NCBI RefSeq assembly: GCF_030264275.1 | Contig: NZ_CP127165.1 | Location: 2,220,001-2,284,000, forward strand | DNA: 64,000 nucleotides | Direction: 5' to 3' | From: Marivivens sp. LCG002 | GTDB lineage: Bacteria; Pseudomonadota; Alphaproteobacteria; Rhodobacterales; Rhodobacteraceae | In this document: positions 1 to 64,000 of the stretch, piece by piece | How positions within the stretch are numbered: the first letter of the stretch is position 1 | Layout of the letters: each line of letters opens with the position of its first letter | Position numbers and translations under genes: made by a program | The notes under the pieces: model-generated | Database searches by the model: none | What the model was told of the DNA's origin: nothing | The model's input: the letters and a program-made list of their open reading frames with translations, nothing else

Positions 1-1
1 C

Positions 2-865
2 AACTGGAAGGCCATGCTTTTGCGGAGCCTTTACAAATCCACGCGTGCCGCGCTTGAAACAGGTCTCGAGGATCTCAATCGCGAAAGCCGCGAGGCGGAG
101 GCCAAAAAGAGCCTGCGAGAGGCGCTTGCAAAATGGGATGCAAAGGATCTGCGCCACGAAACATCGCGGCACTATGGCCCCTATTGGCAGGGCCTGCCTG
201 CTGATGCGCATGTCATCTTTGCGAACCTGCTTCTCGGGATCAGCGACAGCGAAATCCGCATCGACCTCAAACCCGACGAGGATCGTGATGCGACACGCGC
301 CTGCTTTGCGATGGCCGACCACCCCGGTCTTTTCAGTCGCATGACGGGCGCGCTTGCGCTTGTCGGGGCCAACGTTGTGGACGCACGCACCTATACGTCC
401 AAGGACGGCTATGCGACCGCGATTTTCTGGATTCAGGATGCGGACGGCCACCCCTATGAGGCCGCGCGCCTTCCGCGTCTGTCCCAGATGATCGAGCGCA
501 CACTCAAGGGCGAAGTCATCGCCCGCGAAGCACTCAAGGACCGCGACAAGATCAAGAAGCGCGAACAGGCTTTCCGTGTGGCGACCTCGATCACCTTCGA
601 CAACGAAGGCTCCGAGATTTATACCATCATCGAAGTGGACACGCGCGACCGCCCCGGTCTTTTGTTCGACCTCACGCGGACCCTGGCGGCCAACAACGTC
701 TATATCGCATCGGCAATGATCGCGACATATGGCGAGCAGGTGGTGGACACCTTTTATGTCAAAGACATGTTCGGCCTCAAATTCCATGCCGAAAGCCGCC
801 GAACCGCGCTCGAGAAAAAACTGCGAGAAGCGATCGAACAGGGCGCGGCACGTGCACGCGCATGA
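2..865 (+). CDS. glnD: [Protein-PII] uridylyltransferase GlnD, C-terminal part
   Basis: Partial gene: the reading frame is open from base 2 and the start lies before the window. About 287 C-terminal residues are present. They contain two ACT domains with the repeated motif D(H/R)PGLF/LFDL, around residues 105-150 and 215-265 of the visible part. This tandem ACT tail is the glutamine-sensing end of GlnD, the bifunctional uridylyltransferase/uridylyl-removing enzyme that modifies PII proteins in nitrogen control. The nucleotidyltransferase and HD domains would lie upstream and cannot be checked. murJ follows 99 bp downstream on the same strand. Assignment rests on the ACT pair and the flanking linker; I am confident. 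Confidence 0.93.
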   Translation, partial: NWKAMLLRSLYKSTRAALETGLEDLNRESREAEAKKSLREALAKWDAKDLRHETSRHYGPYWQGLPADAHVIFANLLLGISDSEIRIDLKPDEDRDATRACFAMADHPGLFSRMTGALALVGANVVDARTYTSKDGYATAIFWIQDADGHPYEAARLPRLSQMIERTLKGEVIAREALKDRDKIKKREQAFRVATSITFDNEGSEIYTIIEVDTRDRPGLLFDLTRTLAANNVYIASAMIATYGEQVVDTFYVKDMFGLKFHAESRRTALEKKLREAIEQGAARARA

Positions 866-964
866 ACGTCGCCCGTGGCGGTTCAGACCACCACGGGCAA
901 ATAAGCGTGGCGGCGGCAAAGCCTCCGCGATAAAAGGTCTCGAAATTTCAGCATAGGCAGAGCC

Positions 965-2512
965 GTGAAACCCGCCCGTCTTGTCAACGGTTTTATGACC
1001 GTAGGTCTTTGGACCCTCGTTTCCCGCGTTATGGGTTTTGCCCGTGATATGATGATCGCCGCCTATCTCGGGACCGGCCCCATCGCCGAAGCGTTCCTGA
1101 TCGCGTTCAGCCTTCCCAACATGTTCCGCCGTTTTTTTGCCGAAGGCGCGTTCAACATGGCCTTTGTGCCGATGTTCTCGAAACGGCTCGAATCCGGCGA
1201 TGACCCGAACGGGTTTGCGCGTGACGCATTTACGGGGCTGGCCACGGTTCTGATCGGGTTCACCGTCGTCGCGATGCTTTTCATGCCCGCTCTGGTGCTC
1301 CTGATGGCGAGCGGCTTTGCTGGGGACGAACGCTTCGAGCTCTCGGTCCTCTTCGGACGCATCGCGTTCCCCTATATCCTCTTCATCTCGCTTGCTGCGC
1401 TTTTGTCGGGTGTTCTCAATTCCGCAGGGCGCTTTGTCGCGGCAGCGGCGGCTCCGGTGCTACTCAACCTTTTCTTCATCAGCGCACTTGTGATCGGCGA
1501 TCTCTTGGGATGGGATACCGGACTTACCCTCGCTTGGACGGTTCCGATTGCGGGCTTCGGGCAATTTGCCTTGGTCTGGATGGCAGCGAAACGTGCAGGG
1601 TTCACCATCGTCCCCAAGCGCCCGAGACTGACGCCCGATCTCAAGCGGCTTGCCATCATCGCAGCCCCCGCAGCGCTCGCCGGAGGCGTGGTGCAGATCA
1701 ATCTTCTGGTCGGCCGTCAGGTTTCAAGCTTTTTCGACGGGGCGGTGGCGTGGCTGTCCTATGCCGACCGACTCTATCAACTTCCTTTGGGGGTTGTCGG
1801 CATTGCCGTCGGTGTCGTGCTTTTGCCCGAACTTTCCCGAAGATTGCGCGCAGGCGATACCGTTGGGGGGCGCGACGCCTTTAACCGTGCAACCGAATTC
1901 AGTCTGATGCTCACCGTGCCTGCCGCTGCGGCCCTCGTGGCGATCCCCGTCCCGCTTGTCGAAACGCTGTTCGAGCGCGGGGCCTTCACGGACAAGGATA
2001 CGCTCAACACCGCACTGGCTGTCGCGGTCTATGGACTTGGGCTTCCGGCATTCGTGCTCCAAAAATCGCTCCAGCCGCTGTTCTTTGCCCGCGAAGATAC
2101 CAAGCGCCCGTTTTACGCGGCCCTGTTCTCGATGGTGGTCAATGCGGGTCTTGCCATCGGGCTGAGTGCCCAGATCGGCTTTATCGCCGCCGCCGTCGGC
2201 ACCACGCTATCGGGCTGGGCGACGGTCGTCGTGCTTTGGGTCTGGAGCCGTGGTTATGGCGACGCCGCAACCTTCGACACACGCCTGAAGAAGCGCGCAT
2301 GGCGCATCCTTCTAAGCTCGGTCTTTATGGGAATGATCCTCTGGATCTGTTCCGACATCCTTCACATGTTCTTCGAGATGATGGGGCTCAAAGAACTCGC
2401 GCTTTTGCTTTTGATCTTCCTCGGGTTCCTGAGCTACTTCGGCATCGGCCAAACCATCGGCGCGTTCCAGCTGAGCGAGATCAAAGGCTTTGTCCGTCGC
2501 CGTCAGCGCTGA
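965..2512 (+). CDS. murJ: Lipid II flippase MurJ
   Basis: Protein of 515 residues starting at GTG, the usual length for MurJ/MviN. It is a polytopic inner-membrane protein of the MOP superfamily with about 14 hydrophobic segments. The N-terminal region carries the family signature: SRVMGFARDMMIAAYLG, then FLIAFSLPNMFRRFFAEGAF, about residues 20-60. MurJ flips lipid-linked peptidoglycan precursor to the periplasm. The end overlaps the convergent rhomboid-like gene by 10 bp. The GTG is the only start that keeps the conserved N-terminus with a short leader. Confident on family. Confidence 0.95.
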   Translation: MKPARLVNGFMTVGLWTLVSRVMGFARDMMIAAYLGTGPIAEAFLIAFSLPNMFRRFFAEGAFNMAFVPMFSKRLESGDDPNGFARDAFTGLATVLIGFTVVAMLFMPALVLLMASGFAGDERFELSVLFGRIAFPYILFISLAALLSGVLNSAGRFVAAAAAPVLLNLFFISALVIGDLLGWDTGLTLAWTVPIAGFGQFALVWMAAKRAGFTIVPKRPRLTPDLKRLAIIAAPAALAGGVVQINLLVGRQVSSFFDGAVAWLSYADRLYQLPLGVVGIAVGVVLLPELSRRLRAGDTVGGRDAFNRATEFSLMLTVPAAAALVAIPVPLVETLFERGAFTDKDTLNTALAVAVYGLGLPAFVLQKSLQPLFFAREDTKRPFYAALFSMVVNAGLAIGLSAQIGFIAAAVGTTLSGWATVVVLWVWSRGYGDAATFDTRLKKRAWRILLSSVFMGMILWICSDILHMFFEMMGLKELALLLLIFLGFLSYFGIGQTIGAFQLSEIKGFVRRRQR

Positions 2513-3225
2513 CGCAAGCGGGCCACGAAGGTGGCCCAGCCCCCCGGCCCGAGGATCGGGGAAAGCACCAAGCCCGTCACAAAACCCGAAAGGCTTGCGA
2601 TCCCGAAATAGATCATGATAGCCGAAGGGTCGGCCTCAAAGAACCCGAAGGCCGTGAGAAGCTTGAGGATCAACCCCCAAACGATCTGGATCAACACAAC
2701 AAAGGTGATGAGGCCAAAAGCCTTCCACTTGTTGTTTCCCGAATGCTCGAGCTCGAGCCAGCGCAAATAGCTATAGGCACCGATAAGGCCATAAACCGCG
2801 GGGAACGATCCAAAGAGCGGCATGTTTTGTGGGGTCACGATCCCGAAGACGAGCCCCCCGACAATACCGGCGGCAACAAAGGTCATCAGAATGGAGAGCG
2901 GCTTCCAGCTCTCGCCGATGAACTTGCCAAGGGCCAAGAGCATCGCGCTCGCAAAGATCACGGGCACCCATCCTGCATTGATGAAGGAATAGCCGATGAG
3001 GCGGCGCGTCATGTAATAGGAGAGATCCCCAAGGCCGAAAATGCGATCGATCACAGCCGGCGAAACCGCGAATTGGTCGATCCAGTCGAGTCGCCAACCG
3101 ACGGCGGTTGGACCACCGATAATGCCTGCGTTGCCCAGAGTGATGGCGATCTCGACCCCGACAATGATGAAAACCAGAACCAGAACGGGCACGGGAACCG
3201 AGTTAAACGGGCTTTCTTGCTGCAC
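2503..3225 (-). CDS. Rhomboid-family membrane protein lacking catalytic residues
   Basis: 240-residue membrane protein with about six to seven hydrophobic segments and rhomboid-like organisation. The start is GTG, preceded by a strong GGAGG 6 bp upstream. Where active rhomboid proteases have GASGAxxGLxG, this protein has GSFPAVYGLIG, so the nucleophile position is Phe. Where active ones have AHxGG in the last core helix, it has ASLSGF, so the catalytic His is Ser. The HxxxN region of helix 2 reads FINAGWVPVIFAS, also without the usual residues. It is therefore probably a non-proteolytic rhomboid-like protein. Its function is unknown. It lies convergent to murJ and divergent from trpS. Confidence 0.75.
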   Translation of the reverse strand: MQQESPFNSVPVPVLVLVFIIVGVEIAITLGNAGIIGGPTAVGWRLDWIDQFAVSPAVIDRIFGLGDLSYYMTRRLIGYSFINAGWVPVIFASAMLLALGKFIGESWKPLSILMTFVAAGIVGGLVFGIVTPQNMPLFGSFPAVYGLIGAYSYLRWLELEHSGNNKWKAFGLITFVVLIQIVWGLILKLLTAFGFFEADPSAIMIYFGIASLSGFVTGLVLSPILGPGGWATFVARLRQR

Positions 3226-3314
3226 TTTGACCTCCGTCGACCGCCAATCTGTTGACGGTCCTTCCTCCCCTCGGTAAGCCGTTCTGACCTTAATATCCAG
3301 CCCCGGAGCGTTCC

Positions 3315-4337
3315 ATGACCGAGACCAAATTCACACCACGCGTGTTTTCGGGTATCAAACCGTCCGGCGGCCTGACCCTCGGCAACTATCTCGGCGCGAT
3401 CAAGCGCTTTGTCGACATGCAGGGCGGGCAGTTCGAGACGATCTATTGTGTGGTTGATCTCCACGCGATTACCGTCTGGCAGGACCCCAAGGAACTCGCC
3501 GATGCGACCCGCGAAGTGGCAGCAGGTTATCTTGCCTCGGGGATTGATCCTGAAAAATCCATCCTCTTCAATCAGGCACAGGTTTCGGGCCATGCCGAGC
3601 TTGGCTGGATTTTCAATTGCGTCGCGCGTGTGGGCTGGATGAACCGCATGACCCAGTTCAAGGACAAAGCAGGGTCAGGCAAAGACGCCGAGGCTGCCTC
3701 GCTCGGGCTTTACGCTTACCCGTCCCTGATGGCGGCCGACATTCTGCTTTATCACGCCACCCACGTTCCTGTCGGCGAGGACCAGAAGCAGCATGTCGAG
3801 CTGACCCGCGACATCGCGAAAAAGTTCAACCATGACTTCAAGGTGGACTTCTTCCCCGAAACGATCCCCGTGATCGAGGGCCCTGCGATGCGGGTCATGA
3901 ACCTTCGCGACGGCACCAAAAAGATGTCCAAATCGGGCGAGTCCGATATGGAACGCATCAATATGACCGACGATGCGGACACGATCTCGAAAAAGTTCAA
4001 AAAAGCTAAGACCGACCCAGAGCCGCTTCCCGAAACGCTCGACGGTCTTGCCGAACGTCCCGAAGCCCGCAACCTCGTCAACATTTATGCCGCGTTGAAC
4101 GATATGACCAACGAACAGGTTATTGCCGAATATGCAGGCGCGGGTTGGGGCAAGTTCAAACCTGCGCTTGCCGATCTTGCCGTCGAAAAGCTCGCTCCGA
4201 TTTCGGGCGAAATGGCGCGTATGATGCAGGACCGCGCCGAGATCGACCGCATCCTCTCGCGAGGGGCCGACCGCGCACGCGAGATCGCCGAGCCGATCCT
4301 CAAGCAGACCTACGAAATCGTCGGTCTATTGCGCTGA
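3315..4337 (+). CDS. trpS: Tryptophanyl-tRNA synthetase
   Basis: 340-residue class I aminoacyl-tRNA synthetase that charges tRNA-Trp. The N-terminal ATP-binding signature appears as [13 protein letters not shown] (a TLGN version of HIGH), about residues 16-28. The second signature, [10 protein letters not shown], contains a perfect KMSKS, about residues 202-206. The length matches bacterial TrpS. The ATG has GGAG about 6 bp upstream. A GC-rich hairpin follows the stop codon. It appears monocistronic, divergent from the rhomboid-like gene. Confidence 0.97.
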
Positions 4338-4346
4338 ACCTGTCTG

Positions 4347-4368
4347 GCGGGGCCTCGCGCCCCGCTTT
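4347..4368 (+). terminator. Rho-independent-like terminator of trpS
   Basis: A 7-bp GC stem, GCGGGGC and GCCCCGC with a 5-nt loop, starts 9 bp after the trpS stop and is followed by TTTC. The T tract is short, so termination strength is uncertain. Confidence 0.6.
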
Positions 4369-4585
4369 CACCTCAGGCCCGATCGAACCGCGCACGAAAT
4401 CCGTCACAATTCTGAATCCGACTCGGCTCAGGCTGGGCTTGCATGCCACTTGTGCTGTGCATCCCTGACGATCCGGCTTGTCCCTGCCGGTCACCTTTGC
4501 GCGTTCGGCCTCCCCTGCCGGACGCGCATCTTTGTTGCGCCGTTTGCTTGGATCAGCCAATATCGCTCCGAGCAAGGAGACCAGA

Positions 4586-5041
4586 ATGCGCAAATTCCTC
4601 GTCGTATTGGATGATAGCCGTGAATGTTTGAACGCGATGCGGTTCGCCGCAATGCGGGCCAAGAACACCGGCGCTGGTGTTGCGATCCTTTCTGTGATCC
4701 CGCCCGATGAGTTCAATCACTGGATCGGTGTCGGTGAACTGATGCGCGAAGAGGCCCGAGAGCGTATCCATGCGCATTTCGAAGTCTTTGCAAAATGGAT
4801 GCGTGACCGCCAGAACATCTCGCCCGAGCTGATCATCCGCGAAGGCGAGGCCGTCCAACAGATCCTCGACGTGATCACGGAGAACCCTGAAATCGGTGTT
4901 TTGGTTCTGGGGGCGGGCAATGACAAAAAGGGCCCCGGCCCCTTGGTCAGCCAGCTTTCCCGCCAATCAGGAAGCCTCCCCGTGCCAATCACCATCGTTC
5001 CGGGCGATCTGTCCAAAGATCAGCTCGAAGCCATTACCTAA
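4586..5041 (+). CDS. Universal stress protein (UspA family)
   Basis: 151-residue protein with the UspA alpha/beta fold. It has an N-terminal beta strand FLVVLDDSRECLNAMRFA, a middle motif around SVIPPDEF, and a C-terminal nucleotide-binding region with VLVLGAGNDKKGPGPLVSQL, a variant of the GxxGxxxxxxG(S/T) loop. I chose the ATG at 4586 because AAGGAG lies 6 bp upstream and homology begins there; the frame is open further upstream but that part looks unlike Usp. Such proteins bind ATP or respond to stress in the cytoplasm, and the specific trigger cannot be read here. It is monocistronic, followed by an inverted repeat. Confidence 0.88.
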   Translation: MRKFLVVLDDSRECLNAMRFAAMRAKNTGAGVAILSVIPPDEFNHWIGVGELMREEARERIHAHFEVFAKWMRDRQNISPELIIREGEAVQQILDVITENPEIGVLVLGAGNDKKGPGPLVSQLSRQSGSLPVPITIVPGDLSKDQLEAIT

Positions 5042-5100
5042 GAGCGGATGGCAACGACACAGCGCAAGGCTTCCGTCGTTCACTTTTCCATGCCGCGCAC

Positions 5101-5131
5101 AAAATAACGTTACCAATCAAAGCGTTATTTT
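5101..5131 (+). repeat. Inverted repeat AAAATAACG / CGTTATTTT
   Basis: Perfect 9-bp arms separated by 13 nt, located 60 bp after the usp gene. The right arm ends in TTTT, so it could act as a weak terminator. Equally it could be an operator for the downstream secreted-protein gene. Confidence 0.45.
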
Positions 5132-5207
5132 CGCGACGGGAGCGATTTCGATCTTCGTATCAAACGGGCGAACACACTCGCTGATACAAAATCGAAAGGC
5201 TAGAACG

Positions 5208-5552
5208 ATGAAATTCAAAGCTCTCCTCCCCGTTGTCGCGGTCATTGCATCCTTGGGCGCGGCTACGGCATCCACCGCAGCAGGCTACAACTACTTCGGC
5301 TCGCTCGAGACAAATCTTTCGAGCGGAAACACGGTAGAGGTCGGATTGGTCCGCGCCGAGGCTCAAGGCGTCGTCGAAATCTATGACTATCACTACGGCG
5401 AACGGGACGCCCTTCTCGGAACAAAAACCGTCCAAAGTGGCGCAAACGGAGACGTTGCCGTCGACATCGACGCCGAGCATTCGGGCACGGTTCTCGCTGT
5501 TCTCAAGGTCGGAGGCCAAGAGGTCGCACAGCAGGTCTTTACCTTTGACTAA
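5208..5552 (+). CDS. Small secreted protein of unknown function
   Basis: 114-residue protein. It has a clear Sec signal peptide at residues 1-25: positively charged start, hydrophobic core and an Ala-rich cleavage region ending near STAAG. The mature part is about 90 residues, Gly/Val/Ala-rich with predicted short beta strands and no cysteine. It is therefore likely periplasmic or exported. I do not recognise a domain. The start was placed at the ATG in front of the signal peptide; the frame is open much further upstream, but that part overlaps usp. A hairpin follows the gene. Confidence 0.7.
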   Translation: MKFKALLPVVAVIASLGAATASTAAGYNYFGSLETNLSSGNTVEVGLVRAEAQGVVEIYDYHYGERDALLGTKTVQSGANGDVAVDIDAEHSGTVLAVLKVGGQEVAQQVFTFD

Positions 5553-5566
5553 GGTTAACGGCGAAC

Positions 5567-5590
5567 GCGGGGTTCCGACATGGACCCCGC
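5567..5590 (+). terminator. Hairpin after the secreted-protein gene
   Basis: Arms GCGGGGTTCC and GGACCCCGC with one bulged base and a 5-nt loop, 14 bp after the stop. No T tract follows, so it is only a possible terminator or RNA stabiliser. Confidence 0.4.
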
Positions 5591-5638
5591 GCAAGCGCAT
5601 TGCGTGCGCGGTCTTCTCACTTTAGAATGGTTCCAACA

Positions 5639-5667
5639 TTGACATAGGGGTCAGGTCGCACCATATA
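5639..5667 (+). promoter_or_regulatory. Possible sigma-70 promoter of the nfu gene
   Basis: A perfect TTGACA at 5639-5644 is followed after 17 bp by CATATA at 5662-5667. This is about 28 bp before the nfu start codon. The -35 match is strong, the -10 only partial. Confidence 0.45.
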
Positions 5668-5694
5668 GAGCCTGACAAAAAAGGTTGGCTAATC

Positions 5695-6255
5695 ATGTTT
5701 ATCCAGACAGAATCCACGCCGAACCCGGCGACGCTCAAATTCCTTCCGGGTCAAACTGTACTCGAAGCCGGCACTGCCGACTTCCCCTCGTCCGAGGCCG
5801 CCAAAGCTTCACCGCTTGCAACCCGTCTTTTCGCGATCACGGGCGTGTCGGGTGTCTTTTTCGGCAATGACTTTGTGACCGTCACCAAGTCCGAAAGCAC
5901 CGAATGGGACCATATCAAGCCCGCGATCCTTGGGGCGATCATGGAACACTTCCAGTCGGGCGCTGCGATCATGGACGGTCCGCAAGCATCGGCTCATGGT
6001 GACAACCACGCCACCGAAGACACCGAGATCGTCAACCAGATCAAAGAGCTTCTCGACACGCGCGTGCGCCCTGCCGTTGCGCAGGACGGTGGCGACATCA
6101 CGTTCCACGGCTTCGAACGCGGTATCGTTTATCTCCACATGCAAGGCGCCTGTGCGGGCTGCCCTTCGTCGACGCTCACCCTCAAAATGGGGATCGAGAA
6201 CCTTTTGCGGCACTACATCCCCGAAGTGCTCGAAGTGCGTCCGGTCGCGGCCTAA
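5695..6255 (+). CDS. NifU-family iron-sulfur cluster scaffold (Nfu type)
   Basis: 186-residue protein with two domains. The N-terminal Nfu_N domain starts MFIQTESTPNPATLKFLPG and covers about residues 1-90. The C-terminal NifU-like domain (about 110-186) contains VAQDGGDITF and the cluster-binding CAGCPSS (CxxC). Such proteins receive Fe-S clusters and pass them to targets such as aconitase or lipoate synthase. The gene is 8 bp upstream of tsaB, so probably in one operon with tsaB and rimI. The family is certain. The symbol varies between organisms and is left empty. Confidence 0.93.
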   Translation: MFIQTESTPNPATLKFLPGQTVLEAGTADFPSSEAAKASPLATRLFAITGVSGVFFGNDFVTVTKSESTEWDHIKPAILGAIMEHFQSGAAIMDGPQASAHGDNHATEDTEIVNQIKELLDTRVRPAVAQDGGDITFHGFERGIVYLHMQGACAGCPSSTLTLKMGIENLLRHYIPEVLEVRPVAA

Positions 6256-6263
6256 CCCGCCTT

Positions 6264-6860
6264 ATGACAGTTCAGCCGACACTTTTGGCTTTCGATACAT
6301 CGGCGGCGTATTGCGCCGCCGCTCTTCTTTTGCACGGCCAAATCATCACCCGCGTCGATGAGATGAAAAAAGGGCAGGCCGAGCACCTCATGCCCATGCT
6401 GAACGAGATGCTGAGCGAGGCGGGCCTTGGATGGCAAGATCTCGACGGGATCGGTGTCGGTCTCGGGCCCGGAAATTTCACTGGTATCCGTATCTCGGTT
6501 GCGGCCGCGCGAGGGATTGCGCTCGCCCTCGGGAAACCCGCGATCGGTGTGAACGGCTTCGAGGCTCGGGCGCATGGCTACGCTCGTCCGATTGTGGCGA
6601 CCATCCCCGCTCCCCGCGAAAACCACTATGTCCAAACCTTTGCGGACAGCGGACCGGATGAACCCCGTCTCGAACCGCTTTCGGACTTTGCGCCGACCTG
6701 TCCGGTCGCACCCGAAGCCGATGCACAGACCCTTATCCGCAACGTCGCTTTGATCGCGGCAAGCCGTTTGGGCACGCCGCAACCGCGCCCTGCCCCGCTT
6801 TATGTGCGCGCAGCAGACGCCGCCCCGCCGCGCGACCCCGCTCCGGTGATCCTCTCGTGA
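6264..6860 (+). CDS. tsaB: tRNA threonylcarbamoyladenosine biosynthesis protein TsaB
   Basis: 198-residue ASKHA-fold protein. The N-terminus reads LLAFDTSAAYCAAALL. The motif GVGLGPGNFTGIRISVAAARGIAL (positions 71-94, key part GPGNFTGIRI) is diagnostic for TsaB. It partners TsaD and TsaE in making t6A37 of ANN-decoding tRNAs. It overlaps the next gene by a GTGA junction, so the two are translationally coupled, as is common for tsaB-rimI. It is slightly short compared with the E. coli protein (231). Confidence 0.93.
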   Translation: MTVQPTLLAFDTSAAYCAAALLLHGQIITRVDEMKKGQAEHLMPMLNEMLSEAGLGWQDLDGIGVGLGPGNFTGIRISVAAARGIALALGKPAIGVNGFEARAHGYARPIVATIPAPRENHYVQTFADSGPDEPRLEPLSDFAPTCPVAPEADAQTLIRNVALIAASRLGTPQPRPAPLYVRAADAAPPRDPAPVILS

Positions 6861-7279
6861 CACCGCAGACCATGGCCGAAATCTATGCCGAGGCCTTCCC
6901 CACCAGCAGACCATGGACGGCGGAAGAGTTCGCGGACTTTGGGACCAATCGTTTGTGCTTTTTTACGATCCTCCCCGACTTCGGCTTTGCCCTCGGACAG
7001 GTAATTGAAGACGAGGTCGAACTTTTGACCATCGCGATCAGACCCGAAAACCAGGGTCAGGGCCTTGGCGGAAAACTGCTGGACCAATTCCACCAAGATG
7101 CTGTTTCGCGGGGTGCAAAGATGATCCTCCTCGAGGTGGCCGAAGACAATATATCGGCCAGAGCGCTCTATCAGAGGTCAGGATATAGCGAATCGGGACG
7201 CCGGAAAGGGTATTACAAACGCTCGGATTCAAGCGTAACGGACGCCGTTCTCATGCGGCGGTCGCTTTCCGAGGCATAA
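6857..7279 (+). CDS. rimI: GNAT N-acetyltransferase, RimI-like
   Basis: 140-residue GNAT-fold enzyme. The acetyl-CoA pyrophosphate loop appears as IRPENQGQGLGGKLLDQF (a Q/R-x-x-G-x-G/A variant), followed by LLEVAEDNISARALYQRSGY, typical of RimI. RimI acetylates the N-terminus of ribosomal protein bS18. Substrate assignment relies on the tsaB-rimI coupling, since GNAT sequences alone do not fix the substrate. The start is a GTG overlapping the tsaB stop. Confidence 0.8.
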   Translation: MTPQTMAEIYAEAFPTSRPWTAEEFADFGTNRLCFFTILPDFGFALGQVIEDEVELLTIAIRPENQGQGLGGKLLDQFHQDAVSRGAKMILLEVAEDNISARALYQRSGYSESGRRKGYYKRSDSSVTDAVLMRRSLSEA

Positions 7280-7281
7280 TT

Positions 7282-7299
7282 TTTGATCATTCGGTCAAA
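7282..7299. promoter_or_regulatory. Candidate operator upstream of the nucleoside transporter
   Basis: Near-perfect inverted repeat TTTGATC-ATTC-GGTCAAA (one mismatch in 7-bp arms), 132 bp before the binding-protein start. A further TTGACC half-site lies at 7327-7332. It is a plausible binding site for a regulator of purine-nucleoside uptake, which is not encoded nearby. Confidence 0.35.
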
Positions 7300-7430
7300 G
7301 TGACGTTGCAAGACATCAGATTCATGTTGACCGTCTCAAGTGTCTGAATCCAAACTCCCAATAGACACGACAGATGTCTCTACCTGCGAGGACACTTGAC
7401 CTCGCAGAGAAAACCACTTGGGAGAAACAA

Positions 7431-8426
7431 ATGACCCTCACAACGAAATTCCTCAGCGCGACCGCGGCGCTTGCCCTTTCTGCAGGCGCAGCTTTCGCCG
7501 ATCCCGCGATCATCTATGATCTTGGCGGCAAGTTCGACAAATCCTTCAACGAGAGCGCCTATAACGGTGCAGAGCGTTGGGCCAAGGAAACGGGCGGCAC
7601 CTATGCCGAGGTCGAGATCCAGACCGACGCCCAGCGCGAGCAAGCGATCCGTCGCTTTGCCGAAGCAGGCAACAACCCGATCGTGATGGCTGGCTTCTCC
7701 TGGTCGACCCCGCTCTCCGAAGTCGCTGCCGACTATCCCGACACCAAGTTTGCTGTGATCGACGGTGTGGTCGAAGCAGAAAACGTGCGCTCGATCGTCT
7801 TCTCCGAGCAGGAAGGCTCCTACCTCGTCGGTATGATGGCGGCCATGGCCTCCGAGACCGGCACTGTGGGCTTTATCGGCGGCATGGACATCCCGCTGAT
7901 CCGCCGTTTTGCCTGTGGCTACGCACAGGGCGCCAAGGCTGTAAATGCTGACGCGACCGTCATTGCGAACATGACCGGCACCACCCCTGCCGCTTGGAAC
8001 GATCCGGTAAAAGGTTCGGAACTCACCCAAGCCCAGATCAGCCAGGGTGCTGACGTTGTTTACGCAGCAGCAGGCGGCACCGGTGTTGGCGTTCTCCAGA
8101 CCGCAGCCGACTCGGGCATTCTCTCGATCGGCGTGGACAGCAACCAGAACTACCTCCACCCGGGTAAGGTCCTGACCTCGATGCTCAAGCGCGTTGACAA
8201 CGCCGTTTTCGACAGCTTCAGCGCGGGCGAAGGTCTTGAAGCAGGCTTCAACGTCATGGGCGTTGCGAACGGTGGCGTTGGCTACTCGCTCGACGAATTC
8301 AACGCATCGCTCGTTTCGGACGAGATGAAGGCCGCCGTAGACGCCGCCGCTGCGGAAATCGCTTCGGGTGCGCTTTCGGTCCACGACTATATGTCGGACG
8401 AAACCTGCCCTGCGCTTGAGTTCTAA
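7431..8426 (+). CDS. BMP-family ABC transporter substrate-binding protein
   Basis: 331-residue periplasmic binding protein with a signal peptide of about 22 residues ending near AGAAFA. The mature part has the BMP/Med family layout: IYDLGGKFDKSFNESAYNGAERW near the N-terminus (key part DKSFNESAYNG) and VGFIGGMDIPLIRRF in the middle. BMP proteins such as PnrA and BmpA bind purine nucleosides. The three genes after it encode the rest of the transporter and then purine-nucleoside phosphorylase, which supports a nucleoside ligand. I placed the start at the ATG with GGAG 6 bp upstream. A strong terminator follows directly. Confidence 0.9.
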   Translation: MTLTTKFLSATAALALSAGAAFADPAIIYDLGGKFDKSFNESAYNGAERWAKETGGTYAEVEIQTDAQREQAIRRFAEAGNNPIVMAGFSWSTPLSEVAADYPDTKFAVIDGVVEAENVRSIVFSEQEGSYLVGMMAAMASETGTVGFIGGMDIPLIRRFACGYAQGAKAVNADATVIANMTGTTPAAWNDPVKGSELTQAQISQGADVVYAAAGGTGVGVLQTAADSGILSIGVDSNQNYLHPGKVLTSMLKRVDNAVFDSFSAGEGLEAGFNVMGVANGGVGYSLDEFNASLVSDEMKAAVDAAAAEIASGALSVHDYMSDETCPALEF

Positions 8427-8447
8427 TCCAAGCCTTTGAACTGACAG

Positions 8448-8481
8448 AGGCCGCGTCCATCCATGTGACGCGGCCTTTTTT
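8448..8481 (+). terminator. Intrinsic terminator between binding protein and ATPase
   Basis: A 10-bp stem, AGGCCGCGTC and GACGCGGCCT, with a 9-nt loop and six Ts. It lies 21 bp after the binding-protein stop and 26 bp before the ATPase start. Partial read-through would explain high binding-protein and lower membrane-component expression. Confidence 0.85.
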
Positions 8482-8507
8482 CCAATTGAGAACACGGTGA
8501 TTTTCCG

Positions 8508-10046
8508 ATGTCAGACCAGATTCCTGCGATCGAGCTACGCGGCATTTCCAAGTCTTTCGGTCCTGTTCAAGCCAACAAAGACATCTCGATCCGCGTCATG
8601 CCCGGAACGATCCACGGGATCATCGGCGAGAACGGTGCGGGGAAATCCACCCTGATGTCGATCCTCTACGGCTTTTACAAAGCCGATGCGGGCGAAATTT
8701 ACATCAACGGACAAAAGACCAACATCCCCGACAGTCAGGCCGCCATCGCGGCGGGTATCGGGATGGTGTTCCAGCATTTCAAGCTGGTCGAGAATTTTAC
8801 CGTGCTCGAGAATATCATTCTCGGAGCCGAAGACGGGCCCCTTCTTCGTCCGTCTTTAAACAAAGCGCGCTCGGCGCTCAAATCACTTGCCGAAGAATAC
8901 GAGCTTAATGTCGACCCGAATGCGGTGATCGAAGAAATCGGTGTCGGCATGCAGCAGCGTGTCGAAATCCTCAAGGCGCTCTATCGACAGGCCAATATCC
9001 TGATCCTTGACGAACCGACGGGGGTGTTGACCCCTGCCGAGGCGGACCACCTGTTCCGCATTCTCGAGAACCTGCGCCGCGAGGGCAAAACGATCATCCT
9101 GATCACCCACAAACTGCGCGAAATTATGGAAATTACCGACACGGTCTCGGTGATGCGTCGCGGGCAGATGACAGCGACCGTCAAAACCGCCGAGACCTCA
9201 CCCACGGAACTTGCCGAGCTGATGGTCGGCCGCAAGGTGCTTCTCAAAGTCGAGAAAACACCCGCGAAGCCCGGAAAGACCATCCTTGAAGTCCGCAACC
9301 TCGCAGTCACCGATGACAAAGGGATCAAGCGCCTCAAGGGCATCGATCTTGATATCCGCGCGGGCGAGATCCTTGGGATCGCTGGCGTCGCAGGCAACGG
9401 GCAGTCCGAGCTTCTCGAAGTTCTGGGCGGGTATCGCCGCGCTACGGGGTCGGTCAAACTCAACGACCAACCGCTTGAGTTGAACATCGGACCCTCAGGC
9501 GGTCAGAAACGCCGTGCCATAGGGATCGCCCATGTGCCCGAGGATCGACAGCGCGAAGGGCTCATTATGGACTATGCCGCTTGGGAGAATATTGCATTCG
9601 GCTATCATAACGACCCGAGGTTCCAAAAGAATGCCCTTCTGATGGATCACGACACGATGAAGGCCGACACGGCAGCGAAAATGGCGGCTTACGACGTGCG
9701 CCCACCGGATCCCTATCTCGCCGCCAAGAGCTTCTCGGGCGGAAACCAGCAGAAAATCGTGGTGGCGCGGGAGATCGAACAGAACCCTGACTTGCTCCTG
9801 ATCGGACAGCCGACACGGGGCGTCGACATCGGCGCGATCGAGTTCATCCACAAAGAAATCATCGCGCTCCGTGACAAGGGCAAAGCCATCCTTCTCGTTT
9901 CGGTGGAGCTTGATGAAATCATGTCGCTATCGGACCGTATCGCCGTGATGTTCGATGGCCGGATCATGGGCGAGCGTCTTGCATCCGAGACCAACGCTCA
10001 AGAGCTTGGTCTTTTGATGGCGGGTATGAACGGGGAGGCCGCATAA
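8508..10046 (+). CDS. ABC transporter ATPase, duplicated nucleotide-binding domains (nucleoside uptake)
   Basis: 512 residues with two ABC domains, as in the RbsA-like ATPases of BMP/nucleoside importers. Domain 1 has Walker A GENGAGKST (about 40-48), Q-loop VFQHFKLVENF and Walker B ILILDEPTGVLTP. Domain 2 has a degenerate Walker A, GVAGNGQSELL, a signature SFSGGNQQKIVVARE and LIGQPTRGVDIG. A degenerate second Walker A is common in this subfamily. It energises the two permeases encoded next. The stop overlaps the following start by one base (TAATG). Confidence 0.93.
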   Translation: MSDQIPAIELRGISKSFGPVQANKDISIRVMPGTIHGIIGENGAGKSTLMSILYGFYKADAGEIYINGQKTNIPDSQAAIAAGIGMVFQHFKLVENFTVLENIILGAEDGPLLRPSLNKARSALKSLAEEYELNVDPNAVIEEIGVGMQQRVEILKALYRQANILILDEPTGVLTPAEADHLFRILENLRREGKTIILITHKLREIMEITDTVSVMRRGQMTATVKTAETSPTELAELMVGRKVLLKVEKTPAKPGKTILEVRNLAVTDDKGIKRLKGIDLDIRAGEILGIAGVAGNGQSELLEVLGGYRRATGSVKLNDQPLELNIGPSGGQKRRAIGIAHVPEDRQREGLIMDYAAWENIAFGYHNDPRFQKNALLMDHDTMKADTAAKMAAYDVRPPDPYLAAKSFSGGNQQKIVVAREIEQNPDLLLIGQPTRGVDIGAIEFIHKEIIALRDKGKAILLVSVELDEIMSLSDRIAVMFDGRIMGERLASETNAQELGLLMAGMNGEAA

Positions 10047-11149
10047 TGGATCGTATGCCGAAATGGGCGGACATCGTCCTCATTCCCCTGATCTCGCTCT
10101 TGCTTGCCGCGTTTCTCTCTGCGCTTGTGATGCTCGCAATCGGTGAAGACCCGATCAAGGCACTCGGGATCATGATCCAAGGCTCCATCGGATCGTCTTA
10201 TGCATGGGGCTATACGCTCTATTATGCGACCAATTTCATCTTTACAGGTCTTGCGGTCGCCGTGGCTTTTCACGCCCGAATGTTCAACATCGGCGGCGAG
10301 GGTCAGGCGGCCTTGGGCGGCGTGGGTGTCGCGCTTGTTTGTATATATATCCCGTGGCCGCATTGGTCCTTCGCACTCGTCGGGGCAACGGTGATCGCGG
10401 CCCTGTTCGGGGCCGCTTGGGCTGCAATCCCCGCCTTTCTTCAGGCAAAACGCGGAAGCCATATCGTGATCACGACGATCATGTTCAACTTTATCGCAGC
10501 TGCTTTGATCAACTATCTTCTGGTCAAAACGCTCAAGCCCGTCGGGGCGATGGAGCCTGCGACCGCGAAATTTCCCGCGCCGACACATCTTCCGAACCTG
10601 CATGATATCCTCGGCATTTTCGGCATTCCCTTCTCGCGCGGGGCGCCTGCGAATATCGCGCTTCTTCTCGCCTTGCTGGCCTGCTTCCTCGTTTGGGTTC
10701 TGATCTGGCGCACGCGCCTCGGGTATCAGCTTCGCGCCTTCGGCCATTCCGAAAGTGCAGCCCGCTACGCAGGGATCAGCCCGACCAAGATCATTATGGT
10801 TTCGATGCTGATTTCGGGCGCTCTGGCAGGCCTTATGGCGATCAACAACGTCATGGGAGAAGCCGAGCGTCTGGTTCTGAACGCTGTCGAAGGTGCAGGC
10901 TTTATCGGTATCGCCGTGGCCTTGATGGGTCGCAACCATCCCTTCGGGGTGCTTCTCGCCGCGCTTCTATTCGGTGTCCTTTATCAGGGCGGCGCCGAAC
11001 TTGCGCTTGCGACCTCGATCCCGCGCGAGATGATCGTCGTGATCCAGGCTTTGGTGATCCTCTTTACGGGTGCGCTCGACAACATGGTCCGCATGCCTCT
11101 CGAAGTTCTCTTCTCGGCCATGCGCCGCAAACCCGAAGGAGCCAAGTAA
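10046..11149 (+). CDS. ABC transporter permease, nucleoside type (first)
   Basis: 367-residue integral membrane protein with about ten hydrophobic segments, of the BPD_transp_2 family. It contains NIGGEGQAALGG (about residues 85-96) and the cytoplasmic-loop motif LRAFGHSESAARYAGIS, which contacts the ATPase. Together with the downstream permease it forms the heterodimeric channel of a BMP-type purine nucleoside importer. It is joined to both neighbours by one-base TAATG overlaps, so the four proteins are tightly coupled. Confidence 0.92.
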   Translation: MDRMPKWADIVLIPLISLLLAAFLSALVMLAIGEDPIKALGIMIQGSIGSSYAWGYTLYYATNFIFTGLAVAVAFHARMFNIGGEGQAALGGVGVALVCIYIPWPHWSFALVGATVIAALFGAAWAAIPAFLQAKRGSHIVITTIMFNFIAAALINYLLVKTLKPVGAMEPATAKFPAPTHLPNLHDILGIFGIPFSRGAPANIALLLALLACFLVWVLIWRTRLGYQLRAFGHSESAARYAGISPTKIIMVSMLISGALAGLMAINNVMGEAERLVLNAVEGAGFIGIAVALMGRNHPFGVLLAALLFGVLYQGGAELALATSIPREMIVVIQALVILFTGALDNMVRMPLEVLFSAMRRKPEGAK

Positions 11150-12102
11150 TGGATATCTTTGCGCTCTTTGATCTCGCCGTGCTCGACGGAACGGTGCGCC
11201 TTGCCACCCCGCTGCTTCTGGCTTGCCTTGCGGGGCTCTTTTCGGAACGTGCAGGCATTTTCGACATCGGTCTCGAAGGCAAAATGCTTGCAGCCGCGTT
11301 TTTGTCGGGCGCTGTTGCGGCCACCACGGGCAATGCTTGGATCGGCCTTCTGGCGGGCGTAGCGGCTTCGCTCGTCCTGTCGCTCATACACGGACTTGCG
11401 TCGATCACCTTCCGTGGCAACCAACTTATCTCGGGCGTTGCGATCAACTTTTTCGCAGCGGGTCTAACCGTCGTCGTCGCGCAAAGTTGGTTCCAACAGG
11501 GCGGACGCACGCCATCGCTCTCGGAAGGCGGACGGTTCAACCCGATCACATGGTTCGGGGCAGACGGAAACGGGTTCTATTCCGAGGTGATTTCGGGCCA
11601 TTCCATCCTTGTTTACGGGGCGCTGCTTTGCGTTCCACTGACATGGTGGGTGCTTTACCGCACGCGCTATGGACTTCGACTTCGCGCGGTCGGGGAAAAC
11701 CCCGCTTCCGTCGATACCGCAGGCGTGTCGGTCGTCGGGCTGCGCTACTCTGCCGTTATTATCTGCGGCGTCCTCTGCGGGATCGCGGGGGCCTATCTCG
11801 CCACAGCACTTCAGGCAGGATTTGTGAAAGATATGACCGCGGGTCGCGGCTATATCGCCCTTGCCGCGTTGATTTTCGCCAAGTGGCGTCCTTGGTATGC
11901 GCTTGGGGCGACAACGCTCTTCGGCTATCTTCAGGCGCTTTCGCTGCGTCCCGACATTCTTGAGCGCGCCATCGGCGTCAAAGTTCAGGTCCAGTTGCTC
12001 GACGCCCTGCCCTATATCCTCACTGTTGTCATTCTTGCCGGCTTTGTCGGCAAAGCAATCCCGCCGCGCGCGGGTGGAGAACCCTATGTCAAAGAGCGCT
12101 GA
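11149..12102 (+). CDS. ABC transporter permease, nucleoside type (second)
   Basis: 317-residue membrane protein, the shorter partner permease. Its N-terminus has TPLLLACLAGLFSERAGIFDIGLEG (key part ERAGIFDIGLEG), typical of this subunit. The ATPase-contact loop reads LRAVGENPASVDTAGVS. The start ATG overlaps the stop of the preceding permease (TAATG). I placed it there because the conserved N-terminus begins immediately after. The 3' end overlaps the phosphorylase gene by 17 bp. Confidence 0.92.
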   Translation: MDIFALFDLAVLDGTVRLATPLLLACLAGLFSERAGIFDIGLEGKMLAAAFLSGAVAATTGNAWIGLLAGVAASLVLSLIHGLASITFRGNQLISGVAINFFAAGLTVVVAQSWFQQGGRTPSLSEGGRFNPITWFGADGNGFYSEVISGHSILVYGALLCVPLTWWVLYRTRYGLRLRAVGENPASVDTAGVSVVGLRYSAVIICGVLCGIAGAYLATALQAGFVKDMTAGRGYIALAALIFAKWRPWYALGATTLFGYLQALSLRPDILERAIGVKVQVQLLDALPYILTVVILAGFVGKAIPPRAGGEPYVKER

Positions 12103-12889
12103 TCTTGCCTCCATCATCCGTGACATCGCAGGGGATGAGCCTGTTCGTATCGGGCTGATCCTTGGCTCGGGCCTCGGTCATCTTGCGGGTGCCGTCGAAG
12201 GTGTCGCGATCCCTTATTCCGAACTTCCCGGTTTTCCGCATGCGGGCGTATCGGGTCACAACCCCAACCTCGTCATCGGCAACCTCGAGGGAGTGCGTGT
12301 CGCGGTCTTCGGCGGGCGCGCCCACTACTACGAAAGCGGCAATCCCGCGGCTATGCGTCTTCCTTTGGAAACGCTGTGCGAGCTTGGCGCGGATACGGTT
12401 ATTGCCACCAACGCCGCAGGATCTTTGCGCGCCGACATGCCGACGGGCTCGATCATGTGCCTTACGGATCACATCAACTTTTCAGGGCTCAACCCGCTGA
12501 TCGGCGAGCAGACCGACAAACGCTTTGTTCCGATGATGGATGCCTATGAACCCGAACTCCGCACCGCGCTGACCTCGGCGGCCAAAGGCGAAAAGATCGA
12601 AATGTTCGAGGGGATTTACGCGTGGTATTCGGGCCCCTCGTTCGAAACCCCCGCCGAAATCCGCGCCATCCGAACGCTGGGTGCCGACGCCGTCGGCATG
12701 TCCACCGTGCCCGAGGTAATCCTTGCAAGGTTCCTTGGTCTGCGCGCGGCCGCCATCTCGACCATCACGAATATGGCCGCAGGGATGAGCGACGAGAAGA
12801 TCAGCCACGAGCACACAAAGGCGATGGCCCCGCTGGGTGCGGCCAAACTCGAAGTCGTTCTGAGAAGGTTCCTCCGCGATCTCAAGTAA
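12086..12889 (+). CDS. Purine-nucleoside phosphorylase
   Basis: 267-residue trimeric-type purine-nucleoside phosphorylase (PNP/MTAP family), splitting purine nucleosides with phosphate into base and ribose-1-phosphate. Motifs seen are the phosphate loop LILGSGLGHLAG (about residues 25-36), FPHAGVSGHNPNL, GRAHYYE, TNAAGSL and the base-site region YSGPSFETPAEIRA, then GADAVGMSTVPE. The start lies inside the end of the second permease gene (17-bp overlap), so it belongs to the uptake operon. It would act on the imported nucleosides. The MTA-phosphorylase alternative is less likely given the GADAVGMST motif and the context. Confidence 0.92.
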   Translation: MSKSADLASIIRDIAGDEPVRIGLILGSGLGHLAGAVEGVAIPYSELPGFPHAGVSGHNPNLVIGNLEGVRVAVFGGRAHYYESGNPAAMRLPLETLCELGADTVIATNAAGSLRADMPTGSIMCLTDHINFSGLNPLIGEQTDKRFVPMMDAYEPELRTALTSAAKGEKIEMFEGIYAWYSGPSFETPAEIRAIRTLGADAVGMSTVPEVILARFLGLRAAAISTITNMAAGMSDEKISHEHTKAMAPLGAAKLEVVLRRFLRDLK

Positions 12890-12960
12890 ATCAGGGGTTT
12901 GACACTCCAGTCAGAACGGTGTTTTTTGGGGTCTACGCGGCCCCATTGCCGGATTCCGGA

Positions 12961-13869
12961 ATGCAAATTTATCTCCCCATCGCCGAAGTTTCGGTGAACA
13001 TCTTCCTCATCCTCGGCCTCGGAGGCGTGGTCGGGATATTGTCGGGAATGTTCGGGGTCGGCGGCGGATTTCTGATCACGCCGCTTTTGTTTTTCGTCGG
13101 CATCCCACCCGCCGTTGCCGTTGCGACCTCGGCCAACCAGATTGTCGCTTCGTCCGTCTCGGGGCTGATCACCCAGATCAAAAGGCGCGGCGTCGATTTC
13201 GTGATGGGAAGCGTTCTGCTTGTCGGGGGATTGATCGGCTCGACCATCGGGGTCCAGATATTCAACCTGCTCAAAGAACTCGGGCAAGTCGATCTTCTGG
13301 TAAACCTGTGCTACGTCGTGTTCCTTGGCGTTATCGGCGGCATGATGTTCATCGAGAGCTTGAACGCTTTGCTTCGCTCCAAGAATTCTCCGCCAAAGCG
13401 GCGCAAGCACAACTGGGTCCACAACCTGCCCTTCAAGATGAAGTTCCGTATCTCGGGTCTGTATATTTCCGTCATTCCCCCTTTGATGGTCGGGCTGCTT
13501 GTCGGCCTTCTTGCGGCGATCATGGGCGTCGGCGGCGGGTTCATCATGGTGCCTGCGATGATCTATCTTTTGGGGATGCCGACCAAGGTCGTGATCGGCA
13601 CTTCGCTGTTCCAGATCATTTTCGTCGCAGCCTATACAACCATGATGCATGCCATCACCAACCAGACGGTTGACCTCGTGCTTGCGCTCTTGCTCCTGAT
13701 CGGCGGCGTGATCGGGGCACAATTCGGCACGCGCATCGGAATGAAACTCAAGGCAGAGCAGCTTCGTATCCTTTTGGCGGGCTTGGTTCTTCTTGTGGCG
13801 TTGAAGCTGGGTGTCGATCTCTTGCTCGAACCAAGCGAGCTTTATTCCATCGCGGGTATCGGCGAATGA
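12961..13869 (+). CDS. TSUP (TauE/SafE) family transporter
   Basis: 302-residue membrane protein with two homologous halves. The repeated motif is MFGVGGGFLITPLL (about residues 26-39) and IMGVGGGFIMVPAM (about 190-203), the hallmark of the TauE/SafE family, whose members export sulfite, sulfonates or related organic anions. It is joined by a 4-bp ATGA overlap to a TIGR02186 gene, a pairing I know as recurrent in alphaproteobacteria. Substrate cannot be fixed from sequence. Confidence 0.88.
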   Translation: MQIYLPIAEVSVNIFLILGLGGVVGILSGMFGVGGGFLITPLLFFVGIPPAVAVATSANQIVASSVSGLITQIKRRGVDFVMGSVLLVGGLIGSTIGVQIFNLLKELGQVDLLVNLCYVVFLGVIGGMMFIESLNALLRSKNSPPKRRKHNWVHNLPFKMKFRISGLYISVIPPLMVGLLVGLLAAIMGVGGGFIMVPAMIYLLGMPTKVVIGTSLFQIIFVAAYTTMMHAITNQTVDLVLALLLLIGGVIGAQFGTRIGMKLKAEQLRILLAGLVLLVALKLGVDLLLEPSELYSIAGIGE

Positions 13870-14624
13870 TGGCCCGCGTTCTCGCCTTTGTCTGGTGTGC
13901 GTTGGTCTCTGTGGCGGCCCATGCGGAACAAATCGTCATGGGCATGTCTCAGGACGAAGTGGCGATCACGGCGAGCTTTACCGGTTCGGAAATTCTGATC
14001 TTTGGCGCGGTAAGCCGCGACGCTCCCGCGCCTGAGAGCTCGGAACTCGAAGTGATCATCGCGGTCCAAGGCCCCAATGTCCCTGTCACGATCCGCAAGA
14101 AAGATCGGGTCGCAGGCATTTGGATCAACACGGAATCGGTCGATCTTGATATCGCGCCATCCTTTTACGCCGTCGCGACCTCGGGTCCGATCGCAGATGT
14201 TCTCCTTCCCCTCGAGGACCTCCGACATGCCGTCTCGGTCGGGCGCGTTGTGCGCAGCGCAGGGCAGAATGCCTTTAACACGGATGACTCGGTCGATGCC
14301 TTTGCGCGGATCCAAGCCAAGGATAATCTCTTGCAGATCCTCGAAGGTGCAGTGAGCATCGACGAGGACACGCTCTTTCGCGCGCGCATTTCGCTCCCTG
14401 CCAATATCACCCAAGGGGATTACAAAACGCGGATTTTCCTGACCCGCAACGGCATGGTCGTCGATCAGCTGGATACCGTCATCCCCGTTTACAAGGTCGG
14501 GATCGAGCGCTGGCTCTTTATGCTCGCGCAGGAACAAGCGGCGCTTTATGGCGCCCTGTCCTTGATCATCGCGGCATTGGCGGGCTGGGTGGCGGCGGCC
14601 GTTTTCGGGATGCTGCGCCGCTAG
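13866..14624 (+). CDS. TIGR02186 family membrane-anchored protein
   Basis: 252 residues. A signal peptide covers residues 1-21, ending AAHAEQ. A periplasmic beta-rich region follows (about 22-215), then one C-terminal membrane segment (about 222-246) and a short positive tail, RR. The start EQIVMGMSQDEVAITASFTGSEILIFG (key part SFTGSEILIFGA) is the signature of TIGR02186, a family of unknown function found next to TauE/SafE transporters. It is translationally coupled to the transporter upstream, so it is probably an accessory subunit (inference). Its end overlaps the convergent helicase gene by 4 bp. Confidence 0.85.
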   Translation: MMARVLAFVWCALVSVAAHAEQIVMGMSQDEVAITASFTGSEILIFGAVSRDAPAPESSELEVIIAVQGPNVPVTIRKKDRVAGIWINTESVDLDIAPSFYAVATSGPIADVLLPLEDLRHAVSVGRVVRSAGQNAFNTDDSVDAFARIQAKDNLLQILEGAVSIDEDTLFRARISLPANITQGDYKTRIFLTRNGMVVDQLDTVIPVYKVGIERWLFMLAQEQAALYGALSLIIAALAGWVAAAVFGMLRR

Positions 14625-16150
14625 TCCTCGGTTTCGGAACGAAGCTCGAGCGGAACGCTCGCAACACGCAAGTCATCGACAGCCAGCGGGCCAGAAGGTC
14701 GCCCCAAGCGATTGCGCACAATCCAGCGCAGCTGGTTTTCCGCCCGCGTGATGGCAACATAGGCCAATCGCTTCCAAAGAGGCTGTCCCGCTTCAACCCG
14801 CCCCATTTGAGCGGCGGCATAGATGTCAGGCGCAAAGACCTGAACCGTATCCCATTGGGACCCTTGGGCCTTATGGATCGTCACCGCAGCCCCATGCAGG
14901 AACGTTGCCCCCATGCGTGCGGCAAAGGGAATGAACGGCTCTTCATCACCCTCGTGCTCGATTTTGACGATGCTGGCGGCCGACACTTGCGGGTCCTCTG
15001 CCCCGATCACGTGCAAACGTGAAAAGCCCGGTTTTCGGCCCGGCCCGAGATAAACGACCTGCGCCCCTTTGATCAGCCCCCGCGCCTCGAGATCGAGACG
15101 CTTTTTACGGTGCTTCACAGGCAATTCGATGCCGTCACAAATAAGGGGCTCTCCCTCGAGAAGCTCGTCTTCGGGGGCGCCATACGCATTGCGGAACGCG
15201 TGGATCAAGCGGATGCGGGTCGCGTTGCGCCAAACCAGAACAGGAGAGCGCGCCATAAGATCGGCCTCAACCCGTTGGGCCCAAACCACGCGCTCGTCGC
15301 GCTTTGACGCCTCTTCGACGAGCTTTTCAAAGCGATAGAAATCCACGGTCGGATCGGCCAAAGCATGGGCAAGATCGAGAATGGGGTTATCCGCGTCCTG
15401 ACGGTGGACACGCTGGAGGACGAACCGACGGTTCGACGGCAGGCTTTCAAACACCATCCCACCTGTGCCCTGAACAGGCGGGAGCTGTGCAGGGTCCCCG
15501 AAGAGCACAAGAGTCGGGAAAATCTCCTGCAAATCTTCGAACTGCTTTGCGTCGAGCATCGAACTTTCGTCGATGAACCCGATATCGAGCGGTTCTTCGC
15601 GGCGCTTCCATCCGGTGATGAAATCCGAACCTCGAAGCCCCGCAGCCGCAAGCGCGGCAGGGATCGACGTGTTGATCTGATAGGACGCCCAAGCGCGATC
15701 AAGGGCGACATCGGTGATGCCTTCGATGACGGGACGCTCGCCCTCGCCCGCAAGCCATTCGGCAATGCGCTCGTATTCGGGATCGTAAACGGGCGTGTAA
15801 AGAATGCGGTGGATCGTTGTCGCGGGAACACCGCGATTGCGCAGCACACTCGCGGCTTTGTTCGTTGGTGCAAGGATCGCCAGAGTGCGGCGATCTTTGC
15901 GCTTTTTGCCTTCCCAGTCGCCCGAGACAACGTCGATCCCCGCCTCGACCAAGGCTTTGGTCAGCTCCGAAAGCAGCATCGTCTTGCCCGATCCGGCCTT
16001 GCCTATCACCGCGATCACACTCGATTTGTCGGGCATGGGGGGCATGAGGAGCGAGTCCTCGATATCCACACCCGCAGACCGCAAAAGTGCGGCCACGGCG
16101 TCCCAGGCTTCGGCCTGATCGGATGAGAATGTGAGAGCAGGTGCAGACAT
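14621..16150 (-). CDS. ATP-dependent RecD-like DNA helicase / AAA ATPase
   Basis: 509-residue superfamily 1B helicase-like protein. Walker A is VIGKAGSGKTMLL (about residues 48-60), Walker B/DEAD-like GFIDESSMLD (about 192-201), motif III LFGDPAQLPPVQG, and the C-terminal UvrD/RecD motifs AVTIHKAQGSQWD and YVAITRAENQL. It is compact and lacks the N-terminal regions of exonuclease V RecD, so it is an independent RecD2/TraA-like helicase of the alphaproteobacterial type. Its cellular role is unknown, perhaps repair. Convergent with the TIGR02186 gene. Confidence 0.88.
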   Translation of the reverse strand: MSAPALTFSSDQAEAWDAVAALLRSAGVDIEDSLLMPPMPDKSSVIAVIGKAGSGKTMLLSELTKALVEAGIDVVSGDWEGKKRKDRRTLAILAPTNKAASVLRNRGVPATTIHRILYTPVYDPEYERIAEWLAGEGERPVIEGITDVALDRAWASYQINTSIPAALAAAGLRGSDFITGWKRREEPLDIGFIDESSMLDAKQFEDLQEIFPTLVLFGDPAQLPPVQGTGGMVFESLPSNRRFVLQRVHRQDADNPILDLAHALADPTVDFYRFEKLVEEASKRDERVVWAQRVEADLMARSPVLVWRNATRIRLIHAFRNAYGAPEDELLEGEPLICDGIELPVKHRKKRLDLEARGLIKGAQVVYLGPGRKPGFSRLHVIGAEDPQVSAASIVKIEHEGDEEPFIPFAARMGATFLHGAAVTIHKAQGSQWDTVQVFAPDIYAAAQMGRVEAGQPLWKRLAYVAITRAENQLRWIVRNRLGRPSGPLAVDDLRVASVPLELRSETED

Positions 16151-16191
16151 GGCGCGACCCTATCTTTAGCCGCGCCCGAGGACCAGTGGCG

Positions 16192-16821
16192 TTAGGCAGA
16201 AAGGAGGAGTTCCGCAGCACCAAACGACCTCTGGAACCACTTTTCCGAAAGTGCGAGCGAGACACCCGCGCTTTGGGCAACGCGCAAATGCGCTTGGGGT
16301 GAATAGCTCCATAGTCCGAGCGATATTTTTCCGCGCCCTGTGCCGCTTTCACCGAGGACGACGGGCGAAGAACCGATCATCCGGTAAATGCGGACCATCC
16401 GCGCATCGAACACACCCGCGAATTGGGCAAGCTGGAAGTGTCGCATCAATTCGCCCCCGCCGAGCATGAGCGCGGCCGCAATTCTGCCCTCTGCCTTGGG
16501 TGAAAGACAAAAGCGCGTACATTCCCAAATGCTCGGATCGCAAATCGGGCTTCCGCCGGTCAGGTCGCCGAAATGGTCATTGACCATCGTGCGCCCGACG
16601 GTCGGCAGGAACCGCATTGATCCGCCGTGGGTGCCGTCAGGGTTTTCCCAGATCACATACAGCGGATTGAGGTCGTCATATTCGTCCCGCTCCCAGCCAT
16701 TGGTGTCGAGCGTCACCTCCCAGCCAAGCCGATGTTTGAACTGATCCGCACGGTCAAGAAACATGCTCTCTTCAAGACGCGGAAAACGGGCAAGGTCCGA
16801 TCCATAGATATAGCGTAGCAT
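16192..16821 (-). CDS. luxI: Acyl-homoserine-lactone synthase, LuxI family
   Basis: 209-residue autoinducer synthase making AHL signals from SAM and acyl-ACP. Conserved positions are present: FLDRADQFKHRLGWEV (the R..F..W core, about residues 21-36), the acidic YDDLNPLYVI, GGSMRFLPT and WECTRFCLSP, which carries the family's late E and R. It lies 84 bp behind luxR on the same strand, with GGAG ahead of the ATG. The product chain length cannot be deduced. The symbol is used generically. Confidence 0.93.
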   Translation of the reverse strand: MLRYIYGSDLARFPRLEESMFLDRADQFKHRLGWEVTLDTNGWERDEYDDLNPLYVIWENPDGTHGGSMRFLPTVGRTMVNDHFGDLTGGSPICDPSIWECTRFCLSPKAEGRIAAALMLGGGELMRHFQLAQFAGVFDARMVRIYRMIGSSPVVLGESGTGRGKISLGLWSYSPQAHLRVAQSAGVSLALSEKWFQRSFGAAELLLSA

Positions 16822-16905
16822 TGGGCTCTCCGATAAAGCTGGAATTGCCCAAAGGTGCGGCCCAAAAGTTAATGTCCTAGGAATGCAGCGCGCGCGATCA
16901 AGTCA

Positions 16906-17682
16906 CTATGCAACACCTTGTTTACCCTGAATCTCGTAGCGCCCGGGCCAATTCCCGACCGCGCCATTTGTGGCCCCGCCCGTGATAATGAGCCCTTCGG
17001 CCAGCGCGCGCGCCACCGCGTGCGTGGTGTTGTTGGCGCCGAGTTTGAGACGCGCGGATTCTATATAAGCCCTCAGAGTATGTTCAGAAATTTCCAGCAT
17101 CTCCGCGACTTGCCCACGGCCGTATCCCATTGCGAGAAAGGTCAAAGCATCCGTCTCGCGGGGACTGAGCGGCTTGGCGGCTGTCGGTGTTCTTCCCCGC
17201 TCGATCATGAGCGCGGAGTTATTGAAGTAATGTGCAATTAAAATCAAATTGCGCTGATTTTCCCGTGTGAATTCGTCCCAAGCCAGGTCGTCCCGATGAT
17301 CGCAAACGGTGAAAAGGGCGAACTGGCCGTTCGGTCCACGAATGGGAATCGAATACCCTTGGTTGCCGATCTGAAAACGTGCCGCATCGGTAGCGAGCGC
17401 CTTGGCGGCTTTGGTCGACCAATCCAGTTTTCGCCAGTCAACGGGATGAAACCGCTGGTAACAGCCCAAGACAACGGGATCGATCCGCAGATAGTCCCGT
17501 TCTATATAGGTTTGCACCCAATCTGGGGGATATGTCCCGCAACCATACTGTTCGCCGTTGGCGGATACCCAGTGATAAACCATATGGCCCACGCCGTAAT
17601 AATCGCGCAGCTCTACGATAAGTGTCTGGAGATCTTCAAAAGCCTCAGCTTGCTCCAGCCTCGCTAGAAAGTCGTCTGGCAT
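16906..17682 (-). CDS. luxR: LuxR-family AHL-responsive transcription factor
   Basis: 258 residues from the ATG; a TTG 15 bp further upstream is an alternative. The N-terminal autoinducer-binding domain (about 1-165) includes MVYHWVSANGEQYGCGTYPPDW and YLRIDPVV, with the W, Y and D residues that line AHL pockets. The C-terminal GerE helix-turn-helix (about 180-245) contains LSPRETDALTFLAMGYGRGQ (key residues RE, L, G) and SEHTLRAYIESARLKLG. It presumably controls the adjacent luxI. Its start lies within the end of a small upstream ORF, suggesting coupling. Confidence 0.93.
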   Translation of the reverse strand: MPDDFLARLEQAEAFEDLQTLIVELRDYYGVGHMVYHWVSANGEQYGCGTYPPDWVQTYIERDYLRIDPVVLGCYQRFHPVDWRKLDWSTKAAKALATDAARFQIGNQGYSIPIRGPNGQFALFTVCDHRDDLAWDEFTRENQRNLILIAHYFNNSALMIERGRTPTAAKPLSPRETDALTFLAMGYGRGQVAEMLEISEHTLRAYIESARLKLGANNTTHAVARALAEGLIITGGATNGAVGNWPGRYEIQGKQGVA

Positions 17683-17854
17683 CCATCCCGTCCCCAAACC
17701 TTACAAAGGATCGAACGCCGACGCCCGAAGACTTGATTTCGCGATCTGCGACTGCTGCAGTTTCGCCAAGGCAGACAGCCAATTCGGGCAAGTCGTTCTG
17801 AGCTGCGAAATTCTGTAGGTCCGCGAGGACGTCGAGTATCCATTTGTTTCCCAT
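17645..17854 (-). CDS. Small conserved-looking protein upstream of luxR
   Basis: 69-residue soluble protein beginning MGNKWILDVLADLQNFAAQN, with no signal peptide or membrane segment. An AAGAGG ribosome site lies 6 bp before the ATG, which supports translation. The ORF overlaps the luxR start by 38 bp, giving coupled translation. I recall similar short proteins with a KWILDVLADL start in other Rhodobacteraceae, but cannot verify this here. Its function is unknown. A leader or modulator role in quorum sensing is only an inference from position. Confidence 0.6.
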   Translation of the reverse strand: MGNKWILDVLADLQNFAAQNDLPELAVCLGETAAVADREIKSSGVGVRSFVRFGDGMDARRLSSEAGAS

Positions 17855-17875
17855 GACAAGCCTCTTCAGGAATGG

Positions 17876-17890
17876 TTAACGAAGTGTTAA
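17876..17890. promoter_or_regulatory. Candidate CtrA binding site before the quorum-sensing operon
   Basis: TTAACGAAGTGTTAA is a perfect TTAA-N7-TTAA, the classic full CtrA box, embedded in a GTTAAC-N5-GTTAAC repeat. It lies 22-36 bp upstream of the small ORF that heads the luxR-luxI operon. Confidence 0.55.
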
Positions 17891-17960
17891 CAACCTATAG
17901 TAGCATCCCTTGCGGTGCAAAATTACCCACGAATTTGATCCCCCCATTTTTGGGGAGGTC

Positions 17961-17995
17961 GAAAAGCAAAGCGCGGACCGATGGCCCGCGCTTTT
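17961..17995 (-). terminator. Terminator of ccr
   Basis: Read on the minus strand, a GCGCGG/CCGCGC stem with a 9-nt loop extends by AAA/TTT pairs and is followed by TTTGCTTTTC. It lies 24 bp after the ccr stop. An unrelated CCCCC-ATTTTT-GGGG hairpin sits just beyond it. Confidence 0.65.
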
Positions 17996-18014
17996 CCGAT
18001 CTTTCGATCTCTTC

Positions 18015-19304
18015 TTACTTTTTCGACTTCTCGAACGCGTCTTCAAAGGTGCGAAGCCCCATTTCAGGCGATTGGACCAGAACGGCCATGTTGCCGGGCT
18101 TGTGTTGGTTCTTGCGCATTTTTGTATGGGCCGCGGGAATTTCTTCCCAAGTGAAGCACTCCGACATGCAAGGATCAAGGCGACGCTCGATCATCAGCTG
18201 GTTGGCCTGCGACGCCTGCTTGAGGTTGGCAAAGTGGCTCCCCTGAACGCGCTTCTGGTGCATCCAGAGATAGCGCACGTCGAAGGTCAGGTTATAGCCG
18301 GTGGTGCCTGCACAGATCACAACCATGCCGCCGCGCTTCACGACAAACACAGACACCGGGAAGGTCGATTCACCGGGGTGTTCGAACACCATATCGACGT
18401 TATTGCCTTTGCCGGTGATGTCCCAGATCGCTTTGCCGAATTTACGGGTCTCGTTGAACCAAGCCTTGTACTCGGGCGTGTTCACCGTGGGCATCTGGCC
18501 CCAGCAATTGAAGTCGTTGCGGTTGATGACGCCTTTGGCCCCGAGGGACATGACAAAGTCGCGCTTGCTCTCATCGCTGATCACACCGATCGCATTCGCG
18601 CCTGCGGTATTGATCAACTGGATCGCATAGGACCCAAGACCACCCGACGCGCCCCAAACCAGAACGTTCTGACCGGGCTTGAGCTCATGCGGCTTGTGAC
18701 CGAAGAGCATGCGGTAAGCGGTTGCGAGGGTCAACGTGTAGCACGCCGACTCTTCCCATGTCTGGTGACGCGGGCGGTGCATGAGCTGTTGGGACTGCAC
18801 ACAGGTGAACTGGGCGAAGGAGCCGTCGGGGGTCTCATAGCCCCAGATCCGCTGCGACGGCGAGAACATCGGATCACCGCCATTGCACTCTTCATCGTCA
18901 CCATCATCTTGATTGCAGTGGATCACGACTTCGTCGCCGACTTTCCAGCGCTTGACCTTATCCCCTACGGCCCAGACGATCCCCGCGGCATCAGAACCAG
19001 CGATGTGGAACGGGGCGCCGTGAACGTCGAAGGGGCTGATTGGAATGCCGAGACCTGCCCAGACCCCGTTATAGTTCACACCTGCCGCCATCACCATAAC
19101 AAGCACTTCGTGGCTATCAGGCTTGGGGGTGTCGACGACTTCGACCTCAAAGGCCTTCTCGGGTTCACCATGACGCTCGCGGCGGATCGTCCAAGCATAC
19201 ATCGACTTGGGAACAAATCCGAGCGGAGGCATTTCGCCCACTTCGTAAAGGTCCTTTTCGGGTGCGGTATAGGTCAGAACGTCCGGTTTCTGATCAAGGG
19301 CCAT
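18015..19304 (-). CDS. ccr: Crotonyl-CoA carboxylase/reductase
   Basis: 429-residue medium-chain dehydrogenase/reductase, full length for Ccr. It catalyses NADPH-dependent reductive carboxylation of crotonyl-CoA to ethylmalonyl-CoA, the defining step of the ethylmalonyl-CoA pathway of acetyl-CoA assimilation. Features seen are the N-terminal FVPKSMYAWTIRRERHG, the Rossmann motif VLVWGASGGLGSYAIQLI (about residues 218-235) and an extended C-terminal region IPAAHTKMRKNQHKPGNMAV (Ccr type). ecm is nearby and mch/mcl2 follow at 29-31.5 kb. A palindromic element lies 30 bp upstream of the start. Confidence 0.96.
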   Translation of the reverse strand: MALDQKPDVLTYTAPEKDLYEVGEMPPLGFVPKSMYAWTIRRERHGEPEKAFEVEVVDTPKPDSHEVLVMVMAAGVNYNGVWAGLGIPISPFDVHGAPFHIAGSDAAGIVWAVGDKVKRWKVGDEVVIHCNQDDGDDEECNGGDPMFSPSQRIWGYETPDGSFAQFTCVQSQQLMHRPRHQTWEESACYTLTLATAYRMLFGHKPHELKPGQNVLVWGASGGLGSYAIQLINTAGANAIGVISDESKRDFVMSLGAKGVINRNDFNCWGQMPTVNTPEYKAWFNETRKFGKAIWDITGKGNNVDMVFEHPGESTFPVSVFVVKRGGMVVICAGTTGYNLTFDVRYLWMHQKRVQGSHFANLKQASQANQLMIERRLDPCMSECFTWEEIPAAHTKMRKNQHKPGNMAVLVQSPEMGLRTFEDAFEKSKK

Positions 19305-19333
19305 CTCGTGTCTCCATCGTCAAATCGTTGGTT

Positions 19334-19352
19334 TTCGCCGCAATGCAGAATC
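19334..19352. promoter_or_regulatory. Ethylmalonyl-CoA pathway palindromic element, ccr copy
   Basis: TTCGCCGCAATGCAGAATC matches the palindrome TTTGCYGCAWTGCRGCAAA with four outer mismatches. The core GCCGCAATGCAG (19337-19348) is identical to the copy upstream of mcl2. It lies 30-48 bp upstream of the ccr start. Confidence 0.6.
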
Positions 19353-19453
19353 GCGGTGTTACCTATTTGTAAGAGACGAGCGAGTAACTTTGCAACTGCT
19401 ACTAAGGTATTTTTGTAATTTTATTACCGAGCAAACGCAGAAAATACGTCTGT

Positions 19454-20806
19454 TTATGCTGCAAGTGCATTAAAATAATGGGAAATCGACGCAGAGTAGA
19501 AGCTCAGAATCTTTTCCGCTTCGGGCGCGACGACCAGTTTTTGACCATCTTCTGTGACCAAGCCCCGCTCCGCCAAGAGCTCGAGCGCATCCGTTACCAT
19601 CTTGGCAGCGGTCCGACTCGGCGCTTTTGCGCCCTTCTCGACGAGCATAGTGACCATGCTCTCGACATCGCGCACCAAGGCAAGCCGATCCCGTTGCCCG
19701 CCCAAAAGAGCGCGCGCGACAAGAGGAACGGGAACGAGCGGGGTATTTGCCGAAATACGGGCCATCAAAAGCTCTGCGACAGCTTCGGGTGTGTCGTCCT
19801 TGATGGACCAAAGGCTCGTCGGTTCACCGAATTCGACAGCAGCGGTGCCGAACCCTTTGAACCGGAATGTCAGCATCTGGACAAGATGCGCGCCGACACC
19901 CCAGAGCACCTTCCAGATCGGGGCGCGGAAACGTCTCTTGCCGGAAAGCCGCGCATCAATCAGAACCCGATCTTCGAGCACGCGGTCGTAATTGAGCGAC
20001 ACCGGAACAAAGATCACCTCGCGTCCGGATTCCTTGGCAGCCGTGATGATATAGCTCAAGAGACCCAGTTTCGGAGCACCGATCGTGCCGTCGAGACTGA
20101 GCCCGCCTTCGGGGAAAATCGCCTGCGTTTCGCCGCCTTCGACCGCAAATTTCACATAGCGCGACAGGACCTTGCGATAGAGCGGCCCCAAAGATTTGCG
20201 CCGGATGAAATAAGCTCCCATCATGCGGATCAATCCGGACAAAGGCCATATCCGCGCCCACTCGCCCACCGCGTAGGATACGGTTCCTGCGGTGCTCGTC
20301 AGATAAGTGATAAGCACATAGTCCATATTGGATCGATGGTTCATGACAAAGACCACCGAGGCATCGGGATGGATCTTTTCGATCTTGTCACGATCAAAGG
20401 CGCCGATGCGGACATGATACAAGAGCTTGGTCAACCACGCAGAAAGCCTTGCCCCGATCGTGAAATACATGGTCGCGGAAAACGAAGGCACGATCTCGCG
20501 GGCATAGCGCGTGGCGCGTTCAAAGGCGACGTTCTCGGGGATACCCTCGGAGCGCGCCTCTTCGAAAACGGCAGCTGTCACTTCGGGGTCATAAACCAGC
20601 CTCTGGATCATGTCATAGCGCCGCGCAAGCTTGAAGGGCTGGATCGGACGCGTCAGCCTCTGGTTCAGTCGCGCTACGGCTTTTTCCATTCTCCGACGAA
20701 AGAACCATCGCACGGATGGAAACAGGAAATGCGAAGCGAAAGTCACTCCCGCAAAAACCAGAATGAGAAGCAGAAGCCAGAGCGGGACAGATACCGTTTG
20801 TGTCAT
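19454..20806 (-). CDS. Glycerol-3-phosphate / lysophosphatidate acyltransferase-like protein
   Basis: 450-residue PlsB/PlsC-superfamily acyltransferase. One membrane segment lies at about residues 6-30. The acyltransferase blocks are block I NHRSNMD (HxxxxD variant), block II GAYFIRRKSLGPLYRKV, block III IFPEGGLSLDGTIG and block IV VPVSLNYDRVLED. The late blocks resemble PlsB/GPAT rather than small PlsC. It is likely a phospholipid-synthesis acyltransferase using glycerol-3-phosphate or its 1-acyl form. I chose the ATG with the hydrophobic N-terminus; a 25-residue upstream extension is possible. It lies between ccr and ecm, divergent from ecm, with no metabolic link evident. Confidence 0.82.
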   Translation of the reverse strand: MTQTVSVPLWLLLLILVFAGVTFASHFLFPSVRWFFRRRMEKAVARLNQRLTRPIQPFKLARRYDMIQRLVYDPEVTAAVFEEARSEGIPENVAFERATRYAREIVPSFSATMYFTIGARLSAWLTKLLYHVRIGAFDRDKIEKIHPDASVVFVMNHRSNMDYVLITYLTSTAGTVSYAVGEWARIWPLSGLIRMMGAYFIRRKSLGPLYRKVLSRYVKFAVEGGETQAIFPEGGLSLDGTIGAPKLGLLSYIITAAKESGREVIFVPVSLNYDRVLEDRVLIDARLSGKRRFRAPIWKVLWGVGAHLVQMLTFRFKGFGTAAVEFGEPTSLWSIKDDTPEAVAELLMARISANTPLVPVPLVARALLGGQRDRLALVRDVESMVTMLVEKGAKAPSRTAAKMVTDALELLAERGLVTEDGQKLVVAPEAEKILSFYSASISHYFNALAA

Positions 20807-20847
20807 GTGGGGAACCTGACAGGTAAATGCCCATCGGTAAATAGTCT

Positions 20848-20866
20848 CACGCCGCAACGCAGCGAA
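20848..20866. promoter_or_regulatory. Ethylmalonyl-CoA pathway palindromic element, ecm copy
   Basis: The sequence around GCCGCAACGCAG (20851-20862) differs from the ccr and mcl2 cores by one base. It lies 78-96 bp upstream of ecm, in the divergent interval with the acyltransferase gene. A second inverted repeat, GGTTGC-N16-GCAACC (20897-20924), lies between it and the ecm start. Confidence 0.5.
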
Positions 20867-20943
20867 TTGACAAGGACGCAAAGTTTCCGTTAGGCAGGTT
20901 GCAACGAAATTTTATTGCGCAACCAGATTCCGGAGTTATTGCT

Positions 20944-22908
20944 ATGTCGCAGCCGCAGAAAGATCGCCCTTGGCTTTTCCGCACCTATGCGGGCCACTCC
21001 ACCGCCAAGGCTTCAAACGCGCTCTATCGTGGCAACCTCGCCAAGGGACAAACGGGTCTTTCGGTGGCTTTCGACCTTCCGACCCAGACGGGATATGACA
21101 GCGACCATCGCCTTGCACGCGGCGAAGTCGGCAAAGTCGGTGTGCCCGTGTGCCATCTGGGGGATATGCGCACCCTGTTTGCGGACATCCCGCTTGAGCA
21201 GATGAACACCTCGATGACCATCAACGCGACGGCGCCTTGGCTTCTTGCGCTCTATATCGCCGTGGCCGAAGAACAGGGCGCTGATATTTCTGCGCTCCAA
21301 GGCACCGTCCAGAACGACATCATCAAAGAATACCTCAGCCGTGGCACCTATATCTGCCCGCCCGCACCGTCGTTGCGGATGATCACGGACGTTGCCGCCT
21401 ATACGCGCGAGCATCTGCCGAAATGGAACCCGATGAACGTTTGTTCGTATCACCTCCAAGAAGCAGGCGCGACGCCCGAGCAGGAGTTGGCTTTTGCCTT
21501 GGCAACAGCGACCGCGGTTCTCGACGATCTCAAGGGCAAAGTCCCTGCCGAGCACTTCGGCAATATGGTCGGACGTATCTCTTTCTTTGTGAACGCAGGC
21601 ATCCGCTTTGTCACCGAGATGTGCAAGATGCGCGCGTTCGTCGAGCTCTGGGACGAGATTTGCCAAGAGCGCTATGACGTCGAAGATCCCAAGATGCGCC
21701 GCTTCCGTTATGGCGTGCAGGTGAACAGCCTCGGACTCACGGAGCCACAGCCCGAGAACAACGTCTATCGCATCCTGATCGAGATGCTGGCCGTGACCCT
21801 GTCCAAGAACGCACGTGCCCGCGCTGTGCAGCTTCCTGCATGGAACGAAGCGCTTGGCTTGCCCCGCCCATGGGACCAACAGTGGTCGCTCCGTATGCAG
21901 CAAATCCTCGCCTACGAGACCGATCTTCTCGAATACGACGATCTCTTCGACAACAACCCCGCTGTGGATCGCAAGGTCGCGGCGCTCAAGGAAGGCGCAC
22001 GCCAAGAGCTTGCCCAAATCGACGGAATGGGCGGCGCAGTCAATGCGATCGAATATATGAAGTCGCGTCTTGTTGAATCGAATGCCGAGCGTATCGGTAA
22101 CATCGAAACGGGCGAGACGATCGTCGTCGGCGTGAACAAGTGGCAAAACGGCGAGCCTTCTCCGCTGACTGCTGGCGATGACGCGATCATGGTCTCTGAT
22201 CCCGAGGCCGAGGCCGATCAGATTGCCCGACTTGCGGCATGGAAGGCGGGACGCGATGCAGCCGCTGTCGCTCAGGCTCTGACCGAGCTCAAAGCCGCCG
22301 CGCTAAACGGCACGAACATCATGATCCCGTCCATCGCATGTGCCAAAGCGGGCGTCACAACGGGCGAATGGGCAGAGGAAATCCGCTCGGTGTTTGGCCA
22401 GTATCGCGCTCCGACGGGTGTCTCGCGCAATCCTTCGAACCGGACAGAGGGACTTGACGACATTCGCGCGCGCGTCGATGCCGCTTCGTCCCGCCTTGGC
22501 CGCCGCCTCAAGTTCCTTGTCGGTAAACCCGGTCTTGACGGTCACTCGAACGGTGCAGAGCAGATTGCCGCCCGTGCTCGCGACTGTGGAATGGATATCA
22601 CCTATGAAGGTATTCGCCTGACACCCGAAGAAATCGTTGATGCGGCACAAAAAGAAGATGCGCATGTCATCGGGCTTTCGATCCTTTCGGGATCGCATAT
22701 CCCGCTCATTGGCGAAGTGATGGAAAGACTTCGGGAAAAGAACCTGAATATCCCTGTGGTGGCGGGCGGAATTATCCCCGAAGACGATGCCGCAAAACTT
22801 CGTGCAATCGGTGTTGCACGTGTCTATACGCCCAAAGATTTTGAATTAAATCGGATAATGGAAGACATTGTCACGATTGTAGATCCGCCGGAAATTGCGG
22901 CTGAATAA
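20944..22908 (+). CDS. ecm: Ethylmalonyl-CoA mutase
   Basis: 654-residue coenzyme B12-dependent mutase (formerly MeaA) converting ethylmalonyl-CoA to methylsuccinyl-CoA. The N-terminal substrate-binding barrel (about 1-510) has FRTYAGHSTAKASNALYRGN and TGLSVAFDLPTQTGYDSDH. The C-terminal B12 domain (about 520-654) has GKPGLDGHSNGAEQIA, with the cobalt-binding DxHxxG, and IIPEDDAAKLRAIGVARVYT. The length matches single-chain Ecm rather than MCM (about 710). The ATG with GGAG 8 bp upstream was chosen over an upstream in-frame start. Adjacent to ccr as in other ethylmalonyl-CoA organisms. Confidence 0.96.
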   Translation: MSQPQKDRPWLFRTYAGHSTAKASNALYRGNLAKGQTGLSVAFDLPTQTGYDSDHRLARGEVGKVGVPVCHLGDMRTLFADIPLEQMNTSMTINATAPWLLALYIAVAEEQGADISALQGTVQNDIIKEYLSRGTYICPPAPSLRMITDVAAYTREHLPKWNPMNVCSYHLQEAGATPEQELAFALATATAVLDDLKGKVPAEHFGNMVGRISFFVNAGIRFVTEMCKMRAFVELWDEICQERYDVEDPKMRRFRYGVQVNSLGLTEPQPENNVYRILIEMLAVTLSKNARARAVQLPAWNEALGLPRPWDQQWSLRMQQILAYETDLLEYDDLFDNNPAVDRKVAALKEGARQELAQIDGMGGAVNAIEYMKSRLVESNAERIGNIETGETIVVGVNKWQNGEPSPLTAGDDAIMVSDPEAEADQIARLAAWKAGRDAAAVAQALTELKAAALNGTNIMIPSIACAKAGVTTGEWAEEIRSVFGQYRAPTGVSRNPSNRTEGLDDIRARVDAASSRLGRRLKFLVGKPGLDGHSNGAEQIAARARDCGMDITYEGIRLTPEEIVDAAQKEDAHVIGLSILSGSHIPLIGEVMERLREKNLNIPVVAGGIIPEDDAAKLRAIGVARVYTPKDFELNRIMEDIVTIVDPPEIAAE

Positions 22909-22952
22909 ATTCTTCTGGATTTATTCGCATTAATTGAATTATGAATTGCAAA

Positions 22953-22974
22953 CCGCTCGACATTCGTCGGGCGG
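22953..22974 (+). other. Hairpin between ecm and the H-NS gene
   Basis: Arms CCGCTCGAC and GTCGGGCGG (one G-T pair) with a 4-nt ATTC loop, in an AT-rich interval. It lacks a T tract. It may be a weak ecm terminator or part of the downstream leader. Confidence 0.4.
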
Positions 22975-23001
22975 AGCAATTTGTTTCAATTGGAGACTTA
23001 A

Positions 23002-23319
23002 ATGCAGTTTGATCTCGACAATATGTCGCGCAGCGAACTCGAACACCTTCGTGCCGCTGTTGAAAAAGCAATTAAATCCGTCGACGTTCGCGAATTGCAA
23101 AAAGCACGTGAAGCGGCCGAACGTGCTGCGGCCGAACATGGTTTTACCCTTGCCGAACTCACCAGTGGTGCAAAGGGACGCAAAGCTTCGGGCCCGTCCA
23201 AAGCGAAATACCGCAATCCTGCAGATGGATCGCAAACGTGGTCTGGTCGTGGCCGCAAGCCGCAATGGATCAAGGACGCCGAACAGGCTGGCACCGATAT
23301 CGAAAGCTTTGCGATTTAA
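23002..23319 (+). CDS. H-NS family nucleoid protein, HvrA type
   Basis: 105 residues. The N-terminal coiled-coil oligomerisation region (about 1-50) is rich in Leu, Glu and Ala. A flexible linker follows, then a C-terminal DNA-binding domain KYRNPADGSQTWSGRGRKPQ (key part W-GRGRKPQW, about 72-93). This AT-hook-like motif binds AT-rich DNA. HvrA-type proteins in Rhodobacterales are small H-NS homologues acting as silencers or as light and photosynthesis regulators; the target here is unknown. Preceded by an unusually AT-rich leader. The stop overlaps the convergent gene by 4 bp. Confidence 0.9.
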   Translation: MQFDLDNMSRSELEHLRAAVEKAIKSVDVRELQKAREAAERAAAEHGFTLAELTSGAKGRKASGPSKAKYRNPADGSQTWSGRGRKPQWIKDAEQAGTDIESFAI

Positions 23320-23843
23320 TAATCGCCGAGCTTGCGCAAAAGCGCGTCTCGAGAATACCGAAGGGCAATATACCCGTCGGCCCCTTTTACGAAATTGGGG
23401 GCGACGGGAAGACAGGCTGCCCCACATAATTGCCTGACTTCCATTCTATTCGAATCCACGAACCAAAATCGGCCACCTGGTGTAGAGATATATCCGTTCA
23501 CGCGTTCGGACCGATCTCCGTCCAAATCAATGTCACTCGGCACTTCGCTAATGTATTCGGGGTCAAATCCCCCGTGGGTGTGATAAGAAGCGGTCGGCGC
23601 AAAACCCAAAGGCAAGATCGGATTGCAGCTGGCAATATCTCCTCCGACCGCAGGCGTCGCAATAAGCTCGCCCTTTGAATTGTATCCGATATAGCCACAA
23701 AACTCTCTTTGTTTGGCGAATGATTGCGCCTGAAGTGCGCTGAGTGTTTTTTTGGCAAGCAGAATTTCTTCGGTGCTTTGGCCGGCAAGACCCGTCCCGA
23801 ATGCCGCGAAAAATCCTGTAATTATTGAGAAAAAGAGCCGCAT
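23316..23843 (-). CDS. Secreted DUF4329-like protein with JAB-type metal motif
   Basis: 175 residues from the ATG at a clear signal peptide (about residues 1-20, MRLFFSIITGFFAAF then GLAGQ). The body resembles DUF4329: EFCGYIGYNSKGELIATP, then SYHTHGGF followed by SEVPSDIDLD and later GRFWFVDSN. The H-x-H...S-x-x-D spacing is that of JAB/MPN isopeptidase-like metal sites, so a zinc hydrolase fold is possible (inference). Several cysteines suggest disulfides in the periplasm. Single gene, convergent with the H-NS gene. Confidence 0.65.
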   Translation of the reverse strand: MRLFFSIITGFFAAFGTGLAGQSTEEILLAKKTLSALQAQSFAKQREFCGYIGYNSKGELIATPAVGGDIASCNPILPLGFAPTASYHTHGGFDPEYISEVPSDIDLDGDRSERVNGYISTPGGRFWFVDSNRMEVRQLCGAACLPVAPNFVKGADGYIALRYSRDALLRKLGDY

Positions 23844-23973
23844 TGACGGACTATCCACTTTGATCGGGTTCAGGGTCAATAGCCTTGCAGCACAGGGCGC
23901 AACGAATCCCTCTTACATAATTGCATAGATCGGATACCCATCAACTTATTGGGGAAACTTGAAAGATTCGGCT

Positions 23974-24585
23974 ATGTCCAAACAAATCCTTTTCGTTGCC
24001 GCCTTGGGAGCGCTGGCAGCCTGTAGCGGGACCGCGGGGTATCAAGGCGAGGCAACCGTCACAAAGTTCTTTGTTCCGAACAGCGACGGCACCTTCAGCA
24101 TAGATTTCGCGCAGTCCTCTCGTAAGCAATACAAAGACGCGGATGGCGACGGCTATGCCTTTGTTGGGGGGGCGGTTGAAAACGAAGGGTTTCTAGCGGT
24201 TGCGGGTATTCTGCCGCAAACGACCGTCGACGTCCCTGTTTCGGCCAAAGTAGACTATACAGGCCGTTACAATATGATCAGCATCGAAGAGATCACCTTG
24301 TATGACAGCGGCTATATTTACGGCCTTCCCAATGAACGCACAGGCGCGTTGACTGGCACTGCGGATTTCGCGGCAAAGACCTTCAAAGCCAACTCCCAGA
24401 ACGGGCTTAGCCTCAGTGGCAGCATTTCAGGGACCGATGTTTCGGGCACGATGACGTACAAGGATACGGTCAGCGGCGAGTTCAAGGCCTTGGCGGGTCA
24501 GGACAAAGCGGTCGGCGCCTTTCACGGCAAGAGCAGCAACAGCGACCAGATGGTTGCAGGCGGCTTCAATATCGTTGCGAACTGA
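23974..24585 (+). CDS. Surface-type lipoprotein with TbpB-like beta-barrel repeat
   Basis: 203 residues. The lipobox LAACSG places the lipidated Cys at about residue 17. The C-terminal half (about 120-203) reads GALTGTADFAAKTFKANSQN (key part TGTADFAAKTF), later SGSISGTDVSGTM and VGAFHGKSSNSDQMVAGGF. This is the pattern of the small beta-barrel of transferrin-binding-protein-like and Slam-exported lipoproteins (GxFxGxxAxEVAGxF type). The exact ligand is unknown, and no TonB receptor or Slam gene lies nearby. A strong hairpin terminator follows. Confidence 0.65.
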   Translation: MSKQILFVAALGALAACSGTAGYQGEATVTKFFVPNSDGTFSIDFAQSSRKQYKDADGDGYAFVGGAVENEGFLAVAGILPQTTVDVPVSAKVDYTGRYNMISIEEITLYDSGYIYGLPNERTGALTGTADFAAKTFKANSQNGLSLSGSISGTDVSGTMTYKDTVSGEFKALAGQDKAVGAFHGKSSNSDQMVAGGFNIVAN

Positions 24586-24586
24586 A

Positions 24587-24614
24587 AAAAGGGCGCCGCA
24601 ACGGGCGCCCTTTT
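24587..24614. terminator. Bidirectional terminator between lipoprotein gene and sdhB
   Basis: AAAAGGGCGCC-N6-GGCGCCCTTTT forms an 11-bp stem, A-rich on the left and T-rich on the right, so it works in both directions. It lies between two convergent genes. Confidence 0.85.
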
Positions 24615-24635
24615 CCAAAAGCAAAATCCGAAATC

Positions 24636-25415
24636 TTAGACGACGCGCTCGACCATCATCTTCTTGATGTGCGAGATTGCCTCGGCGGGGTTAAGACCCT
24701 TGGGGCACGTCTTGGCACAGTTCATGATGGTGTGGCAGCGATAGAGCTTGAACGGATCTTCCAGCGCATCGAGACGCTCGCCCGTGGCCTCGTCGCGGCT
24801 GTCGATGATCCAGCGGTAAGCATGAAGGAGCGCAGCCGGTCCAAGGTATTTGTCCGAGTTCCACCAGTAGCTCGGACAAGAGGTCGAGCAGGATGCACAC
24901 ATCACGCATTCATAAAGACCGTCGAGCTTCTTGCGATCCTCAATCGACTGTTTCCATTCCTTGGCGGGACGGTTGGTCTTGGTTTCGAGCCACGGCATGA
25001 TCGACGCGTGCTGCGCATAGAAATGCGTCAGATCGGGGATAAGATCCTTGACCACAGGCATATGCGGAAGCGGATAGATCTTCACGTCGCCCTTGATCTC
25101 GTCCATGCCATAGATACAGGCCAGCGTGTTGCGCCCGTCGATGTTCATGGCGCACGAGCCGCAAATACCCTCGCGGCAGGAACGGCGGAAGGTCAGCGTC
25201 GGGTCAATCTCGTTCTTGATCTTGATCAGCGCGTCGAGAACCATCGGCCCGCAGTTGTCCATATCGACGAAATAGGTGTCGATCCGCGGGTTCTTTCCGT
25301 CATCGGGGCTCCAGCGATAGATCTGGAATTTGCGGACGTTCTTTGCCCCTTCGGGCTTGGGCCAAGTCTTGCCGACCGTCATACGGCTGTTCTTGGGGAG
25401 AGAGAATTGAACCAT
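24636..25415 (-). CDS. sdhB: Succinate dehydrogenase iron-sulfur subunit
   Basis: 259 residues. Three cluster motifs are present: the [2Fe-2S] loop [13 protein letters not shown] with a later Cys, and the ferredoxin-like [16 protein letters not shown] and [17 protein letters not shown] for [4Fe-4S] and [3Fe-4S]. It passes electrons from SdhA to the quinone site formed with SdhC and SdhD. It is the last gene of the sdh operon. It is separated from sdhA by two small lipoprotein genes, which is unusual compared with the contiguous sdhCDAB order. Confidence 0.97.
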
Positions 25416-25433
25416 AGCTCAGGCTCCTACTGA

Positions 25434-25769
25434 TTAGCTTTGCGTGAGCTTCGACGCCGCGCATGCGGTGGTCGAGTCACGGGCCAGAATTCGGGAAACC
25501 AAGGCGTTCGTATCCGCCGTGGGGTTCAGTCTTGCAGCAGCGAGCGTGGAAAGCTCGTCTGCGGTCGCGTGGGTGATGATACAGTCCGCCATCACGCTCT
25601 GGATCGCGGCAGGCATCAAAGCGCCTTGCACCTCGGTCGAAGCGACAATCGCCGTCACGGTCGAGGTTGCATCGAAGGTCGGATCATAGGCAGGCGCATC
25701 CACAGCAGCGGTCTGGGTGCATGCGACCAGCGTCGCAAAAGCAAAGGCGGAAACGGTGAAACGGATCAT
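25434..25769 (-). CDS. Small lipoprotein inside the sdh operon (first upstream of sdhB)
   Basis: 111 residues. A lipoprotein signal ends ATLVAC, so Cys17 would be lipidated and become the mature N-terminus. The mature part is Ala/Thr-rich and probably helical, with two further cysteines (near positions 68 and 104) that could form a disulfide. No known domain recognised. It lies 18 bp upstream of sdhB and 17 bp downstream of another lipoprotein gene. The start is the ATG directly before the signal; an in-frame ATG five codons upstream is possible. Confidence 0.65.
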   Translation of the reverse strand: MIRFTVSAFAFATLVACTQTAAVDAPAYDPTFDATSTVTAIVASTEVQGALMPAAIQSVMADCIITHATADELSTLAAARLNPTADTNALVSRILARDSTTACAASKLTQS

Positions 25770-25786
25770 ATCAATTCTCTCCAATC

Positions 25787-26068
25787 TTAGCGCAGGACAG
25801 GCGGCCTGATCGGTAGCTCGCCCGTGCGCTGAATAACGCAGGTTTCATAGACGGCCATCGGGTCGCGACCAGACAGAAAATCGCTGGTGACTTCGATGCG
25901 GCCGCCGACGAAAGTCCCTGTCTCGGAGTTTGCTCCGATCGAGATTTCACCGGAAGGGCCTTGGGCTCCGCGTGCACGTTCTTCGCAAAAATCCGCCGCC
26001 TGTTCAGGCGTCATCTGGGAGCTGCACGCTCCCAGAAGGATGAGCAAAGAAAACGCGACCCGCTTCAT
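25787..26068 (-). CDS. Small lipoprotein inside the sdh operon (after sdhA)
   Basis: 93 residues. The signal sequence ends LLGACSS, with the lipobox Cys at about residue 15. The mature part contains MTPEQAADFCEERAR and VYETCVIQRTGEL, with two cysteines that could pair. The start overlaps the sdhA stop by one base, so it is co-translated with sdhA. I do not recognise a family. Its position inside a respiratory-complex operon suggests an envelope or complex-associated role (inference only). Confidence 0.68.
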   Translation of the reverse strand: MKRVAFSLLILLGACSSQMTPEQAADFCEERARGAQGPSGEISIGANSETGTFVGGRIEVTSDFLSGRDPMAVYETCVIQRTGELPIRPPVLR

Positions 26069-27873
26069 CAGAACGTCCGGGCCTTGGGCGCGATCGTCTT
26101 GAGGCTGATCCCGCCCTCTGCTTCGGTGGTCAGAGGATCGGTGATCACGGGACGATAGCTCAGCGCAACCTTGTTGCCATCGACGCGGCTGATCGTGTGG
26201 ACACGCCAGTTTTCGTCGTCGCGGTTGGCATAATCCTCGTGCGCGTGGGCACCGCGAGATTCCTTGCGGGCTTCTGCGCCGACGATGGTCGCCAGTGCGT
26301 TCGGCATCAGGTTGGTCAGCTCGAGCGTTTCCATAAGGTCCGAGTTCCAGACGAGGCTGCGGTCGGTGACCTTGAGATCATCGAGCTTGCCCGCAACTGC
26401 GGTCATCTTCTCGACACCCTCTTTGAGCGTCTTGTCGGTGCGGAACACGGCGGCGTCAGCCTGCATGGTGCGCTGCATCTCGAGACGAAGCTCGGCGGTT
26501 GCAACGTTGCCGTTTGCGTGGCGCAGACCGTCGAAACGATCAAAGGCCTTGTCGATGGACGCTTTGTTCAGGTTCGGGTTGGCGGAGTTCGGATCGACAA
26601 CCTTGCCTGCACGGATCGCAGCGGCGCGGCCAAAGACCACGAGGTCGATCAGTGAGTTTGAGCCGAGACGGTTTGCACCGTGAACAGACGCACAGCCCGC
26701 TTCGCCAACGGCCATAAGGCCGGGAACAACTGCGTTCGGGTTGTCTGCGGTCGGGTTCAGAACCTCGCCGTAATAGTTGGTCGGAATACCGCCCATGTTG
26801 TAGTGAACCGTCGGCAGAACCGGGATCGGCTCTTTGGTCACGTCGACGCCTGCGAAGATCTTGGCGCTTTCCGAAATACCGGGGAGGCGTTCGGCAAGGG
26901 CTTCTTTGGGCAGGTGGTTCAGGTTGAGGTGGATGTGGTCGCCATTGGCGCCCACACCGCGACCCTCGCGGATTTCCATGGTCATACAGCGGGACACATA
27001 GTCACGCGGTGCGAGGTCTTTGTAGTTCGGAGCGTAACGCTCCATGAAACGCTCGCCTTCGGAGTTGGTCAGATAACCACCCTCGCCGCGCGCGCCTTCG
27101 GTGATCAGACAGCCCGAGCCATAGATGCCGGTCGGGTGGAACTGAACGAATTCCATGTCCTGCAGCGGCAGACCTGCGCGGGCCACCATACCGCCACCGT
27201 CACCGGTGCAGGTGTGGGCCGAGGTTGCCGAGAAATACGCACGGCCATAGCCGCCCGTCGCAAGAACAACCATCTTGGCGTTGAAGACATGCATCGTGCC
27301 GTCGTCGAGCTTCCAGCAGACAACGCCGGTGCACTCGCCTTCGTCGGACATGACGAGGTCGATGGCAAAGTATTCGATATAGAACTCGGCCTGCTGCTTG
27401 AGCGACTGGCCGTAAAGCGTATGGAGGATCGCGTGACCTGTGCGGTCAGCCGCAGCGCAGGTGCGCTGAACGGGCGGGCCTTCACCGAACTCGGTGGTGT
27501 GGCCGCCGAACGGACGCTGATAGATCTTGCCTTCCTCGGTGCGCGAGAAAGGCACGCCATAGTGCTCCAGCTCGTAAACGGCCTTAGGAGCCTCACGGGC
27601 GAGGTATTCCATCGCGTCGGTGTCGCCAAGCCAGTCCGACCCTTTGACGGTGTCGTACATGTGCCACTGCCAGCTGTCAGGGCCCATGTTGCCGAGCGAT
27701 GCGGCGATACCGCCCTGTGCTGCAACCGTGTGCGAGCGGGTCGGGAAAACCTTGGTGATACAAGCGGTGCGGAGCCCCTGCTCGGCCATCCCGAGTGTCG
27801 CGCGAAGACCCGCGCCACCGGCGCCGACGACGACGACGTCGTATTCATGTGTTTCGTATTGATAAGCTGCCAT
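26068..27873 (-). CDS. sdhA: Succinate dehydrogenase flavoprotein subunit
   Basis: 601 residues, full length. FAD-binding GAGGAGL occurs at about residues 17-23. The covalent-FAD histidine is His48 in [11 protein letters not shown]. The active-site regions [20 protein letters not shown] and [20 protein letters not shown] are present. It oxidises succinate to fumarate in the TCA cycle and respiratory complex II. It follows sdhD by 12 bp. Confidence 0.98.
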
Positions 27874-27885
27874 CGGTCTTTTTCC

Positions 27886-28257
27886 TTACAGAGCCAACTT
27901 TGCCAGCGCAAAGAGACCCGTTGCGGCGAGGCCATATGTAAAAGCGGTCATGAACATGATCGCCGCCTTGAGCTGCGAGCCACGCAGATAGTCCTGCGCC
28001 ATCATTTCAAAACCACGGTTAAAGTGCTTGAGACCGAAAATCAGAACAAGCGCGGTCACGATCGCGGGGATCGGATGCGAGAAGGTTTCGGTCACAGTGG
28101 CATAGTCGCTCCCGAGCGCTTTGCCGAAGATATAGAGAAAGGTCGGGACAATGAGAGCAAGGCCGACGGCGCTTACCTGCATGGACCAATGATGCTCGGT
28201 GCCGGTGTGCGAGGCACCCTTGCCTTCGGCGCGCTTTCGGGCGGTCAGATAACGCAT
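27886..28257 (-). CDS. sdhD: Succinate dehydrogenase membrane anchor subunit SdhD
   Basis: 123 residues with three membrane segments (about 28-48, 57-77 and 95-118). The N-terminal HTGTEHHWSMQVSAVGLAL motif is typical of alphaproteobacterial SdhD and lies near the quinone/heme site. Together with SdhC it anchors complex II and binds ubiquinone. It is located between sdhC (10 bp) and sdhA (12 bp) in the same operon. Confidence 0.93.
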   Translation of the reverse strand: MRYLTARKRAEGKGASHTGTEHHWSMQVSAVGLALIVPTFLYIFGKALGSDYATVTETFSHPIPAIVTALVLIFGLKHFNRGFEMMAQDYLRGSQLKAAIMFMTAFTYGLAATGLFALAKLAL

Positions 28258-28267
28258 TCTATCCCCC

Positions 28268-28654
28268 TCAGATGACGATGATGGTAAGAACGGTCAGAAC
28301 GACCGAACCAATGAGACAGGCCCAGCCGAGCTTTTCGGCGGTGGGAATATCCATTCCCTTGCCTGCATCATAGTAGAGGTGACGCAAACCGGCGAGGAAG
28401 TGATACCAAACACCCAAGAGCGAAAGGGTCATAACGATATCGCCGATCCAGCTCGTCAGGATGCCGTTGGCCAGATCGAAGTAGGCCTCGCTCGTCGCAG
28501 CGGCAATGAGCCACCAAACGACAAGAAACGTCGAGACGATCAAAGCGTTGCCCGTGACACGCGTCAGGATCGACGTCAGCATCGGGATATGCCAGCGATA
28601 AATTTGCAGGTGGGGCGAAAGCGGACGTTGGACGCCCTTCGAGTTTTCAGCCAT
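28268..28654 (-). CDS. sdhC: Succinate dehydrogenase cytochrome b556 subunit SdhC
   Basis: 128 residues with three membrane segments. Signature regions are RPLSPHLQIYRWHIPMLTSI, with the SPHLxIY and S-x-x-x-R quinone-site residues, and HFLAGLRHLYYD, with the heme-ligand His. I chose the ATG before AENSKGVQRPLSPH; the frame extends upstream, but that part is Arg-rich and unlike SdhC. It is first in the sdh operon, which is controlled by the tandem TGTGATCACA sites 145-175 bp upstream. Confidence 0.93.
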   Translation of the reverse strand: MAENSKGVQRPLSPHLQIYRWHIPMLTSILTRVTGNALIVSTFLVVWWLIAAATSEAYFDLANGILTSWIGDIVMTLSLLGVWYHFLAGLRHLYYDAGKGMDIPTAEKLGWACLIGSVVLTVLTIIVI

Positions 28655-28798
28655 TTTAGTCCCCTTGTTCGTGGAGCCGCGCTCGCGCAGGCGCGCTCGG
28701 GCCATCGCAATTCTTCTGACGTATTATTACGGCTATGTCACGCTTTGGAATAAGTTTGAGGCGGCAAAAAACGCCTCTTTAGCGTTAACATCGTCCTT

Positions 28799-28829
28799 TG
28801 TGATCACAGCTTTTATTGCCGTGATCACA
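28799..28829. promoter_or_regulatory. Tandem TGTGATCACA operators upstream of sdhC
   Basis: TGTGATCACA at 28799-28808 and CGTGATCACA at 28820-28829 have centres 21 bp apart, two helical turns. Read towards sdhC the order is ATTTTGTGATCAC, 12 nt containing AAAA, then TGTGATCACAAA. This is nearly the same arrangement as upstream of sucC. Likely target of the GntR/FCD regulator at 57.3-57.9 kb (inference). Confidence 0.7.
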
Positions 28830-28924
28830 AAATGTTATATGACTTTTTTACTCAGGTTAATCTCGTGCTCAAAGTGAGAAACATGCCGTGAATCAGCCCG
28901 TCTCCCTTTGATTTCGAGAGCACC

Positions 28925-29956
28925 TCAAAGGGGCATAACGGCCCAGTAATCCAGATCGAGAAGAACCTCGGGAAGATATTTGCCGTCCTCGCCCCGAAGA
29001 TCACCCGCCTTGCCGCCTTTGGTCGCAACGAGGCGAAGGCGGATTGCACCGACACCTGGAACATCGGTCTCTGCCTTGTCCAGAACCTCGGACCAAGCAC
29101 GGATCGTATCACCCGCAAAACAGGGGTTCGCATGTGCACCGCCATTGAGGCCGACGATCATCTGGGCATTGGCCAAACCGTTGAACGACAGCGCGCGCGC
29201 CATCGAAATAACGTGGCCACCGTAAATAAGCCGCTTGCCGTCCTCGCGGTGGGTGGCGTCGAAATGCACCTTGGCCGTGTTCTGCCATAGGCGGGTGGCC
29301 AGCATATGCTCGGCCTCTTCGACAGTGACCCCATCAACGTGATCGATGATCTCGCCGATCTCGTAATCCCCCCAACGATGCGGTTCCCCCGCAAGTTCGA
29401 AGTCGTAATCCGAGAAATCGAGCTCCTGCGGAATAGCCAATGCCTCGACAGGAAGGACGGCGTGCAGATCTGGCACAACCGTTTCAGGCGCAGGGGCCTC
29501 AAGGTTGCCCTTTCGGACCATCACCCAGCGGACATATTCCAGCACGATGTCATCATTCTGGTTGAACCCGCGTGTGTGCACATAGACCACACCCGACTTT
29601 CCGTTCGAGTTCTGCTTGAGCCCGATCACCTGGCTCTCTGCGCGCAGGGTATCCCCGGGATAGACAGGCTGAAGCCAGCGCCCTTCGGCATAGCCGAGGT
29701 TGGCGACCGCATTGAGCGAAATATCCGGAACCGTTTTGCCAAAGACCACATGGAACGCGATGAGATCATCGATCGGTGATCCCTCGAACCCGCAGGACGC
29801 TGCAAAAGCATCCGACGAGTAAAGCGCGCCGCGCGCGGGATAAAGCGCATGGTATAGCGCCCGCTCACCCTCTGCGATGGTGCGGGGAACAGCGTGACGG
29901 ATCACCTGTCCAAGTTCATAATCTTCGAAAAAACGGCCCGGATTGGTTTTGGTCAT
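28925..29956 (-). CDS. mch: Mesaconyl-CoA (2-methylfumaryl-CoA) hydratase
   Basis: 343-residue double hotdog MaoC-like hydratase. It interconverts mesaconyl-C1-CoA and beta-methylmalyl-CoA in the ethylmalonyl-CoA pathway. Two hotdog halves are visible: FFEDYELGQVIRHAVPRTI near residue 10 and GDYEIGEIIDHVDGVTVEEA near residue 197. A FDATHREDGKRLIYGGHVIS stretch (key residues D, H, GGH) occurs in the second half. Length and the N-terminal motif match Mch rather than generic MaoC. It is the last gene of the mcl2-nnrU-DUF1737-mch operon and overlaps the DUF1737 gene by 4 bp. Confidence 0.93.
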   Translation of the reverse strand: MTKTNPGRFFEDYELGQVIRHAVPRTIAEGERALYHALYPARGALYSSDAFAASCGFEGSPIDDLIAFHVVFGKTVPDISLNAVANLGYAEGRWLQPVYPGDTLRAESQVIGLKQNSNGKSGVVYVHTRGFNQNDDIVLEYVRWVMVRKGNLEAPAPETVVPDLHAVLPVEALAIPQELDFSDYDFELAGEPHRWGDYEIGEIIDHVDGVTVEEAEHMLATRLWQNTAKVHFDATHREDGKRLIYGGHVISMARALSFNGLANAQMIVGLNGGAHANPCFAGDTIRAWSEVLDKAETDVPGVGAIRLRLVATKGGKAGDLRGEDGKYLPEVLLDLDYWAVMPL

Positions 29957-30156
29957 AGTTGTCCTAGTTTAACGTCTGGAGAGTAATCCCCCTCGACCTC
30001 TTTGACGACGGCCTGACCACAGCGCATCACACCGCGTGCGGCGTCAAAGGCATAGGACGGTTGACCGTGAAGCGACCACCCTTTGGACAGAGCTTCGGTC
30101 ACTTTGTGACAAAAGGCCGAGGTGTCGTCCTCGGTGAGAAATCGATAGGCAAGCAT
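29953..30156 (-). CDS. DUF1737 protein
   Basis: 67-residue soluble protein, MLAYRFLTEDDTSAFCHKVT at its start, then EALSKGWSLHGQPSYAFDAA. This is the DUF1737 pattern (YxxL..dD...F...V...L..GW...G.P). The function is unknown. It sits one base after the nnrU stop and overlaps mch by 4 bp, so it is co-translated with both. I chose the start at MLAYRF; an in-frame ATG four codons upstream would overlap nnrU. Confidence 0.8.
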   Translation of the reverse strand: MLAYRFLTEDDTSAFCHKVTEALSKGWSLHGQPSYAFDAARGVMRCGQAVVKEVEGDYSPDVKLGQL

Positions 30157-30157
30157 G

Positions 30158-30709
30158 TCAGGCTCCAAACGGGTTCAATCCAAGAAGGATGTGGATAAAG
30201 CCGATGGCTCCGGTCACAAGAACCGCGCCGACCGCGGCGCCGATCTCTTTACCAACGGGCGCCTTGGCAGGGGCGGTCCAGCTCGGCTCTCGCATGTTGA
30301 TGAGAACCATCGTGAGAATAGCCCAGCTTGCGAGGCCGCCAAAAAGGACGATGGACATCCAATCGCCACGCACCAAAAGATGCCCGACAGCCCAGATGAC
30401 CGCCGCCATAAGAAGCGGATGGCGCAATTTACGCGCAAGAGCGGTTTTCATTCCCGAGGCGGCGGCGAAATAGACAGCGACCAGAACCAGAAGGTTGTTG
30501 GCGTGCTTCCCCCAGCTCGGCGGGGTATAGGCCAATTCCGAGGTCGAACTGTCGTAGCCGACCACCATGAGTGCGATACCCGCAAAGCTTGCGGCGGTGA
30601 CCATGCCTTTTGCGGCACCGTCGGACATGCCCGCACGATGCGCAGGCGCGATACGTTTATAAAGATGGGGCACACTCCAAAGGAGAAGGCCTAGGATAAG
30701 AAATGTCAT
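30158..30709 (-). CDS. NnrU-family membrane protein
   Basis: 183 residues with about six membrane segments. The N-terminus, FLILGLLLWSVPHLYKRIAP, is the NnrU/MRP-type start, and AGMSDGAAKGMVTAASFAGI also fits. A histidine occurs in HPLLMAAVIWAVGHLLVRGD. Family members are named from denitrification clusters and related to isoprenylcysteine methyltransferase-like folds. No denitrification genes occur here; instead it lies between mcl2 (4-bp overlap) and mch. Its role in this operon is unknown. Confidence 0.85.
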   Translation of the reverse strand: MTFLILGLLLWSVPHLYKRIAPAHRAGMSDGAAKGMVTAASFAGIALMVVGYDSSTSELAYTPPSWGKHANNLLVLVAVYFAAASGMKTALARKLRHPLLMAAVIWAVGHLLVRGDWMSIVLFGGLASWAILTMVLINMREPSWTAPAKAPVGKEIGAAVGAVLVTGAIGFIHILLGLNPFGA

Positions 30710-31557
30710 TGTGATTCCAACTCGGCAATTGCTGCAGCTTTCGCCAGCGTTGCCCGAGCGGTCACAATATGCAAGTTCTCAACGATGCGGCCATCCAGAA
30801 CAGCGACGCCTTGGCCGTTCTTTTCGGCTTCTTCAAAAGCAGCGATCTGACGCTGTGCAAGGTCGATCTCGGCCTCGGACGGACCAAAGGCGCGGTTGGT
30901 GATTTCGACCTGGGCAGGATGGATGAGTGTTTTGCCGTCAAAGCCCATATCGCGGCCCTGCTCGCATTCGGCCGCAAGGCCCTCATCGTCTTTGAAGGCG
31001 TTATATACGCCGTCCAAAGCGATTTTCCCGTAAGCGCGCGCCGCAAGAAGACAAGCTTCGAGCGCATAAAGAAGCGGCTCGCGGCGCTCGGACTTGCGGG
31101 TATTGAGATCCTTGGCAAGATCATTGGTGCCCAGAACGAACCCTTCGAGCCTGGGGTGCGCGGCGATCGAGGCCGCATTGATGACACCAAGCGGTGTTTC
31201 CATCATCGCCCAGATCGGAAGATCGCCGGTGATCGCGGCAAGCGCGTCTATATCTGCGGCCGAATTCACCTTGGGGAGCAACACGGCATCAGCCGCCATA
31301 TCACGCACAGCCTCGGCATCTGCGCGGCCCCATTCCGTGTCGAGCCCATTGATACGCACGATCTTATAGCGGGGCCCATAACCTCCTTCGGCCAAAGCGG
31401 CCTTGAGTGTCGCGCGGGCGTTCACCTTTTCATCGGGTGCAACAGCGTCTTCGAGATCGAAGAGGATCGCATCCACAGCAAGGCTGCGGGCCTTGTCCAA
31501 CGCGCGATCTTTCGAGCCAGGGATATAGAGAGCTGATCGGAACGGACGCTGGGTCAT
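30706..31557 (-). CDS. mcl2: (3S)-Malyl-CoA thioesterase (Mcl2-type CitE-like protein)
   Basis: 283-residue HpcH/HpaI/CitE-fold TIM barrel. Motifs are RSALYIPGSKDRALDKA, DAILFDLEDAV (metal-binding E/D), VRINGLDTEWG, AMMETPLGVINA, LGTNDLAKDL and GKTLIHPAQV. Length and association with mch match Mcl2 of Rhodobacter sphaeroides, which hydrolyses malyl-CoA to malate. The lyase Mcl1 is longer (about 318). A malyl-CoA lyase role remains possible. It is first in the mch operon, with a palindromic element 67-85 bp upstream. Confidence 0.87.
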   Translation of the reverse strand: MTQRPFRSALYIPGSKDRALDKARSLAVDAILFDLEDAVAPDEKVNARATLKAALAEGGYGPRYKIVRINGLDTEWGRADAEAVRDMAADAVLLPKVNSAADIDALAAITGDLPIWAMMETPLGVINAASIAAHPRLEGFVLGTNDLAKDLNTRKSERREPLLYALEACLLAARAYGKIALDGVYNAFKDDEGLAAECEQGRDMGFDGKTLIHPAQVEITNRAFGPSEAEIDLAQRQIAAFEEAEKNGQGVAVLDGRIVENLHIVTARATLAKAAAIAELESQ

Positions 31558-31623
31558 TGATTCTTCCTCGCAATAAAGTTGCGCCGAACATGCCCCTATC
31601 TATTGCAATCGTTCAAGGAGAAA

Positions 31624-31642
31624 TTTGCCGCAATGCAGCAAA
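31624..31642. promoter_or_regulatory. Ethylmalonyl-CoA pathway palindromic element, mcl2 copy
   Basis: TTTGCCGCAATGCAGCAAA is a nearly perfect 19-bp palindrome: TTTGC/GCAAA outer arms and GCA/TGC inner arms. It is the best copy of the element also found upstream of ccr and ecm. It lies 67-85 bp before the mcl2 start. The rest of 31558-31719 shows nothing else recognisable. Confidence 0.65.
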
Positions 31643-31719
31643 GGTCGCATATGAAGGCGCACAGCGGCGCCTCCAAGAAGCGGCTCCCGACCGGGATGCA
31701 CCCTGCGGGATAGCCCTCG

Positions 31720-32832
31720 TCAGGCGGTGGTCAGAAGCTCGCTCATGTCCACAACCCGCTTTTCCCTCATAGAAATCTGGGCAGCGATCCCCATCAGCAC
31801 GGCAAGTTTGCCATCCGTCGCGCTGACCTCGGGCGCGCTGCGCTCGCCCCGCACCAGTTCAAGGAATTTCTGATGCTGGTAATAGGTCGAGCCGTTATGG
31901 TCCCCTGCCTCGAGAAGCGTTGGATCGACGGGAATTTCCTGCAAGATCGGACCTTTGGGGTCGCGGGGGCTGATGATCACTTGCGAAACGGGCGGCTCAC
32001 CAAGCTCTTGGGGCCAGAAGCGTCCCGGACCGGGAACCAGCGCCTCGATCTTCCCGCTGGGACCGACGGCGCTTACCTCTTCTTGATAGCGTGAGCCCTC
32101 GGCGAACATACAGAGTTCGAGCATCGCACGCGCACCGTTGTCGAAATCGACGATCACGTAGCCATTATCGAGCATATCGGGTGTTTCACCGTCATAGCTT
32201 TCGTCGAGGTGATTGACGTCCATACCGCCCGAAGCGAGCACGCGCAGAGGCTCGGCGCCCAGAGTAAGACGCATGAGATCGAAGAAGTGGCAGCACTTCT
32301 CGACAAATGTGCCGCCGGCATAGCGATTGAAGCGGTTCCAATTGCCCACCTTCTCGAGGAACGGAAAGCGGTGTTCGCGGATGGTCAGCATTTTGATCCC
32401 GCCCGTCGCCTCTTTGGACGACCGCAAAAACTCGGCGATCGGCGGCATGTAACGATATTCCATCGCGACCCAGATCGGTGCGGGATACGTCTTGATGAGC
32501 GCATCGAGCGTGCTGAGTTGGCTCTGATCGGTAAAAACGGGCTTTTCGACCAAGACAGGCACGGGGCGCTTGGCCGCAATCTGGGCAAGCTGCTCGACAT
32601 GACGGAAATTCGGGCTGGCGATCAGGATACAATCCAGCTCGGGCTCGTCGAGAAGCGCATCGATGCTTTCGACAAACCGCGCATGCGGCGCGAATTCGCC
32701 AGCTGCCTCTCGCATGCCCTGATCCGGCTCGAAGATCACTGTCACCTTTGTATCGGGCAAAAGAGCGATGTTGCGAAGATGCTCTTGGCCCATCATCCCG
32801 CAACCAATGATACCATAGCTCGTACTAGCCAA
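31720..32832 (-). CDS. Gfo/Idh/MocA enzyme, candidate NAD+-dependent sulfoquinovosidase
   Basis: 370 residues from a TTG that follows a perfect AAGGAGG by 5 bp. The Shine-Dalgarno overlaps the stop of the GntR gene. A longer start at 32862 is possible but lacks such a site. Rossmann motif YGIIGCGMMGQEHL opens the protein, and the dyad VLVEKPVF lies at about residues 98-105. A C-terminal Gfo/Idh/MocA domain contains GGTFVEKCCHFFDL. Gfo/Idh/MocA enzymes are oxidoreductases, but one branch (GH188) hydrolyses sulfoquinovosides through NAD+-dependent oxidation-reduction. The cluster lacks a GH31 sulfoquinovosidase, so this role fits. A simple sugar dehydrogenase is the alternative. Confidence 0.72.
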   Translation of the reverse strand: MASTSYGIIGCGMMGQEHLRNIALLPDTKVTVIFEPDQGMREAAGEFAPHARFVESIDALLDEPELDCILIASPNFRHVEQLAQIAAKRPVPVLVEKPVFTDQSQLSTLDALIKTYPAPIWVAMEYRYMPPIAEFLRSSKEATGGIKMLTIREHRFPFLEKVGNWNRFNRYAGGTFVEKCCHFFDLMRLTLGAEPLRVLASGGMDVNHLDESYDGETPDMLDNGYVIVDFDNGARAMLELCMFAEGSRYQEEVSAVGPSGKIEALVPGPGRFWPQELGEPPVSQVIISPRDPKGPILQEIPVDPTLLEAGDHNGSTYYQHQKFLELVRGERSAPEVSATDGKLAVLMGIAAQISMREKRVVDMSELLTTA

Positions 32833-32842
32833 TCCGGCCTCC

Positions 32843-33553
32843 TTATCTGAGTCGCTGCACATAGTGCGCCCGCTCGGGGTCGAACCATGTCCGCGAATAT
32901 TCGACTGATCCTTTTTGCTCGGAGTGGCTCAACCGTTCGATGTAGCCGACGGTCTCGCCAATGGGCTGCCCGAATTCATTCGGGGCCCAGTCCGGAACTT
33001 TGCCGACACGAACGGTGTCCTCGGCGTGAGAGATCCAGAACCCGAGCTGAAGCTTGTAATAGCGGTAGAGCGAATCGGAGAGGGCGAGCGGGTCGATCCG
33101 CCCTGCGTCCCCATCGAGCCATATCTCTTCCACCGCGATCGGAATGCGATTGAGAAACCTCAAGCGACGGATGCGGGTGCCGTGCGAGGCCGTGCCGAAG
33201 ACAGGAAAATCATGCGGTTTTGCCAACTCGTCGAGCGAGAGAACCCGCGCAGTCGGAAGCCCCCCACCCGACCGCAATTCAAGACGGAACATCGAATAGA
33301 TACTGTCCACCGCCGCGCCAGATCGGACATAGTTTCCAGACCCTTGGACGCGATCAAGGAGTCCCTTTTCTTCAAGTATATCCAATGCCTTACGCAGGGT
33401 GCGCACCGTGGTGAAATGCTGTTTTGCAAGCTCGCGTTCGGGCGGAAGACGGCTCCCGTTGGGAAGCCGCCCAGAGGCGATCTCGCGGATAAGCACCTCG
33501 CTTATCTGAACATAAATCGGCAGCGCCGAGGGGCTTTCGCTCTTTTGATACAT
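32843..33553 (-). CDS. GntR-family regulator with UTRA domain
   Basis: 236 residues. The N-terminal winged helix (about 10-75) has YVQISEVLIREIASGRLPNG, then LPPERELAKQHFTTVRTLRK with the typical PxERxLA...V.R.TxRxAL pattern. The C-terminal UTRA ligand domain (about 90-232) includes ARVLSLDELAKP and RIRRLRFLNRIPIAVEEIWL. HutC/UTRA members bind sugars or sugar phosphates. It is divergent from the monooxygenase gene, with TTGATAC half-sites between, one overlapping its own start codon. Probable repressor of the sulfoquinovose cluster (inference). Confidence 0.88.
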   Translation of the reverse strand: MYQKSESPSALPIYVQISEVLIREIASGRLPNGSRLPPERELAKQHFTTVRTLRKALDILEEKGLLDRVQGSGNYVRSGAAVDSIYSMFRLELRSGGGLPTARVLSLDELAKPHDFPVFGTASHGTRIRRLRFLNRIPIAVEEIWLDGDAGRIDPLALSDSLYRYYKLQLGFWISHAEDTVRVGKVPDWAPNEFGQPIGETVGYIERLSHSEQKGSVEYSRTWFDPERAHYVQRLR

Positions 33554-33623
33554 CCGGTCTTTCTCAGTTTATCAAAAAATTGATACACTATTGATCCAGA
33601 TCAAAGACACTGTTATCGATAAC
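33545..33623. promoter_or_regulatory. Divergent operator region of the sulfoquinovose cluster
   Basis: Three related half-sites: TTGATACAT (33545-33553, over the GntR ATG), GTTTATCAA (33567-33575) and TTGATACAC (33580-33588). The last two form an inverted repeat with a 4-A spacer. Two further perfect palindromes follow: TTGATC-CA-GATCAA (33591-33604) and GTTATCGATAAC (33612-33623). All lie between the divergent GntR and monooxygenase genes. Confidence 0.6.
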
Positions 33624-33683
33624 GAAAGTCAAGCGGATTTTCATTCACTATTCCGCTGGACCAACCGCCTAGAGGGAGAGCGC

Positions 33684-34841
33684 ATGATGTCCGTAGTGCC
33701 CATTACATCGGCAGACCTTGATGCCGCAGAAGTGTCTTGGTTCGCGGCACTTTGTTCGGATGATTACCAATTCCTCGGCGTGCCGGACGGCTCCCTTCGG
33801 TCCTCTTGGAACCACTGTTCAACGATTGTCAAAACGGCCGAAAATCTCGGGTTCCGCAACATCCTTTGCCCCTCGTCCTATCAGGTGGGCCAAGACACGC
33901 TCAGCTTTGTCGCGGGCTGCGCCCCGATCACATCGAAGATCAACATGCTTGCCGCCGTGCGCTGCGGCGAAATGCAGCCCATCATGCTGGCGCGCACCAT
34001 CGCTACTCTCGATCACATGCTCGAGGGGCGTCTGACCGTGAACATCATTTCCTCTGACTTCCCCGGTGAAGTCGCGGACAGCGCGTTCCGCTATCAGCGT
34101 TCCCGCGAAGTTGTCGAGATCCTCAAACAGGCGTGGACGCAGGACGAAATCAATTACCAGGGCGAAGTTTACAACTTCAGCGGCCTGACCACAGACCCTG
34201 CCCGTCCCTACCAATCGGGTGGCCCTCTGCTCTATTTCGGCGGGTATTCCCCCGACGCTCTCGAACTCTGCGGTCAGCATTGCGACGTTTACCTGATGTG
34301 GCCCGAAAAGATCGAAGAGCTCGAAGGTCGGATGAAAGCGGTGCACGCTGTCGCCGAACGCTATGGACGGACCTTGGACTATGGACTTCGGGTGCACGTC
34401 ATCGTGCGCGACACCGAAGCGGAAGCACGGGAATACGCGGACTATATCGTGTCCAAGCTCGATGCAGAGCAGGGCGACGCCATTCGCAACCGCGCGCTTG
34501 ACGCCAAATCGCTTGGTGTGAGCCATCAGGCAAAAAATCGCGAAATAGCGGATGACAAAGGCTACATCGAGCCTAACTTGTGGACAGGTGTGGGACGCGC
34601 GCGTTCCGGCTGTGGTGCTGCGATCGTCGGGTCTACCGATCAGGTTCTCTCCAAGCTGGAGGCCTATCAGAAGATGGGTATCCGTGCGTTCATTCTGTCG
34701 GGTTACCCGCATCTGGATGAAGCAGACCACTTTGGTCGCCGCGTTCTCCCGCAAATGAAAACCTGTTCGTTGCCCGAGGCTTATGGTCGTGTGCCTGCTT
34801 CGACGCCTGCGACGCCGCTTGGAATTGGAGTACGCCGCTAA
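33684..34841 (+). CDS. SsuD-like FMNH2-dependent monooxygenase, candidate sulfoquinovose monooxygenase
   Basis: 385 residues of the bacterial-luciferase-like fold. SsuD-type motifs are LLYFGGYSPDALELCGQHCD, then DVYLMWPEKIEEL, RVHVIVRDTEAEA, NLWTGVGRARSGCGAAIVG and FILSGYPHLDEAD, all aligning with alkanesulfonate monooxygenase. Such enzymes use reduced flavin and O2 to release sulfite from a sulfonate. The neighbouring reductases and sugar transporter point to sulfoquinovose, giving 6-oxo-glucose plus sulfite as in the sulfo-SMO pathway of Agrobacterium. Plain alkanesulfonate use is the alternative. A GGGAGAG site precedes the tandem ATGATG start. Confidence 0.82.
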   Translation: MMSVVPITSADLDAAEVSWFAALCSDDYQFLGVPDGSLRSSWNHCSTIVKTAENLGFRNILCPSSYQVGQDTLSFVAGCAPITSKINMLAAVRCGEMQPIMLARTIATLDHMLEGRLTVNIISSDFPGEVADSAFRYQRSREVVEILKQAWTQDEINYQGEVYNFSGLTTDPARPYQSGGPLLYFGGYSPDALELCGQHCDVYLMWPEKIEELEGRMKAVHAVAERYGRTLDYGLRVHVIVRDTEAEAREYADYIVSKLDAEQGDAIRNRALDAKSLGVSHQAKNREIADDKGYIEPNLWTGVGRARSGCGAAIVGSTDQVLSKLEAYQKMGIRAFILSGYPHLDEADHFGRRVLPQMKTCSLPEAYGRVPASTPATPLGIGVRR

Positions 34842-35734
34842 TGATGCCGCGCATCAATCTTTCGCCTGACCTCAGCTTTAGCCGTCTTGTCTATGGCATG
34901 TGGCGCTTGGCCGACGACGAAAACACGTCGCCCGCACATGTCGAAGCAAAAATTCAGCGCTGCCTTGAACAGGGGATCACCACCTTCGATCAGGCCGACA
35001 TCTACGGCGGCTATGTCGCCGAGGACGTGCTCGGAGCCGCCTTGCGGGCCAATCCCGCGCTTCGCGGTCAGATGGAGATCGTGACGAAATGCGATATCGT
35101 TGCCCCCGTTGGACGATATGCGGATGCGCCCGTCAAATACTATGACACCTCGCGCGCCCACATTGAAAAGTCTGTGGACCTTTCGCTGGCAGCGATGGGG
35201 ATCGAACAGATCGACCTCTTGCTGATCCACCGCCCCGACCCGCTTATGGATCATGCCGAAACGGGCGCTGCGCTTGACGACATCGTCAAGAGCGGCAAGG
35301 TCCGCGCCGTCGGCGTGTCCAACTTCCGTCCTTGGGACTGGGAGCTTTTGCAGTCCGCGATGAGCACACCGCTTGCCACGAACCAGATCGAAATTTCGCT
35401 GTCCGAAATTTCTCCGTTCTCCAACGGCGATCTTGCGTTCCACCAGCGACATGCGCACCCGATCATGGCATGGTCGCCGCTTGGCGGTGGCAATCTGTTC
35501 AAGGACTCGGGCTTGCTGGGTCAGCGTCTCGACAAGATCGCCGCCGCGCAAGGCGTGGACCGCGCTGCGGTCGCGGTTGCCTTTCTCCTTAGACATCCGG
35601 CCAAGATCCTGCCTGTGCTCGGCACCAACAATCTGGACCGTATCTCGGCAATTTCGGACGCGCTCAAGGTAGAGCTCGACCGCCCGACCTGGTTCGGCCT
35701 TTATGAAGCAGCGCTCGGGAACGAAGTGCCATGA
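34841..35734 (+). CDS. Aldo/keto reductase, candidate 6-oxo-glucose reductase
   Basis: 297-residue (alpha/beta)8 aldo/keto reductase. The catalytic tetrad is readable: Asp and Tyr in FDQADIYGGY (about residues 46-55), Lys in IVTKCDIV and His in LLLIHRPDP. The cofactor region SNFRPWDWEL and the C-terminal VLGTNNLDRI fit NADP(H) binding. The start overlaps the monooxygenase stop (TAATG). In the sulfo-SMO pathway an AKR (SmoB) reduces 6-oxo-glucose to glucose; position and family match, but substrate is inferred. Confidence 0.8.
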   Translation: MMPRINLSPDLSFSRLVYGMWRLADDENTSPAHVEAKIQRCLEQGITTFDQADIYGGYVAEDVLGAALRANPALRGQMEIVTKCDIVAPVGRYADAPVKYYDTSRAHIEKSVDLSLAAMGIEQIDLLLIHRPDPLMDHAETGAALDDIVKSGKVRAVGVSNFRPWDWELLQSAMSTPLATNQIEISLSEISPFSNGDLAFHQRHAHPIMAWSPLGGGNLFKDSGLLGQRLDKIAAAQGVDRAAVAVAFLLRHPAKILPVLGTNNLDRISAISDALKVELDRPTWFGLYEAALGNEVP

Positions 35735-36249
35735 CCATAATGGAACCTCAGGATCGTATGATGGAATTTGTGCCGACCGCCGAGAATACGCGCACATTGC
35801 GTGACGCCTTTGGCCGATTTGCCACCGGTGTCACGGTCGTCACCTGCGCGAGCGACGATGGCCCGATCGGCATCACCGCGAACAGCTTTACCTCGTTGTC
35901 GCTCAACCCGCCCTTGGTGCTTTGGGCCCCTGACAAGTCGTCGCGTCGTTCGCCGTATTTTCGGAGCGCGAAACACTTTGCCATTCACGTGCTGGCCCAT
36001 GACCAAGCAGAGCTTTGCTGGTCGGTCGCCAAAGATATGCACGGGCTTACAAAAGAAAATCTGGACACAAATCCCGAAGGCGTGCCGCTGATCCGCGGCT
36101 GTCTTGCGCGATTTGAATGCGTTCAACATGCCATTCATGATGGGGGAGATCATGAAATCGTCGTCGGCCGCGTGCTGCGCGCCGCGCTAAGGGAAGACGG
36201 AGACTCGCTCGCCTTTTTCAAGGGCAAGATGAATCGCTTTACGTCTTGA
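35731..36249 (+). CDS. Flavin reductase partner of the monooxygenase
   Basis: 172-residue flavin reductase-like (split-barrel) protein. Motifs are DAFGRFATGVTVVT (about residues 27-40) and IGITANSFTSLSLNPPLVLW, typical of NAD(P)H:FMN oxidoreductases of two-component monooxygenases, and AIHVLAHDQAEL. It supplies FMNH2 to the monooxygenase encoded two genes upstream. The 4-bp ATGA overlap with the aldo/keto reductase gene shows coupling. A TTGATACA half-site overlaps its stop codon, ahead of the transporter genes. Confidence 0.87.
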   Translation: MTIMEPQDRMMEFVPTAENTRTLRDAFGRFATGVTVVTCASDDGPIGITANSFTSLSLNPPLVLWAPDKSSRRSPYFRSAKHFAIHVLAHDQAELCWSVAKDMHGLTKENLDTNPEGVPLIRGCLARFECVQHAIHDGGDHEIVVGRVLRAALREDGDSLAFFKGKMNRFTS

Positions 36250-36282
36250 TACAAAAAAGAAAAAAAGAGGAATTACGTCACT

Positions 36283-36299
36283 AACTGAAATCTTCAGTT
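36283..36299. promoter_or_regulatory. Inverted repeat before the binding-protein gene
   Basis: AACTGAA-ATC-TTCAGTT has perfect 7-bp arms, 26 bp ahead of the binding-protein start, with a cluster half-site TTGATACA at 36246-36253 upstream. It may be an operator or a leader hairpin that protects the highly expressed binding-protein mRNA. Confidence 0.4.
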
Positions 36300-36324
36300 C
36301 AGCTAAGTTCAAAGGGAGGACTTG

Positions 36325-37590
36325 ATGAAGAAAGCTGCATCCAAGGTCGCACTAACGACCGCAATTCTGCTTGGCTCGACCGCCGTTTATGCAGATGAAA
36401 TTACGTTCCTGTGCTATCAGGACGGCACCGAATGCGACGTGATCGCGGGTATGCTTCCCGCTTTCACCGAAGCTACGGGCCATACCGTGAAGATCGAGAC
36501 CGTCGGCTATGACGTGATCCGCGATCAGCTCGAGAACCAGCTTCAGACCGATGCGGCCCCCGATGTCGCGCGCGTTACCAACCTCGGTGGTCTGAACCAG
36601 TATTATCTCGACATGAGCCCCTATGTGGATTCCGCCGCTTGGGAAGCCGCCTATGGCGCGACCCTTCCGTGGTTCCGCAAGCCCGGTGGCGAGGACAAGG
36701 GGATTTACGGCTGGATGACCCAGCTCACCGTGACCGGCCCCTATGTCAACGTCTCGCTCTTTGAAGACGCAGGCGTCGACATGCCCGGAGACGGGGCGAC
36801 TTGGGACGAGTGGGCTGCCGCTCTCATGCAGGTCAAAGAAGCGACCGGCATCACCGCAGGTCTCGCGATGGACCGCACCGCCCACCGTTGGGCTGGTCCT
36901 GCATTCAGCTACGGTGCCAAATTCTTTGACGACGCAGGCAACCCGATCCTCGTGGACGACGGTTTCCGCAAATATGCCGAAACCTTTGTCGGTTGGCATA
37001 CAAGCGGCCTGATGCCCGCCGAAGGCTGGCCCGCAGGCGCAGGCACCCAATACCAGAACGCAGCGCCTCTCTTCCAGTCGGGCGAAGTCGCGATGCATAT
37101 GTCCGGCTCCTGGATGATCAACAACTATGCAGCGAACATCACCGATTTCGACTGGAAAGCGGTTCCTGTTCCATGCGGTGACGGCGGTTGCGGTGCAATG
37201 CCGGGCGGCGCGGCTGTTGTAGCGTTCAAATCGTCCAAATCCCCCGAGGCAGCGGCTCAGTTCGTCGACTTCCTTGCCAAGGAAGAAAATGCAGCAGCCT
37301 TTGCCGCGCAGACCAAGAACATCACCGCGCATCAGGGTCTTCAGGCTTCGGGCATCGACTATGCGGACGCGTCCCCCGCAGTCGCAGCGGCTCTTTCGAC
37401 CTTTGCAGCCAACGCAAGCAAAGCAGCGGCCACCACGCCGCAGGCTTATACCTTCCAAGGCTATGCAAAGAACTTCGTGATCTATGGTGTTGTGCCTGAC
37501 TACATCACCAAAGCCATCACGGGCGAAATGACGCTGGATGAAGCTCTTGCTGCAATCGACGCGGACGTTGCCGCCAAGATTGCCGAATAA
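36325..37590 (+). CDS. Sugar ABC transporter substrate-binding protein, candidate sulfoquinovosyl-glycoside binder
   Basis: 421-residue family-1 solute-binding protein with a signal peptide of about 23 residues ending VYA-DE. The mature part starts ITFLCYQDGTECDVIAGMLP, then FTEATGHTVKIETVGYDVIR and DAAPDVARVTNLGGLNQYYL, the usual extracellular-sugar-binding layout. A Trp/Pro-rich GWPAGAGTQYQNAAPLFQSG segment shapes the pocket region. The ATG follows GGGAGGA; a TTG just before it is less likely. It resembles SmoF in context, but ligand identity is inferred from neighbours. 23 bp separate it from the first permease. Confidence 0.85.
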   Translation: MKKAASKVALTTAILLGSTAVYADEITFLCYQDGTECDVIAGMLPAFTEATGHTVKIETVGYDVIRDQLENQLQTDAAPDVARVTNLGGLNQYYLDMSPYVDSAAWEAAYGATLPWFRKPGGEDKGIYGWMTQLTVTGPYVNVSLFEDAGVDMPGDGATWDEWAAALMQVKEATGITAGLAMDRTAHRWAGPAFSYGAKFFDDAGNPILVDDGFRKYAETFVGWHTSGLMPAEGWPAGAGTQYQNAAPLFQSGEVAMHMSGSWMINNYAANITDFDWKAVPVPCGDGGCGAMPGGAAVVAFKSSKSPEAAAQFVDFLAKEENAAAFAAQTKNITAHQGLQASGIDYADASPAVAAALSTFAANASKAAATTPQAYTFQGYAKNFVIYGVVPDYITKAITGEMTLDEALAAIDADVAAKIAE

Positions 37591-37613
37591 CAAAACGTCA
37601 GGAGGCACCCGAA

Positions 37614-38678
37614 ATGTCAGAAGCCTTGAATGCTGCTTTTGTGGGTGCCCCCTGGCCCATATACCTTGCGGTATATCTTTTGGTCGGTTGGGTGCTCTTG
37701 CGCCCGACCGGCTCCTTGCGCGACAGGTTTGTGAGCGTCGTCGGCTGGCCCGTCGAAATGGCACAGCGTCTGTCCGGCGCGACAGGTCTCCCCTATCTCT
37801 TCCTTTTGCCGAACATGATCGTGTTCGGGCTCTTCACCTTTGCGCCGATGTTCATCAACATGGGCTTTGCGGTGACCGAAGGACAGTCCATCCTCTTTGC
37901 CGATCGTGATTTCGCGGGGCTCGACAACCTACGCCGCCTTTTGGCCGAGACACAGATCGACACGGGTGCTGCAAACTTCGAAGACGACAAATTCCTCGCT
38001 GCGGTCTATGACACTGCGACATTCGTGATTTTCCAGGTGCCGATCATGATCGCCGTTGCGCTGATCTCGGCACTTGCCCTCAACCGCAAGATCATTGCGC
38101 GCGGGTTCTGGCGTGCGGTGTTCTTCTATCCCGTCATGCTCTCACCCGTCGTCGTCGGCTTTTTGTGGAGCCTGATCCTCAAGCGTCAGGGCGTGTTGAG
38201 CCAGACCTTGATCATGTGGGGCTGGATCGACGAGCCGATCCAATGGCTGACCGATCCCGCTTGGACCATGTTCTGGTCAGTCTTCGTCTATACATGGGCG
38301 CACCTCGGCTTCTACATGCTGATCCTTCTCGCAGGTCTTCAGGCAATCCCCCGCGATGTCTATGAGGCTGCGGATATGGATGGCACCAAGCCGTGGCGCC
38401 AGCTGACCCGTATCACCATCCCCCTACTTGCTCCGACGCTTCTTGTCGTGACCGTTCTCTCGCTCATCAAAGCATTCCAGGCCTTCGAGGAACTCTACGC
38501 CATGTCGGTGCGCTGGACTTCGCTTGTGGGTTATATCTTCGAAACGTCGGGCCTCCGCGGCCAACCGACGACAAACGGACTTGGCATTGCGGCCATGGCC
38601 TCGCTCCTCGTGGCGGCGGTTCTGATCATGCTCTCCCTGCTTCAGGTCTATTTCTCCTCCAAATCGGCAAGACAATGA
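37614..38678 (+). CDS. Sugar ABC transporter permease (first, MalF-like)
   Basis: 354-residue inner-membrane protein with an extra N-terminal membrane pair (about residues 12-32 and 60-82) before the core permease domain. The EAA loop that docks the ATPase reads YEAADMDGTKPWRQLTRITI, ending PLLAP, around residues 247-270. It belongs to the carbohydrate-uptake class 1 family and pairs with the downstream permease, whose start overlaps its stop (ATGA). Confidence 0.88.
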   Translation: MSEALNAAFVGAPWPIYLAVYLLVGWVLLRPTGSLRDRFVSVVGWPVEMAQRLSGATGLPYLFLLPNMIVFGLFTFAPMFINMGFAVTEGQSILFADRDFAGLDNLRRLLAETQIDTGAANFEDDKFLAAVYDTATFVIFQVPIMIAVALISALALNRKIIARGFWRAVFFYPVMLSPVVVGFLWSLILKRQGVLSQTLIMWGWIDEPIQWLTDPAWTMFWSVFVYTWAHLGFYMLILLAGLQAIPRDVYEAADMDGTKPWRQLTRITIPLLAPTLLVVTVLSLIKAFQAFEELYAMSVRWTSLVGYIFETSGLRGQPTTNGLGIAAMASLLVAAVLIMLSLLQVYFSSKSARQ

Positions 38679-40111
38679 ACCAAGCTATTACCTTCCTCAC
38701 CCGCAAGGCAGGGGGTCAGCGCGCCAATTGGCTCGACTATTTGACCTATGCCTATTTGCTCCTTGGCGTTTTCTTGATCCTGATCCCCGTTCTGTGGCTG
38801 GCCTTGAATTCGCTCAAATCCCCTTCACAGCTTGAAAAGCAGGACCTGTCACTGCTTCCGAGCCAGTTCGAAATGGTTGCGCGCGCGACTGTGGTCTCGC
38901 CCGAGGGAAAAGAAATTTTCTTCATTCCCGATCTGCCGCAATGGGTGCTCAACTGGGATGATCTGAGCGAAGCGGAACGTGCCGAGCATGACACCCGCGC
39001 GTTTCTTGCGAACTTTGAGGGTCGGGAGCTTTATGCGCTGCGCTCCCACCTTCGGATGGTCTCGGAACTGGTGCGCGAAATGGTCGAGGTCCAAAGTCTC
39101 CCCGAGTGGCTTTTGCGCTATCCCTCCATGGCGCAGGCTTCCAAAGCCGATTTCGATGTCGATGCTGTTCTGGCGCTCCTGAACGACGAGGACCGCCGCC
39201 TCCTTTCGGAGTTCCTGAACCTGCCGCCTTATGAACCTTCGCGGCTCTCGCTCCAGATCCTCGCCTCGGCGCTCGATCCGCAAACAGGCGAAGAAACGCT
39301 CTTCGGGATTTCGAACCTCAAGGCCACGCGCGAGTTCACCCCCGCCCGCTATGTCGACAATCGAAGCGACGAAGTCCTCCAGCTCGACACAAAGTCGATC
39401 ACGATCCGCAAGGTGTTTGATCCGAGCTGGAGCAATTTCAGCGATCCGATCAAAGGCGAGGCGTTTGGCGTCAACGTCAACTTTGCCACATGTTTCACCA
39501 ACTCGGTGCTCGTGACCTTGATCGCGACAGTCCTTACGTTGCTGATCAACTCGATGGCCGCCTTCGCGCTTGCCAAATACAAGTTCCGCGGTCAGGTGGC
39601 GTTTTTCATCGTCATCCTAGCGACATTGATGGTGCCCCCGACGATCACGCTTGTCGGTGTGTTCAAGGCCGTCAACGCCACGGGGCTTTCGGGCTCGATC
39701 TGGGGCGTCATCATACCCGGTGCAGCGACGCCGACAGGCGTGTTCCTTTTGCGTCAATATATGCTCTCGATCCCTGACGAATTGATCGAGGCCGCGCGCA
39801 TGGACGCCGCCAGCGAATGGAAGGTCTATTGGCGCATCATTCTGCCGCTCGCGCTTCCTGCGCTTGCCGCGCTCGGGATCCTTTCGGTGATCTGGCGCTG
39901 GAACGATCTGATCCTGCCGCTCGTCGCGATCGCAACAACCAAAGAAGCCTATACGATCCAGCTTTGCCTCCTCGAATTCCGCGGTGAACATCTCAGCCAA
40001 GAGCACTACAGGCTCGCCATGACCATGGTCAGCCTCGTGCCTTCAACGCTCGTTTTCGTTTTCCTGCAGAAATACATCACGACCGGCATCGCCAACACGG
40101 GACTGAAATAA
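38675..40111 (+). CDS. Sugar ABC transporter permease with a large extracytoplasmic insertion
   Basis: 478 residues, about 200 longer than usual MalG-type permeases (about 280). The first membrane segment is at about 24-46. A hydrophilic, acidic, largely helical region follows to about residue 275 (for example NWDDLSEAERAEHDTRAFLA), before the core domain resumes at NSVLVTLIATVLTLL. The EAA loop is IEAARMDAASEWKVYWRIIL, ending PLALPA. The inserted block would face the periplasm. Upstream overlap ATGA; downstream overlap TAATG with the ATPase gene. Confidence 0.87.
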   Translation: MNQAITFLTRKAGGQRANWLDYLTYAYLLLGVFLILIPVLWLALNSLKSPSQLEKQDLSLLPSQFEMVARATVVSPEGKEIFFIPDLPQWVLNWDDLSEAERAEHDTRAFLANFEGRELYALRSHLRMVSELVREMVEVQSLPEWLLRYPSMAQASKADFDVDAVLALLNDEDRRLLSEFLNLPPYEPSRLSLQILASALDPQTGEETLFGISNLKATREFTPARYVDNRSDEVLQLDTKSITIRKVFDPSWSNFSDPIKGEAFGVNVNFATCFTNSVLVTLIATVLTLLINSMAAFALAKYKFRGQVAFFIVILATLMVPPTITLVGVFKAVNATGLSGSIWGVIIPGAATPTGVFLLRQYMLSIPDELIEAARMDAASEWKVYWRIILPLALPALAALGILSVIWRWNDLILPLVAIATTKEAYTIQLCLLEFRGEHLSQEHYRLAMTMVSLVPSTLVFVFLQKYITTGIANTGLK

Positions 40112-41172
40112 TGACCAATCTTGTCCTTTCGAATGTGCAAAAGACCTATGGCCAGACCGATGTCATCCACGGGATAGATCTCGATATCAAAACGGGCGAG
40201 TTCTGCGTTTTTGTCGGCCCGTCGGGCTGTGGCAAATCCACCCTTTTGCGGATGATTTCGGGCCTCGAGAGTATCTCGGGCGGCGAAGTGAAGATCGACG
40301 GAGAAGTGGTCAACCACGTGCCCGCTGCCCAGCGCGGCCTTGCCATGGTATTCCAGTCGTATGCGCTTTATCCGCATATGTCGGTGCGCAAGAACCTCAG
40401 CTTTGGCTTGGAGAACCTCAACACGCCCAAGGACGAGATCGCCCGTCGCGTCAACGAGGCTGCGCGCATGCTCCAGATCGAGCCCTATCTTGATCGCCGT
40501 CCGGGGCAGCTTTCGGGCGGGCAGCGCCAGCGGGTCGCCATCGGGCGCGCCGTTGTGCGCGAACCCAAGGTATTTCTCTTTGACGAGCCGCTCTCGAACC
40601 TTGACGCGGAACTGCGCGTCAACATGCGCCGCGAGATCGGGAACCTTCACCGTCGGCTTGGCAACACGATGATCTATGTCACGCACGATCAGGTCGAAGC
40701 GATGACGATGGCGGACAAAATCGCCGTCTTGCGCGCAGGAAGGGTCGAGCAATTCGGCACCCCGCTCGAGCTTTTCAACCGTCCCGACAACCGCTTTGTT
40801 GCGGGTTTCATCGGCTCTCCGGCGATGAATTTTGTCGACGGCAAAGTGGCAGACGGCGGGATCGCTCTTGAAAGCGGCGCGCATATCGCAATGCCCACAC
40901 GCAGCGGTGCAGGCGTTGGCGAAGCGGTGGAACTCGGGTTCCGTCCGCGTGACATTTTTCTCGATGAGAACGGAGCGCTGGAACTCACCGTCACCGAAGT
41001 CGAACAACTCGGCTCCGAAAGCTATGTCTTCGGACAGCTCGCCGACGGCAAGACCCTGACCATCCATCAGGCGGGCCAGACCACTGTGCGGATCGGCGAT
41101 CACGTCAAAGCCGCGCTCAAACCCGAGGGCCTCTATCTGTTCCGCAAGGACAATGGCCTCGCATGTTACTGA
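40111..41172 (+). CDS. Sugar ABC transporter ATPase (MalK/UgpC type)
   Basis: 353 residues. Walker A is GPSGCGKST (about 36-44), the Q-loop VFQSYALYPHM, the signature LSGGQRQRVAIGRA and Walker B VFLFDEPLSNLDA. The C-terminal TOBE/OB domain (about 240-350) is typical of CUT1 ATPases and includes FRPRDIFLDENGA. It powers the two permeases just upstream. Its last codons overlap the exporter gene by 10 bp, binding the exporter into the same operon. Confidence 0.93.
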   Translation: MTNLVLSNVQKTYGQTDVIHGIDLDIKTGEFCVFVGPSGCGKSTLLRMISGLESISGGEVKIDGEVVNHVPAAQRGLAMVFQSYALYPHMSVRKNLSFGLENLNTPKDEIARRVNEAARMLQIEPYLDRRPGQLSGGQRQRVAIGRAVVREPKVFLFDEPLSNLDAELRVNMRREIGNLHRRLGNTMIYVTHDQVEAMTMADKIAVLRAGRVEQFGTPLELFNRPDNRFVAGFIGSPAMNFVDGKVADGGIALESGAHIAMPTRSGAGVGEAVELGFRPRDIFLDENGALELTVTEVEQLGSESYVFGQLADGKTLTIHQAGQTTVRIGDHVKAALKPEGLYLFRKDNGLACY

Positions 41173-42140
41173 CCAAGGCCCATTTCCCCGGTCTTTTGAT
41201 GGCGGCTTTGGTTGCAATGTCCGCCCAGTTCATCTCGGACCACTATGGCGCACCCGTCATGTTGATGGCGATCCTTTTGGGGATTCCGTTCCAGTTTCTC
41301 TCGACAGAGGAGAGGACGGCCGCAGGCATCCAATACGCATCACGGATCGTCTTGCGGGTCGGCGTTGCACTCTTGGGGGTCAGGGTCAGCATCGACATGC
41401 TGACGGGCATCGGCGGAACCTTCGCGCTCTGTCTCGCGCTCGCGGTGGCGGCAACGATCGGGCTCGCCGTTCTCACGGCGCCCCTCTTCGCGCGTGACAG
41501 GCACTTCGGCTTTTTGGCGGGCGGCGCAGTCGCGATCTGCGGGGCCTCGGCCGCCATGGCCATCGCAAGCCTTTTGCCCAGCGACAAGTCGAGCGAGCGC
41601 GATCTGACCTTTACCGTCGTATCGGTGACGGTCGCCTCGACCGTCGCAATGATCCTTTACCCTATTCTGACGAGCCTCATCGGGCTCGACGACCAGCAAG
41701 CGGGCCTTTTCCTCGGCGGGACGATCCACGACGTCGCTCAGGTGGTCGGTGCAGGTTACTCGATTTCCGAGGAAACAGGAGATGTCTCAACGCTGGTCAA
41801 ACTCTTCCGCGTCACGCTCCTTGCGCCTGTTGTCTTTATCGGTGCGCTTGTGCTGCGCAACCAAGCGCCAATGGGCAAAGCGCCGCCGCTTCTCCCCGGT
41901 TTCGTGATCGGGTTCTTGTGCCTCGCCGCGCTCAATTCGACCGTAACCATTCCGACGGTTGCGAACGACATTATCAACACCGTCTCGCGCGCTTGCCTTG
42001 TGACTGCGGTTGCTGCCGTCGGCATGAAGACCTCTGTTCAGGAACTCCGCAACGTCGGTGGCAACGCCATCGCGATGATCTTGTCCCTGACGGTGTTCTT
42101 GGCGCTTCTTGTCTGGGCCGCGATCCGCTTCGTCGTCTAG
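41163..42140 (+). CDS. YeiH-family putative sulfate/sulfite exporter
   Basis: 325-residue membrane protein with about ten hydrophobic segments, of the Cons_hypoth698/YeiH family. Motifs are RIVLRVGVALLGVRVS, GGAVAICGASAAMAIASLLP, GLFLGGTIHDVAQVVGAGYS and a C-terminal AVGMKTSVQELRNVGG. Family members are annotated as sulfate exporters, often near sulfonate metabolism. Overlap with the ATPase gene places it at the end of the sulfoquinovose operon. There it could export the sulfite or sulfate released by the monooxygenase (inference). Confidence 0.82.
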   Translation: MLLTKAHFPGLLMAALVAMSAQFISDHYGAPVMLMAILLGIPFQFLSTEERTAAGIQYASRIVLRVGVALLGVRVSIDMLTGIGGTFALCLALAVAATIGLAVLTAPLFARDRHFGFLAGGAVAICGASAAMAIASLLPSDKSSERDLTFTVVSVTVASTVAMILYPILTSLIGLDDQQAGLFLGGTIHDVAQVVGAGYSISEETGDVSTLVKLFRVTLLAPVVFIGALVLRNQAPMGKAPPLLPGFVIGFLCLAALNSTVTIPTVANDIINTVSRACLVTAVAAVGMKTSVQELRNVGGNAIAMILSLTVFLALLVWAAIRFVV

Positions 42141-42883
42141 AGGGTCGACACACCGTCCCAGATCAGCTTGACCGACACGACAAAGAGTGCCCCGATCACG
42201 ACGCGGAAAAAGACCTTGTCCGAAATGACCTTGACCATCTTGACGCCAACAAACACGGCGATCGAGGCGGGGATCATCAGCACAAGCGCGATCTTGATAC
42301 TGGCAAGGTTGATCTGACCCAGCATGTAATAGGGAATGAGCTTGATCGCGTTGATATAGGCAAATGTGATCGTAGAGGTGCCTGCAAAGACGATTTTGGA
42401 CAGTCGCTGCGGCAAGACCCAGATTTGATAGGGCGGCGCGCCTGCATGGCTGACAAAGCTGGTAAAACCAGTCAGAACACCCCAGAAAATCCCGCTCGAC
42501 AGCTTGCCCTCACGCTCTTCACCCGTGAGGGTGTCGCGAACGATCATATAGAGCGCAAACAAGAAGCCCACGATGCCTACGATCAAGGTGACAAAAGCCT
42601 CGGGCACGATATGGGCGGTCAAACCCCCTATGGCGACGCCGACCGTCGCGCTTGCCGCAATGATAAGCACAACCCGTTTGTTGAATTCGTGCCGATAGGC
42701 ATAAAGGCCGAACATATCCGACACAACATAAACAGGGAGCAAAAGCCCCGCTGCGACCACAGGGGAAATGACCAGCGACAGGAGCGGCACCGACAGCATT
42801 CCGACCACGGGCCAGCCGCCCTTGCTCACCCCGACACAGATCGCGGCCACAGTGGCCAGCACCCAAAACGTCGTTCCTTCCAT
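42137..42883 (-). CDS. TSUP (TauE/SafE) family transporter
   Basis: 248 residues from the ATG at the conserved start, ATVAAICVGVSKGGWPVVGM, which has GGAGG upstream. A longer start at 42994 would run through a palindromic operator. The TSUP repeat appears as SKGGWPVVGML near residue 20 and GFTSFVSHAGAPPYQIWVLP near residue 150. About seven or eight membrane segments. It converges on and overlaps the YeiH-type gene by 4 bp. It may export sulfite from the neighbouring cluster, but lies on the opposite strand and shares its upstream interval with mdh. Confidence 0.85.
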   Translation of the reverse strand: MEGTTFWVLATVAAICVGVSKGGWPVVGMLSVPLLSLVISPVVAAGLLLPVYVVSDMFGLYAYRHEFNKRVVLIIAASATVGVAIGGLTAHIVPEAFVTLIVGIVGFLFALYMIVRDTLTGEEREGKLSSGIFWGVLTGFTSFVSHAGAPPYQIWVLPQRLSKIVFAGTSTITFAYINAIKLIPYYMLGQINLASIKIALVLMIPASIAVFVGVKMVKVISDKVFFRVVIGALFVVSVKLIWDGVSTL

Positions 42884-42964
42884 GAAACCTGTCGCCTCCA
42901 AAACAGAATCAGTGCCGATCCAGGGGTTGATTCCCCTCCCCAACGGCGCCTTTGTCGCCCGATT

Positions 42965-42974
42965 TGTGATCACG
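42965..42974. promoter_or_regulatory. TGTGATCACG operator upstream of mdh
   Basis: TTTGTGATCACG matches the sdhC/sucC operator with one base off at the palindrome edge. It lies 123-132 bp before mdh, in the divergent interval with the TSUP gene. No second site at 21 bp. Confidence 0.6.
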
Positions 42975-43084
42975 TTTAGCGCAAACATATCCAATGTTGT
43001 AGTCCAATACCCTCGCCGCGCCGCAGCACCCTTGATTGAGGCGCAACAAAGGACTAGGCAATGCCCCGTCTTTAACCCCTATGA

Positions 43085-44059
<975 letters not shown>

Positions 44060-44087
44060 GAGACCGATCGAAAGATCACGAATTCAG

Positions 44088-44112
44088 AGGGCGGCCTTCG
44101 GGTCGCCCTTTT
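44088..44112 (+). terminator. Terminator of mdh
   Basis: AGGGCGGCC-TTCG-GGTCGCCCT hairpin with one G-U pair and a UUCG-type loop, followed by TTTT, 29 bp after the mdh stop. Confidence 0.85.
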
Positions 44113-44123
44113 GCTTGGGTAAA

Positions 44124-44203
44124 GTAAAATTTTACCTCTCTCCCTTGACTTCCCAAAGTGTTTGCCGCCATTTTTCGGCGACGGAGCTGACCACGGACCG
44201 TGG
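44124..44203. repeat. Two palindromes upstream of the MFS exporter gene
   Basis: GTAAAATTTTAC (44124-44135) is a perfect 12-bp palindrome. CCACGG-A-CCGTGG (44191-44203) has perfect 6-bp arms. Both lie in the 184-bp interval before the MFS gene and could be operators; no adjacent regulator gene is present. Confidence 0.4.
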
Positions 44204-44243
44204 CCATTATTCCTTTCTCCGAAAATAACGAAAAGATTGTATT

Positions 44244-45479
44244 ATGACGTCTTCGACTGGGGTCAGCCTTGGGCTTGTGACCTATATCGCTTTGATTTTT
44301 TCAATGGGTGCGCTCGGGATTGACGGCTTGCTGCCTGCGCTCCCGCAAATTGCGACCGAATTGACGCCTGACGCACCGAACCTTGCGCCGCTGACTGTGT
44401 CGATCTTTGTCGCCGGCATCGGCATGGGTTTTATCGCGGGAGGTCCACTCACGGACCGCTTCGGACGCAAAAGGATGACGCTGATCGGTTGCGGCATCTA
44501 CCTCTCGGGTGCGGTCAGCGTGATTTTTGCGCCCCAGCTCGAAACGGTTCTGATCGCCCGAGCACTTCAGGGGTCGGGAGCCGCGATCGCACATGTTGCC
44601 ATCACGGGAATGGTGCGGGATCAGTTTTCCGGCGCACGCATGGCCAAGATCATGAGTTTTGCCATGATGATCTTCTCTCTCGCACCCGCCGTCGCCCCTT
44701 TGATCGGGCAATTCATCCTCAAACTGGGCGATTGGCGGCTGATCTTTATTGCCTATAGCTTCTATGGTGCTCTTGCGATTGCGATCACCTATTTTGCCCG
44801 CAAAGAGACCCTTTTGCCCGAAAACCGTAGACCGATTTCGCCGACGGCGATCTGGGGTGGCGTCAAAGAGTCGTTTTCGCATGACGTCTTCCGACGCGCG
44901 ATCATGCTCCAGACGCTCTGCATGGGTCTCGTCTTCGCTTCGATTGCAAATCTCCAGCAAATCTTTGAACAGGCCTTTGATCGCGGCGAAAGCTTTCCGC
45001 GCTGGTTCGCGCTTATTGCCTTGATGGTGTTCCTGTCTTCCTTCCTGAACGGTTTGCTGGTGGAAAAACTCGGACCTGCACGCGTGATCAAGACTTTGCT
45101 TCTTGTGCAAAGCGTCAACCTCGTAATCGGCACAACCGCCATCGTTTTGGGCGGCATGGGCGATACCGCACTCTTCGTCGTCTTTTTGCTTTCGATCCTC
45201 GGGGTCTTCATGACGCCCGGATTGGCGGCGGGAAATTTGAACGCCATCGCTCTTGTCCCCTTGGGCCATGTCGCGGGCACCGCAAGTTCTGTGATCGCCT
45301 CCATTTCGACCTTGGTCGGGGCGATGGCCAGTATTCCCGTAACGCTAATGTTCGACGGCACGCCCGTGCCCCTCATGCTGACGGCAACGGTAACGACCTT
45401 GATCGCGGTCTTCGTCTCGCGCAAGCTTACGGACCCTACGAGCCCTGCGCCTCTGCCTGTTTCGGGCCATACCGTCTAA
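44244..45479 (+). CDS. MFS drug/organic efflux transporter, Bcr/CflA type
   Basis: 411 residues with 12 predicted membrane segments. MFS motif A appears as GGPLTDRFGRKRMTLIGC (about residues 70-87), and motif C-like gxxxGPxxGG positions read LAPAVAPLIGQFI. The N-terminus, MGALGIDGLLPALPQIATEL, is typical of the Bcr/CflA drug:H+ antiporters. Substrate unknown. It stands alone with its own palindrome-containing upstream region; pepT follows 58 bp later. Confidence 0.85.
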   Translation: MTSSTGVSLGLVTYIALIFSMGALGIDGLLPALPQIATELTPDAPNLAPLTVSIFVAGIGMGFIAGGPLTDRFGRKRMTLIGCGIYLSGAVSVIFAPQLETVLIARALQGSGAAIAHVAITGMVRDQFSGARMAKIMSFAMMIFSLAPAVAPLIGQFILKLGDWRLIFIAYSFYGALAIAITYFARKETLLPENRRPISPTAIWGGVKESFSHDVFRRAIMLQTLCMGLVFASIANLQQIFEQAFDRGESFPRWFALIALMVFLSSFLNGLLVEKLGPARVIKTLLLVQSVNLVIGTTAIVLGGMGDTALFVVFLLSILGVFMTPGLAAGNLNAIALVPLGHVAGTASSVIASISTLVGAMASIPVTLMFDGTPVPLMLTATVTTLIAVFVSRKLTDPTSPAPLPVSGHTV

Positions 45480-45537
45480 CCGCAATTGACACCGCAGAGC
45501 GGTCAGGCACATTCGCCGTCGATACAGGGAGTGCAGG

Positions 45538-46773
45538 ATGAATACCTTCAACGCAGAGCTAGAGACCCGTCTTTGCCGCTATGCCGCCATCGACAGCCAA
45601 TCGGACGCCGATAGCGCGTCGAGCCCGTCTACGGACATTCAGTTCGGGATGCTCAATCTCTTGCGGGACGAGCTTGTCGAAATCGGTGCCCAAGAGGTGA
45701 CGCTGACCGATTACGGCACCGTACTTGCAACCATTCCCGCGACCTGCGACGGCCCCACGATCGGATTTCTGGCCCATGTGGACACCGCCCCCCAGTTCAA
45801 CGCCACGGGCGTCAAACCCCGCGTGATCAAGGGATACAACGGCGGCACTATTACCTTTCCCGACAATCCCGAGCTTTCCATGTCGCCCGAGCAGTTTCCT
45901 TATCTGGCCCAAAAGGTCGGCGAGGACCTGATCACGGCCTCGGGGCTGACGCTTCTCGGGGCGGACGACAAAGCAGGGGTCGCCATCATCATGACAGCCG
46001 CGCGCCATTTGCTCGCGAACAAGGATATTCCGCACGGCAAAATCAGGATTGCCTTTACGCCTGACGAGGAAATCGGTCGTGGCGTGGATGCGGCATTGCC
46101 AAAAGACCTTGGCGTCGATTGGGCCTATACCTTTGACGGTGGTGCCAAAGGCGAGATCGAATTCGAGACCTTTTCCGCAGATGGAGCCGTGATCACGATC
46201 AACGGCGTCTCGATCCATCCTGGTTATGCAAAAGACAAACTCGTCAATGCCACGCATCTGGCCGCCAAGATTGTTCAAACCCTGCCGCAATGGTCGATGA
46301 CCCCCGAAACCACCAGCGGTCGCCAAGGTTTCGTCCATGTGGTGGATATGACGGGCACGAGCACGCAAATGGTGATCCGCCTGATCCTCCGCGACTTCGA
46401 GAGAGAGGGGCTCGAGGCCAAGGGACAGATGGTGCGCGATGTTTGCGCCGCTGTCGCCGCAACCGAACCTAGAGCCGAGATCACCTGCGAGATCAAAGCC
46501 CAGTATCGCAATATGCGCTATTGGCTTGAAAAAGACATGACGCCGGTCGATCTCGCAAGAGAGGCGGCCCGTGATCTGGGCCTTGACCCGCTCTCTGTGC
46601 CGATCCGCGGCGGCACGGATGGATCGCGGCTCACCGAAATGGGCGTCCCCTGCCCCAACCTCTTTACGGGGATGCAGAACATTCACGGCCCGCTCGAGTA
46701 TGTCTCGGTTCAGGACATGGCCGCGGCGACAGATCTTTGCCTCGCCATCGCCAGACGGGCCGCGCAAAAATGA
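45538..46773 (+). CDS. pepT: Peptidase T (tripeptide aminopeptidase)
   Basis: 411-residue M20B metallopeptidase. Zinc-site motifs are GFLAHVDTAPQF (His, Asp), LLGADDKAGVAIIM (bridging Asp), FTPDEEIGRGVD (catalytic Glu pair) and the C-terminal IRGGTDGSRLTEMGVPCPNLFTG. It removes N-terminal residues from tripeptides in the cytoplasm. The length matches E. coli PepT (408). The stop overlaps the methyltransferase start (ATGA). Confidence 0.95.
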   Translation: MNTFNAELETRLCRYAAIDSQSDADSASSPSTDIQFGMLNLLRDELVEIGAQEVTLTDYGTVLATIPATCDGPTIGFLAHVDTAPQFNATGVKPRVIKGYNGGTITFPDNPELSMSPEQFPYLAQKVGEDLITASGLTLLGADDKAGVAIIMTAARHLLANKDIPHGKIRIAFTPDEEIGRGVDAALPKDLGVDWAYTFDGGAKGEIEFETFSADGAVITINGVSIHPGYAKDKLVNATHLAAKIVQTLPQWSMTPETTSGRQGFVHVVDMTGTSTQMVIRLILRDFEREGLEAKGQMVRDVCAAVAATEPRAEITCEIKAQYRNMRYWLEKDMTPVDLAREAARDLGLDPLSVPIRGGTDGSRLTEMGVPCPNLFTGMQNIHGPLEYVSVQDMAAATDLCLAIARRAAQK

Positions 46774-47450
46774 CGCTCTCTCCCTACGAGGTAGAGGGGT
46801 TTTATGACCGTGCGCTGGAGAACGGCAAGCACCGCGATATCGTCGGCGGACGGTGGGACGAAACGGGCCGCGTGCAGATGCAGATTTTGCGCGACATGGG
46901 TCTTCAGCCCGATGATGTGCTTTTGGACATCGGTGCAGGGTCGCTCAGGCTGGGATGCAAGGCGATCGAGTATCTGGAACCCGGTCATTACTGGGCCACG
47001 GATGCATCGCGCGCCCTCATGCTCCGTGGCCGCGAGGTCGAGCTTGTCGATCCCTCCCGCCTCTCGGAAGCGCAGCTGATCGAGGACAAGACCTTTGACT
47101 TTGTCGGGGTCTCGGATGACGTGACCCATGCGATCTGTTTCGCTGTCTTTACCCATCTTCCGATCAGTCACCTTGCGCGTGCGCTGAAAAACCTACGGCG
47201 TGCCTTTCCGAAACTCGGACAATTTGCCTTTACCGTCTTTCTTGCTCCCGACCGCGAAGCGCTCGGCAAACCTTACCGTCAAAAGGACGGGGTGGTGACG
47301 CATCCAGCGCGTGCCCCCTATCATTTCCTCGCCGAAGATGTGCTTGCCACCGCGCAAGAGGCCGGCTGGGAGATCAGCGCCGATCCCATGATGCTCCCCA
47401 GAGGTCAGGCTCTTTACCTTGGACGGATCTGTCAAAAAGACGAATCTTAG
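46770..47450 (+). CDS. Class I SAM-dependent methyltransferase
   Basis: 226 residues. The start overlaps the pepT stop. SAM motif I reads VLLDIGAGSLRLGCKAIEYL (about residues 50-69), a variant DxGxGxxR. The acidic loop YWATDAS and motif FDFVGVSDDVTHA follow, then a Leu-rich ALKNLRRAFPKLGQFAFTVF. The N-terminal FYDRALENGKHRDIVGGRWD is typical of a small methyltransferase family whose substrates I cannot name. Translationally linked to pepT. Confidence 0.8.
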   Translation: MTLSPYEVEGFYDRALENGKHRDIVGGRWDETGRVQMQILRDMGLQPDDVLLDIGAGSLRLGCKAIEYLEPGHYWATDASRALMLRGREVELVDPSRLSEAQLIEDKTFDFVGVSDDVTHAICFAVFTHLPISHLARALKNLRRAFPKLGQFAFTVFLAPDREALGKPYRQKDGVVTHPARAPYHFLAEDVLATAQEAGWEISADPMMLPRGQALYLGRICQKDES

Positions 47451-47487
47451 AGCCTCATCCGCGACACTGATCCTCGTCGCCTGATTT

Positions 47488-47518
47488 TGTGATCACACCT
47501 TAAAAATCTGTGATCACA
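47488..47518. promoter_or_regulatory. Tandem TGTGATCACA operators upstream of sucC
   Basis: Two perfect TGTGATCACA palindromes (47488-47497 and 47509-47518) have centres 21 bp apart, as upstream of sdhC. The 12-nt spacer also carries an A tract. The sites lie 98-128 bp before sucC. A TAAAAT at 47543-47548 could be the -10 box. Confidence 0.75.
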
Positions 47519-47615
47519 AATGTCGGGTTTTACCGCTCACAGTTAAAATAGTCGTTCTGCGATACGTTTTAGTGTGCTTAGTGGGACAAAATCAAAGCAC
47601 AGCGAGGATCACTCG

Positions 47616-48812
47616 ATGAACATTCACGAATATCAAGCCAAAGCGCTCCTGCGCAGTTATGGCGCTCCGGTTTCGGACGGTCGCCCCGTTCTGAAGGCTG
47701 AGGATGCAAAGCGCGCAGCAGGCGAGCTTGACGGTCCTCTTTGGGTCGTAAAGTCCCAGATCCATGCAGGCGGCCGCGGCAAGGGCAAATTCAAAGAGCC
47801 CGAAGCCGGTGAAAAAGGCGGCGTTCGTTTGGCCAAGTCGGTTGAAGAAGCAGCCGAGCTCGCCAAGCAGATGCTCGGCAAGACCCTCGTGACCCACCAG
47901 ACCGGCCCCGCCGGCAAGCAGGTCAACCGCATCTACATCGAAGACGGCTCCGACATCGAGCGTGAACTCTATCTCGCTCTGCTCGTCGATCGTCAGTCCT
48001 CGCGTATTTCGTTCGTATGCTCGACCGAAGGCGGCATGGACATCGAAGAAGTTGCAGCTTCGACCCCCGAAAAGATCCTCTCGTTCTCGGTTGATCCCGC
48101 AACCGGCTACCAGCCCTACCACGGCCGCCGCATTGCCTTTGCTCTCGGTCTCAAGGGTGCTCAGGTCAAGCAGTGCGTTGCTCTGATGGGCAACCTTTAC
48201 CGTGCCTTCACCGAGAAGGACATGGAGATGCTCGAAATCAACCCGCTGATCGTTCTCGAAGGTTCGGGCGATCTCAAGGTGCTCGACGCCAAGGTCGGTT
48301 TCGACGGCAACGCGATCTATCGTCACCCCGATATCGCAGAGCTTCGTGACGAAACCGAAGAAGACCCCAAGGAACTCGCCGCTTCCAAGTTCGACCTGAA
48401 CTACATCGCGCTTGACGGCGAAATCGGCTGCATGGTGAACGGTGCCGGTCTTGCAATGGCGACCATGGACATCATCAAGCTCTATGGCGCAGAGCCCGCA
48501 AACTTCCTCGACGTAGGTGGCGGCGCGACCAAAGAGAAAGTCACCGAAGCCTTCAAGATCATCACCTCGGACCCGAACGTTAAGGGTATCCTCGTGAACA
48601 TCTTCGGCGGCATCATGCGCTGCGACGTCATCGCAGAGGGCGTTATCGCTGCTGTCAAAGAAGTCGGCCTCAAAGTTCCGCTCGTTGTGCGCCTCGAAGG
48701 CACCAACGTGGAGCTTGGCAAGGACATCATCAACAATTCCGGTCTCGACGTGATCGCTGCTGACAACCTCAGCGACGGCGCCGAAAAGATCGTGAAAGCT
48801 GTAAAGGGCTAA
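47616..48812 (+). CDS. sucC: Succinyl-CoA synthetase beta subunit
   Basis: 398-residue ATP-grasp subunit. The N-terminus is [18 protein letters not shown]. The nucleotide region is [19 protein letters not shown] (about residues 43-61). The C-terminal CoA-ligase-like domain has [20 protein letters not shown]. It makes succinyl-CoA to succinate with nucleotide phosphorylation. Start chosen at the ATG before NIHEYQ, with a GAGG 8 bp upstream. First gene of the sucCDAB-lpd operon. Confidence 0.97.
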
Positions 48813-48815
48813 ATC

Positions 48816-49058
48816 ATGCGTGCAGCCTCGCTCATCGCTGTTCTGTTTGTATCCGGTTGTGTTGGTATTGCTGAAAACGCCGAAGGCAACTTGGGTGCCG
48901 GCTACCAACCCCTTCCGGGTGGAAGCGTAGCAGCAGCGGTGGGGGCTCCAATGGTCGAAACATGGACCTTTAGCTGCCGTGAAGGAGCAACTCTCGTCGT
49001 CGGTCCGAACAACTCGGCGACTTGCACCACATCGGCCGTGGCCACGCTGTCCCACTAA
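48816..49058 (+). CDS. Small lipoprotein between sucC and sucD
   Basis: 80 residues, starting 3 bp after the sucC stop. The signal peptide ends LFVSGCVG, so Cys15 is the likely lipidation site. The mature part is about 65 residues with two further cysteines (SCREGATLVV and ATCTTSAV) that may form a disulfide, and a C-terminal WTFSCREGATL pattern. No known domain recognised. Its place between the two subunits of one enzyme is unusual; sucD starts 57 bp later. Confidence 0.68.
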   Translation: MRAASLIAVLFVSGCVGIAENAEGNLGAGYQPLPGGSVAAAVGAPMVETWTFSCREGATLVVGPNNSATCTTSAVATLSH

Positions 49059-49115
49059 GGAACCAAGGTCCGGCAGGGTCGGACTTCTAGTCAAACGAAT
49101 TTAGGAGCCAAAACA

Positions 49116-49997
49116 ATGGCAATCCTCGTAAACGAAAACACCAAAGTCATCTGTCAGGGCTTCACCGGCTCGCAGGGCACGTTCCACTCGGAACAAGCAA
49201 TCGCATACGGCACCAAGATGGTCGGCGGCGTCACCCCCGGTAAGGGCGGCTCGAACCACCTCGGCCTTCCCGTGTTCGACTCCGTCCACGAAGCCAAGCA
49301 CGTCACCGAAGCGAATGCGACCGTGATTTATGTTCCGCCGCCCTTCGCAGCGGACTCGATCCTCGAAGCGATCGACGCCGAAATGGAACTCATCGTCTGC
49401 ATCACCGAAGGCATTCCGGTGCTCGACATGATGAAGGTCAAGCGCGCGCTCGTCGACTCCAAGTCGCGCCTCATCGGTCCGAACTGCCCCGGCGTCATCA
49501 CTCCCGATGCCTGCAAGATCGGCATTATGCCCGGCCACATCCACAAGCGTGGTTCGGTCGGTGTCGTGTCCCGTTCGGGCACCCTGACCTATGAAGCCGT
49601 AAAGCAGACCGCAGACATCGGCCTCGGCCAGTCGACCGCAGTCGGCATCGGCGGCGACCCGATCAAGGGCACCGAGCACATCGACGTCCTCGACATGTTC
49701 CTCAACGACGATGAAACCCAGTCGATCATCATGATCGGTGAAATCGGCGGCTCTGCAGAAGAAGAAGCAGCCGAGTTCCTCAAGGAGCAGAAGAAAAAAG
49801 GCCGCTGGAAGCCCGTTGCAGGCTTCATCGCGGGCCGCACCGCTCCTCCGGGACGCCGCATGGGTCACGCCGGTGCTATCGTAGCAGGCGGCAAGGGCGA
49901 CGCTGAATCCAAGATCGAAGCCATGCGCTCGGCAGGTATCATCGTAGCCGACAGCCCTGCGACGCTTGGCGAAGCCGTGCTCAAGGCTATCGGCTAA
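49116..49997 (+). CDS. sucD: Succinyl-CoA synthetase alpha subunit
   Basis: 293-residue CoA-binding subunit. Motifs are [20 protein letters not shown] (about residues 10-29), the CoA site [26 protein letters not shown] and the phosphohistidine loop [17 protein letters not shown] (His at about residue 249). It pairs with SucC. A GGAG ribosome site precedes the ATG. Confidence 0.98.
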
Positions 49998-50002
49998 CCC
50001 CA

Positions 50003-50182
50003 ATGTGGCGCCTGCGCACCCTCAGCAACATCACCGGGACGCGAGAAACCCTCGCGGCCCGGCTCTTTGTTGGGCTGATCGGTTTGCTTGCGCTTATTCT
50101 GTGGGCTGCAATCGCCTCTGCCCAATCGGGCGTCGGCGCTGCGCAATCCGCAACTCCCCCAATCCCCGCGACCTCGAATTGA
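50003..50182 (+). CDS. Small single-pass membrane protein between sucD and sucA
   Basis: 59 residues. A basic N-terminus (MWRLRTLSNITGTRETLAAR) is followed by one hydrophobic segment, LFVGLIGLLALILWAAIASA (about residues 21-40). It ends in a short Ala/Pro/Ser-rich tail. It starts 5 bp after the sucD stop and ends 10 bp before sucA, filling the interval exactly. That supports a real gene, although the ribosome site is weak. It could be an uncleaved anchor or a signal peptide ending IASA. Function unknown. Confidence 0.5.
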   Translation: MWRLRTLSNITGTRETLAARLFVGLIGLLALILWAAIASAQSGVGAAQSATPPIPATSN

Positions 50183-50192
50183 GGACATCCCA

Positions 50193-53150
50193 ATGAACGA
50201 TCAATCTCCTAACGACGTGTTCCATGCCTCCTCCTTCCTGCAAGGACACAATGCGGACTATATCGAGCAGCTTTATGCCCGTTATGCCGACAACCCCGGT
50301 GCCGTCGATGAGACGTGGCGCGCGTTTTTTGCATCCTTGGGCGACGCCCCTGCCGATGCGAAATCCGAAGCTGCTGGCGCATCCTGGAGCCGCCTTGACT
50401 GGCCGCCCGTACCGAATGACGACCTGACTGCCGCTCTCGACGGCCAGTGGCCCGCAGATGCCAAGGCCGCAGGAGACAAGATCAAAGCCAAGGCCGCCGA
50501 AAAGGGCGTCGAGATCAGCGAAGCCCAGCTGCGCAGCGCCGTGCTCGACTCGATCCGCGCTCTGATGATCATCCGCGCCTATCGCATCCGCGGTCACCTT
50601 GTGGCCGACCTCGATCCGCTTGGAATGTCCAAGAACGAGCCGCACCCCGAGCTCGACCCCAAGACCTATGGCTTCACCGCCACCGACATGGATCGCCCGA
50701 TCTTTATCGACAACGTGCTCGGTCTCGAAGTCGCGACGATGAACGAGATCCTTGCAGTGCTTCGCCGCACCTACTGCGGCACCTTCGCGCTCCAGTATAT
50801 GCACATCTCGAACCCCGAAGAAGCAGGTTGGCTCAAAGAGCGGATCGAAGGCTTCGGCAAGGAAATCACCTTTACCCAGAACGGCCGCAAAGCCATCCTG
50901 AACAAGCTCGTCGAAGCCGAAGGGTTCGAAAAGTTCCTGCATGTGAAATACATGGGAACCAAGCGCTTCGGTCTTGATGGCGGCGAAGCTCTGATCCCCG
51001 CGATGGAACAGATCATCAAGCGCGGCGGTGCGCTTGGCGTGCAGGAAATCATCATCGGCATGCCGCACCGTGGCCGTCTGAACATCCTCGCCAACGTGAT
51101 GAGCAAGCCCTATCGCGCGATCTTCAACGAATTCCAGGGCGGCTCGTTCAAGCCCGAGGACGTCGATGGATCGGGCGACGTGAAGTATCACCTCGGTGCC
51201 TCGTCGGACCGTGAGTTCGACGGCAACAAGGTTCACCTTTCGCTGACCGCGAACCCCTCACACCTCGAAGCCGTAAACCCTGTTGTGCTCGGCAAGGCCC
51301 GCGCCAAGAGCGACCAGCTCAACGACATGACCCGCTCTTCGGTTCTTCCGATCCTGTTGCATGGCGACGCAGCATTTGCAGGTCAGGGCGTCGTGGCGGA
51401 ATGCTTCGGTCTTTCGGGTCTTCGCGGCCACCGCACCGGCGGTACGATCCACATTGTTGTGAACAACCAGATCGGCTTTACCACTGCGCCGCACTTCTCG
51501 CGCTCGTCGCCCTATCCGACCGACATCGCTCTGATGGTCGAAGCGCCGATCTTCCACGTGAACGGTGACGATCCCGAAGCGGTGGTCCACGCGGCAAAGG
51601 TTGCGACCGAATTCCGCCAGAAGTTCCACAAAGACGTTGTGATCGACATCTTCTGCTATCGCCGCTTTGGTCACAACGAAGGCGACGAGCCGATGTTCAC
51701 CAACCCGGCGATGTATAACCGCATCAAAAAGCACAAGACCACGCTCCAGCTTTATACCGAACGTCTGGTCAAGGACGGTCTTATCCCCGAGGGCGAGATC
51801 GAGGATATGAAGGCTGAGTTCCAAGCCCACCTCAACGAAGAGTTCGAGGCAGGCAAGGACTATAAGCCGAACAAGGCCGACTGGCTCGACGGCCGTTGGA
51901 GCCATATGGACCGCCAGAAAGAGGGTAACTACCAGCGCGGCGAAACCGCGATCAAGGAAGAGACTCTTCAAGAAGTCGGCAAGGCGCTTGTCAAAGTGCC
52001 CGACAACTTCAACCTGCACCGCACGGTCGGGCGTCTGCTTGAAACCAAGGCGCAGATGTTCGAAACCGGCAAAGGGTTCGACTGGGCTACAGGCGAAGCG
52101 CTTGCCTTCGGCTCGCTCCAGCTTGAAGGCTATCCGATCCGTCTTGCAGGTCAGGACGCAACGCGCGGCACCTTCTCGCAGCGTCACTCTGCGTTCATCG
52201 ATCAGGAAACCGAAGAGCGCTACTACCCGCTCAACAACATCCGCGAAGGTCAGGCCCGCTACGAAGTCATCGACTCGATGCTTTCGGAATATGCTGTTCT
52301 CGGTTTCGAATACGGCTATTCGCTGGCCGAGCCGAACGCGCTCGTGATGTGGGAAGCCCAATTCGGCGACTTCGCCAACGGCGCCCAGATCATGTTTGAC
52401 CAGTTCATCTCGTCGGGCGAAAGCAAATGGCTCCGCATGTCGGGTCTCGTCATGCTTCTGCCGCACGGCTTCGAAGGCCAAGGCCCCGAGCACTCCTCGG
52501 CGCGTCTCGAGCGCTTCCTCCAGATGTGCGGTCAGGACAACTGGATCGTGGCGAACTGCACCACGCCTGCGAACTACTTCCACATCCTGCGCCGTCAGTT
52601 GCACCGCAACTACCGCAAGCCGCTGGTTCTGATGACGCCCAAATCGCTTCTGCGCCACAAGCTCGCGATCTCGGATGTCGAGGATTTCACCACCGGTTCG
52701 TCGTTCCACCGCGTCCTTTGGGACGATGCGCAAAAGGGTCATTCGGATACCAAGCTGGTCTCGGACGACAAGATCAAGCGGGTCGTCATGTGCTCGGGCA
52801 AGGTCTATTACGATCTTCTCGAAGAGCGTGATGCGCGCGGGATCAACGATGTCTACCTGCTCCGTATCGAACAGTTCTACCCGTTCCCTGCCATGTCGCT
52901 CGTCAAAGAGCTTGAGCGTTTCAAGAACGCCGAAATGGTCTGGTGTCAGGAAGAACCCAAGAACCAAGGCGCATGGACCTTTATCGAACCGAATATCGAG
53001 TGGGTCCTTACCCGCATCGACGCCAAGCACAAGCGCCCGTCCTATGCCGGTCGCGCCGCCTCGGCATCGCCGGCCACCGGTCTGGCGAGCCAGCACAAAG
53101 CCCAACAAACTGCGCTTGTGAACGAAGCGCTGACCATCGAAGGAAAGTAA
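50193..53150 (+). CDS. sucA: 2-Oxoglutarate dehydrogenase E1 component
   Basis: 985 residues. The N-terminal helix binding the complex core is FHASSFLQGHNADYIEQLYA. The thiamine diphosphate domain holds GMPHRGRLNILANVMSKP, HGDAAFAGQGVVAE and the GDDPEAVVHAAKVATEFR loop. The transketolase-like part includes RGTFSQRHSAFIDQ and LPHGFEGQGPEHSSARLERF. It decarboxylates 2-oxoglutarate. I chose the ATG before NDQSPND, 10 bp after the small membrane ORF; GAGG lies upstream. Confidence 0.97.
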   Translation: MNDQSPNDVFHASSFLQGHNADYIEQLYARYADNPGAVDETWRAFFASLGDAPADAKSEAAGASWSRLDWPPVPNDDLTAALDGQWPADAKAAGDKIKAKAAEKGVEISEAQLRSAVLDSIRALMIIRAYRIRGHLVADLDPLGMSKNEPHPELDPKTYGFTATDMDRPIFIDNVLGLEVATMNEILAVLRRTYCGTFALQYMHISNPEEAGWLKERIEGFGKEITFTQNGRKAILNKLVEAEGFEKFLHVKYMGTKRFGLDGGEALIPAMEQIIKRGGALGVQEIIIGMPHRGRLNILANVMSKPYRAIFNEFQGGSFKPEDVDGSGDVKYHLGASSDREFDGNKVHLSLTANPSHLEAVNPVVLGKARAKSDQLNDMTRSSVLPILLHGDAAFAGQGVVAECFGLSGLRGHRTGGTIHIVVNNQIGFTTAPHFSRSSPYPTDIALMVEAPIFHVNGDDPEAVVHAAKVATEFRQKFHKDVVIDIFCYRRFGHNEGDEPMFTNPAMYNRIKKHKTTLQLYTERLVKDGLIPEGEIEDMKAEFQAHLNEEFEAGKDYKPNKADWLDGRWSHMDRQKEGNYQRGETAIKEETLQEVGKALVKVPDNFNLHRTVGRLLETKAQMFETGKGFDWATGEALAFGSLQLEGYPIRLAGQDATRGTFSQRHSAFIDQETEERYYPLNNIREGQARYEVIDSMLSEYAVLGFEYGYSLAEPNALVMWEAQFGDFANGAQIMFDQFISSGESKWLRMSGLVMLLPHGFEGQGPEHSSARLERFLQMCGQDNWIVANCTTPANYFHILRRQLHRNYRKPLVLMTPKSLLRHKLAISDVEDFTTGSSFHRVLWDDAQKGHSDTKLVSDDKIKRVVMCSGKVYYDLLEERDARGINDVYLLRIEQFYPFPAMSLVKELERFKNAEMVWCQEEPKNQGAWTFIEPNIEWVLTRIDAKHKRPSYAGRAASASPATGLASQHKAQQTALVNEALTIEGK

Positions 53151-53153
53151 GTC

Positions 53154-54356
53154 ATGAGCACCGAAGTCCGCGTCCCGACGCTTGGCGAAAGCGTCACCGA
53201 AGCCACCGTTGCAACCTGGTTCAAAAAGCCGGGTGATGCAGTCGCAGTCGACGAAATGCTCTGCGAGCTTGAAACCGACAAAGTCACGGTCGAGGTTCCC
53301 TCGCCCGTTGCTGGCACTCTCTCGGAAATCATCGCAGCAGAAGGCGAGACCGTTGGCGTTGACGCCCTTCTCGCCCAGATCGCTGCGGGTGATGCACCTG
53401 CTGCTGCCGCCCCTGCCGCTGCGGCTCCTGCTGCCGAGGCTCCCAAGGCTGCGGCTGCGCCCGCAGGCAAAGATGTCGAGGATGCTCCCTCGGCCAAGAA
53501 GCTGATGGCAGAGAACAACCTCTCGGCTGGTGATGTCACCGGTTCGGGCAAAGACGGCCGCGTCATGAAGTCCGACGTTCTTGCCGCTCTTGCGGCCCCG
53601 AAAGCTGCGGCCCCTGCTGCCGCTGCGCCCCGCGCGGCTTCGGCTCCGCAGGACGCTGCCCGCGAAGAGCGCGTAAAGATGACCAAGCTGCGCCAGACCA
53701 TCGCGCGCCGCCTCAAGGAGTCGCAGAACACCGCCGCCATGCTTACCACCTATAACGAAGTGGACATGTCGGGCGTTATGGAGCTGCGCAACGAATACAA
53801 GGACCTCTTCTTCAAGAAGCACGGCGTCAAGCTTGGCTTCATGTCCTTCTTCGTCAAAGCCTGCACCCACGCTCTCAAAGAAATCCCCGAGGTGAACGCA
53901 GAGATCGACGGCACGGACGTCGTCTACAAGAACTACGTGAACATGGGCGTTGCCGTCGGCACCCCCACCGGTCTCGTTGTTCCTGTTGTCCGTGATGCCG
54001 ACCAGATGAGCTTTGCCGCCATCGAGAAGGAAATCGCCGAACTCGGTGTCAAAGGCCGCGACGGCAAGCTTTCCATGGCCGAAATGCAGGGCGGCACCTT
54101 CACCATCTCGAATGGTGGTGTTTACGGCTCGCTCATGTCCTCGCCCATCCTGAACCCCCCGCAGTCGGGTATCCTCGGCATGCACAAGATTCAGGACCGT
54201 CCGGTTGTGGTAAACGGCCAGATCGTCATCCGTCCGATGATGTATCTCGCCCTGTCCTATGACCACCGTATCGTCGACGGCAAAGGCGCCGTGACCTTCC
54301 TCGTCCGCGTCAAAGAAGCGCTCGAGGACCCGCGTCGCCTCCTGATGGATCTCTGA
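53154..54356 (+). CDS. sucB: Dihydrolipoyl succinyltransferase (2-oxoglutarate dehydrogenase E2)
   Basis: 400 residues. The lipoyl domain (about 1-78) has the lipoylated Lys43 in [10 protein letters not shown]. An Ala/Pro-rich linker follows, then the E3-binding domain (about 105-140, [20 protein letters not shown]). A second Ala/Pro linker precedes the catalytic domain, with the active His371 and Asp375 in [11 protein letters not shown]. It transfers succinyl groups to CoA. It starts 3 bp after sucA. Confidence 0.97.
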
Positions 54357-54403
54357 TTCACTTTGGCCTGAACCTATTCAGACCGTCCCAAGCCTTCAGG
54401 TTC

Positions 54404-54425
54404 GCGGGGGGTGTTTGCCCCCCGC
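54404..54425 (+). other. Strong GC hairpin after sucB
   Basis: GCGGGGGG-TGTTTG-CCCCCCGC, a perfect 8-bp stem with no following T tract. It may attenuate transcription into the MAPEG and lpd genes or protect the upstream mRNA end. Confidence 0.45.
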
Positions 54426-54452
54426 TCTCCTTTCCCCAAAGCGGACCCGATC

Positions 54453-54866
54453 ATGACCCCAGAACTGAAAGTTCTCGCACTTGCCGGCCTCCTTCAGGGG
54501 CTTCAATTCGTGCTTATGTCGGTGCCTGCAAATCTTGAACTCGGCGTTGGCAAAACCTCGAGCCCGCGTGACCCCGACCGGCTCGGAAAACCGCTCATGG
54601 AGCAGGTGAGCGTCAAAACGGGTCGCCTGTTCCGCGCCATGAACAACCATTTCGAGGCGCTTATCCTCTTTACCATCGCTGTTCTCGTCACTGTCCTCGG
54701 AGACGTGACCACGGGATTTTCGGCGATCTGTGCGTGGGTCTATCTCGGCGCACGCGTTCTCTATATCCCTGCCTATTATTTCGGCCTTGCCCCTTGGCGT
54801 TCGCTGATCTGGTTCGTAGGCTTTCTCGCAACAATGGCAATGCTCGGCGCGGCTCTTGTCCAATAA
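54453..54866 (+). CDS. MAPEG-family membrane protein
   Basis: 137 residues with four hydrophobic segments. The motif [20 protein letters not shown] (key part R-A-x-x-N-x-x-E) is the MAPEG signature, followed by [20 protein letters not shown] with the YxxxR/YxxaY region. MAPEG proteins include glutathione-dependent membrane enzymes, but small bacterial ones have no established reaction. It sits between sucB and lpd, 26 bp before lpd. The start was chosen at the ATG before [10 protein letters not shown]; an upstream in-frame start would include the hairpin region. Confidence 0.82.
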
Positions 54867-54892
54867 GCGCCACGACCACCAAGGAGACTGTT

Positions 54893-56281
54893 ATGTCCAG
54901 CTATGACGTTATCATCATCGGCGCCGGCCCCGGCGGTTATGTCAGCGCGATCCGCTGCGCCCAACTCGGCCTCAAGACCGCAGTTGTAGAAGGTCGCGAC
55001 GCGCTCGGCGGAACTTGCCTCAATGTGGGCTGCATCCCGTCCAAGGCACTCCTGCACGCCTCTCACCAGCTCCACGAAGCAGAGCACAATTTCGCCAAGA
55101 TGGGCCTCAAGGGCAAATCTCCGTCCGTCGATTGGGACCAGATGCTCGCCTATAAGGACGAAGTGATCTCGGGTAACACCAAGGGCATCGAATTCCTGTT
55201 CAAGAAGAACAAGGTCGACTGGATCAAAGGTTGGGCATCGATCCCCGAGCCTGGCAAAGTCAAAGTCGGCGACGACGTTTACGAGACCAAGAACATCGTG
55301 ATCGCTTCGGGCTCCGAGCCCTCGGCTCTTCCCGGTATCGAAGTGGACGAAGACACCGTCGTTACCTCGACAGGCGCGCTCTCGCTCAAGAAGACCCCCA
55401 AGTCGATGGTTGTCATCGGTGCTGGCGTCATCGGTCTCGAACTGGGTTCGGTTTACAAGCGTCTCGGCGCCGAGGTGACTGTTGTGGAATTCCTCGATGC
55501 CATCACTCCGGGTATGGACGGCGAAATCCAGAAGACCTTCCAGAAGATGCTCACCAAGCAGGGTCTCAAGTTTGTCATGGGTGCCGCCGTTCAGGGAGTC
55601 ACCAAAGGCAAGAACAAGAACACCGTGACCTACAAGCTTCGCAAGGACGACAGCGAGCACACCATTGATGCAGAAGTCGTTCTGGTCGCCACTGGTCGCC
55701 GCCCCTATGTATCGGGCCTCGGTCTTGATGCGCTTGGCGTTGAAATGACCCAGCGCGGCCAGATCGCCACCAACGCGCATTACGCCACCAATATTGCGGG
55801 CATCTATGCCATCGGTGATGCCATCGAAGGCCCGATGCTGGCCCACAAGGCCGAAGACGAAGGCATGGCCGTCGCCGAGATCCTTGCAGGTCAGGCAGGC
55901 CACGTAAACTATGACGTGATCCCGGGCGTGATCTACACCCACCCCGAGGTTGCCACCGTCGGCAAAACCGAAGAACAGCTCAAGGCAGAAGGCCGCGCCT
56001 ATAAGGTCGGCAAGTTCTCGTTCATGGGTAACGGTCGCGCCAAGGCCGTCTTTGCGGGCGACGGTTTCGTCAAGATCCTTGCCGACAAGGAAACCGACCG
56101 TATCCTCGGCTGTCACCTGATCGGCCCTGCTGCGGGTGATCTTATCCACGAGGTTTGCGTTGCCATGGAATTCGGCGCAGCAGCCGAAGACCTCGCGCGC
56201 ACCTGCCACGCACACCCGACCTTCTCGGAAGCGATGCGTGAAGCTGCGCTGGCTTGCGGTGACGGAGCAATCCACGCCTAG
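54893..56281 (+). CDS. lpd: Dihydrolipoyl dehydrogenase (E3)
   Basis: 462-residue flavoprotein. The FAD motif is GAGPGGY (residues 10-16) and the redox disulfide Cys42/Cys47 is in GGTCLNVGC. The NAD motif is [20 protein letters not shown], and [20 protein letters not shown] and the active-site HPTFSEA near the C-terminus follow. It reoxidises the lipoyl arms of 2-oxoglutarate dehydrogenase. AAGGAG lies 6 bp before the ATG. Last gene of the suc operon, followed by a strong terminator. Confidence 0.97.
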
Positions 56282-56303
56282 GGCGCTGGAACACAGTGGG
56301 TTC

Positions 56304-56330
56304 AAGGGCGGCATTCGTGCCGCCCTTTTT
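56304..56330 (+). terminator. Terminator of the suc-lpd operon
   Basis: AAGGGCGGCA-TTCG-TGCCGCCCTT hairpin (10-bp stem, TTCG loop) with a run of five Ts, 22 bp after the lpd stop. Confidence 0.88.
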
Positions 56331-56451
56331 CGTTTCACGACGGCGACTGTCTCGGTTTCCTCTGCATTTTCCCCCGAAAACGCACCAAAACGGTCACAAA
56401 GCTGCCGAATTGCTTGGGCACTCAGAAAGCATCTGTTCTGCCGGAGTAATT

Positions 56452-57318
56452 ATGAAAAAGTTTTCCCTCGGTGCCGCTGCTGCCACTGCTGCTCTCTTCT
56501 TTACCGCGTCTTCTGCCGAGGCGGGTATTCCATATGGCTCGTATGAAGAATTGACCTTTGTCGCCGAAACAGGCGTCTATGCGCCCTCCGGCGACACGAC
56601 CCTGTCGCTCTGCCGTATTTCGACAAAGCATCACGTTGGATTTATCGGGTTCTGGCGCAATGACGCGGCCTATGTGCTTTCGGAAAGCCAATGCCTTGAG
56701 GACGGGTTCTATCGGATCAGCCAAGAAGACATGACCGCCTATCAGGAAACCGGCCTCATTGCTCCCTTGGTTCCAGCCGCGCCGACACTCACAGCACAGG
56801 AAATCGCGACCGGATTTTCTGGGACATTTTTACTAGTATTGGCGCTCTTCTTTAAGGTAGCCATCGAATTGCGTGAATTTGTTTCGCGTCGCCGCAGAAC
56901 GGGAAGCAATACCGCCGCCATCAACACTCTCGCCGCCATGTGTCACATCGCCAAAGCCGACGGCGAAATCGATCCTGCCGAGATCGAAATGATTGGCGCG
57001 GTGATTTTCGAGAAAACCGGGCGCCAGTTCTCGATCCAGCAAATCGCACAAATGATCGAACTGACCGAAGACACGCTCGATCCCGAGGACTATGCGGGCT
57101 TTGGCGAGGGTTTGACCGAACATGAACGCGAGCGTCTGATCGAAGCGGCCTTGATCGTCGCGGTCGCCGATGGCGAAATCCACCCTGCCGAACATTCGCT
57201 CATGATGAACCTCGCTCGCGGATTAAACATTCCCGCGGCGAAATTCCGCAAGGCGCTCCAAAGCGTGGCAGAAGAACTTGCGGGCCTTAGCCCTTCAGCA
57301 TCCGCAGACCCTGCGTGA
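56452..57318 (+). CDS. Membrane protein with C-terminal TerB-like domain
   Basis: 288 residues. A signal peptide (about 1-24, ending SSAEAG) and a periplasmic part (about 25-120) come first. One membrane segment follows (about 122-142, GTFLLVLALFFKVAIEL), then a cytoplasmic TerB/DjlA-N-like helical domain (about 155-280). Two metal-type motifs, AKADGEIDPAE and VADGEIHPAE, mark the TerB fold. TerB domains are linked to tellurite resistance and envelope stress, but the role here is unknown. The 3' end overlaps the convergent GntR gene by 32 bp. Confidence 0.75.
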   Translation: MKKFSLGAAAATAALFFTASSAEAGIPYGSYEELTFVAETGVYAPSGDTTLSLCRISTKHHVGFIGFWRNDAAYVLSESQCLEDGFYRISQEDMTAYQETGLIAPLVPAAPTLTAQEIATGFSGTFLLVLALFFKVAIELREFVSRRRRTGSNTAAINTLAAMCHIAKADGEIDPAEIEMIGAVIFEKTGRQFSIQQIAQMIELTEDTLDPEDYAGFGEGLTEHERERLIEAALIVAVADGEIHPAEHSLMMNLARGLNIPAAKFRKALQSVAEELAGLSPSASADPA

Positions 57319-57937
57319 CATCGGTTCGGACTGCAAGCCTCAGACCGGGCTCGTCCCCTGCCTTGAGTGCGGCGAGGATCAGCTTGTGGTGATAAGGTGG
57401 CTCTTTGCGGTTCAGACGACCGTAAAGCTCGCGCATTGTGGGGCCAAGCTGAAGCCAGACCGTTTCCGTCATCGCAAGGATGGCAGGCGCTTGGGCCCGA
57501 AGATAGAGCGTGCGGTGAAATTCGAGATTCATGCGGATATAGCCGATCGCGTCGTGACGCGCGACCATCTGGCTTACCCCGTGGTTGATGTTCTCCAATC
57601 GGTCGATCAAGGCAAAGTGCGCGCGCGGCAAGGCGCGGCTCGCCAACTCTGGCTCGAGCATCGCACGCAGTGAGGCAAGCTCTTCGATACGATCATTGCT
57701 GAGTTCGGGCGTGGACACACGGCCCGAGGACGACAGGAAAAGCGCCCCTTCGGCAACCAAGCGGCGCACCGCTTCGCGTGCTGGCGTCATCGACACATCG
57801 AATTGCTTGCCGATCCCCCGAAGCGTGAGGGACTCGCCTGGACGAAGCTCGCCATGCATGACTTGGGTGCGCAAGGCGCGATAGACACGTTCATGCGCGG
57901 CGGCGGCCGTATCAATGGGTTTGGTCGGTGAGATCAT
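57287..57937 (-). CDS. GntR-family regulator with FCD domain, candidate TCA-cycle regulator
   Basis: 216 residues. The winged helix (about 12-75) has ERVYRALRTQVMHGELRPGE and FDVSMTPAREAVRRLVAEGA (the PxR(E)A(V/L)RxLxxEG core). The C-terminal FCD domain (about 90-212) has ASLRAMLEPELASRALPRA, FHRTLYLRA and a late HHKLILAALKAGD, giving the metal-binding Asp/His pattern. FCD members bind carboxylic acids such as citrate, lactate or malonate. TGTGATCACA lies 8 bp upstream of its ATG and also upstream of sdhC, sucC and mdh. This suggests an autoregulated controller of these genes (inference). Confidence 0.85.
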   Translation of the reverse strand: MISPTKPIDTAAAAHERVYRALRTQVMHGELRPGESLTLRGIGKQFDVSMTPAREAVRRLVAEGALFLSSSGRVSTPELSNDRIEELASLRAMLEPELASRALPRAHFALIDRLENINHGVSQMVARHDAIGYIRMNLEFHRTLYLRAQAPAILAMTETVWLQLGPTMRELYGRLNRKEPPYHHKLILAALKAGDEPGLRLAVRTDVTQGLRMLKG

Positions 57938-57944
57938 GGCACTA

Positions 57945-57954
57945 TGTGATCACA
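57945..57954. promoter_or_regulatory. TGTGATCACA operator at the GntR/FCD gene start
   Basis: Read towards the gene, GTTTTGTGATCACATAGTGCC precedes the ATG, key part TTTTGTGATCACA. The palindrome is only 8-17 bp from the start codon, in the 30-bp gap after the metallopeptidase gene, so bound protein would block its own transcription. Confidence 0.7.
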
Positions 57955-57967
57955 AAACCCGTTACCG

Positions 57968-58660
57968 TCAATTCTCAAACCGAACGCGGTGAAGGCTTTC
58001 ACCATGTTGCTTGAGCCATTTCCGACAGGCGCGATGCGTCGGGAAAATGCTTTCAACCACATCCCAGAACGCCTGTGAGTGGTTCATTTCAACAAGATGG
58101 GCCACCTCATGTGCCACGACATAGTCGAGAACCTCTCGGGGGGCCATGATCAGACGCCAGCTATACATGAGATCACCCGCCGTGGTGCAGGACCCCCACC
58201 GCGACCGCGTGTCGCGCAAGGAAAGGCGGCGGTAGGAAACTTCAAGCTCTGATGCATAGCGGTCAGAGGCTTCGGCAAGCCTGTCTCGCGCTTTGGTTCT
58301 CAGAAAGGCTTGGACACGCGCGCCGACGCGCTCTGGCTCGTCAGGCAAGATCAGCGTGCCTTCCCGCTCGACCACGCGCCGGACATCACCGACGCGAAGC
58401 TCCAGCGTGTTGCCTTGATAGGGAACGCTGCTCCCCAGTCGCGGGACAACGACATCCCCCAAGCCGCCGAGATGACCGCGCAACCACTCTTCCCGCGAGG
58501 CGACAAAAGCCCGTCCTTCGGATTCGGCCACCCCGTGCGGCATGGTCAGCGTCACCCGCCCATCGAGCCGCGAGATTCGCAGCGATAACCGACGCGCCCG
58601 CCCCGAGCGGCGCACGCCTACCTCGATTGGGGGGTTGCCAACAACAATCTGTCGTCCCAT
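57968..58660 (-). CDS. YgjP-type (M48/DUF45) metallopeptidase
   Basis: 230 residues. The metal site VVAHEVAHLVEMNHSQAFW (HExxH plus the downstream His) lies at about residues 182-200. It is preceded by SRWGSCTTAGDLMYSWRLIM, the typical WGSC motif of the YgjP/DUF45 family. The N-terminal VGVRRSGRARRLSLRISRLD also fits. Predicted cytoplasmic zinc protease of unknown substrate. The gene ends 30 bp before the GntR/FCD gene on the same strand. Confidence 0.9.
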   Translation of the reverse strand: MGRQIVVGNPPIEVGVRRSGRARRLSLRISRLDGRVTLTMPHGVAESEGRAFVASREEWLRGHLGGLGDVVVPRLGSSVPYQGNTLELRVGDVRRVVEREGTLILPDEPERVGARVQAFLRTKARDRLAEASDRYASELEVSYRRLSLRDTRSRWGSCTTAGDLMYSWRLIMAPREVLDYVVAHEVAHLVEMNHSQAFWDVVESIFPTHRACRKWLKQHGESLHRVRFEN

Positions 58661-58766
58661 ATGACCTTCAAACCAGTTATATCGCCAAAGGCTTTGACAC
58701 CTGCGTCAGCTTATGGCAGTTGGCGACGATTCACTGCAAGTGCTCTAGAGATTTGAAGGGACTGTC

Positions 58767-59087
58767 ATGCCCAAGGAAGAATGGGGAACAAAGCGTATCT
58801 GCCCGACCACCGGCAAGCGTTTCTATGACCTCAACGCTGATCCGATCGTAAGCCCGTATACCGGCGAGATCGTCACGCTCGACCTCAGCAAGAACCGCAC
58901 CATGATTGCGGACGCTGAAGACGCTCAGACCAAGAAGATGAAGATCTCGGACGAAGACGATGATCTGATCCTCGACGATGAAGATGATGATGTCGATCTC
59001 GACGACGACATTCTCGACGAAGACGAAGACGATGATAACGTCTCGTTCGACGAACTCGGTGACGTCGCCGCTGACGACGACGAATAA
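58767..59087 (+). CDS. TIGR02300 (FYDLN acid) family protein
   Basis: 106 residues. The N-terminal MPKEEWGTKRICPTTGKRFY then DLNADPIVSPYTGE matches the FYDLN motif of TIGR02300. After residue 60 the chain is almost entirely Asp/Glu, a long acidic tail. The family is widespread in alphaproteobacteria and of unknown function. It sits just before the tRNA-Ala genes. A perfect hairpin follows. Confidence 0.93.
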   Translation: MPKEEWGTKRICPTTGKRFYDLNADPIVSPYTGEIVTLDLSKNRTMIADAEDAQTKKMKISDEDDDLILDDEDDDVDLDDDILDEDEDDDNVSFDELGDVAADDDE

Positions 59088-59093
59088 TTGGTT

Positions 59094-59126
59094 AGGGGCG
59101 AGATTTTTACTCTTGATCTCGCCCTA
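59094..59126 (+). other. Hairpin after the TIGR02300 gene
   Basis: GGGCGAGAT (59096-59104) and ATCTCGCCC (59116-59124) pair perfectly. The T-rich tract is in the 11-nt loop rather than after the stem, so it is not a standard terminator. Confidence 0.45.
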
Positions 59127-59189
59127 GCCACCGCGTAGAGACGCGGCACGCAAAATCCAGAATTGCGCGGCAGAAATGCCAACACTGAT

Positions 59190-59265
<76 letters not shown>

Positions 59266-59303
59266 ATTCCCGAAGGTAAAGCGACTTGGCTGACCCTTCT
59301 GAT

Positions 59304-59379
<76 letters not shown>

Positions 59380-59392
59380 ATCCCCCCCTAGA

Positions 59393-60778
59393 TTACCCCA
59401 GACGTTCAGACAGCATGCGCATGTATTGCGCGACGATCTCTTCGGCGCGCGCAGTTGTCGCCGCTTGTGCATAGACACGGAACTCGGGCGCATTTCCCGA
59501 CGGGCGCAGATGCACGACCTCTCCCTTCGTCGTTTTCACGCGAAGCCCGTCCGTTAGATCGAGCGAAGCGATATCACCCGTCGATTTGAAAAAGTCATCG
59601 CGCGCCGAGGCAGAGCCAATCAATTCGGCAAGGAGAGCCCCAGCCTTTTCGCGATCTATCTCTTGCACACGATCGGCAGCGGTAAAGACAGGGGGCAAAG
59701 TTCCGATCGTCTCTCGCAGCGTTTTGCCCGTCGCTTTGGCGGCCACCAAAGGCGCGATAATCGGCAAAAGGGAATCGCGAGTCATCAGGGGCGCAAGCAT
59801 CCCTGCCTGATACCCCAACAGAAACCCGCCATTCGCCTCGAACCCGACGACCTTGGCCATGGGGTTATGCGCAAGCACCTCTTCCATAGCGGCAATCACA
59901 AAGGGCGAGCCGATGCGGGTCATATGCACCGCGTCGAAGCCCGCAACCAGATTGACCATGTCGTTCGAAGAAACAGGCGTGCAGATCTCTGTCGCCCCAA
60001 GATGGAGAGCCGTCAGAACGCCGAGAATATCGCCGGGCACCACGACACCTGCGGCATCCGTCACCATCGGGCGATCTGCATCCCCATCGGTGGAGACAAC
60101 ACTGTCGAGCCCATATTCCTTGCACCATTGCGCGAGCATAGAGCGGGTCGCGGGGTCAACCGCTTCGGTATCGACGGGGATAAACGTGTCCGAATGCGCA
60201 AGCGAGACCACTTCGGCCCCAAGTGCACGCAAGGCCGCCTCCATTTCATCACGGGCAACGGACGAGTGGCGATAAACGCCGATCCTAAGCTCGCCAAGCG
60301 CGGCAGGGCCAAAAGCGGCAGCATAGCGTTCGACATAAGTTGCAGCGGCCTGCGGGGCAGCCTCGAGCGTGCCTTTAGACATCGGGAGGGTGGAGCCGTT
60401 CTCGGCTGCTGCGACGATCGCCGCCTCATCTGCCTTGGAGATTTCACCGCTCGGGACATAGAATTTGAGCCCGTTCCGATCGGCAGGAATATGGCTTCCC
60501 GTGATCATAATGGCCGAGGCTTTCGCCCCCAAAGAAGCCAAGGCCAATGCGGGCGTGGACAGAGCGCCGCAATCGACGACACGCAAACCCGCCGAAAGCG
60601 CAGCCTCGATAACATTCTCCGCGATCCGAGGCGAAGACGGTCGCAAATCACGGCCGACAAAGAGCGCCCCGCCATTGGGACAGGCTGCCAGAAACGCATG
60701 GGTATATCGGGCGACAAGTTCGGGGGTGAGTTCCGTTACCAAACCGCGCAAACCACTTGTGCCGAACGAAGGAGCCAT
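59393..60778 (-). CDS. Phosphohexomutase (phosphomannomutase/phosphoglucomutase family)
   Basis: 461 residues of the alpha-D-phosphohexomutase superfamily. The four signature regions are FGTSGLRG (about residues 5-12), the phosphoserine loop ITGSHIPADRNGLKFY, the metal loop STDGDADRPMVTD and the phosphate-binding LRPSGNAPEFRVY. The serine loop reads GSHIP where many enzymes have ASHNP. It interconverts hexose 1- and 6-phosphates for polysaccharide precursors. Man versus Glc preference is not certain. Divergent from the GTA spike genes. Confidence 0.87.
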   Translation of the reverse strand: MAPSFGTSGLRGLVTELTPELVARYTHAFLAACPNGGALFVGRDLRPSSPRIAENVIEAALSAGLRVVDCGALSTPALALASLGAKASAIMITGSHIPADRNGLKFYVPSGEISKADEAAIVAAAENGSTLPMSKGTLEAAPQAAATYVERYAAAFGPAALGELRIGVYRHSSVARDEMEAALRALGAEVVSLAHSDTFIPVDTEAVDPATRSMLAQWCKEYGLDSVVSTDGDADRPMVTDAAGVVVPGDILGVLTALHLGATEICTPVSSNDMVNLVAGFDAVHMTRIGSPFVIAAMEEVLAHNPMAKVVGFEANGGFLLGYQAGMLAPLMTRDSLLPIIAPLVAAKATGKTLRETIGTLPPVFTAADRVQEIDREKAGALLAELIGSASARDDFFKSTGDIASLDLTDGLRVKTTKGEVVHLRPSGNAPEFRVYAQAATTARAEEIVAQYMRMLSERLG

Positions 60779-60850
60779 TCTGAAAACCTCTGTAAATCAA
60801 TGGATTTTCTTAGACCAGCACGAGGCGAAATCGTCAATTGCCTTGAGGAG

Positions 60851-60865
60851 TTAACAGGTTCCTAA
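60851..60865. promoter_or_regulatory. CtrA-like box upstream of the spike genes
   Basis: TTAACAGGTTCCTAA is TTAA-N7-CTAA, one base from the full CtrA consensus. It is 76-90 bp before the spike-base gene and inside the divergent interval with the mutase. CtrA controls GTA production in Rhodobacter, so the site is plausible. Confidence 0.35.
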
Positions 60866-60907
60866 TGCAAAGTTCGGACGCGAAGCGCCTCGTTAAGGGG
60901 GCGGGGG

Positions 60908-60938
60908 TATTCTCCTTGATCAGCTCAAGAGGAGAATA
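60908..60938 (+). promoter_or_regulatory. Hairpin sequestering the ribosome site of the spike-base gene
   Basis: TATTCTCC pairs with GGAGAATA, extended by TTGA/TCAA inside with a 2-nt bulge and a 5-nt loop. The GAGGAG ribosome site (60929-60934) lies in the right arm, with the ATG 3 nt after the stem. Confidence 0.5.
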
Positions 60939-60940
60939 AA

Positions 60941-61207
60941 ATGTCTGCAAAAGATCACTTTCGCACCCAGAACCGTAGTCGCGCAGGCGGGCCTTCGCAT
61001 CTCGTCAATGTCGTGCCAAGCGATGAAGAGGATCTGCCTTTCGTCACCCAGTGGCTCTATCTTGCGACCCAAGGGGCGCTGACCATCACGACATCGGGCG
61101 GCGAGACGCTCACGACACCTGTCCTTCAGGCGGGCTGGCATCCCATTGAAGTGAGCCGACTTCATCAAACAGGCACGACTGCAACCGGAATCATGGCGGG
61201 CTGGTGA
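60941..61207 (+). CDS. ghsA: GTA head-spike base protein (RCAP_rcc01079 family)
   Basis: 88 residues. The sequence around PFVTQWLYLATQGALTITTS and the end WHPIEVSRLHQTGTTATGIM (key part F/IEVSRLHxTGTTATGI) resembles the spike-base proteins of Rhodobacterales gene transfer agents, related to rcc01079 of R. capsulatus. GTA spikes on the capsid bind the recipient capsule. The gene lies away from any GTA structural cluster, as in R. capsulatus. The stop overlaps the next start. Assignment is from memory of the family. Confidence 0.72.
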   Translation: MSAKDHFRTQNRSRAGGPSHLVNVVPSDEEDLPFVTQWLYLATQGALTITTSGGETLTTPVLQAGWHPIEVSRLHQTGTTATGIMAGW

Positions 61208-62151
61208 TGCGGGTATCGCTTCTTCAAAATGCAGTGCGCCGCCCCGCGTTCCACTCTGCGCATGCCGTCGGTGGCATAGACCCCGTCGCTGTTTGGGACT
61301 TTGCGCAAGGGGAGTTTCCCCAAGGCTTTGGCCATACACGCGCAAGTGTCGGAATCGGCATAGACGCTATGGGCAATTTCGCCACCATCGGCGCAAACAT
61401 GCTGCGATATGATCGCAGCAAAGCCCTGCCCGAGGTCATACTGGAGCCGGGTGCGACCAATATCCTAAGCTTTGGCGAGGCCCGGATCGGAGCGGGATGG
61501 ACACCTTCGGGCGCGAGCGCGGTCAACCTCGCGCTTGATGCGCTTGGACAATTTGCGGGCTGCCGCGTGGCCAGCAATGGCGCGACTTGGCATAGGCTTT
61601 TGCATTCGGAACGGCCTGTTCTGGCGTCGGGTGTCCCCTATCGCGTCACATGCTGGCTCGAACTCGGCTCGTCGGATCAAGCGGTGATTATTCTGCGCGA
61701 TAATACTGGGGGAACGGAATCGAGGCTCCAGACCACCATTTCCGCCGCGACCGTCCAATCAGAGCTTGCGGGTCAGATCACGGACATCTCGACAAGGGTT
61801 TCGCTTGGGGTCCTCGAACTCTCTTGCGTCTTTACGCCGAACTTCAGTCGGGATGTGAATTTCGGTATCGGACCCGCATCATCAGTTGCGGGGCAGGATG
61901 TCATCATCTTCGGGGCACAGGTAACGATGGGAACTGCACGCTCCACCTATGTGCACAGCTTTGGCGGCGCCGCGACGCGTGCTGCCGATATCGTCACTTG
62001 GGCCGCACCCAGCGGAGAGTTCGACCTTCGGCTGACGTTGGGTGATGGAACGCATAGCGATCAGACCAACATCTCGACCAGCTCGTCTTGGGCACCGGAA
62101 TTGCCGCTGCGGGCCAGCAAACTGGCGCTGTATCCGGTCGGAACACTGTGA
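61207..62151 (+). CDS. ghsB: GTA head-spike fibre protein
   Basis: 314 residues starting at the ATG of a TGATG junction (a GTG 3 bp earlier is possible). Beta-rich and low in charge, with a carbohydrate-binding-module-like middle: ILEPGATNILSFGEARIGAG, GWTPSGASAVNLALDALG, then VPYRVTCWLELGSSDQAVII. This is the layout of phage head-spike fibre proteins such as the partner of rcc01079. It would recognise recipient surface polysaccharide. The 3' end overlaps the convergent fusion gene by 91 bp. Confidence 0.68.
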   Translation: MRVSLLQNAVRRPAFHSAHAVGGIDPVAVWDFAQGEFPQGFGHTRASVGIGIDAMGNFATIGANMLRYDRSKALPEVILEPGATNILSFGEARIGAGWTPSGASAVNLALDALGQFAGCRVASNGATWHRLLHSERPVLASGVPYRVTCWLELGSSDQAVIILRDNTGGTESRLQTTISAATVQSELAGQITDISTRVSLGVLELSCVFTPNFSRDVNFGIGPASSVAGQDVIIFGAQVTMGTARSTYVHSFGGAATRAADIVTWAAPSGEFDLRLTLGDGTHSDQTNISTSSSWAPELPLRASKLALYPVGTL

Positions 62152-63917
62152 TCCAGGATCCCGATAACGGCAGCGATGAACGCCTCATCGTCCTCTGCTC
62201 GGACAAGGCACGGATGATCGGGAATACCCTCGCCGCCAACGGGCGAAACAACTGTGGGGACCCCTAAATCGATTGTCTCGAACACCTTTATCTTGACCCC
62301 CGACCCAAGCCGAAGAGGCGCAAGAGCGACCTCCGCACTCCCGAGGAGAGGCATCGGATCTTCGACAAACCCCGTAAAGGTGACATCATCTGCGGCGTGG
62401 TGCAGGAGCCGTTTGCCCGGATGTGCGCCGACGACAAGGATATGCGCTTCGGGGCGTTGCCGTTTGATCTCTGGGAACAGGCTTGTAATCAGGTGGATCG
62501 CCGCATCCTCGTTTTCCGCTCGCGCCATATTCCCCCAAAAGACCAGACGCCCCCTCACTGGCTTCGAGCGAGGCGTAGAGGCAAAAGTGCCGCGCACAAG
62601 CTGCGCCGAAACAGGAACCAACGTTTTGCAGGACACCAGATCGCAATCCGTTTGACTGAGCGTTTCGACGTTGCACACACCGCGCCATGCGCGTTCTTCC
62701 CAGCGCACTGTCCTCCAAGCCTCAAAGCCGAAGAGGAGCGAAAACCTTACACCGTTTTTCATGCGGCGCCGATAGAGGTTCGAGACAACATCATGTTGGC
62801 GAAAGGTGAAAAGCGGCCAAAAGTCTTGGGGGATGGCGCCGAGACCCTGAGAGAAATCGGCAAAAAAATCTGTGAATTCGGGCGAGTTCATGTGCTTTGC
62901 AACCTGTTGACGCGCCCGCCATCGCCGCGCTGAGGCAAAGGATGGAAGATGTGGATAGGCCAGCGCGCCCAAGATCCGGTCCTTGGGCCCAATCTCCAGC
63001 ACCTCGACCGTAAGGTTCTTCGGCCAGTCCGGCTGTGGTGGATCAAGCCGATCCAACCTGTTTCGAAACGCAAGAACATGGACCGTGGCATAGTCGCGGG
63101 CAAGTTGGAGCAGGTTTTGATAGGCCAGCTTCTGACCCGAGGAGGTTGCGAGAGAATTGGGATTGAAGCCGCAGACAAGGAAAAGATGACGCTCGCCTTT
63201 CGGTGAGGGTCGAAGCGGGTGCTGCCGCCAGTCCTGCACCGTTTGCGCCAGATGCGGGAAACAGGTTTCGAACCTCGCGATATCATGGGCAACGTCTTGA
63301 TTGATGATCGCCGCAAAGTTTGCCCCGATCCGCCCGCGCTCTCCTTTAAAAGCATGTCCGATGTTCACCCGCTTCAGGGGCTCCTTCACCCCTGCAAGAT
63401 CCAGAACCTCGCGCAACACGCGTTCAGGGTCGGCATGGAGACGCTCGAAGGGAATGACCCTTGTCCTGTCCGGCCCAAGGACAGTCTGCCAACGTGCGAT
63501 TTGCCCCGCATAATCCTGATAACGCCGCGTTCGGGTATTGCGAAGGTGGCGCAGCTGGTCAAAGGCCGTGGACCGCGCTCCACGATCGAAGCCCGTCTCC
63601 ATCCGAAGACCCGACCAAGCGCGTTCAGCGGGGTTCTTGGCGACAAACACCACGGCCAGTTCGGGACACAGCCGCGCGAGTGCACGAATACGCCAAATCG
63701 CCAAAGGCCCGTAGTCGGGTGCGACCTCCACCAGCGGACCACGCGCCGCGTCAAACCCCGAAAGATAACGGTGGATCGCCCAGACCCGCCCCCTGTCGAA
63801 ATGATGGGTTTCTTTTGCGTCGGGCAAAGCCACAAGTCCTTGAGCCCGCAATTCGCGATCGAGCCAGGTCGTGCCCGCCTTTTGCGCCCCGATGACAAAG
63901 AGGCGCGGCTTGGCCAT
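62061..63917 (-). CDS. Fusion of a sulfotransferase and a family-4-like glycosyltransferase
   Basis: 618 residues from the ATG at the conserved start AKPRLFVIGAQKAGTTWLDR; the frame extends 25 codons upstream with an unlikely leader. The N-terminal domain (about 1-235) is a PAPS-type sulfotransferase: 5' loop GAQKAGTTWL and 3' phosphate loop VAKNPAERAWSGLRME. The C-terminal domain (about 245-618) is GT-B-like: LFLVCGFNPNSLATSSGQKL, later LVFWGNMARAENEDAAIHL and LRLGSGVKIKVFETIDLGVP. It probably makes a sulfated surface polysaccharide (inference). It converges on the spike gene. Confidence 0.78.
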   Translation of the reverse strand: MAKPRLFVIGAQKAGTTWLDRELRAQGLVALPDAKETHHFDRGRVWAIHRYLSGFDAARGPLVEVAPDYGPLAIWRIRALARLCPELAVVFVAKNPAERAWSGLRMETGFDRGARSTAFDQLRHLRNTRTRRYQDYAGQIARWQTVLGPDRTRVIPFERLHADPERVLREVLDLAGVKEPLKRVNIGHAFKGERGRIGANFAAIINQDVAHDIARFETCFPHLAQTVQDWRQHPLRPSPKGERHLFLVCGFNPNSLATSSGQKLAYQNLLQLARDYATVHVLAFRNRLDRLDPPQPDWPKNLTVEVLEIGPKDRILGALAYPHLPSFASARRWRARQQVAKHMNSPEFTDFFADFSQGLGAIPQDFWPLFTFRQHDVVSNLYRRRMKNGVRFSLLFGFEAWRTVRWEERAWRGVCNVETLSQTDCDLVSCKTLVPVSAQLVRGTFASTPRSKPVRGRLVFWGNMARAENEDAAIHLITSLFPEIKRQRPEAHILVVGAHPGKRLLHHAADDVTFTGFVEDPMPLLGSAEVALAPLRLGSGVKIKVFETIDLGVPTVVSPVGGEGIPDHPCLVRAEDDEAFIAAVIGILDHSVPTGYSASLLARSGNSGAQDELVEMLV

Positions 63918-64000
63918 GCCATTGAATCGCCTCGGGTAAAGCGGCAGCCATAGCACGGCCGCAAGTTCCAGACAGACAGCGACATACTGCAAACATTTCA

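Follow-up and report, generated by a model that had tools for sequence, protein, structure and literature searches.

Gene content and organization of the locus

Positions 31720-42140 of the window (the whole stretch of 64,000 nucleotides analysed here) hold ten genes in two divergent units, as read from an ORF list and a Pfam search (Table 1). The GntR/UTRA gene and the gene of a Gfo/Idh/MocA-family protein, which overlap by 20 bp, are both located on the minus strand (31720-33553) and diverge from the remainder of the cluster, as the original prediction had described. It had also described an SsuD-like monooxygenase, an aldo/keto reductase (AKR) and a flavin reductase coupled by overlaps of 1-4 bp, and the overlaps are indeed 1 bp (monooxygenase and AKR) and 4 bp (AKR and flavin reductase); the sugar ABC transporter and the YeiH-type gene expected downstream are present as ORFs with the corresponding Pfam domains (36325-42140). 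In this downstream part, the two permease genes (37614-38678 and 38675-40111) overlap by 4 bp, the second permease gene and the ATPase gene (start 40111) by 1 bp, and the ATPase gene and the YeiH-type gene by 10 bp. The mechanical ORF list started the monooxygenase at TTG 33591; we adopted ATG 33684 (or 33687), because the homology starts there and a conserved intergenic element covers 33591.

Table 1. Features of the cluster in window coordinates
Feature	Position	Strand	Basis
GH188-type NAD+-dependent sulfoquinovosidase, SqgA-like (predicted)	31720..32862	-	Pfam GFO_IDH_MocA; 66% identity to 8zn9, 50% to 8qc2
GntR/UTRA transcriptional regulator	32843..33553	-	Pfam GntR and UTRA; adjoins SmoC in most of the best 80 of 579 loci
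Conserved intergenic element AATTGATACACTATTGATCCAGATCAA	33578..33604	+	Shared with the divergent regions of relatives
Sulfoquinovose monooxygenase, SmoC-like (predicted)	33684..34841	+	Pfam Bac_luciferase; 79% identity to 7olf, 77% to 7oh2
6-oxo-glucose (6-dehydroglucose) reductase, SmoB-like aldo/keto reductase (predicted)	34841..35734	+	Pfam Aldo_ket_red; 63% identity to 7bbz
Flavin reductase, SmoA-like, expected FMNH2 supplier	35731..36249	+	Pfam Flavin_Reduct
Periplasmic sugar-binding protein of ABC importer	36325..37590	+	Pfam SBP_bac_1/8
ABC permease 1, UgpA/MalF type	37614..38678	+	Pfam BPD_transp_1
ABC permease 2, UgpE/MalG type, 478 aa	38675..40111	+	BPD_transp_1 at residues 295-470 only
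ABC ATPase, UgpC/MalK type	40111..41172	+	ABC_tran, OB_MalK and TOBE_2; UgpC subfamily model above cut-off
YeiH-type putative sulfite/sulfate exporter	41163..42140	+	PF03601 (Cons_hypoth698), 209.1 bits
Extent of insertion relative to the empty site of a congener	31640..42151		Homology to L213 (G004)

Insertion among central-metabolism genes

The cluster has been inserted as a block of 10.5 kb. In each of the six congeners examined, mcl, tauE and mdh stand side by side with no such cluster, and the distance between mcl and mdh is 1.0-2.0 kb in these genomes versus 11.5 kb in the window. The earlier statement that the cluster is inserted in central-metabolism genes agrees with these six empty sites. 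In one congener (L213, genome G004), homology to the window breaks off at 31639 and starts again at 42152, leaving about 36 bp in between; in L211 the ends of the alignment lie about 170 bp apart, and the other four congeners have extra sequence there. SmoC is present in five of the seven genomes of the genus, including that of the window, and G002, G004, G005 and G006 carry it elsewhere in the genome. Base composition gave no sign of a foreign origin (G+C 0.56-0.61 inside versus 0.54-0.61 outside the insertion). A TauE-like gene at 42137-42994 was considered as a further member of the cluster and rejected, because each of the six congeners examined has a TauE gene (54-65% identical) between mcl and mdh although the cluster is absent there.

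The core enzymes

Sulfoquinovose (SQ) is the sugar headgroup of the sulfolipids of plants and algae, and the original prediction had assigned the cluster to its oxidative desulfonation by the sulfo-SMO pathway. The alignment of the monooxygenase with SmoC that had been proposed as a check gave 79% and 77% identity to two solved chains, 7olf and 7oh2, which we take to be SmoC of Rhizobium and Agrobacterium (deposited as methanesulfonate sulfonatase and alkanesulfonate monooxygenase). The AKR is 63% identical to 7bbz, a chain deposited as an aryl-alcohol dehydrogenase and presumably SmoB. In PMC13372026, SmoB and SmoC together are the criterion for the sulfo-SMO pathway, and in the window the SmoB-type gene overlaps the SmoC gene. 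The flavin reductase partner of the pathway is present as well, as the Flavin_Reduct protein overlapping the AKR gene, and its top NCBIfam model is FerA (201.9 bits, under the cut-off of 260). The YeiH-type protein, a putative exporter of sulfite or sulfate, scored 122.8 bits with TIGR00698, under the cut-off of 232.6.

The enzyme noted earlier as a Gfo/Idh/MocA protein belongs to that fold family, but its identity had been missed: as judged from its sequence, the product of 31720-32862 is a GH188 NAD+-dependent sulfoquinovosidase, nearly full length in its 66% identity to 8zn9 and 50% identity to 8qc2. The latter is FlSqgA, and the contacts to SQ were defined in ArSqgA, where they include a sulfonate triad (R166, L170 and K172) together with K107, Y136, E189, H193 and H321 (Kaur et al. 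2023, PMC10755693). Their counterparts in the window are K107, Y136, E163, R165, L169, K171, E188, H192 and H322, none of which varies in any of the 98 aligned rows (the window plus 97 others with an identity of at least 50% and a coverage of at least 85%, in which some genes are represented twice). The published Glu163 aligns with the E counted as 164 on the solved chain, and the residue is present under either numbering. Backlund and Higgins 2024 (PMC11465081) reported that 96-98% of GH188 sequences have the sulfonate triad. Sequence comparison with the GH188 SqgA enzymes (FlSqgA, 8qc2; ArSqgA, 8qc3; and 8zn9) thus found likeness in identity and SQ contacts, and no difference relevant to the mechanism. 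The genome contains one close GH188 copy, eight further matches being 25-30% identical, and no match to GH31 (PF01055), which fits the complementary occurrence of GH188 and GH31 described in PMC10755693.

If the cluster were a general alkanesulfonate operon of the SsuD type, serving sulfur scavenging, the monooxygenase would be expected among SsuD proper. It does belong to the same superfamily of flavin-dependent monooxygenases and matches the SsuD model TIGR03565 with 246.9 bits, but this is far below the cut-off of 518.2, and it is 32-34% identical to three annotated SsuD, compared with 77-79% to the SmoC-type chains. In a quick tree of 51 rows, a starred branch (99) separates all 47 SmoC-type rows, including the window monooxygenase, 7olf and 7oh2, from the three annotated SsuD. 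A narrower fork (38 rows, the window and both solved chains among them) has a support of only 84, and we used only the broad split, because the very long branches of SfnG and one SsuD meet there. The monooxygenase is thus located outside SsuD, both in the tree and by model score, and on these grounds we rejected the SsuD-type operon; GH188 or SmoB would, moreover, be superfluous for an SsuD-only function, and we regard this alternative as scarcely credible. A cluster for a different sulfosugar, e.g., sulfofucose, handled by the same chemistry, is also very unlikely. The substrate of the cluster is predicted from sequence, and a sulfofucose pathway exists in a Paracoccus, but PMC12421959 describes that pathway as an Entner-Doudoroff route that employs a sulfolactate lyase and not a monooxygenase, and the GH188 contacts to the sulfonate and the hydroxyls of SQ are present in the window. 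Three findings support the sulfo-SMO assignment of the original prediction: the similarity to solved chains of the SmoC and SmoB types, the tree, and the linkage of a GH188 sulfoquinovosidase. We are highly confident that the core (GH188 and SmoABC) would act on SQ; the cluster would then be complete for the degradation of sulfoquinovosyl glycerol (SQGro) and SQ by the sulfo-SMO (sulfo-ASMO) pathway.

Importer exchange among related loci

A scan for SmoC relatives matched at least 596 stretches. Confirmation left 579, and the comparison below uses the best 80 of these 579, so the sample leans to close relatives. With thresholds of 50% identity and 40% coverage, all five core genes (SmoC, GH188, GntR, SmoB and SmoA) were found in 69 of these best 80 of 579 loci, an arrangement far from chance; the other 11 lacked at least one core gene, some of them through a contig end or a near-threshold identity. 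Within 9 kb downstream, the best 80 of 579 loci carried a TRAP importer (57 loci), the ABC cassette of the window (8), a binding-protein fragment only (1), another type of ABC importer (3) or none/other (11). All 8 intact ABC cassettes had a YeiH-type gene downstream, whereas such a gene accompanied TRAP in only 8 of 57 loci, and a MauG-like di-haem protein accompanied TRAP in 43 of 57 (all among the best 80 of 579). The single fragment (L015) is a decayed ABC cassette, of which only part of the binding protein is left, followed by YeiH. A locus of the window's genus (L018/L123) has the core and YeiH without an adjacent importer, and in L161, which has the ABC cassette, no YeiH gene was detected. 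The other ABC genes, in L048, L052 and L063, probably belong to an adjacent alpha-glucoside system, because an alpha-amylase-family gene is among them in L048 and L063; the presumed binding protein of these loci had no Pfam match.

When the importer types were mapped on a quick tree built from the concatenated core proteins (88 rows), in which change counts cannot separate gain from loss, the ABC label required three changes, also by the starred branches alone, and the TRAP label five (four by the starred branches). The main ABC clade of 12 rows includes the window, three congeners, Yoonia, Loktanella, Epibacterium and two other Rhodobacterales, and also one locus whose contig stops before the importer; Thalassococcus (L046) and G422 (L161) fall outside it.

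The ABC importer and its binding protein

We take 7nbz, 7ofy, 7qhv, 7yzs and 7yzu to be the structures of SmoF. None of these codes was among the 58 solved sequences that the binding protein matched at E<=10, in a search run without a SmoF positive control, nor among the 60 of 91 solved matches listed for its profile. The best solved match was GacH (E 2.4e-9), and the AlphaFold (AF2) model of the binding protein (mean pLDDT 42) was too poor for fold comparison. A position outside the relatives of SmoF had been named beforehand as speaking against the pathway. By sequence, and without a positive control, the binding protein seems to be so placed, but this does not refute the sulfo-SMO pathway, because the same core is accompanied by other importers in related clusters. 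For the same reason the claim that the locus holds exactly the Agrobacterium set was too strong: SmoC, SmoB and the flavin reductase are there, the binding protein has no recognisable SmoF-type match.

The substrate of the importer is inferred from linkage only, because the binding protein was unlike SmoF in the searches made. Among 295 genomes of the family, SmoC (E<=1e-180) was present in 123 and a relative of the binding protein (E<=1e-30) in 50. Both genes occurred in 42 genomes and were located within 15 kb of each other in 16 of them, where about 0.3 would be expected, a test that is descriptive because the genomes are related. Linkage within 15 kb was found in 5 of 5 genomes with a binding protein of at least 70% identity and in 11 of the 37 others. 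Eight genomes have a relative of the binding protein without a SmoC match, one of them (G523) a 72% relative.

These data bear on the possibility that the core degrades SQ, which enters the cell otherwise, and that the linked ABC importer carries something else, e.g., a sulfated or neutral sugar; such a division of labour has the core in common with the explanation that we prefer. It would accommodate the binding protein having no SmoF-coded match among the solved sequences listed, the 26 of 42 genomes in which SmoC and the binding-protein relative are unlinked, and the situation in G500, where the gene of a 56% relative, away from SmoC, is transcribed divergently from two sulfatase genes, behind which a glucuronate isomerase gene follows. 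The sulfatase neighbours in G500 suggest, but no more than that, that sulfo- or sulfated sugars are the ligands of this branch of binding proteins. Against a different substrate, the gene starts of SmoC and the binding protein are only 2.6-2.8 kb apart in all five genomes with a binding protein of at least 70% identity, the ABC cassette is located downstream of SmoA, where 57 of the best 80 of 579 loci have TRAP, and the core tree requires three importer changes for the ABC cassette. We therefore consider another substrate unlikely and import of SQGro/SQ by the ABC system very probable.

The divergent intergenic region

The divergent intergenic region spans 130 bp and contains an element common to most relatives. 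Among 94 unique intergenic regions, TTGATRCACNATTGAT was found in 83 (shuffles 0) and TTGATN4ATCAA in 62 (shuffles 0.02); eight were without TTGATRCA, most of them with a near variant such as TTGATACC. The best-conserved positions of these 94 regions are the tandem TTGAT half-sites, not the inverted arm. The 19-base core of the element has one exact occurrence in the genome, the sole other match showing three mismatches. A sigma-70 scan gave one weak site, fewer than in shuffles.

The right part of the element, TTGATCCAGATCAA (33591-33604), fits the consensus of an FNR-type box, of which 0.08 sites would be expected in the window. The genome contains five perfect boxes; by ORF translations, one precedes coxB/ctaC, one precedes an aminotransferase gene and two are inside coding sequence. 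For a desulfonase that consumes O2, regulation by an oxygen sensor would be plausible. The element may just as well be bound by the GntR protein, and that this protein pairs with the site seems to us somewhat more probable than that it does not.

Proposed pathway and biological meaning

In the route that we infer from homology and gene order, the ABC importer would bring SQGro/SQ into the cell, where the GH188 enzyme would use NAD+ for a transient oxidation at C3 and release SQ from its glycoside by clipping off glycerol. SmoA would make FMNH2, with which, together with O2, SmoC would convert SQ to 6-oxo-glucose and sulfite; SmoB would reduce 6-oxo-glucose to glucose for central metabolism, and the YeiH-type protein might export sulfite or sulfate. 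The GntR/UTRA protein may bind the intergenic element and so keep the two divergent units repressed as long as no ligand of the SQ type is present.

Compared with the sulfo-SMO system of Agrobacterium, the window shares SmoC, SmoB and the flavin reductase, a dedicated ABC importer and, as predicted, oxidative desulfonation to glucose and sulfite. It differs in having a GH188 instead of a GH31 sulfoquinovosidase, a binding protein that is not recognisably SmoF, and a YeiH-type gene inside the operon. The GH188 sulfo-SMO clusters of the Roseobacter clade have the same core and belong to the same broad group as the window, and GH188 is reported to be nearly universal in them (Kaur et al. 2023, PMC10755693). 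The pathway is prevalent in this clade according to PMC13372026, and has been reviewed (PMC12890257). The pathway is thus already known in relatives, and GH188 in Roseobacter sulfo-SMO clusters is published; the importer looks like a variant that differs from the model system, an ABC cassette where 57 of the best 80 of 579 fetched relatives have TRAP, 43 of these with the MauG-like di-haem protein. A broader picture, in which a fixed core cassette has repeatedly swapped its importer between TRAP and ABC, the ABC type represents a new family of sulfosugar importers with relatives serving sulfatase loci, and the O2-consuming core is controlled by an FNR-type box together with a GntR repressor, is speculative and, taken as a whole, rather doubtful.

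The comparison suggests that SQ clusters are well marked by SmoC together with GH188, and poorly by the type of binding protein. Both the mobility and the modularity of the cluster can be tested directly, given the empty sites and the importer changes. For this marine-type bacterium, the gene content indicates that a single cell of a member of the genus should be able to carry out the whole use of the sulfolipid sugar, with glucose carbon and sulfite as the products.

Importers associated with the sulfo-SMO core

Permease 2 of the window cassette comprises 478 aa, compared with about 350 aa in its Marinovum counterpart, and is matched by a permease domain from residue 295 onward only; a Pfam search returned no match for the extra stretch. 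A plasmid-borne sulfo-SMO cluster was found on Marinovum algicola plasmid pMaD9 (locus L179), with an ABC cassette that is distant (43%) from the window version, and with an additional esterase and a second Gfo/Idh/MocA gene. At locus L163, a relative of the binding protein (56%) is accompanied by its own permeases and is divergent from two sulfatases, past which lies a glucuronate isomerase; no SmoC was found near this relative.

In Yoonia sp. I 8.24 (L015), the importer is decayed and the core alongside is intact, the only remnants between SmoA and YeiH being a binding-protein segment at 41% coverage together with a short piece of ATPase sequence. Loci L018 and L123 (genome G006, same genus as the window) carry the core and the YeiH-type gene with no importer adjoining them, and a binding-protein relative (39%) is located about 6 kb beyond. 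Among the best 80 of 579 SmoC relatives, 57 loci are of the TRAP type, and 43 of these encode a MauG-like di-haem protein after the importer.

Coordinates of the features described
Feature	Location	Remarks
Permease 2	window 38675-40111	
Binding-protein relative, permeases, sulfatases	L163:6533-9337 with 9511-13344	
Sulfo-SMO cluster, pMaD9	L179:5673-16818	
Decayed importer	L015, about 12600-14744	
MauG-like di-haem protein	L060:15604-17385	593 aa; TRAP-type locus
FNR-type box	G000:C1:2358115 (= L194:1616)	intergenic
tRNA gene	window 59190-59262	
tRNA gene	window 59304-59376	

Other genomic features and SmoC without SmoB

Elsewhere in the genome, a perfect FNR-type box is flanked by genes that we take to be coxB/ctaC and a divergent tldD. 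The window contains two tandem tRNA genes with identical scores.

At three loci (L050, L074 and L124), SmoB and GH188 were not found next to SmoC (84-87% identity), and a GntR gene is present; SmoC may have another use there, or the pathway may be split.
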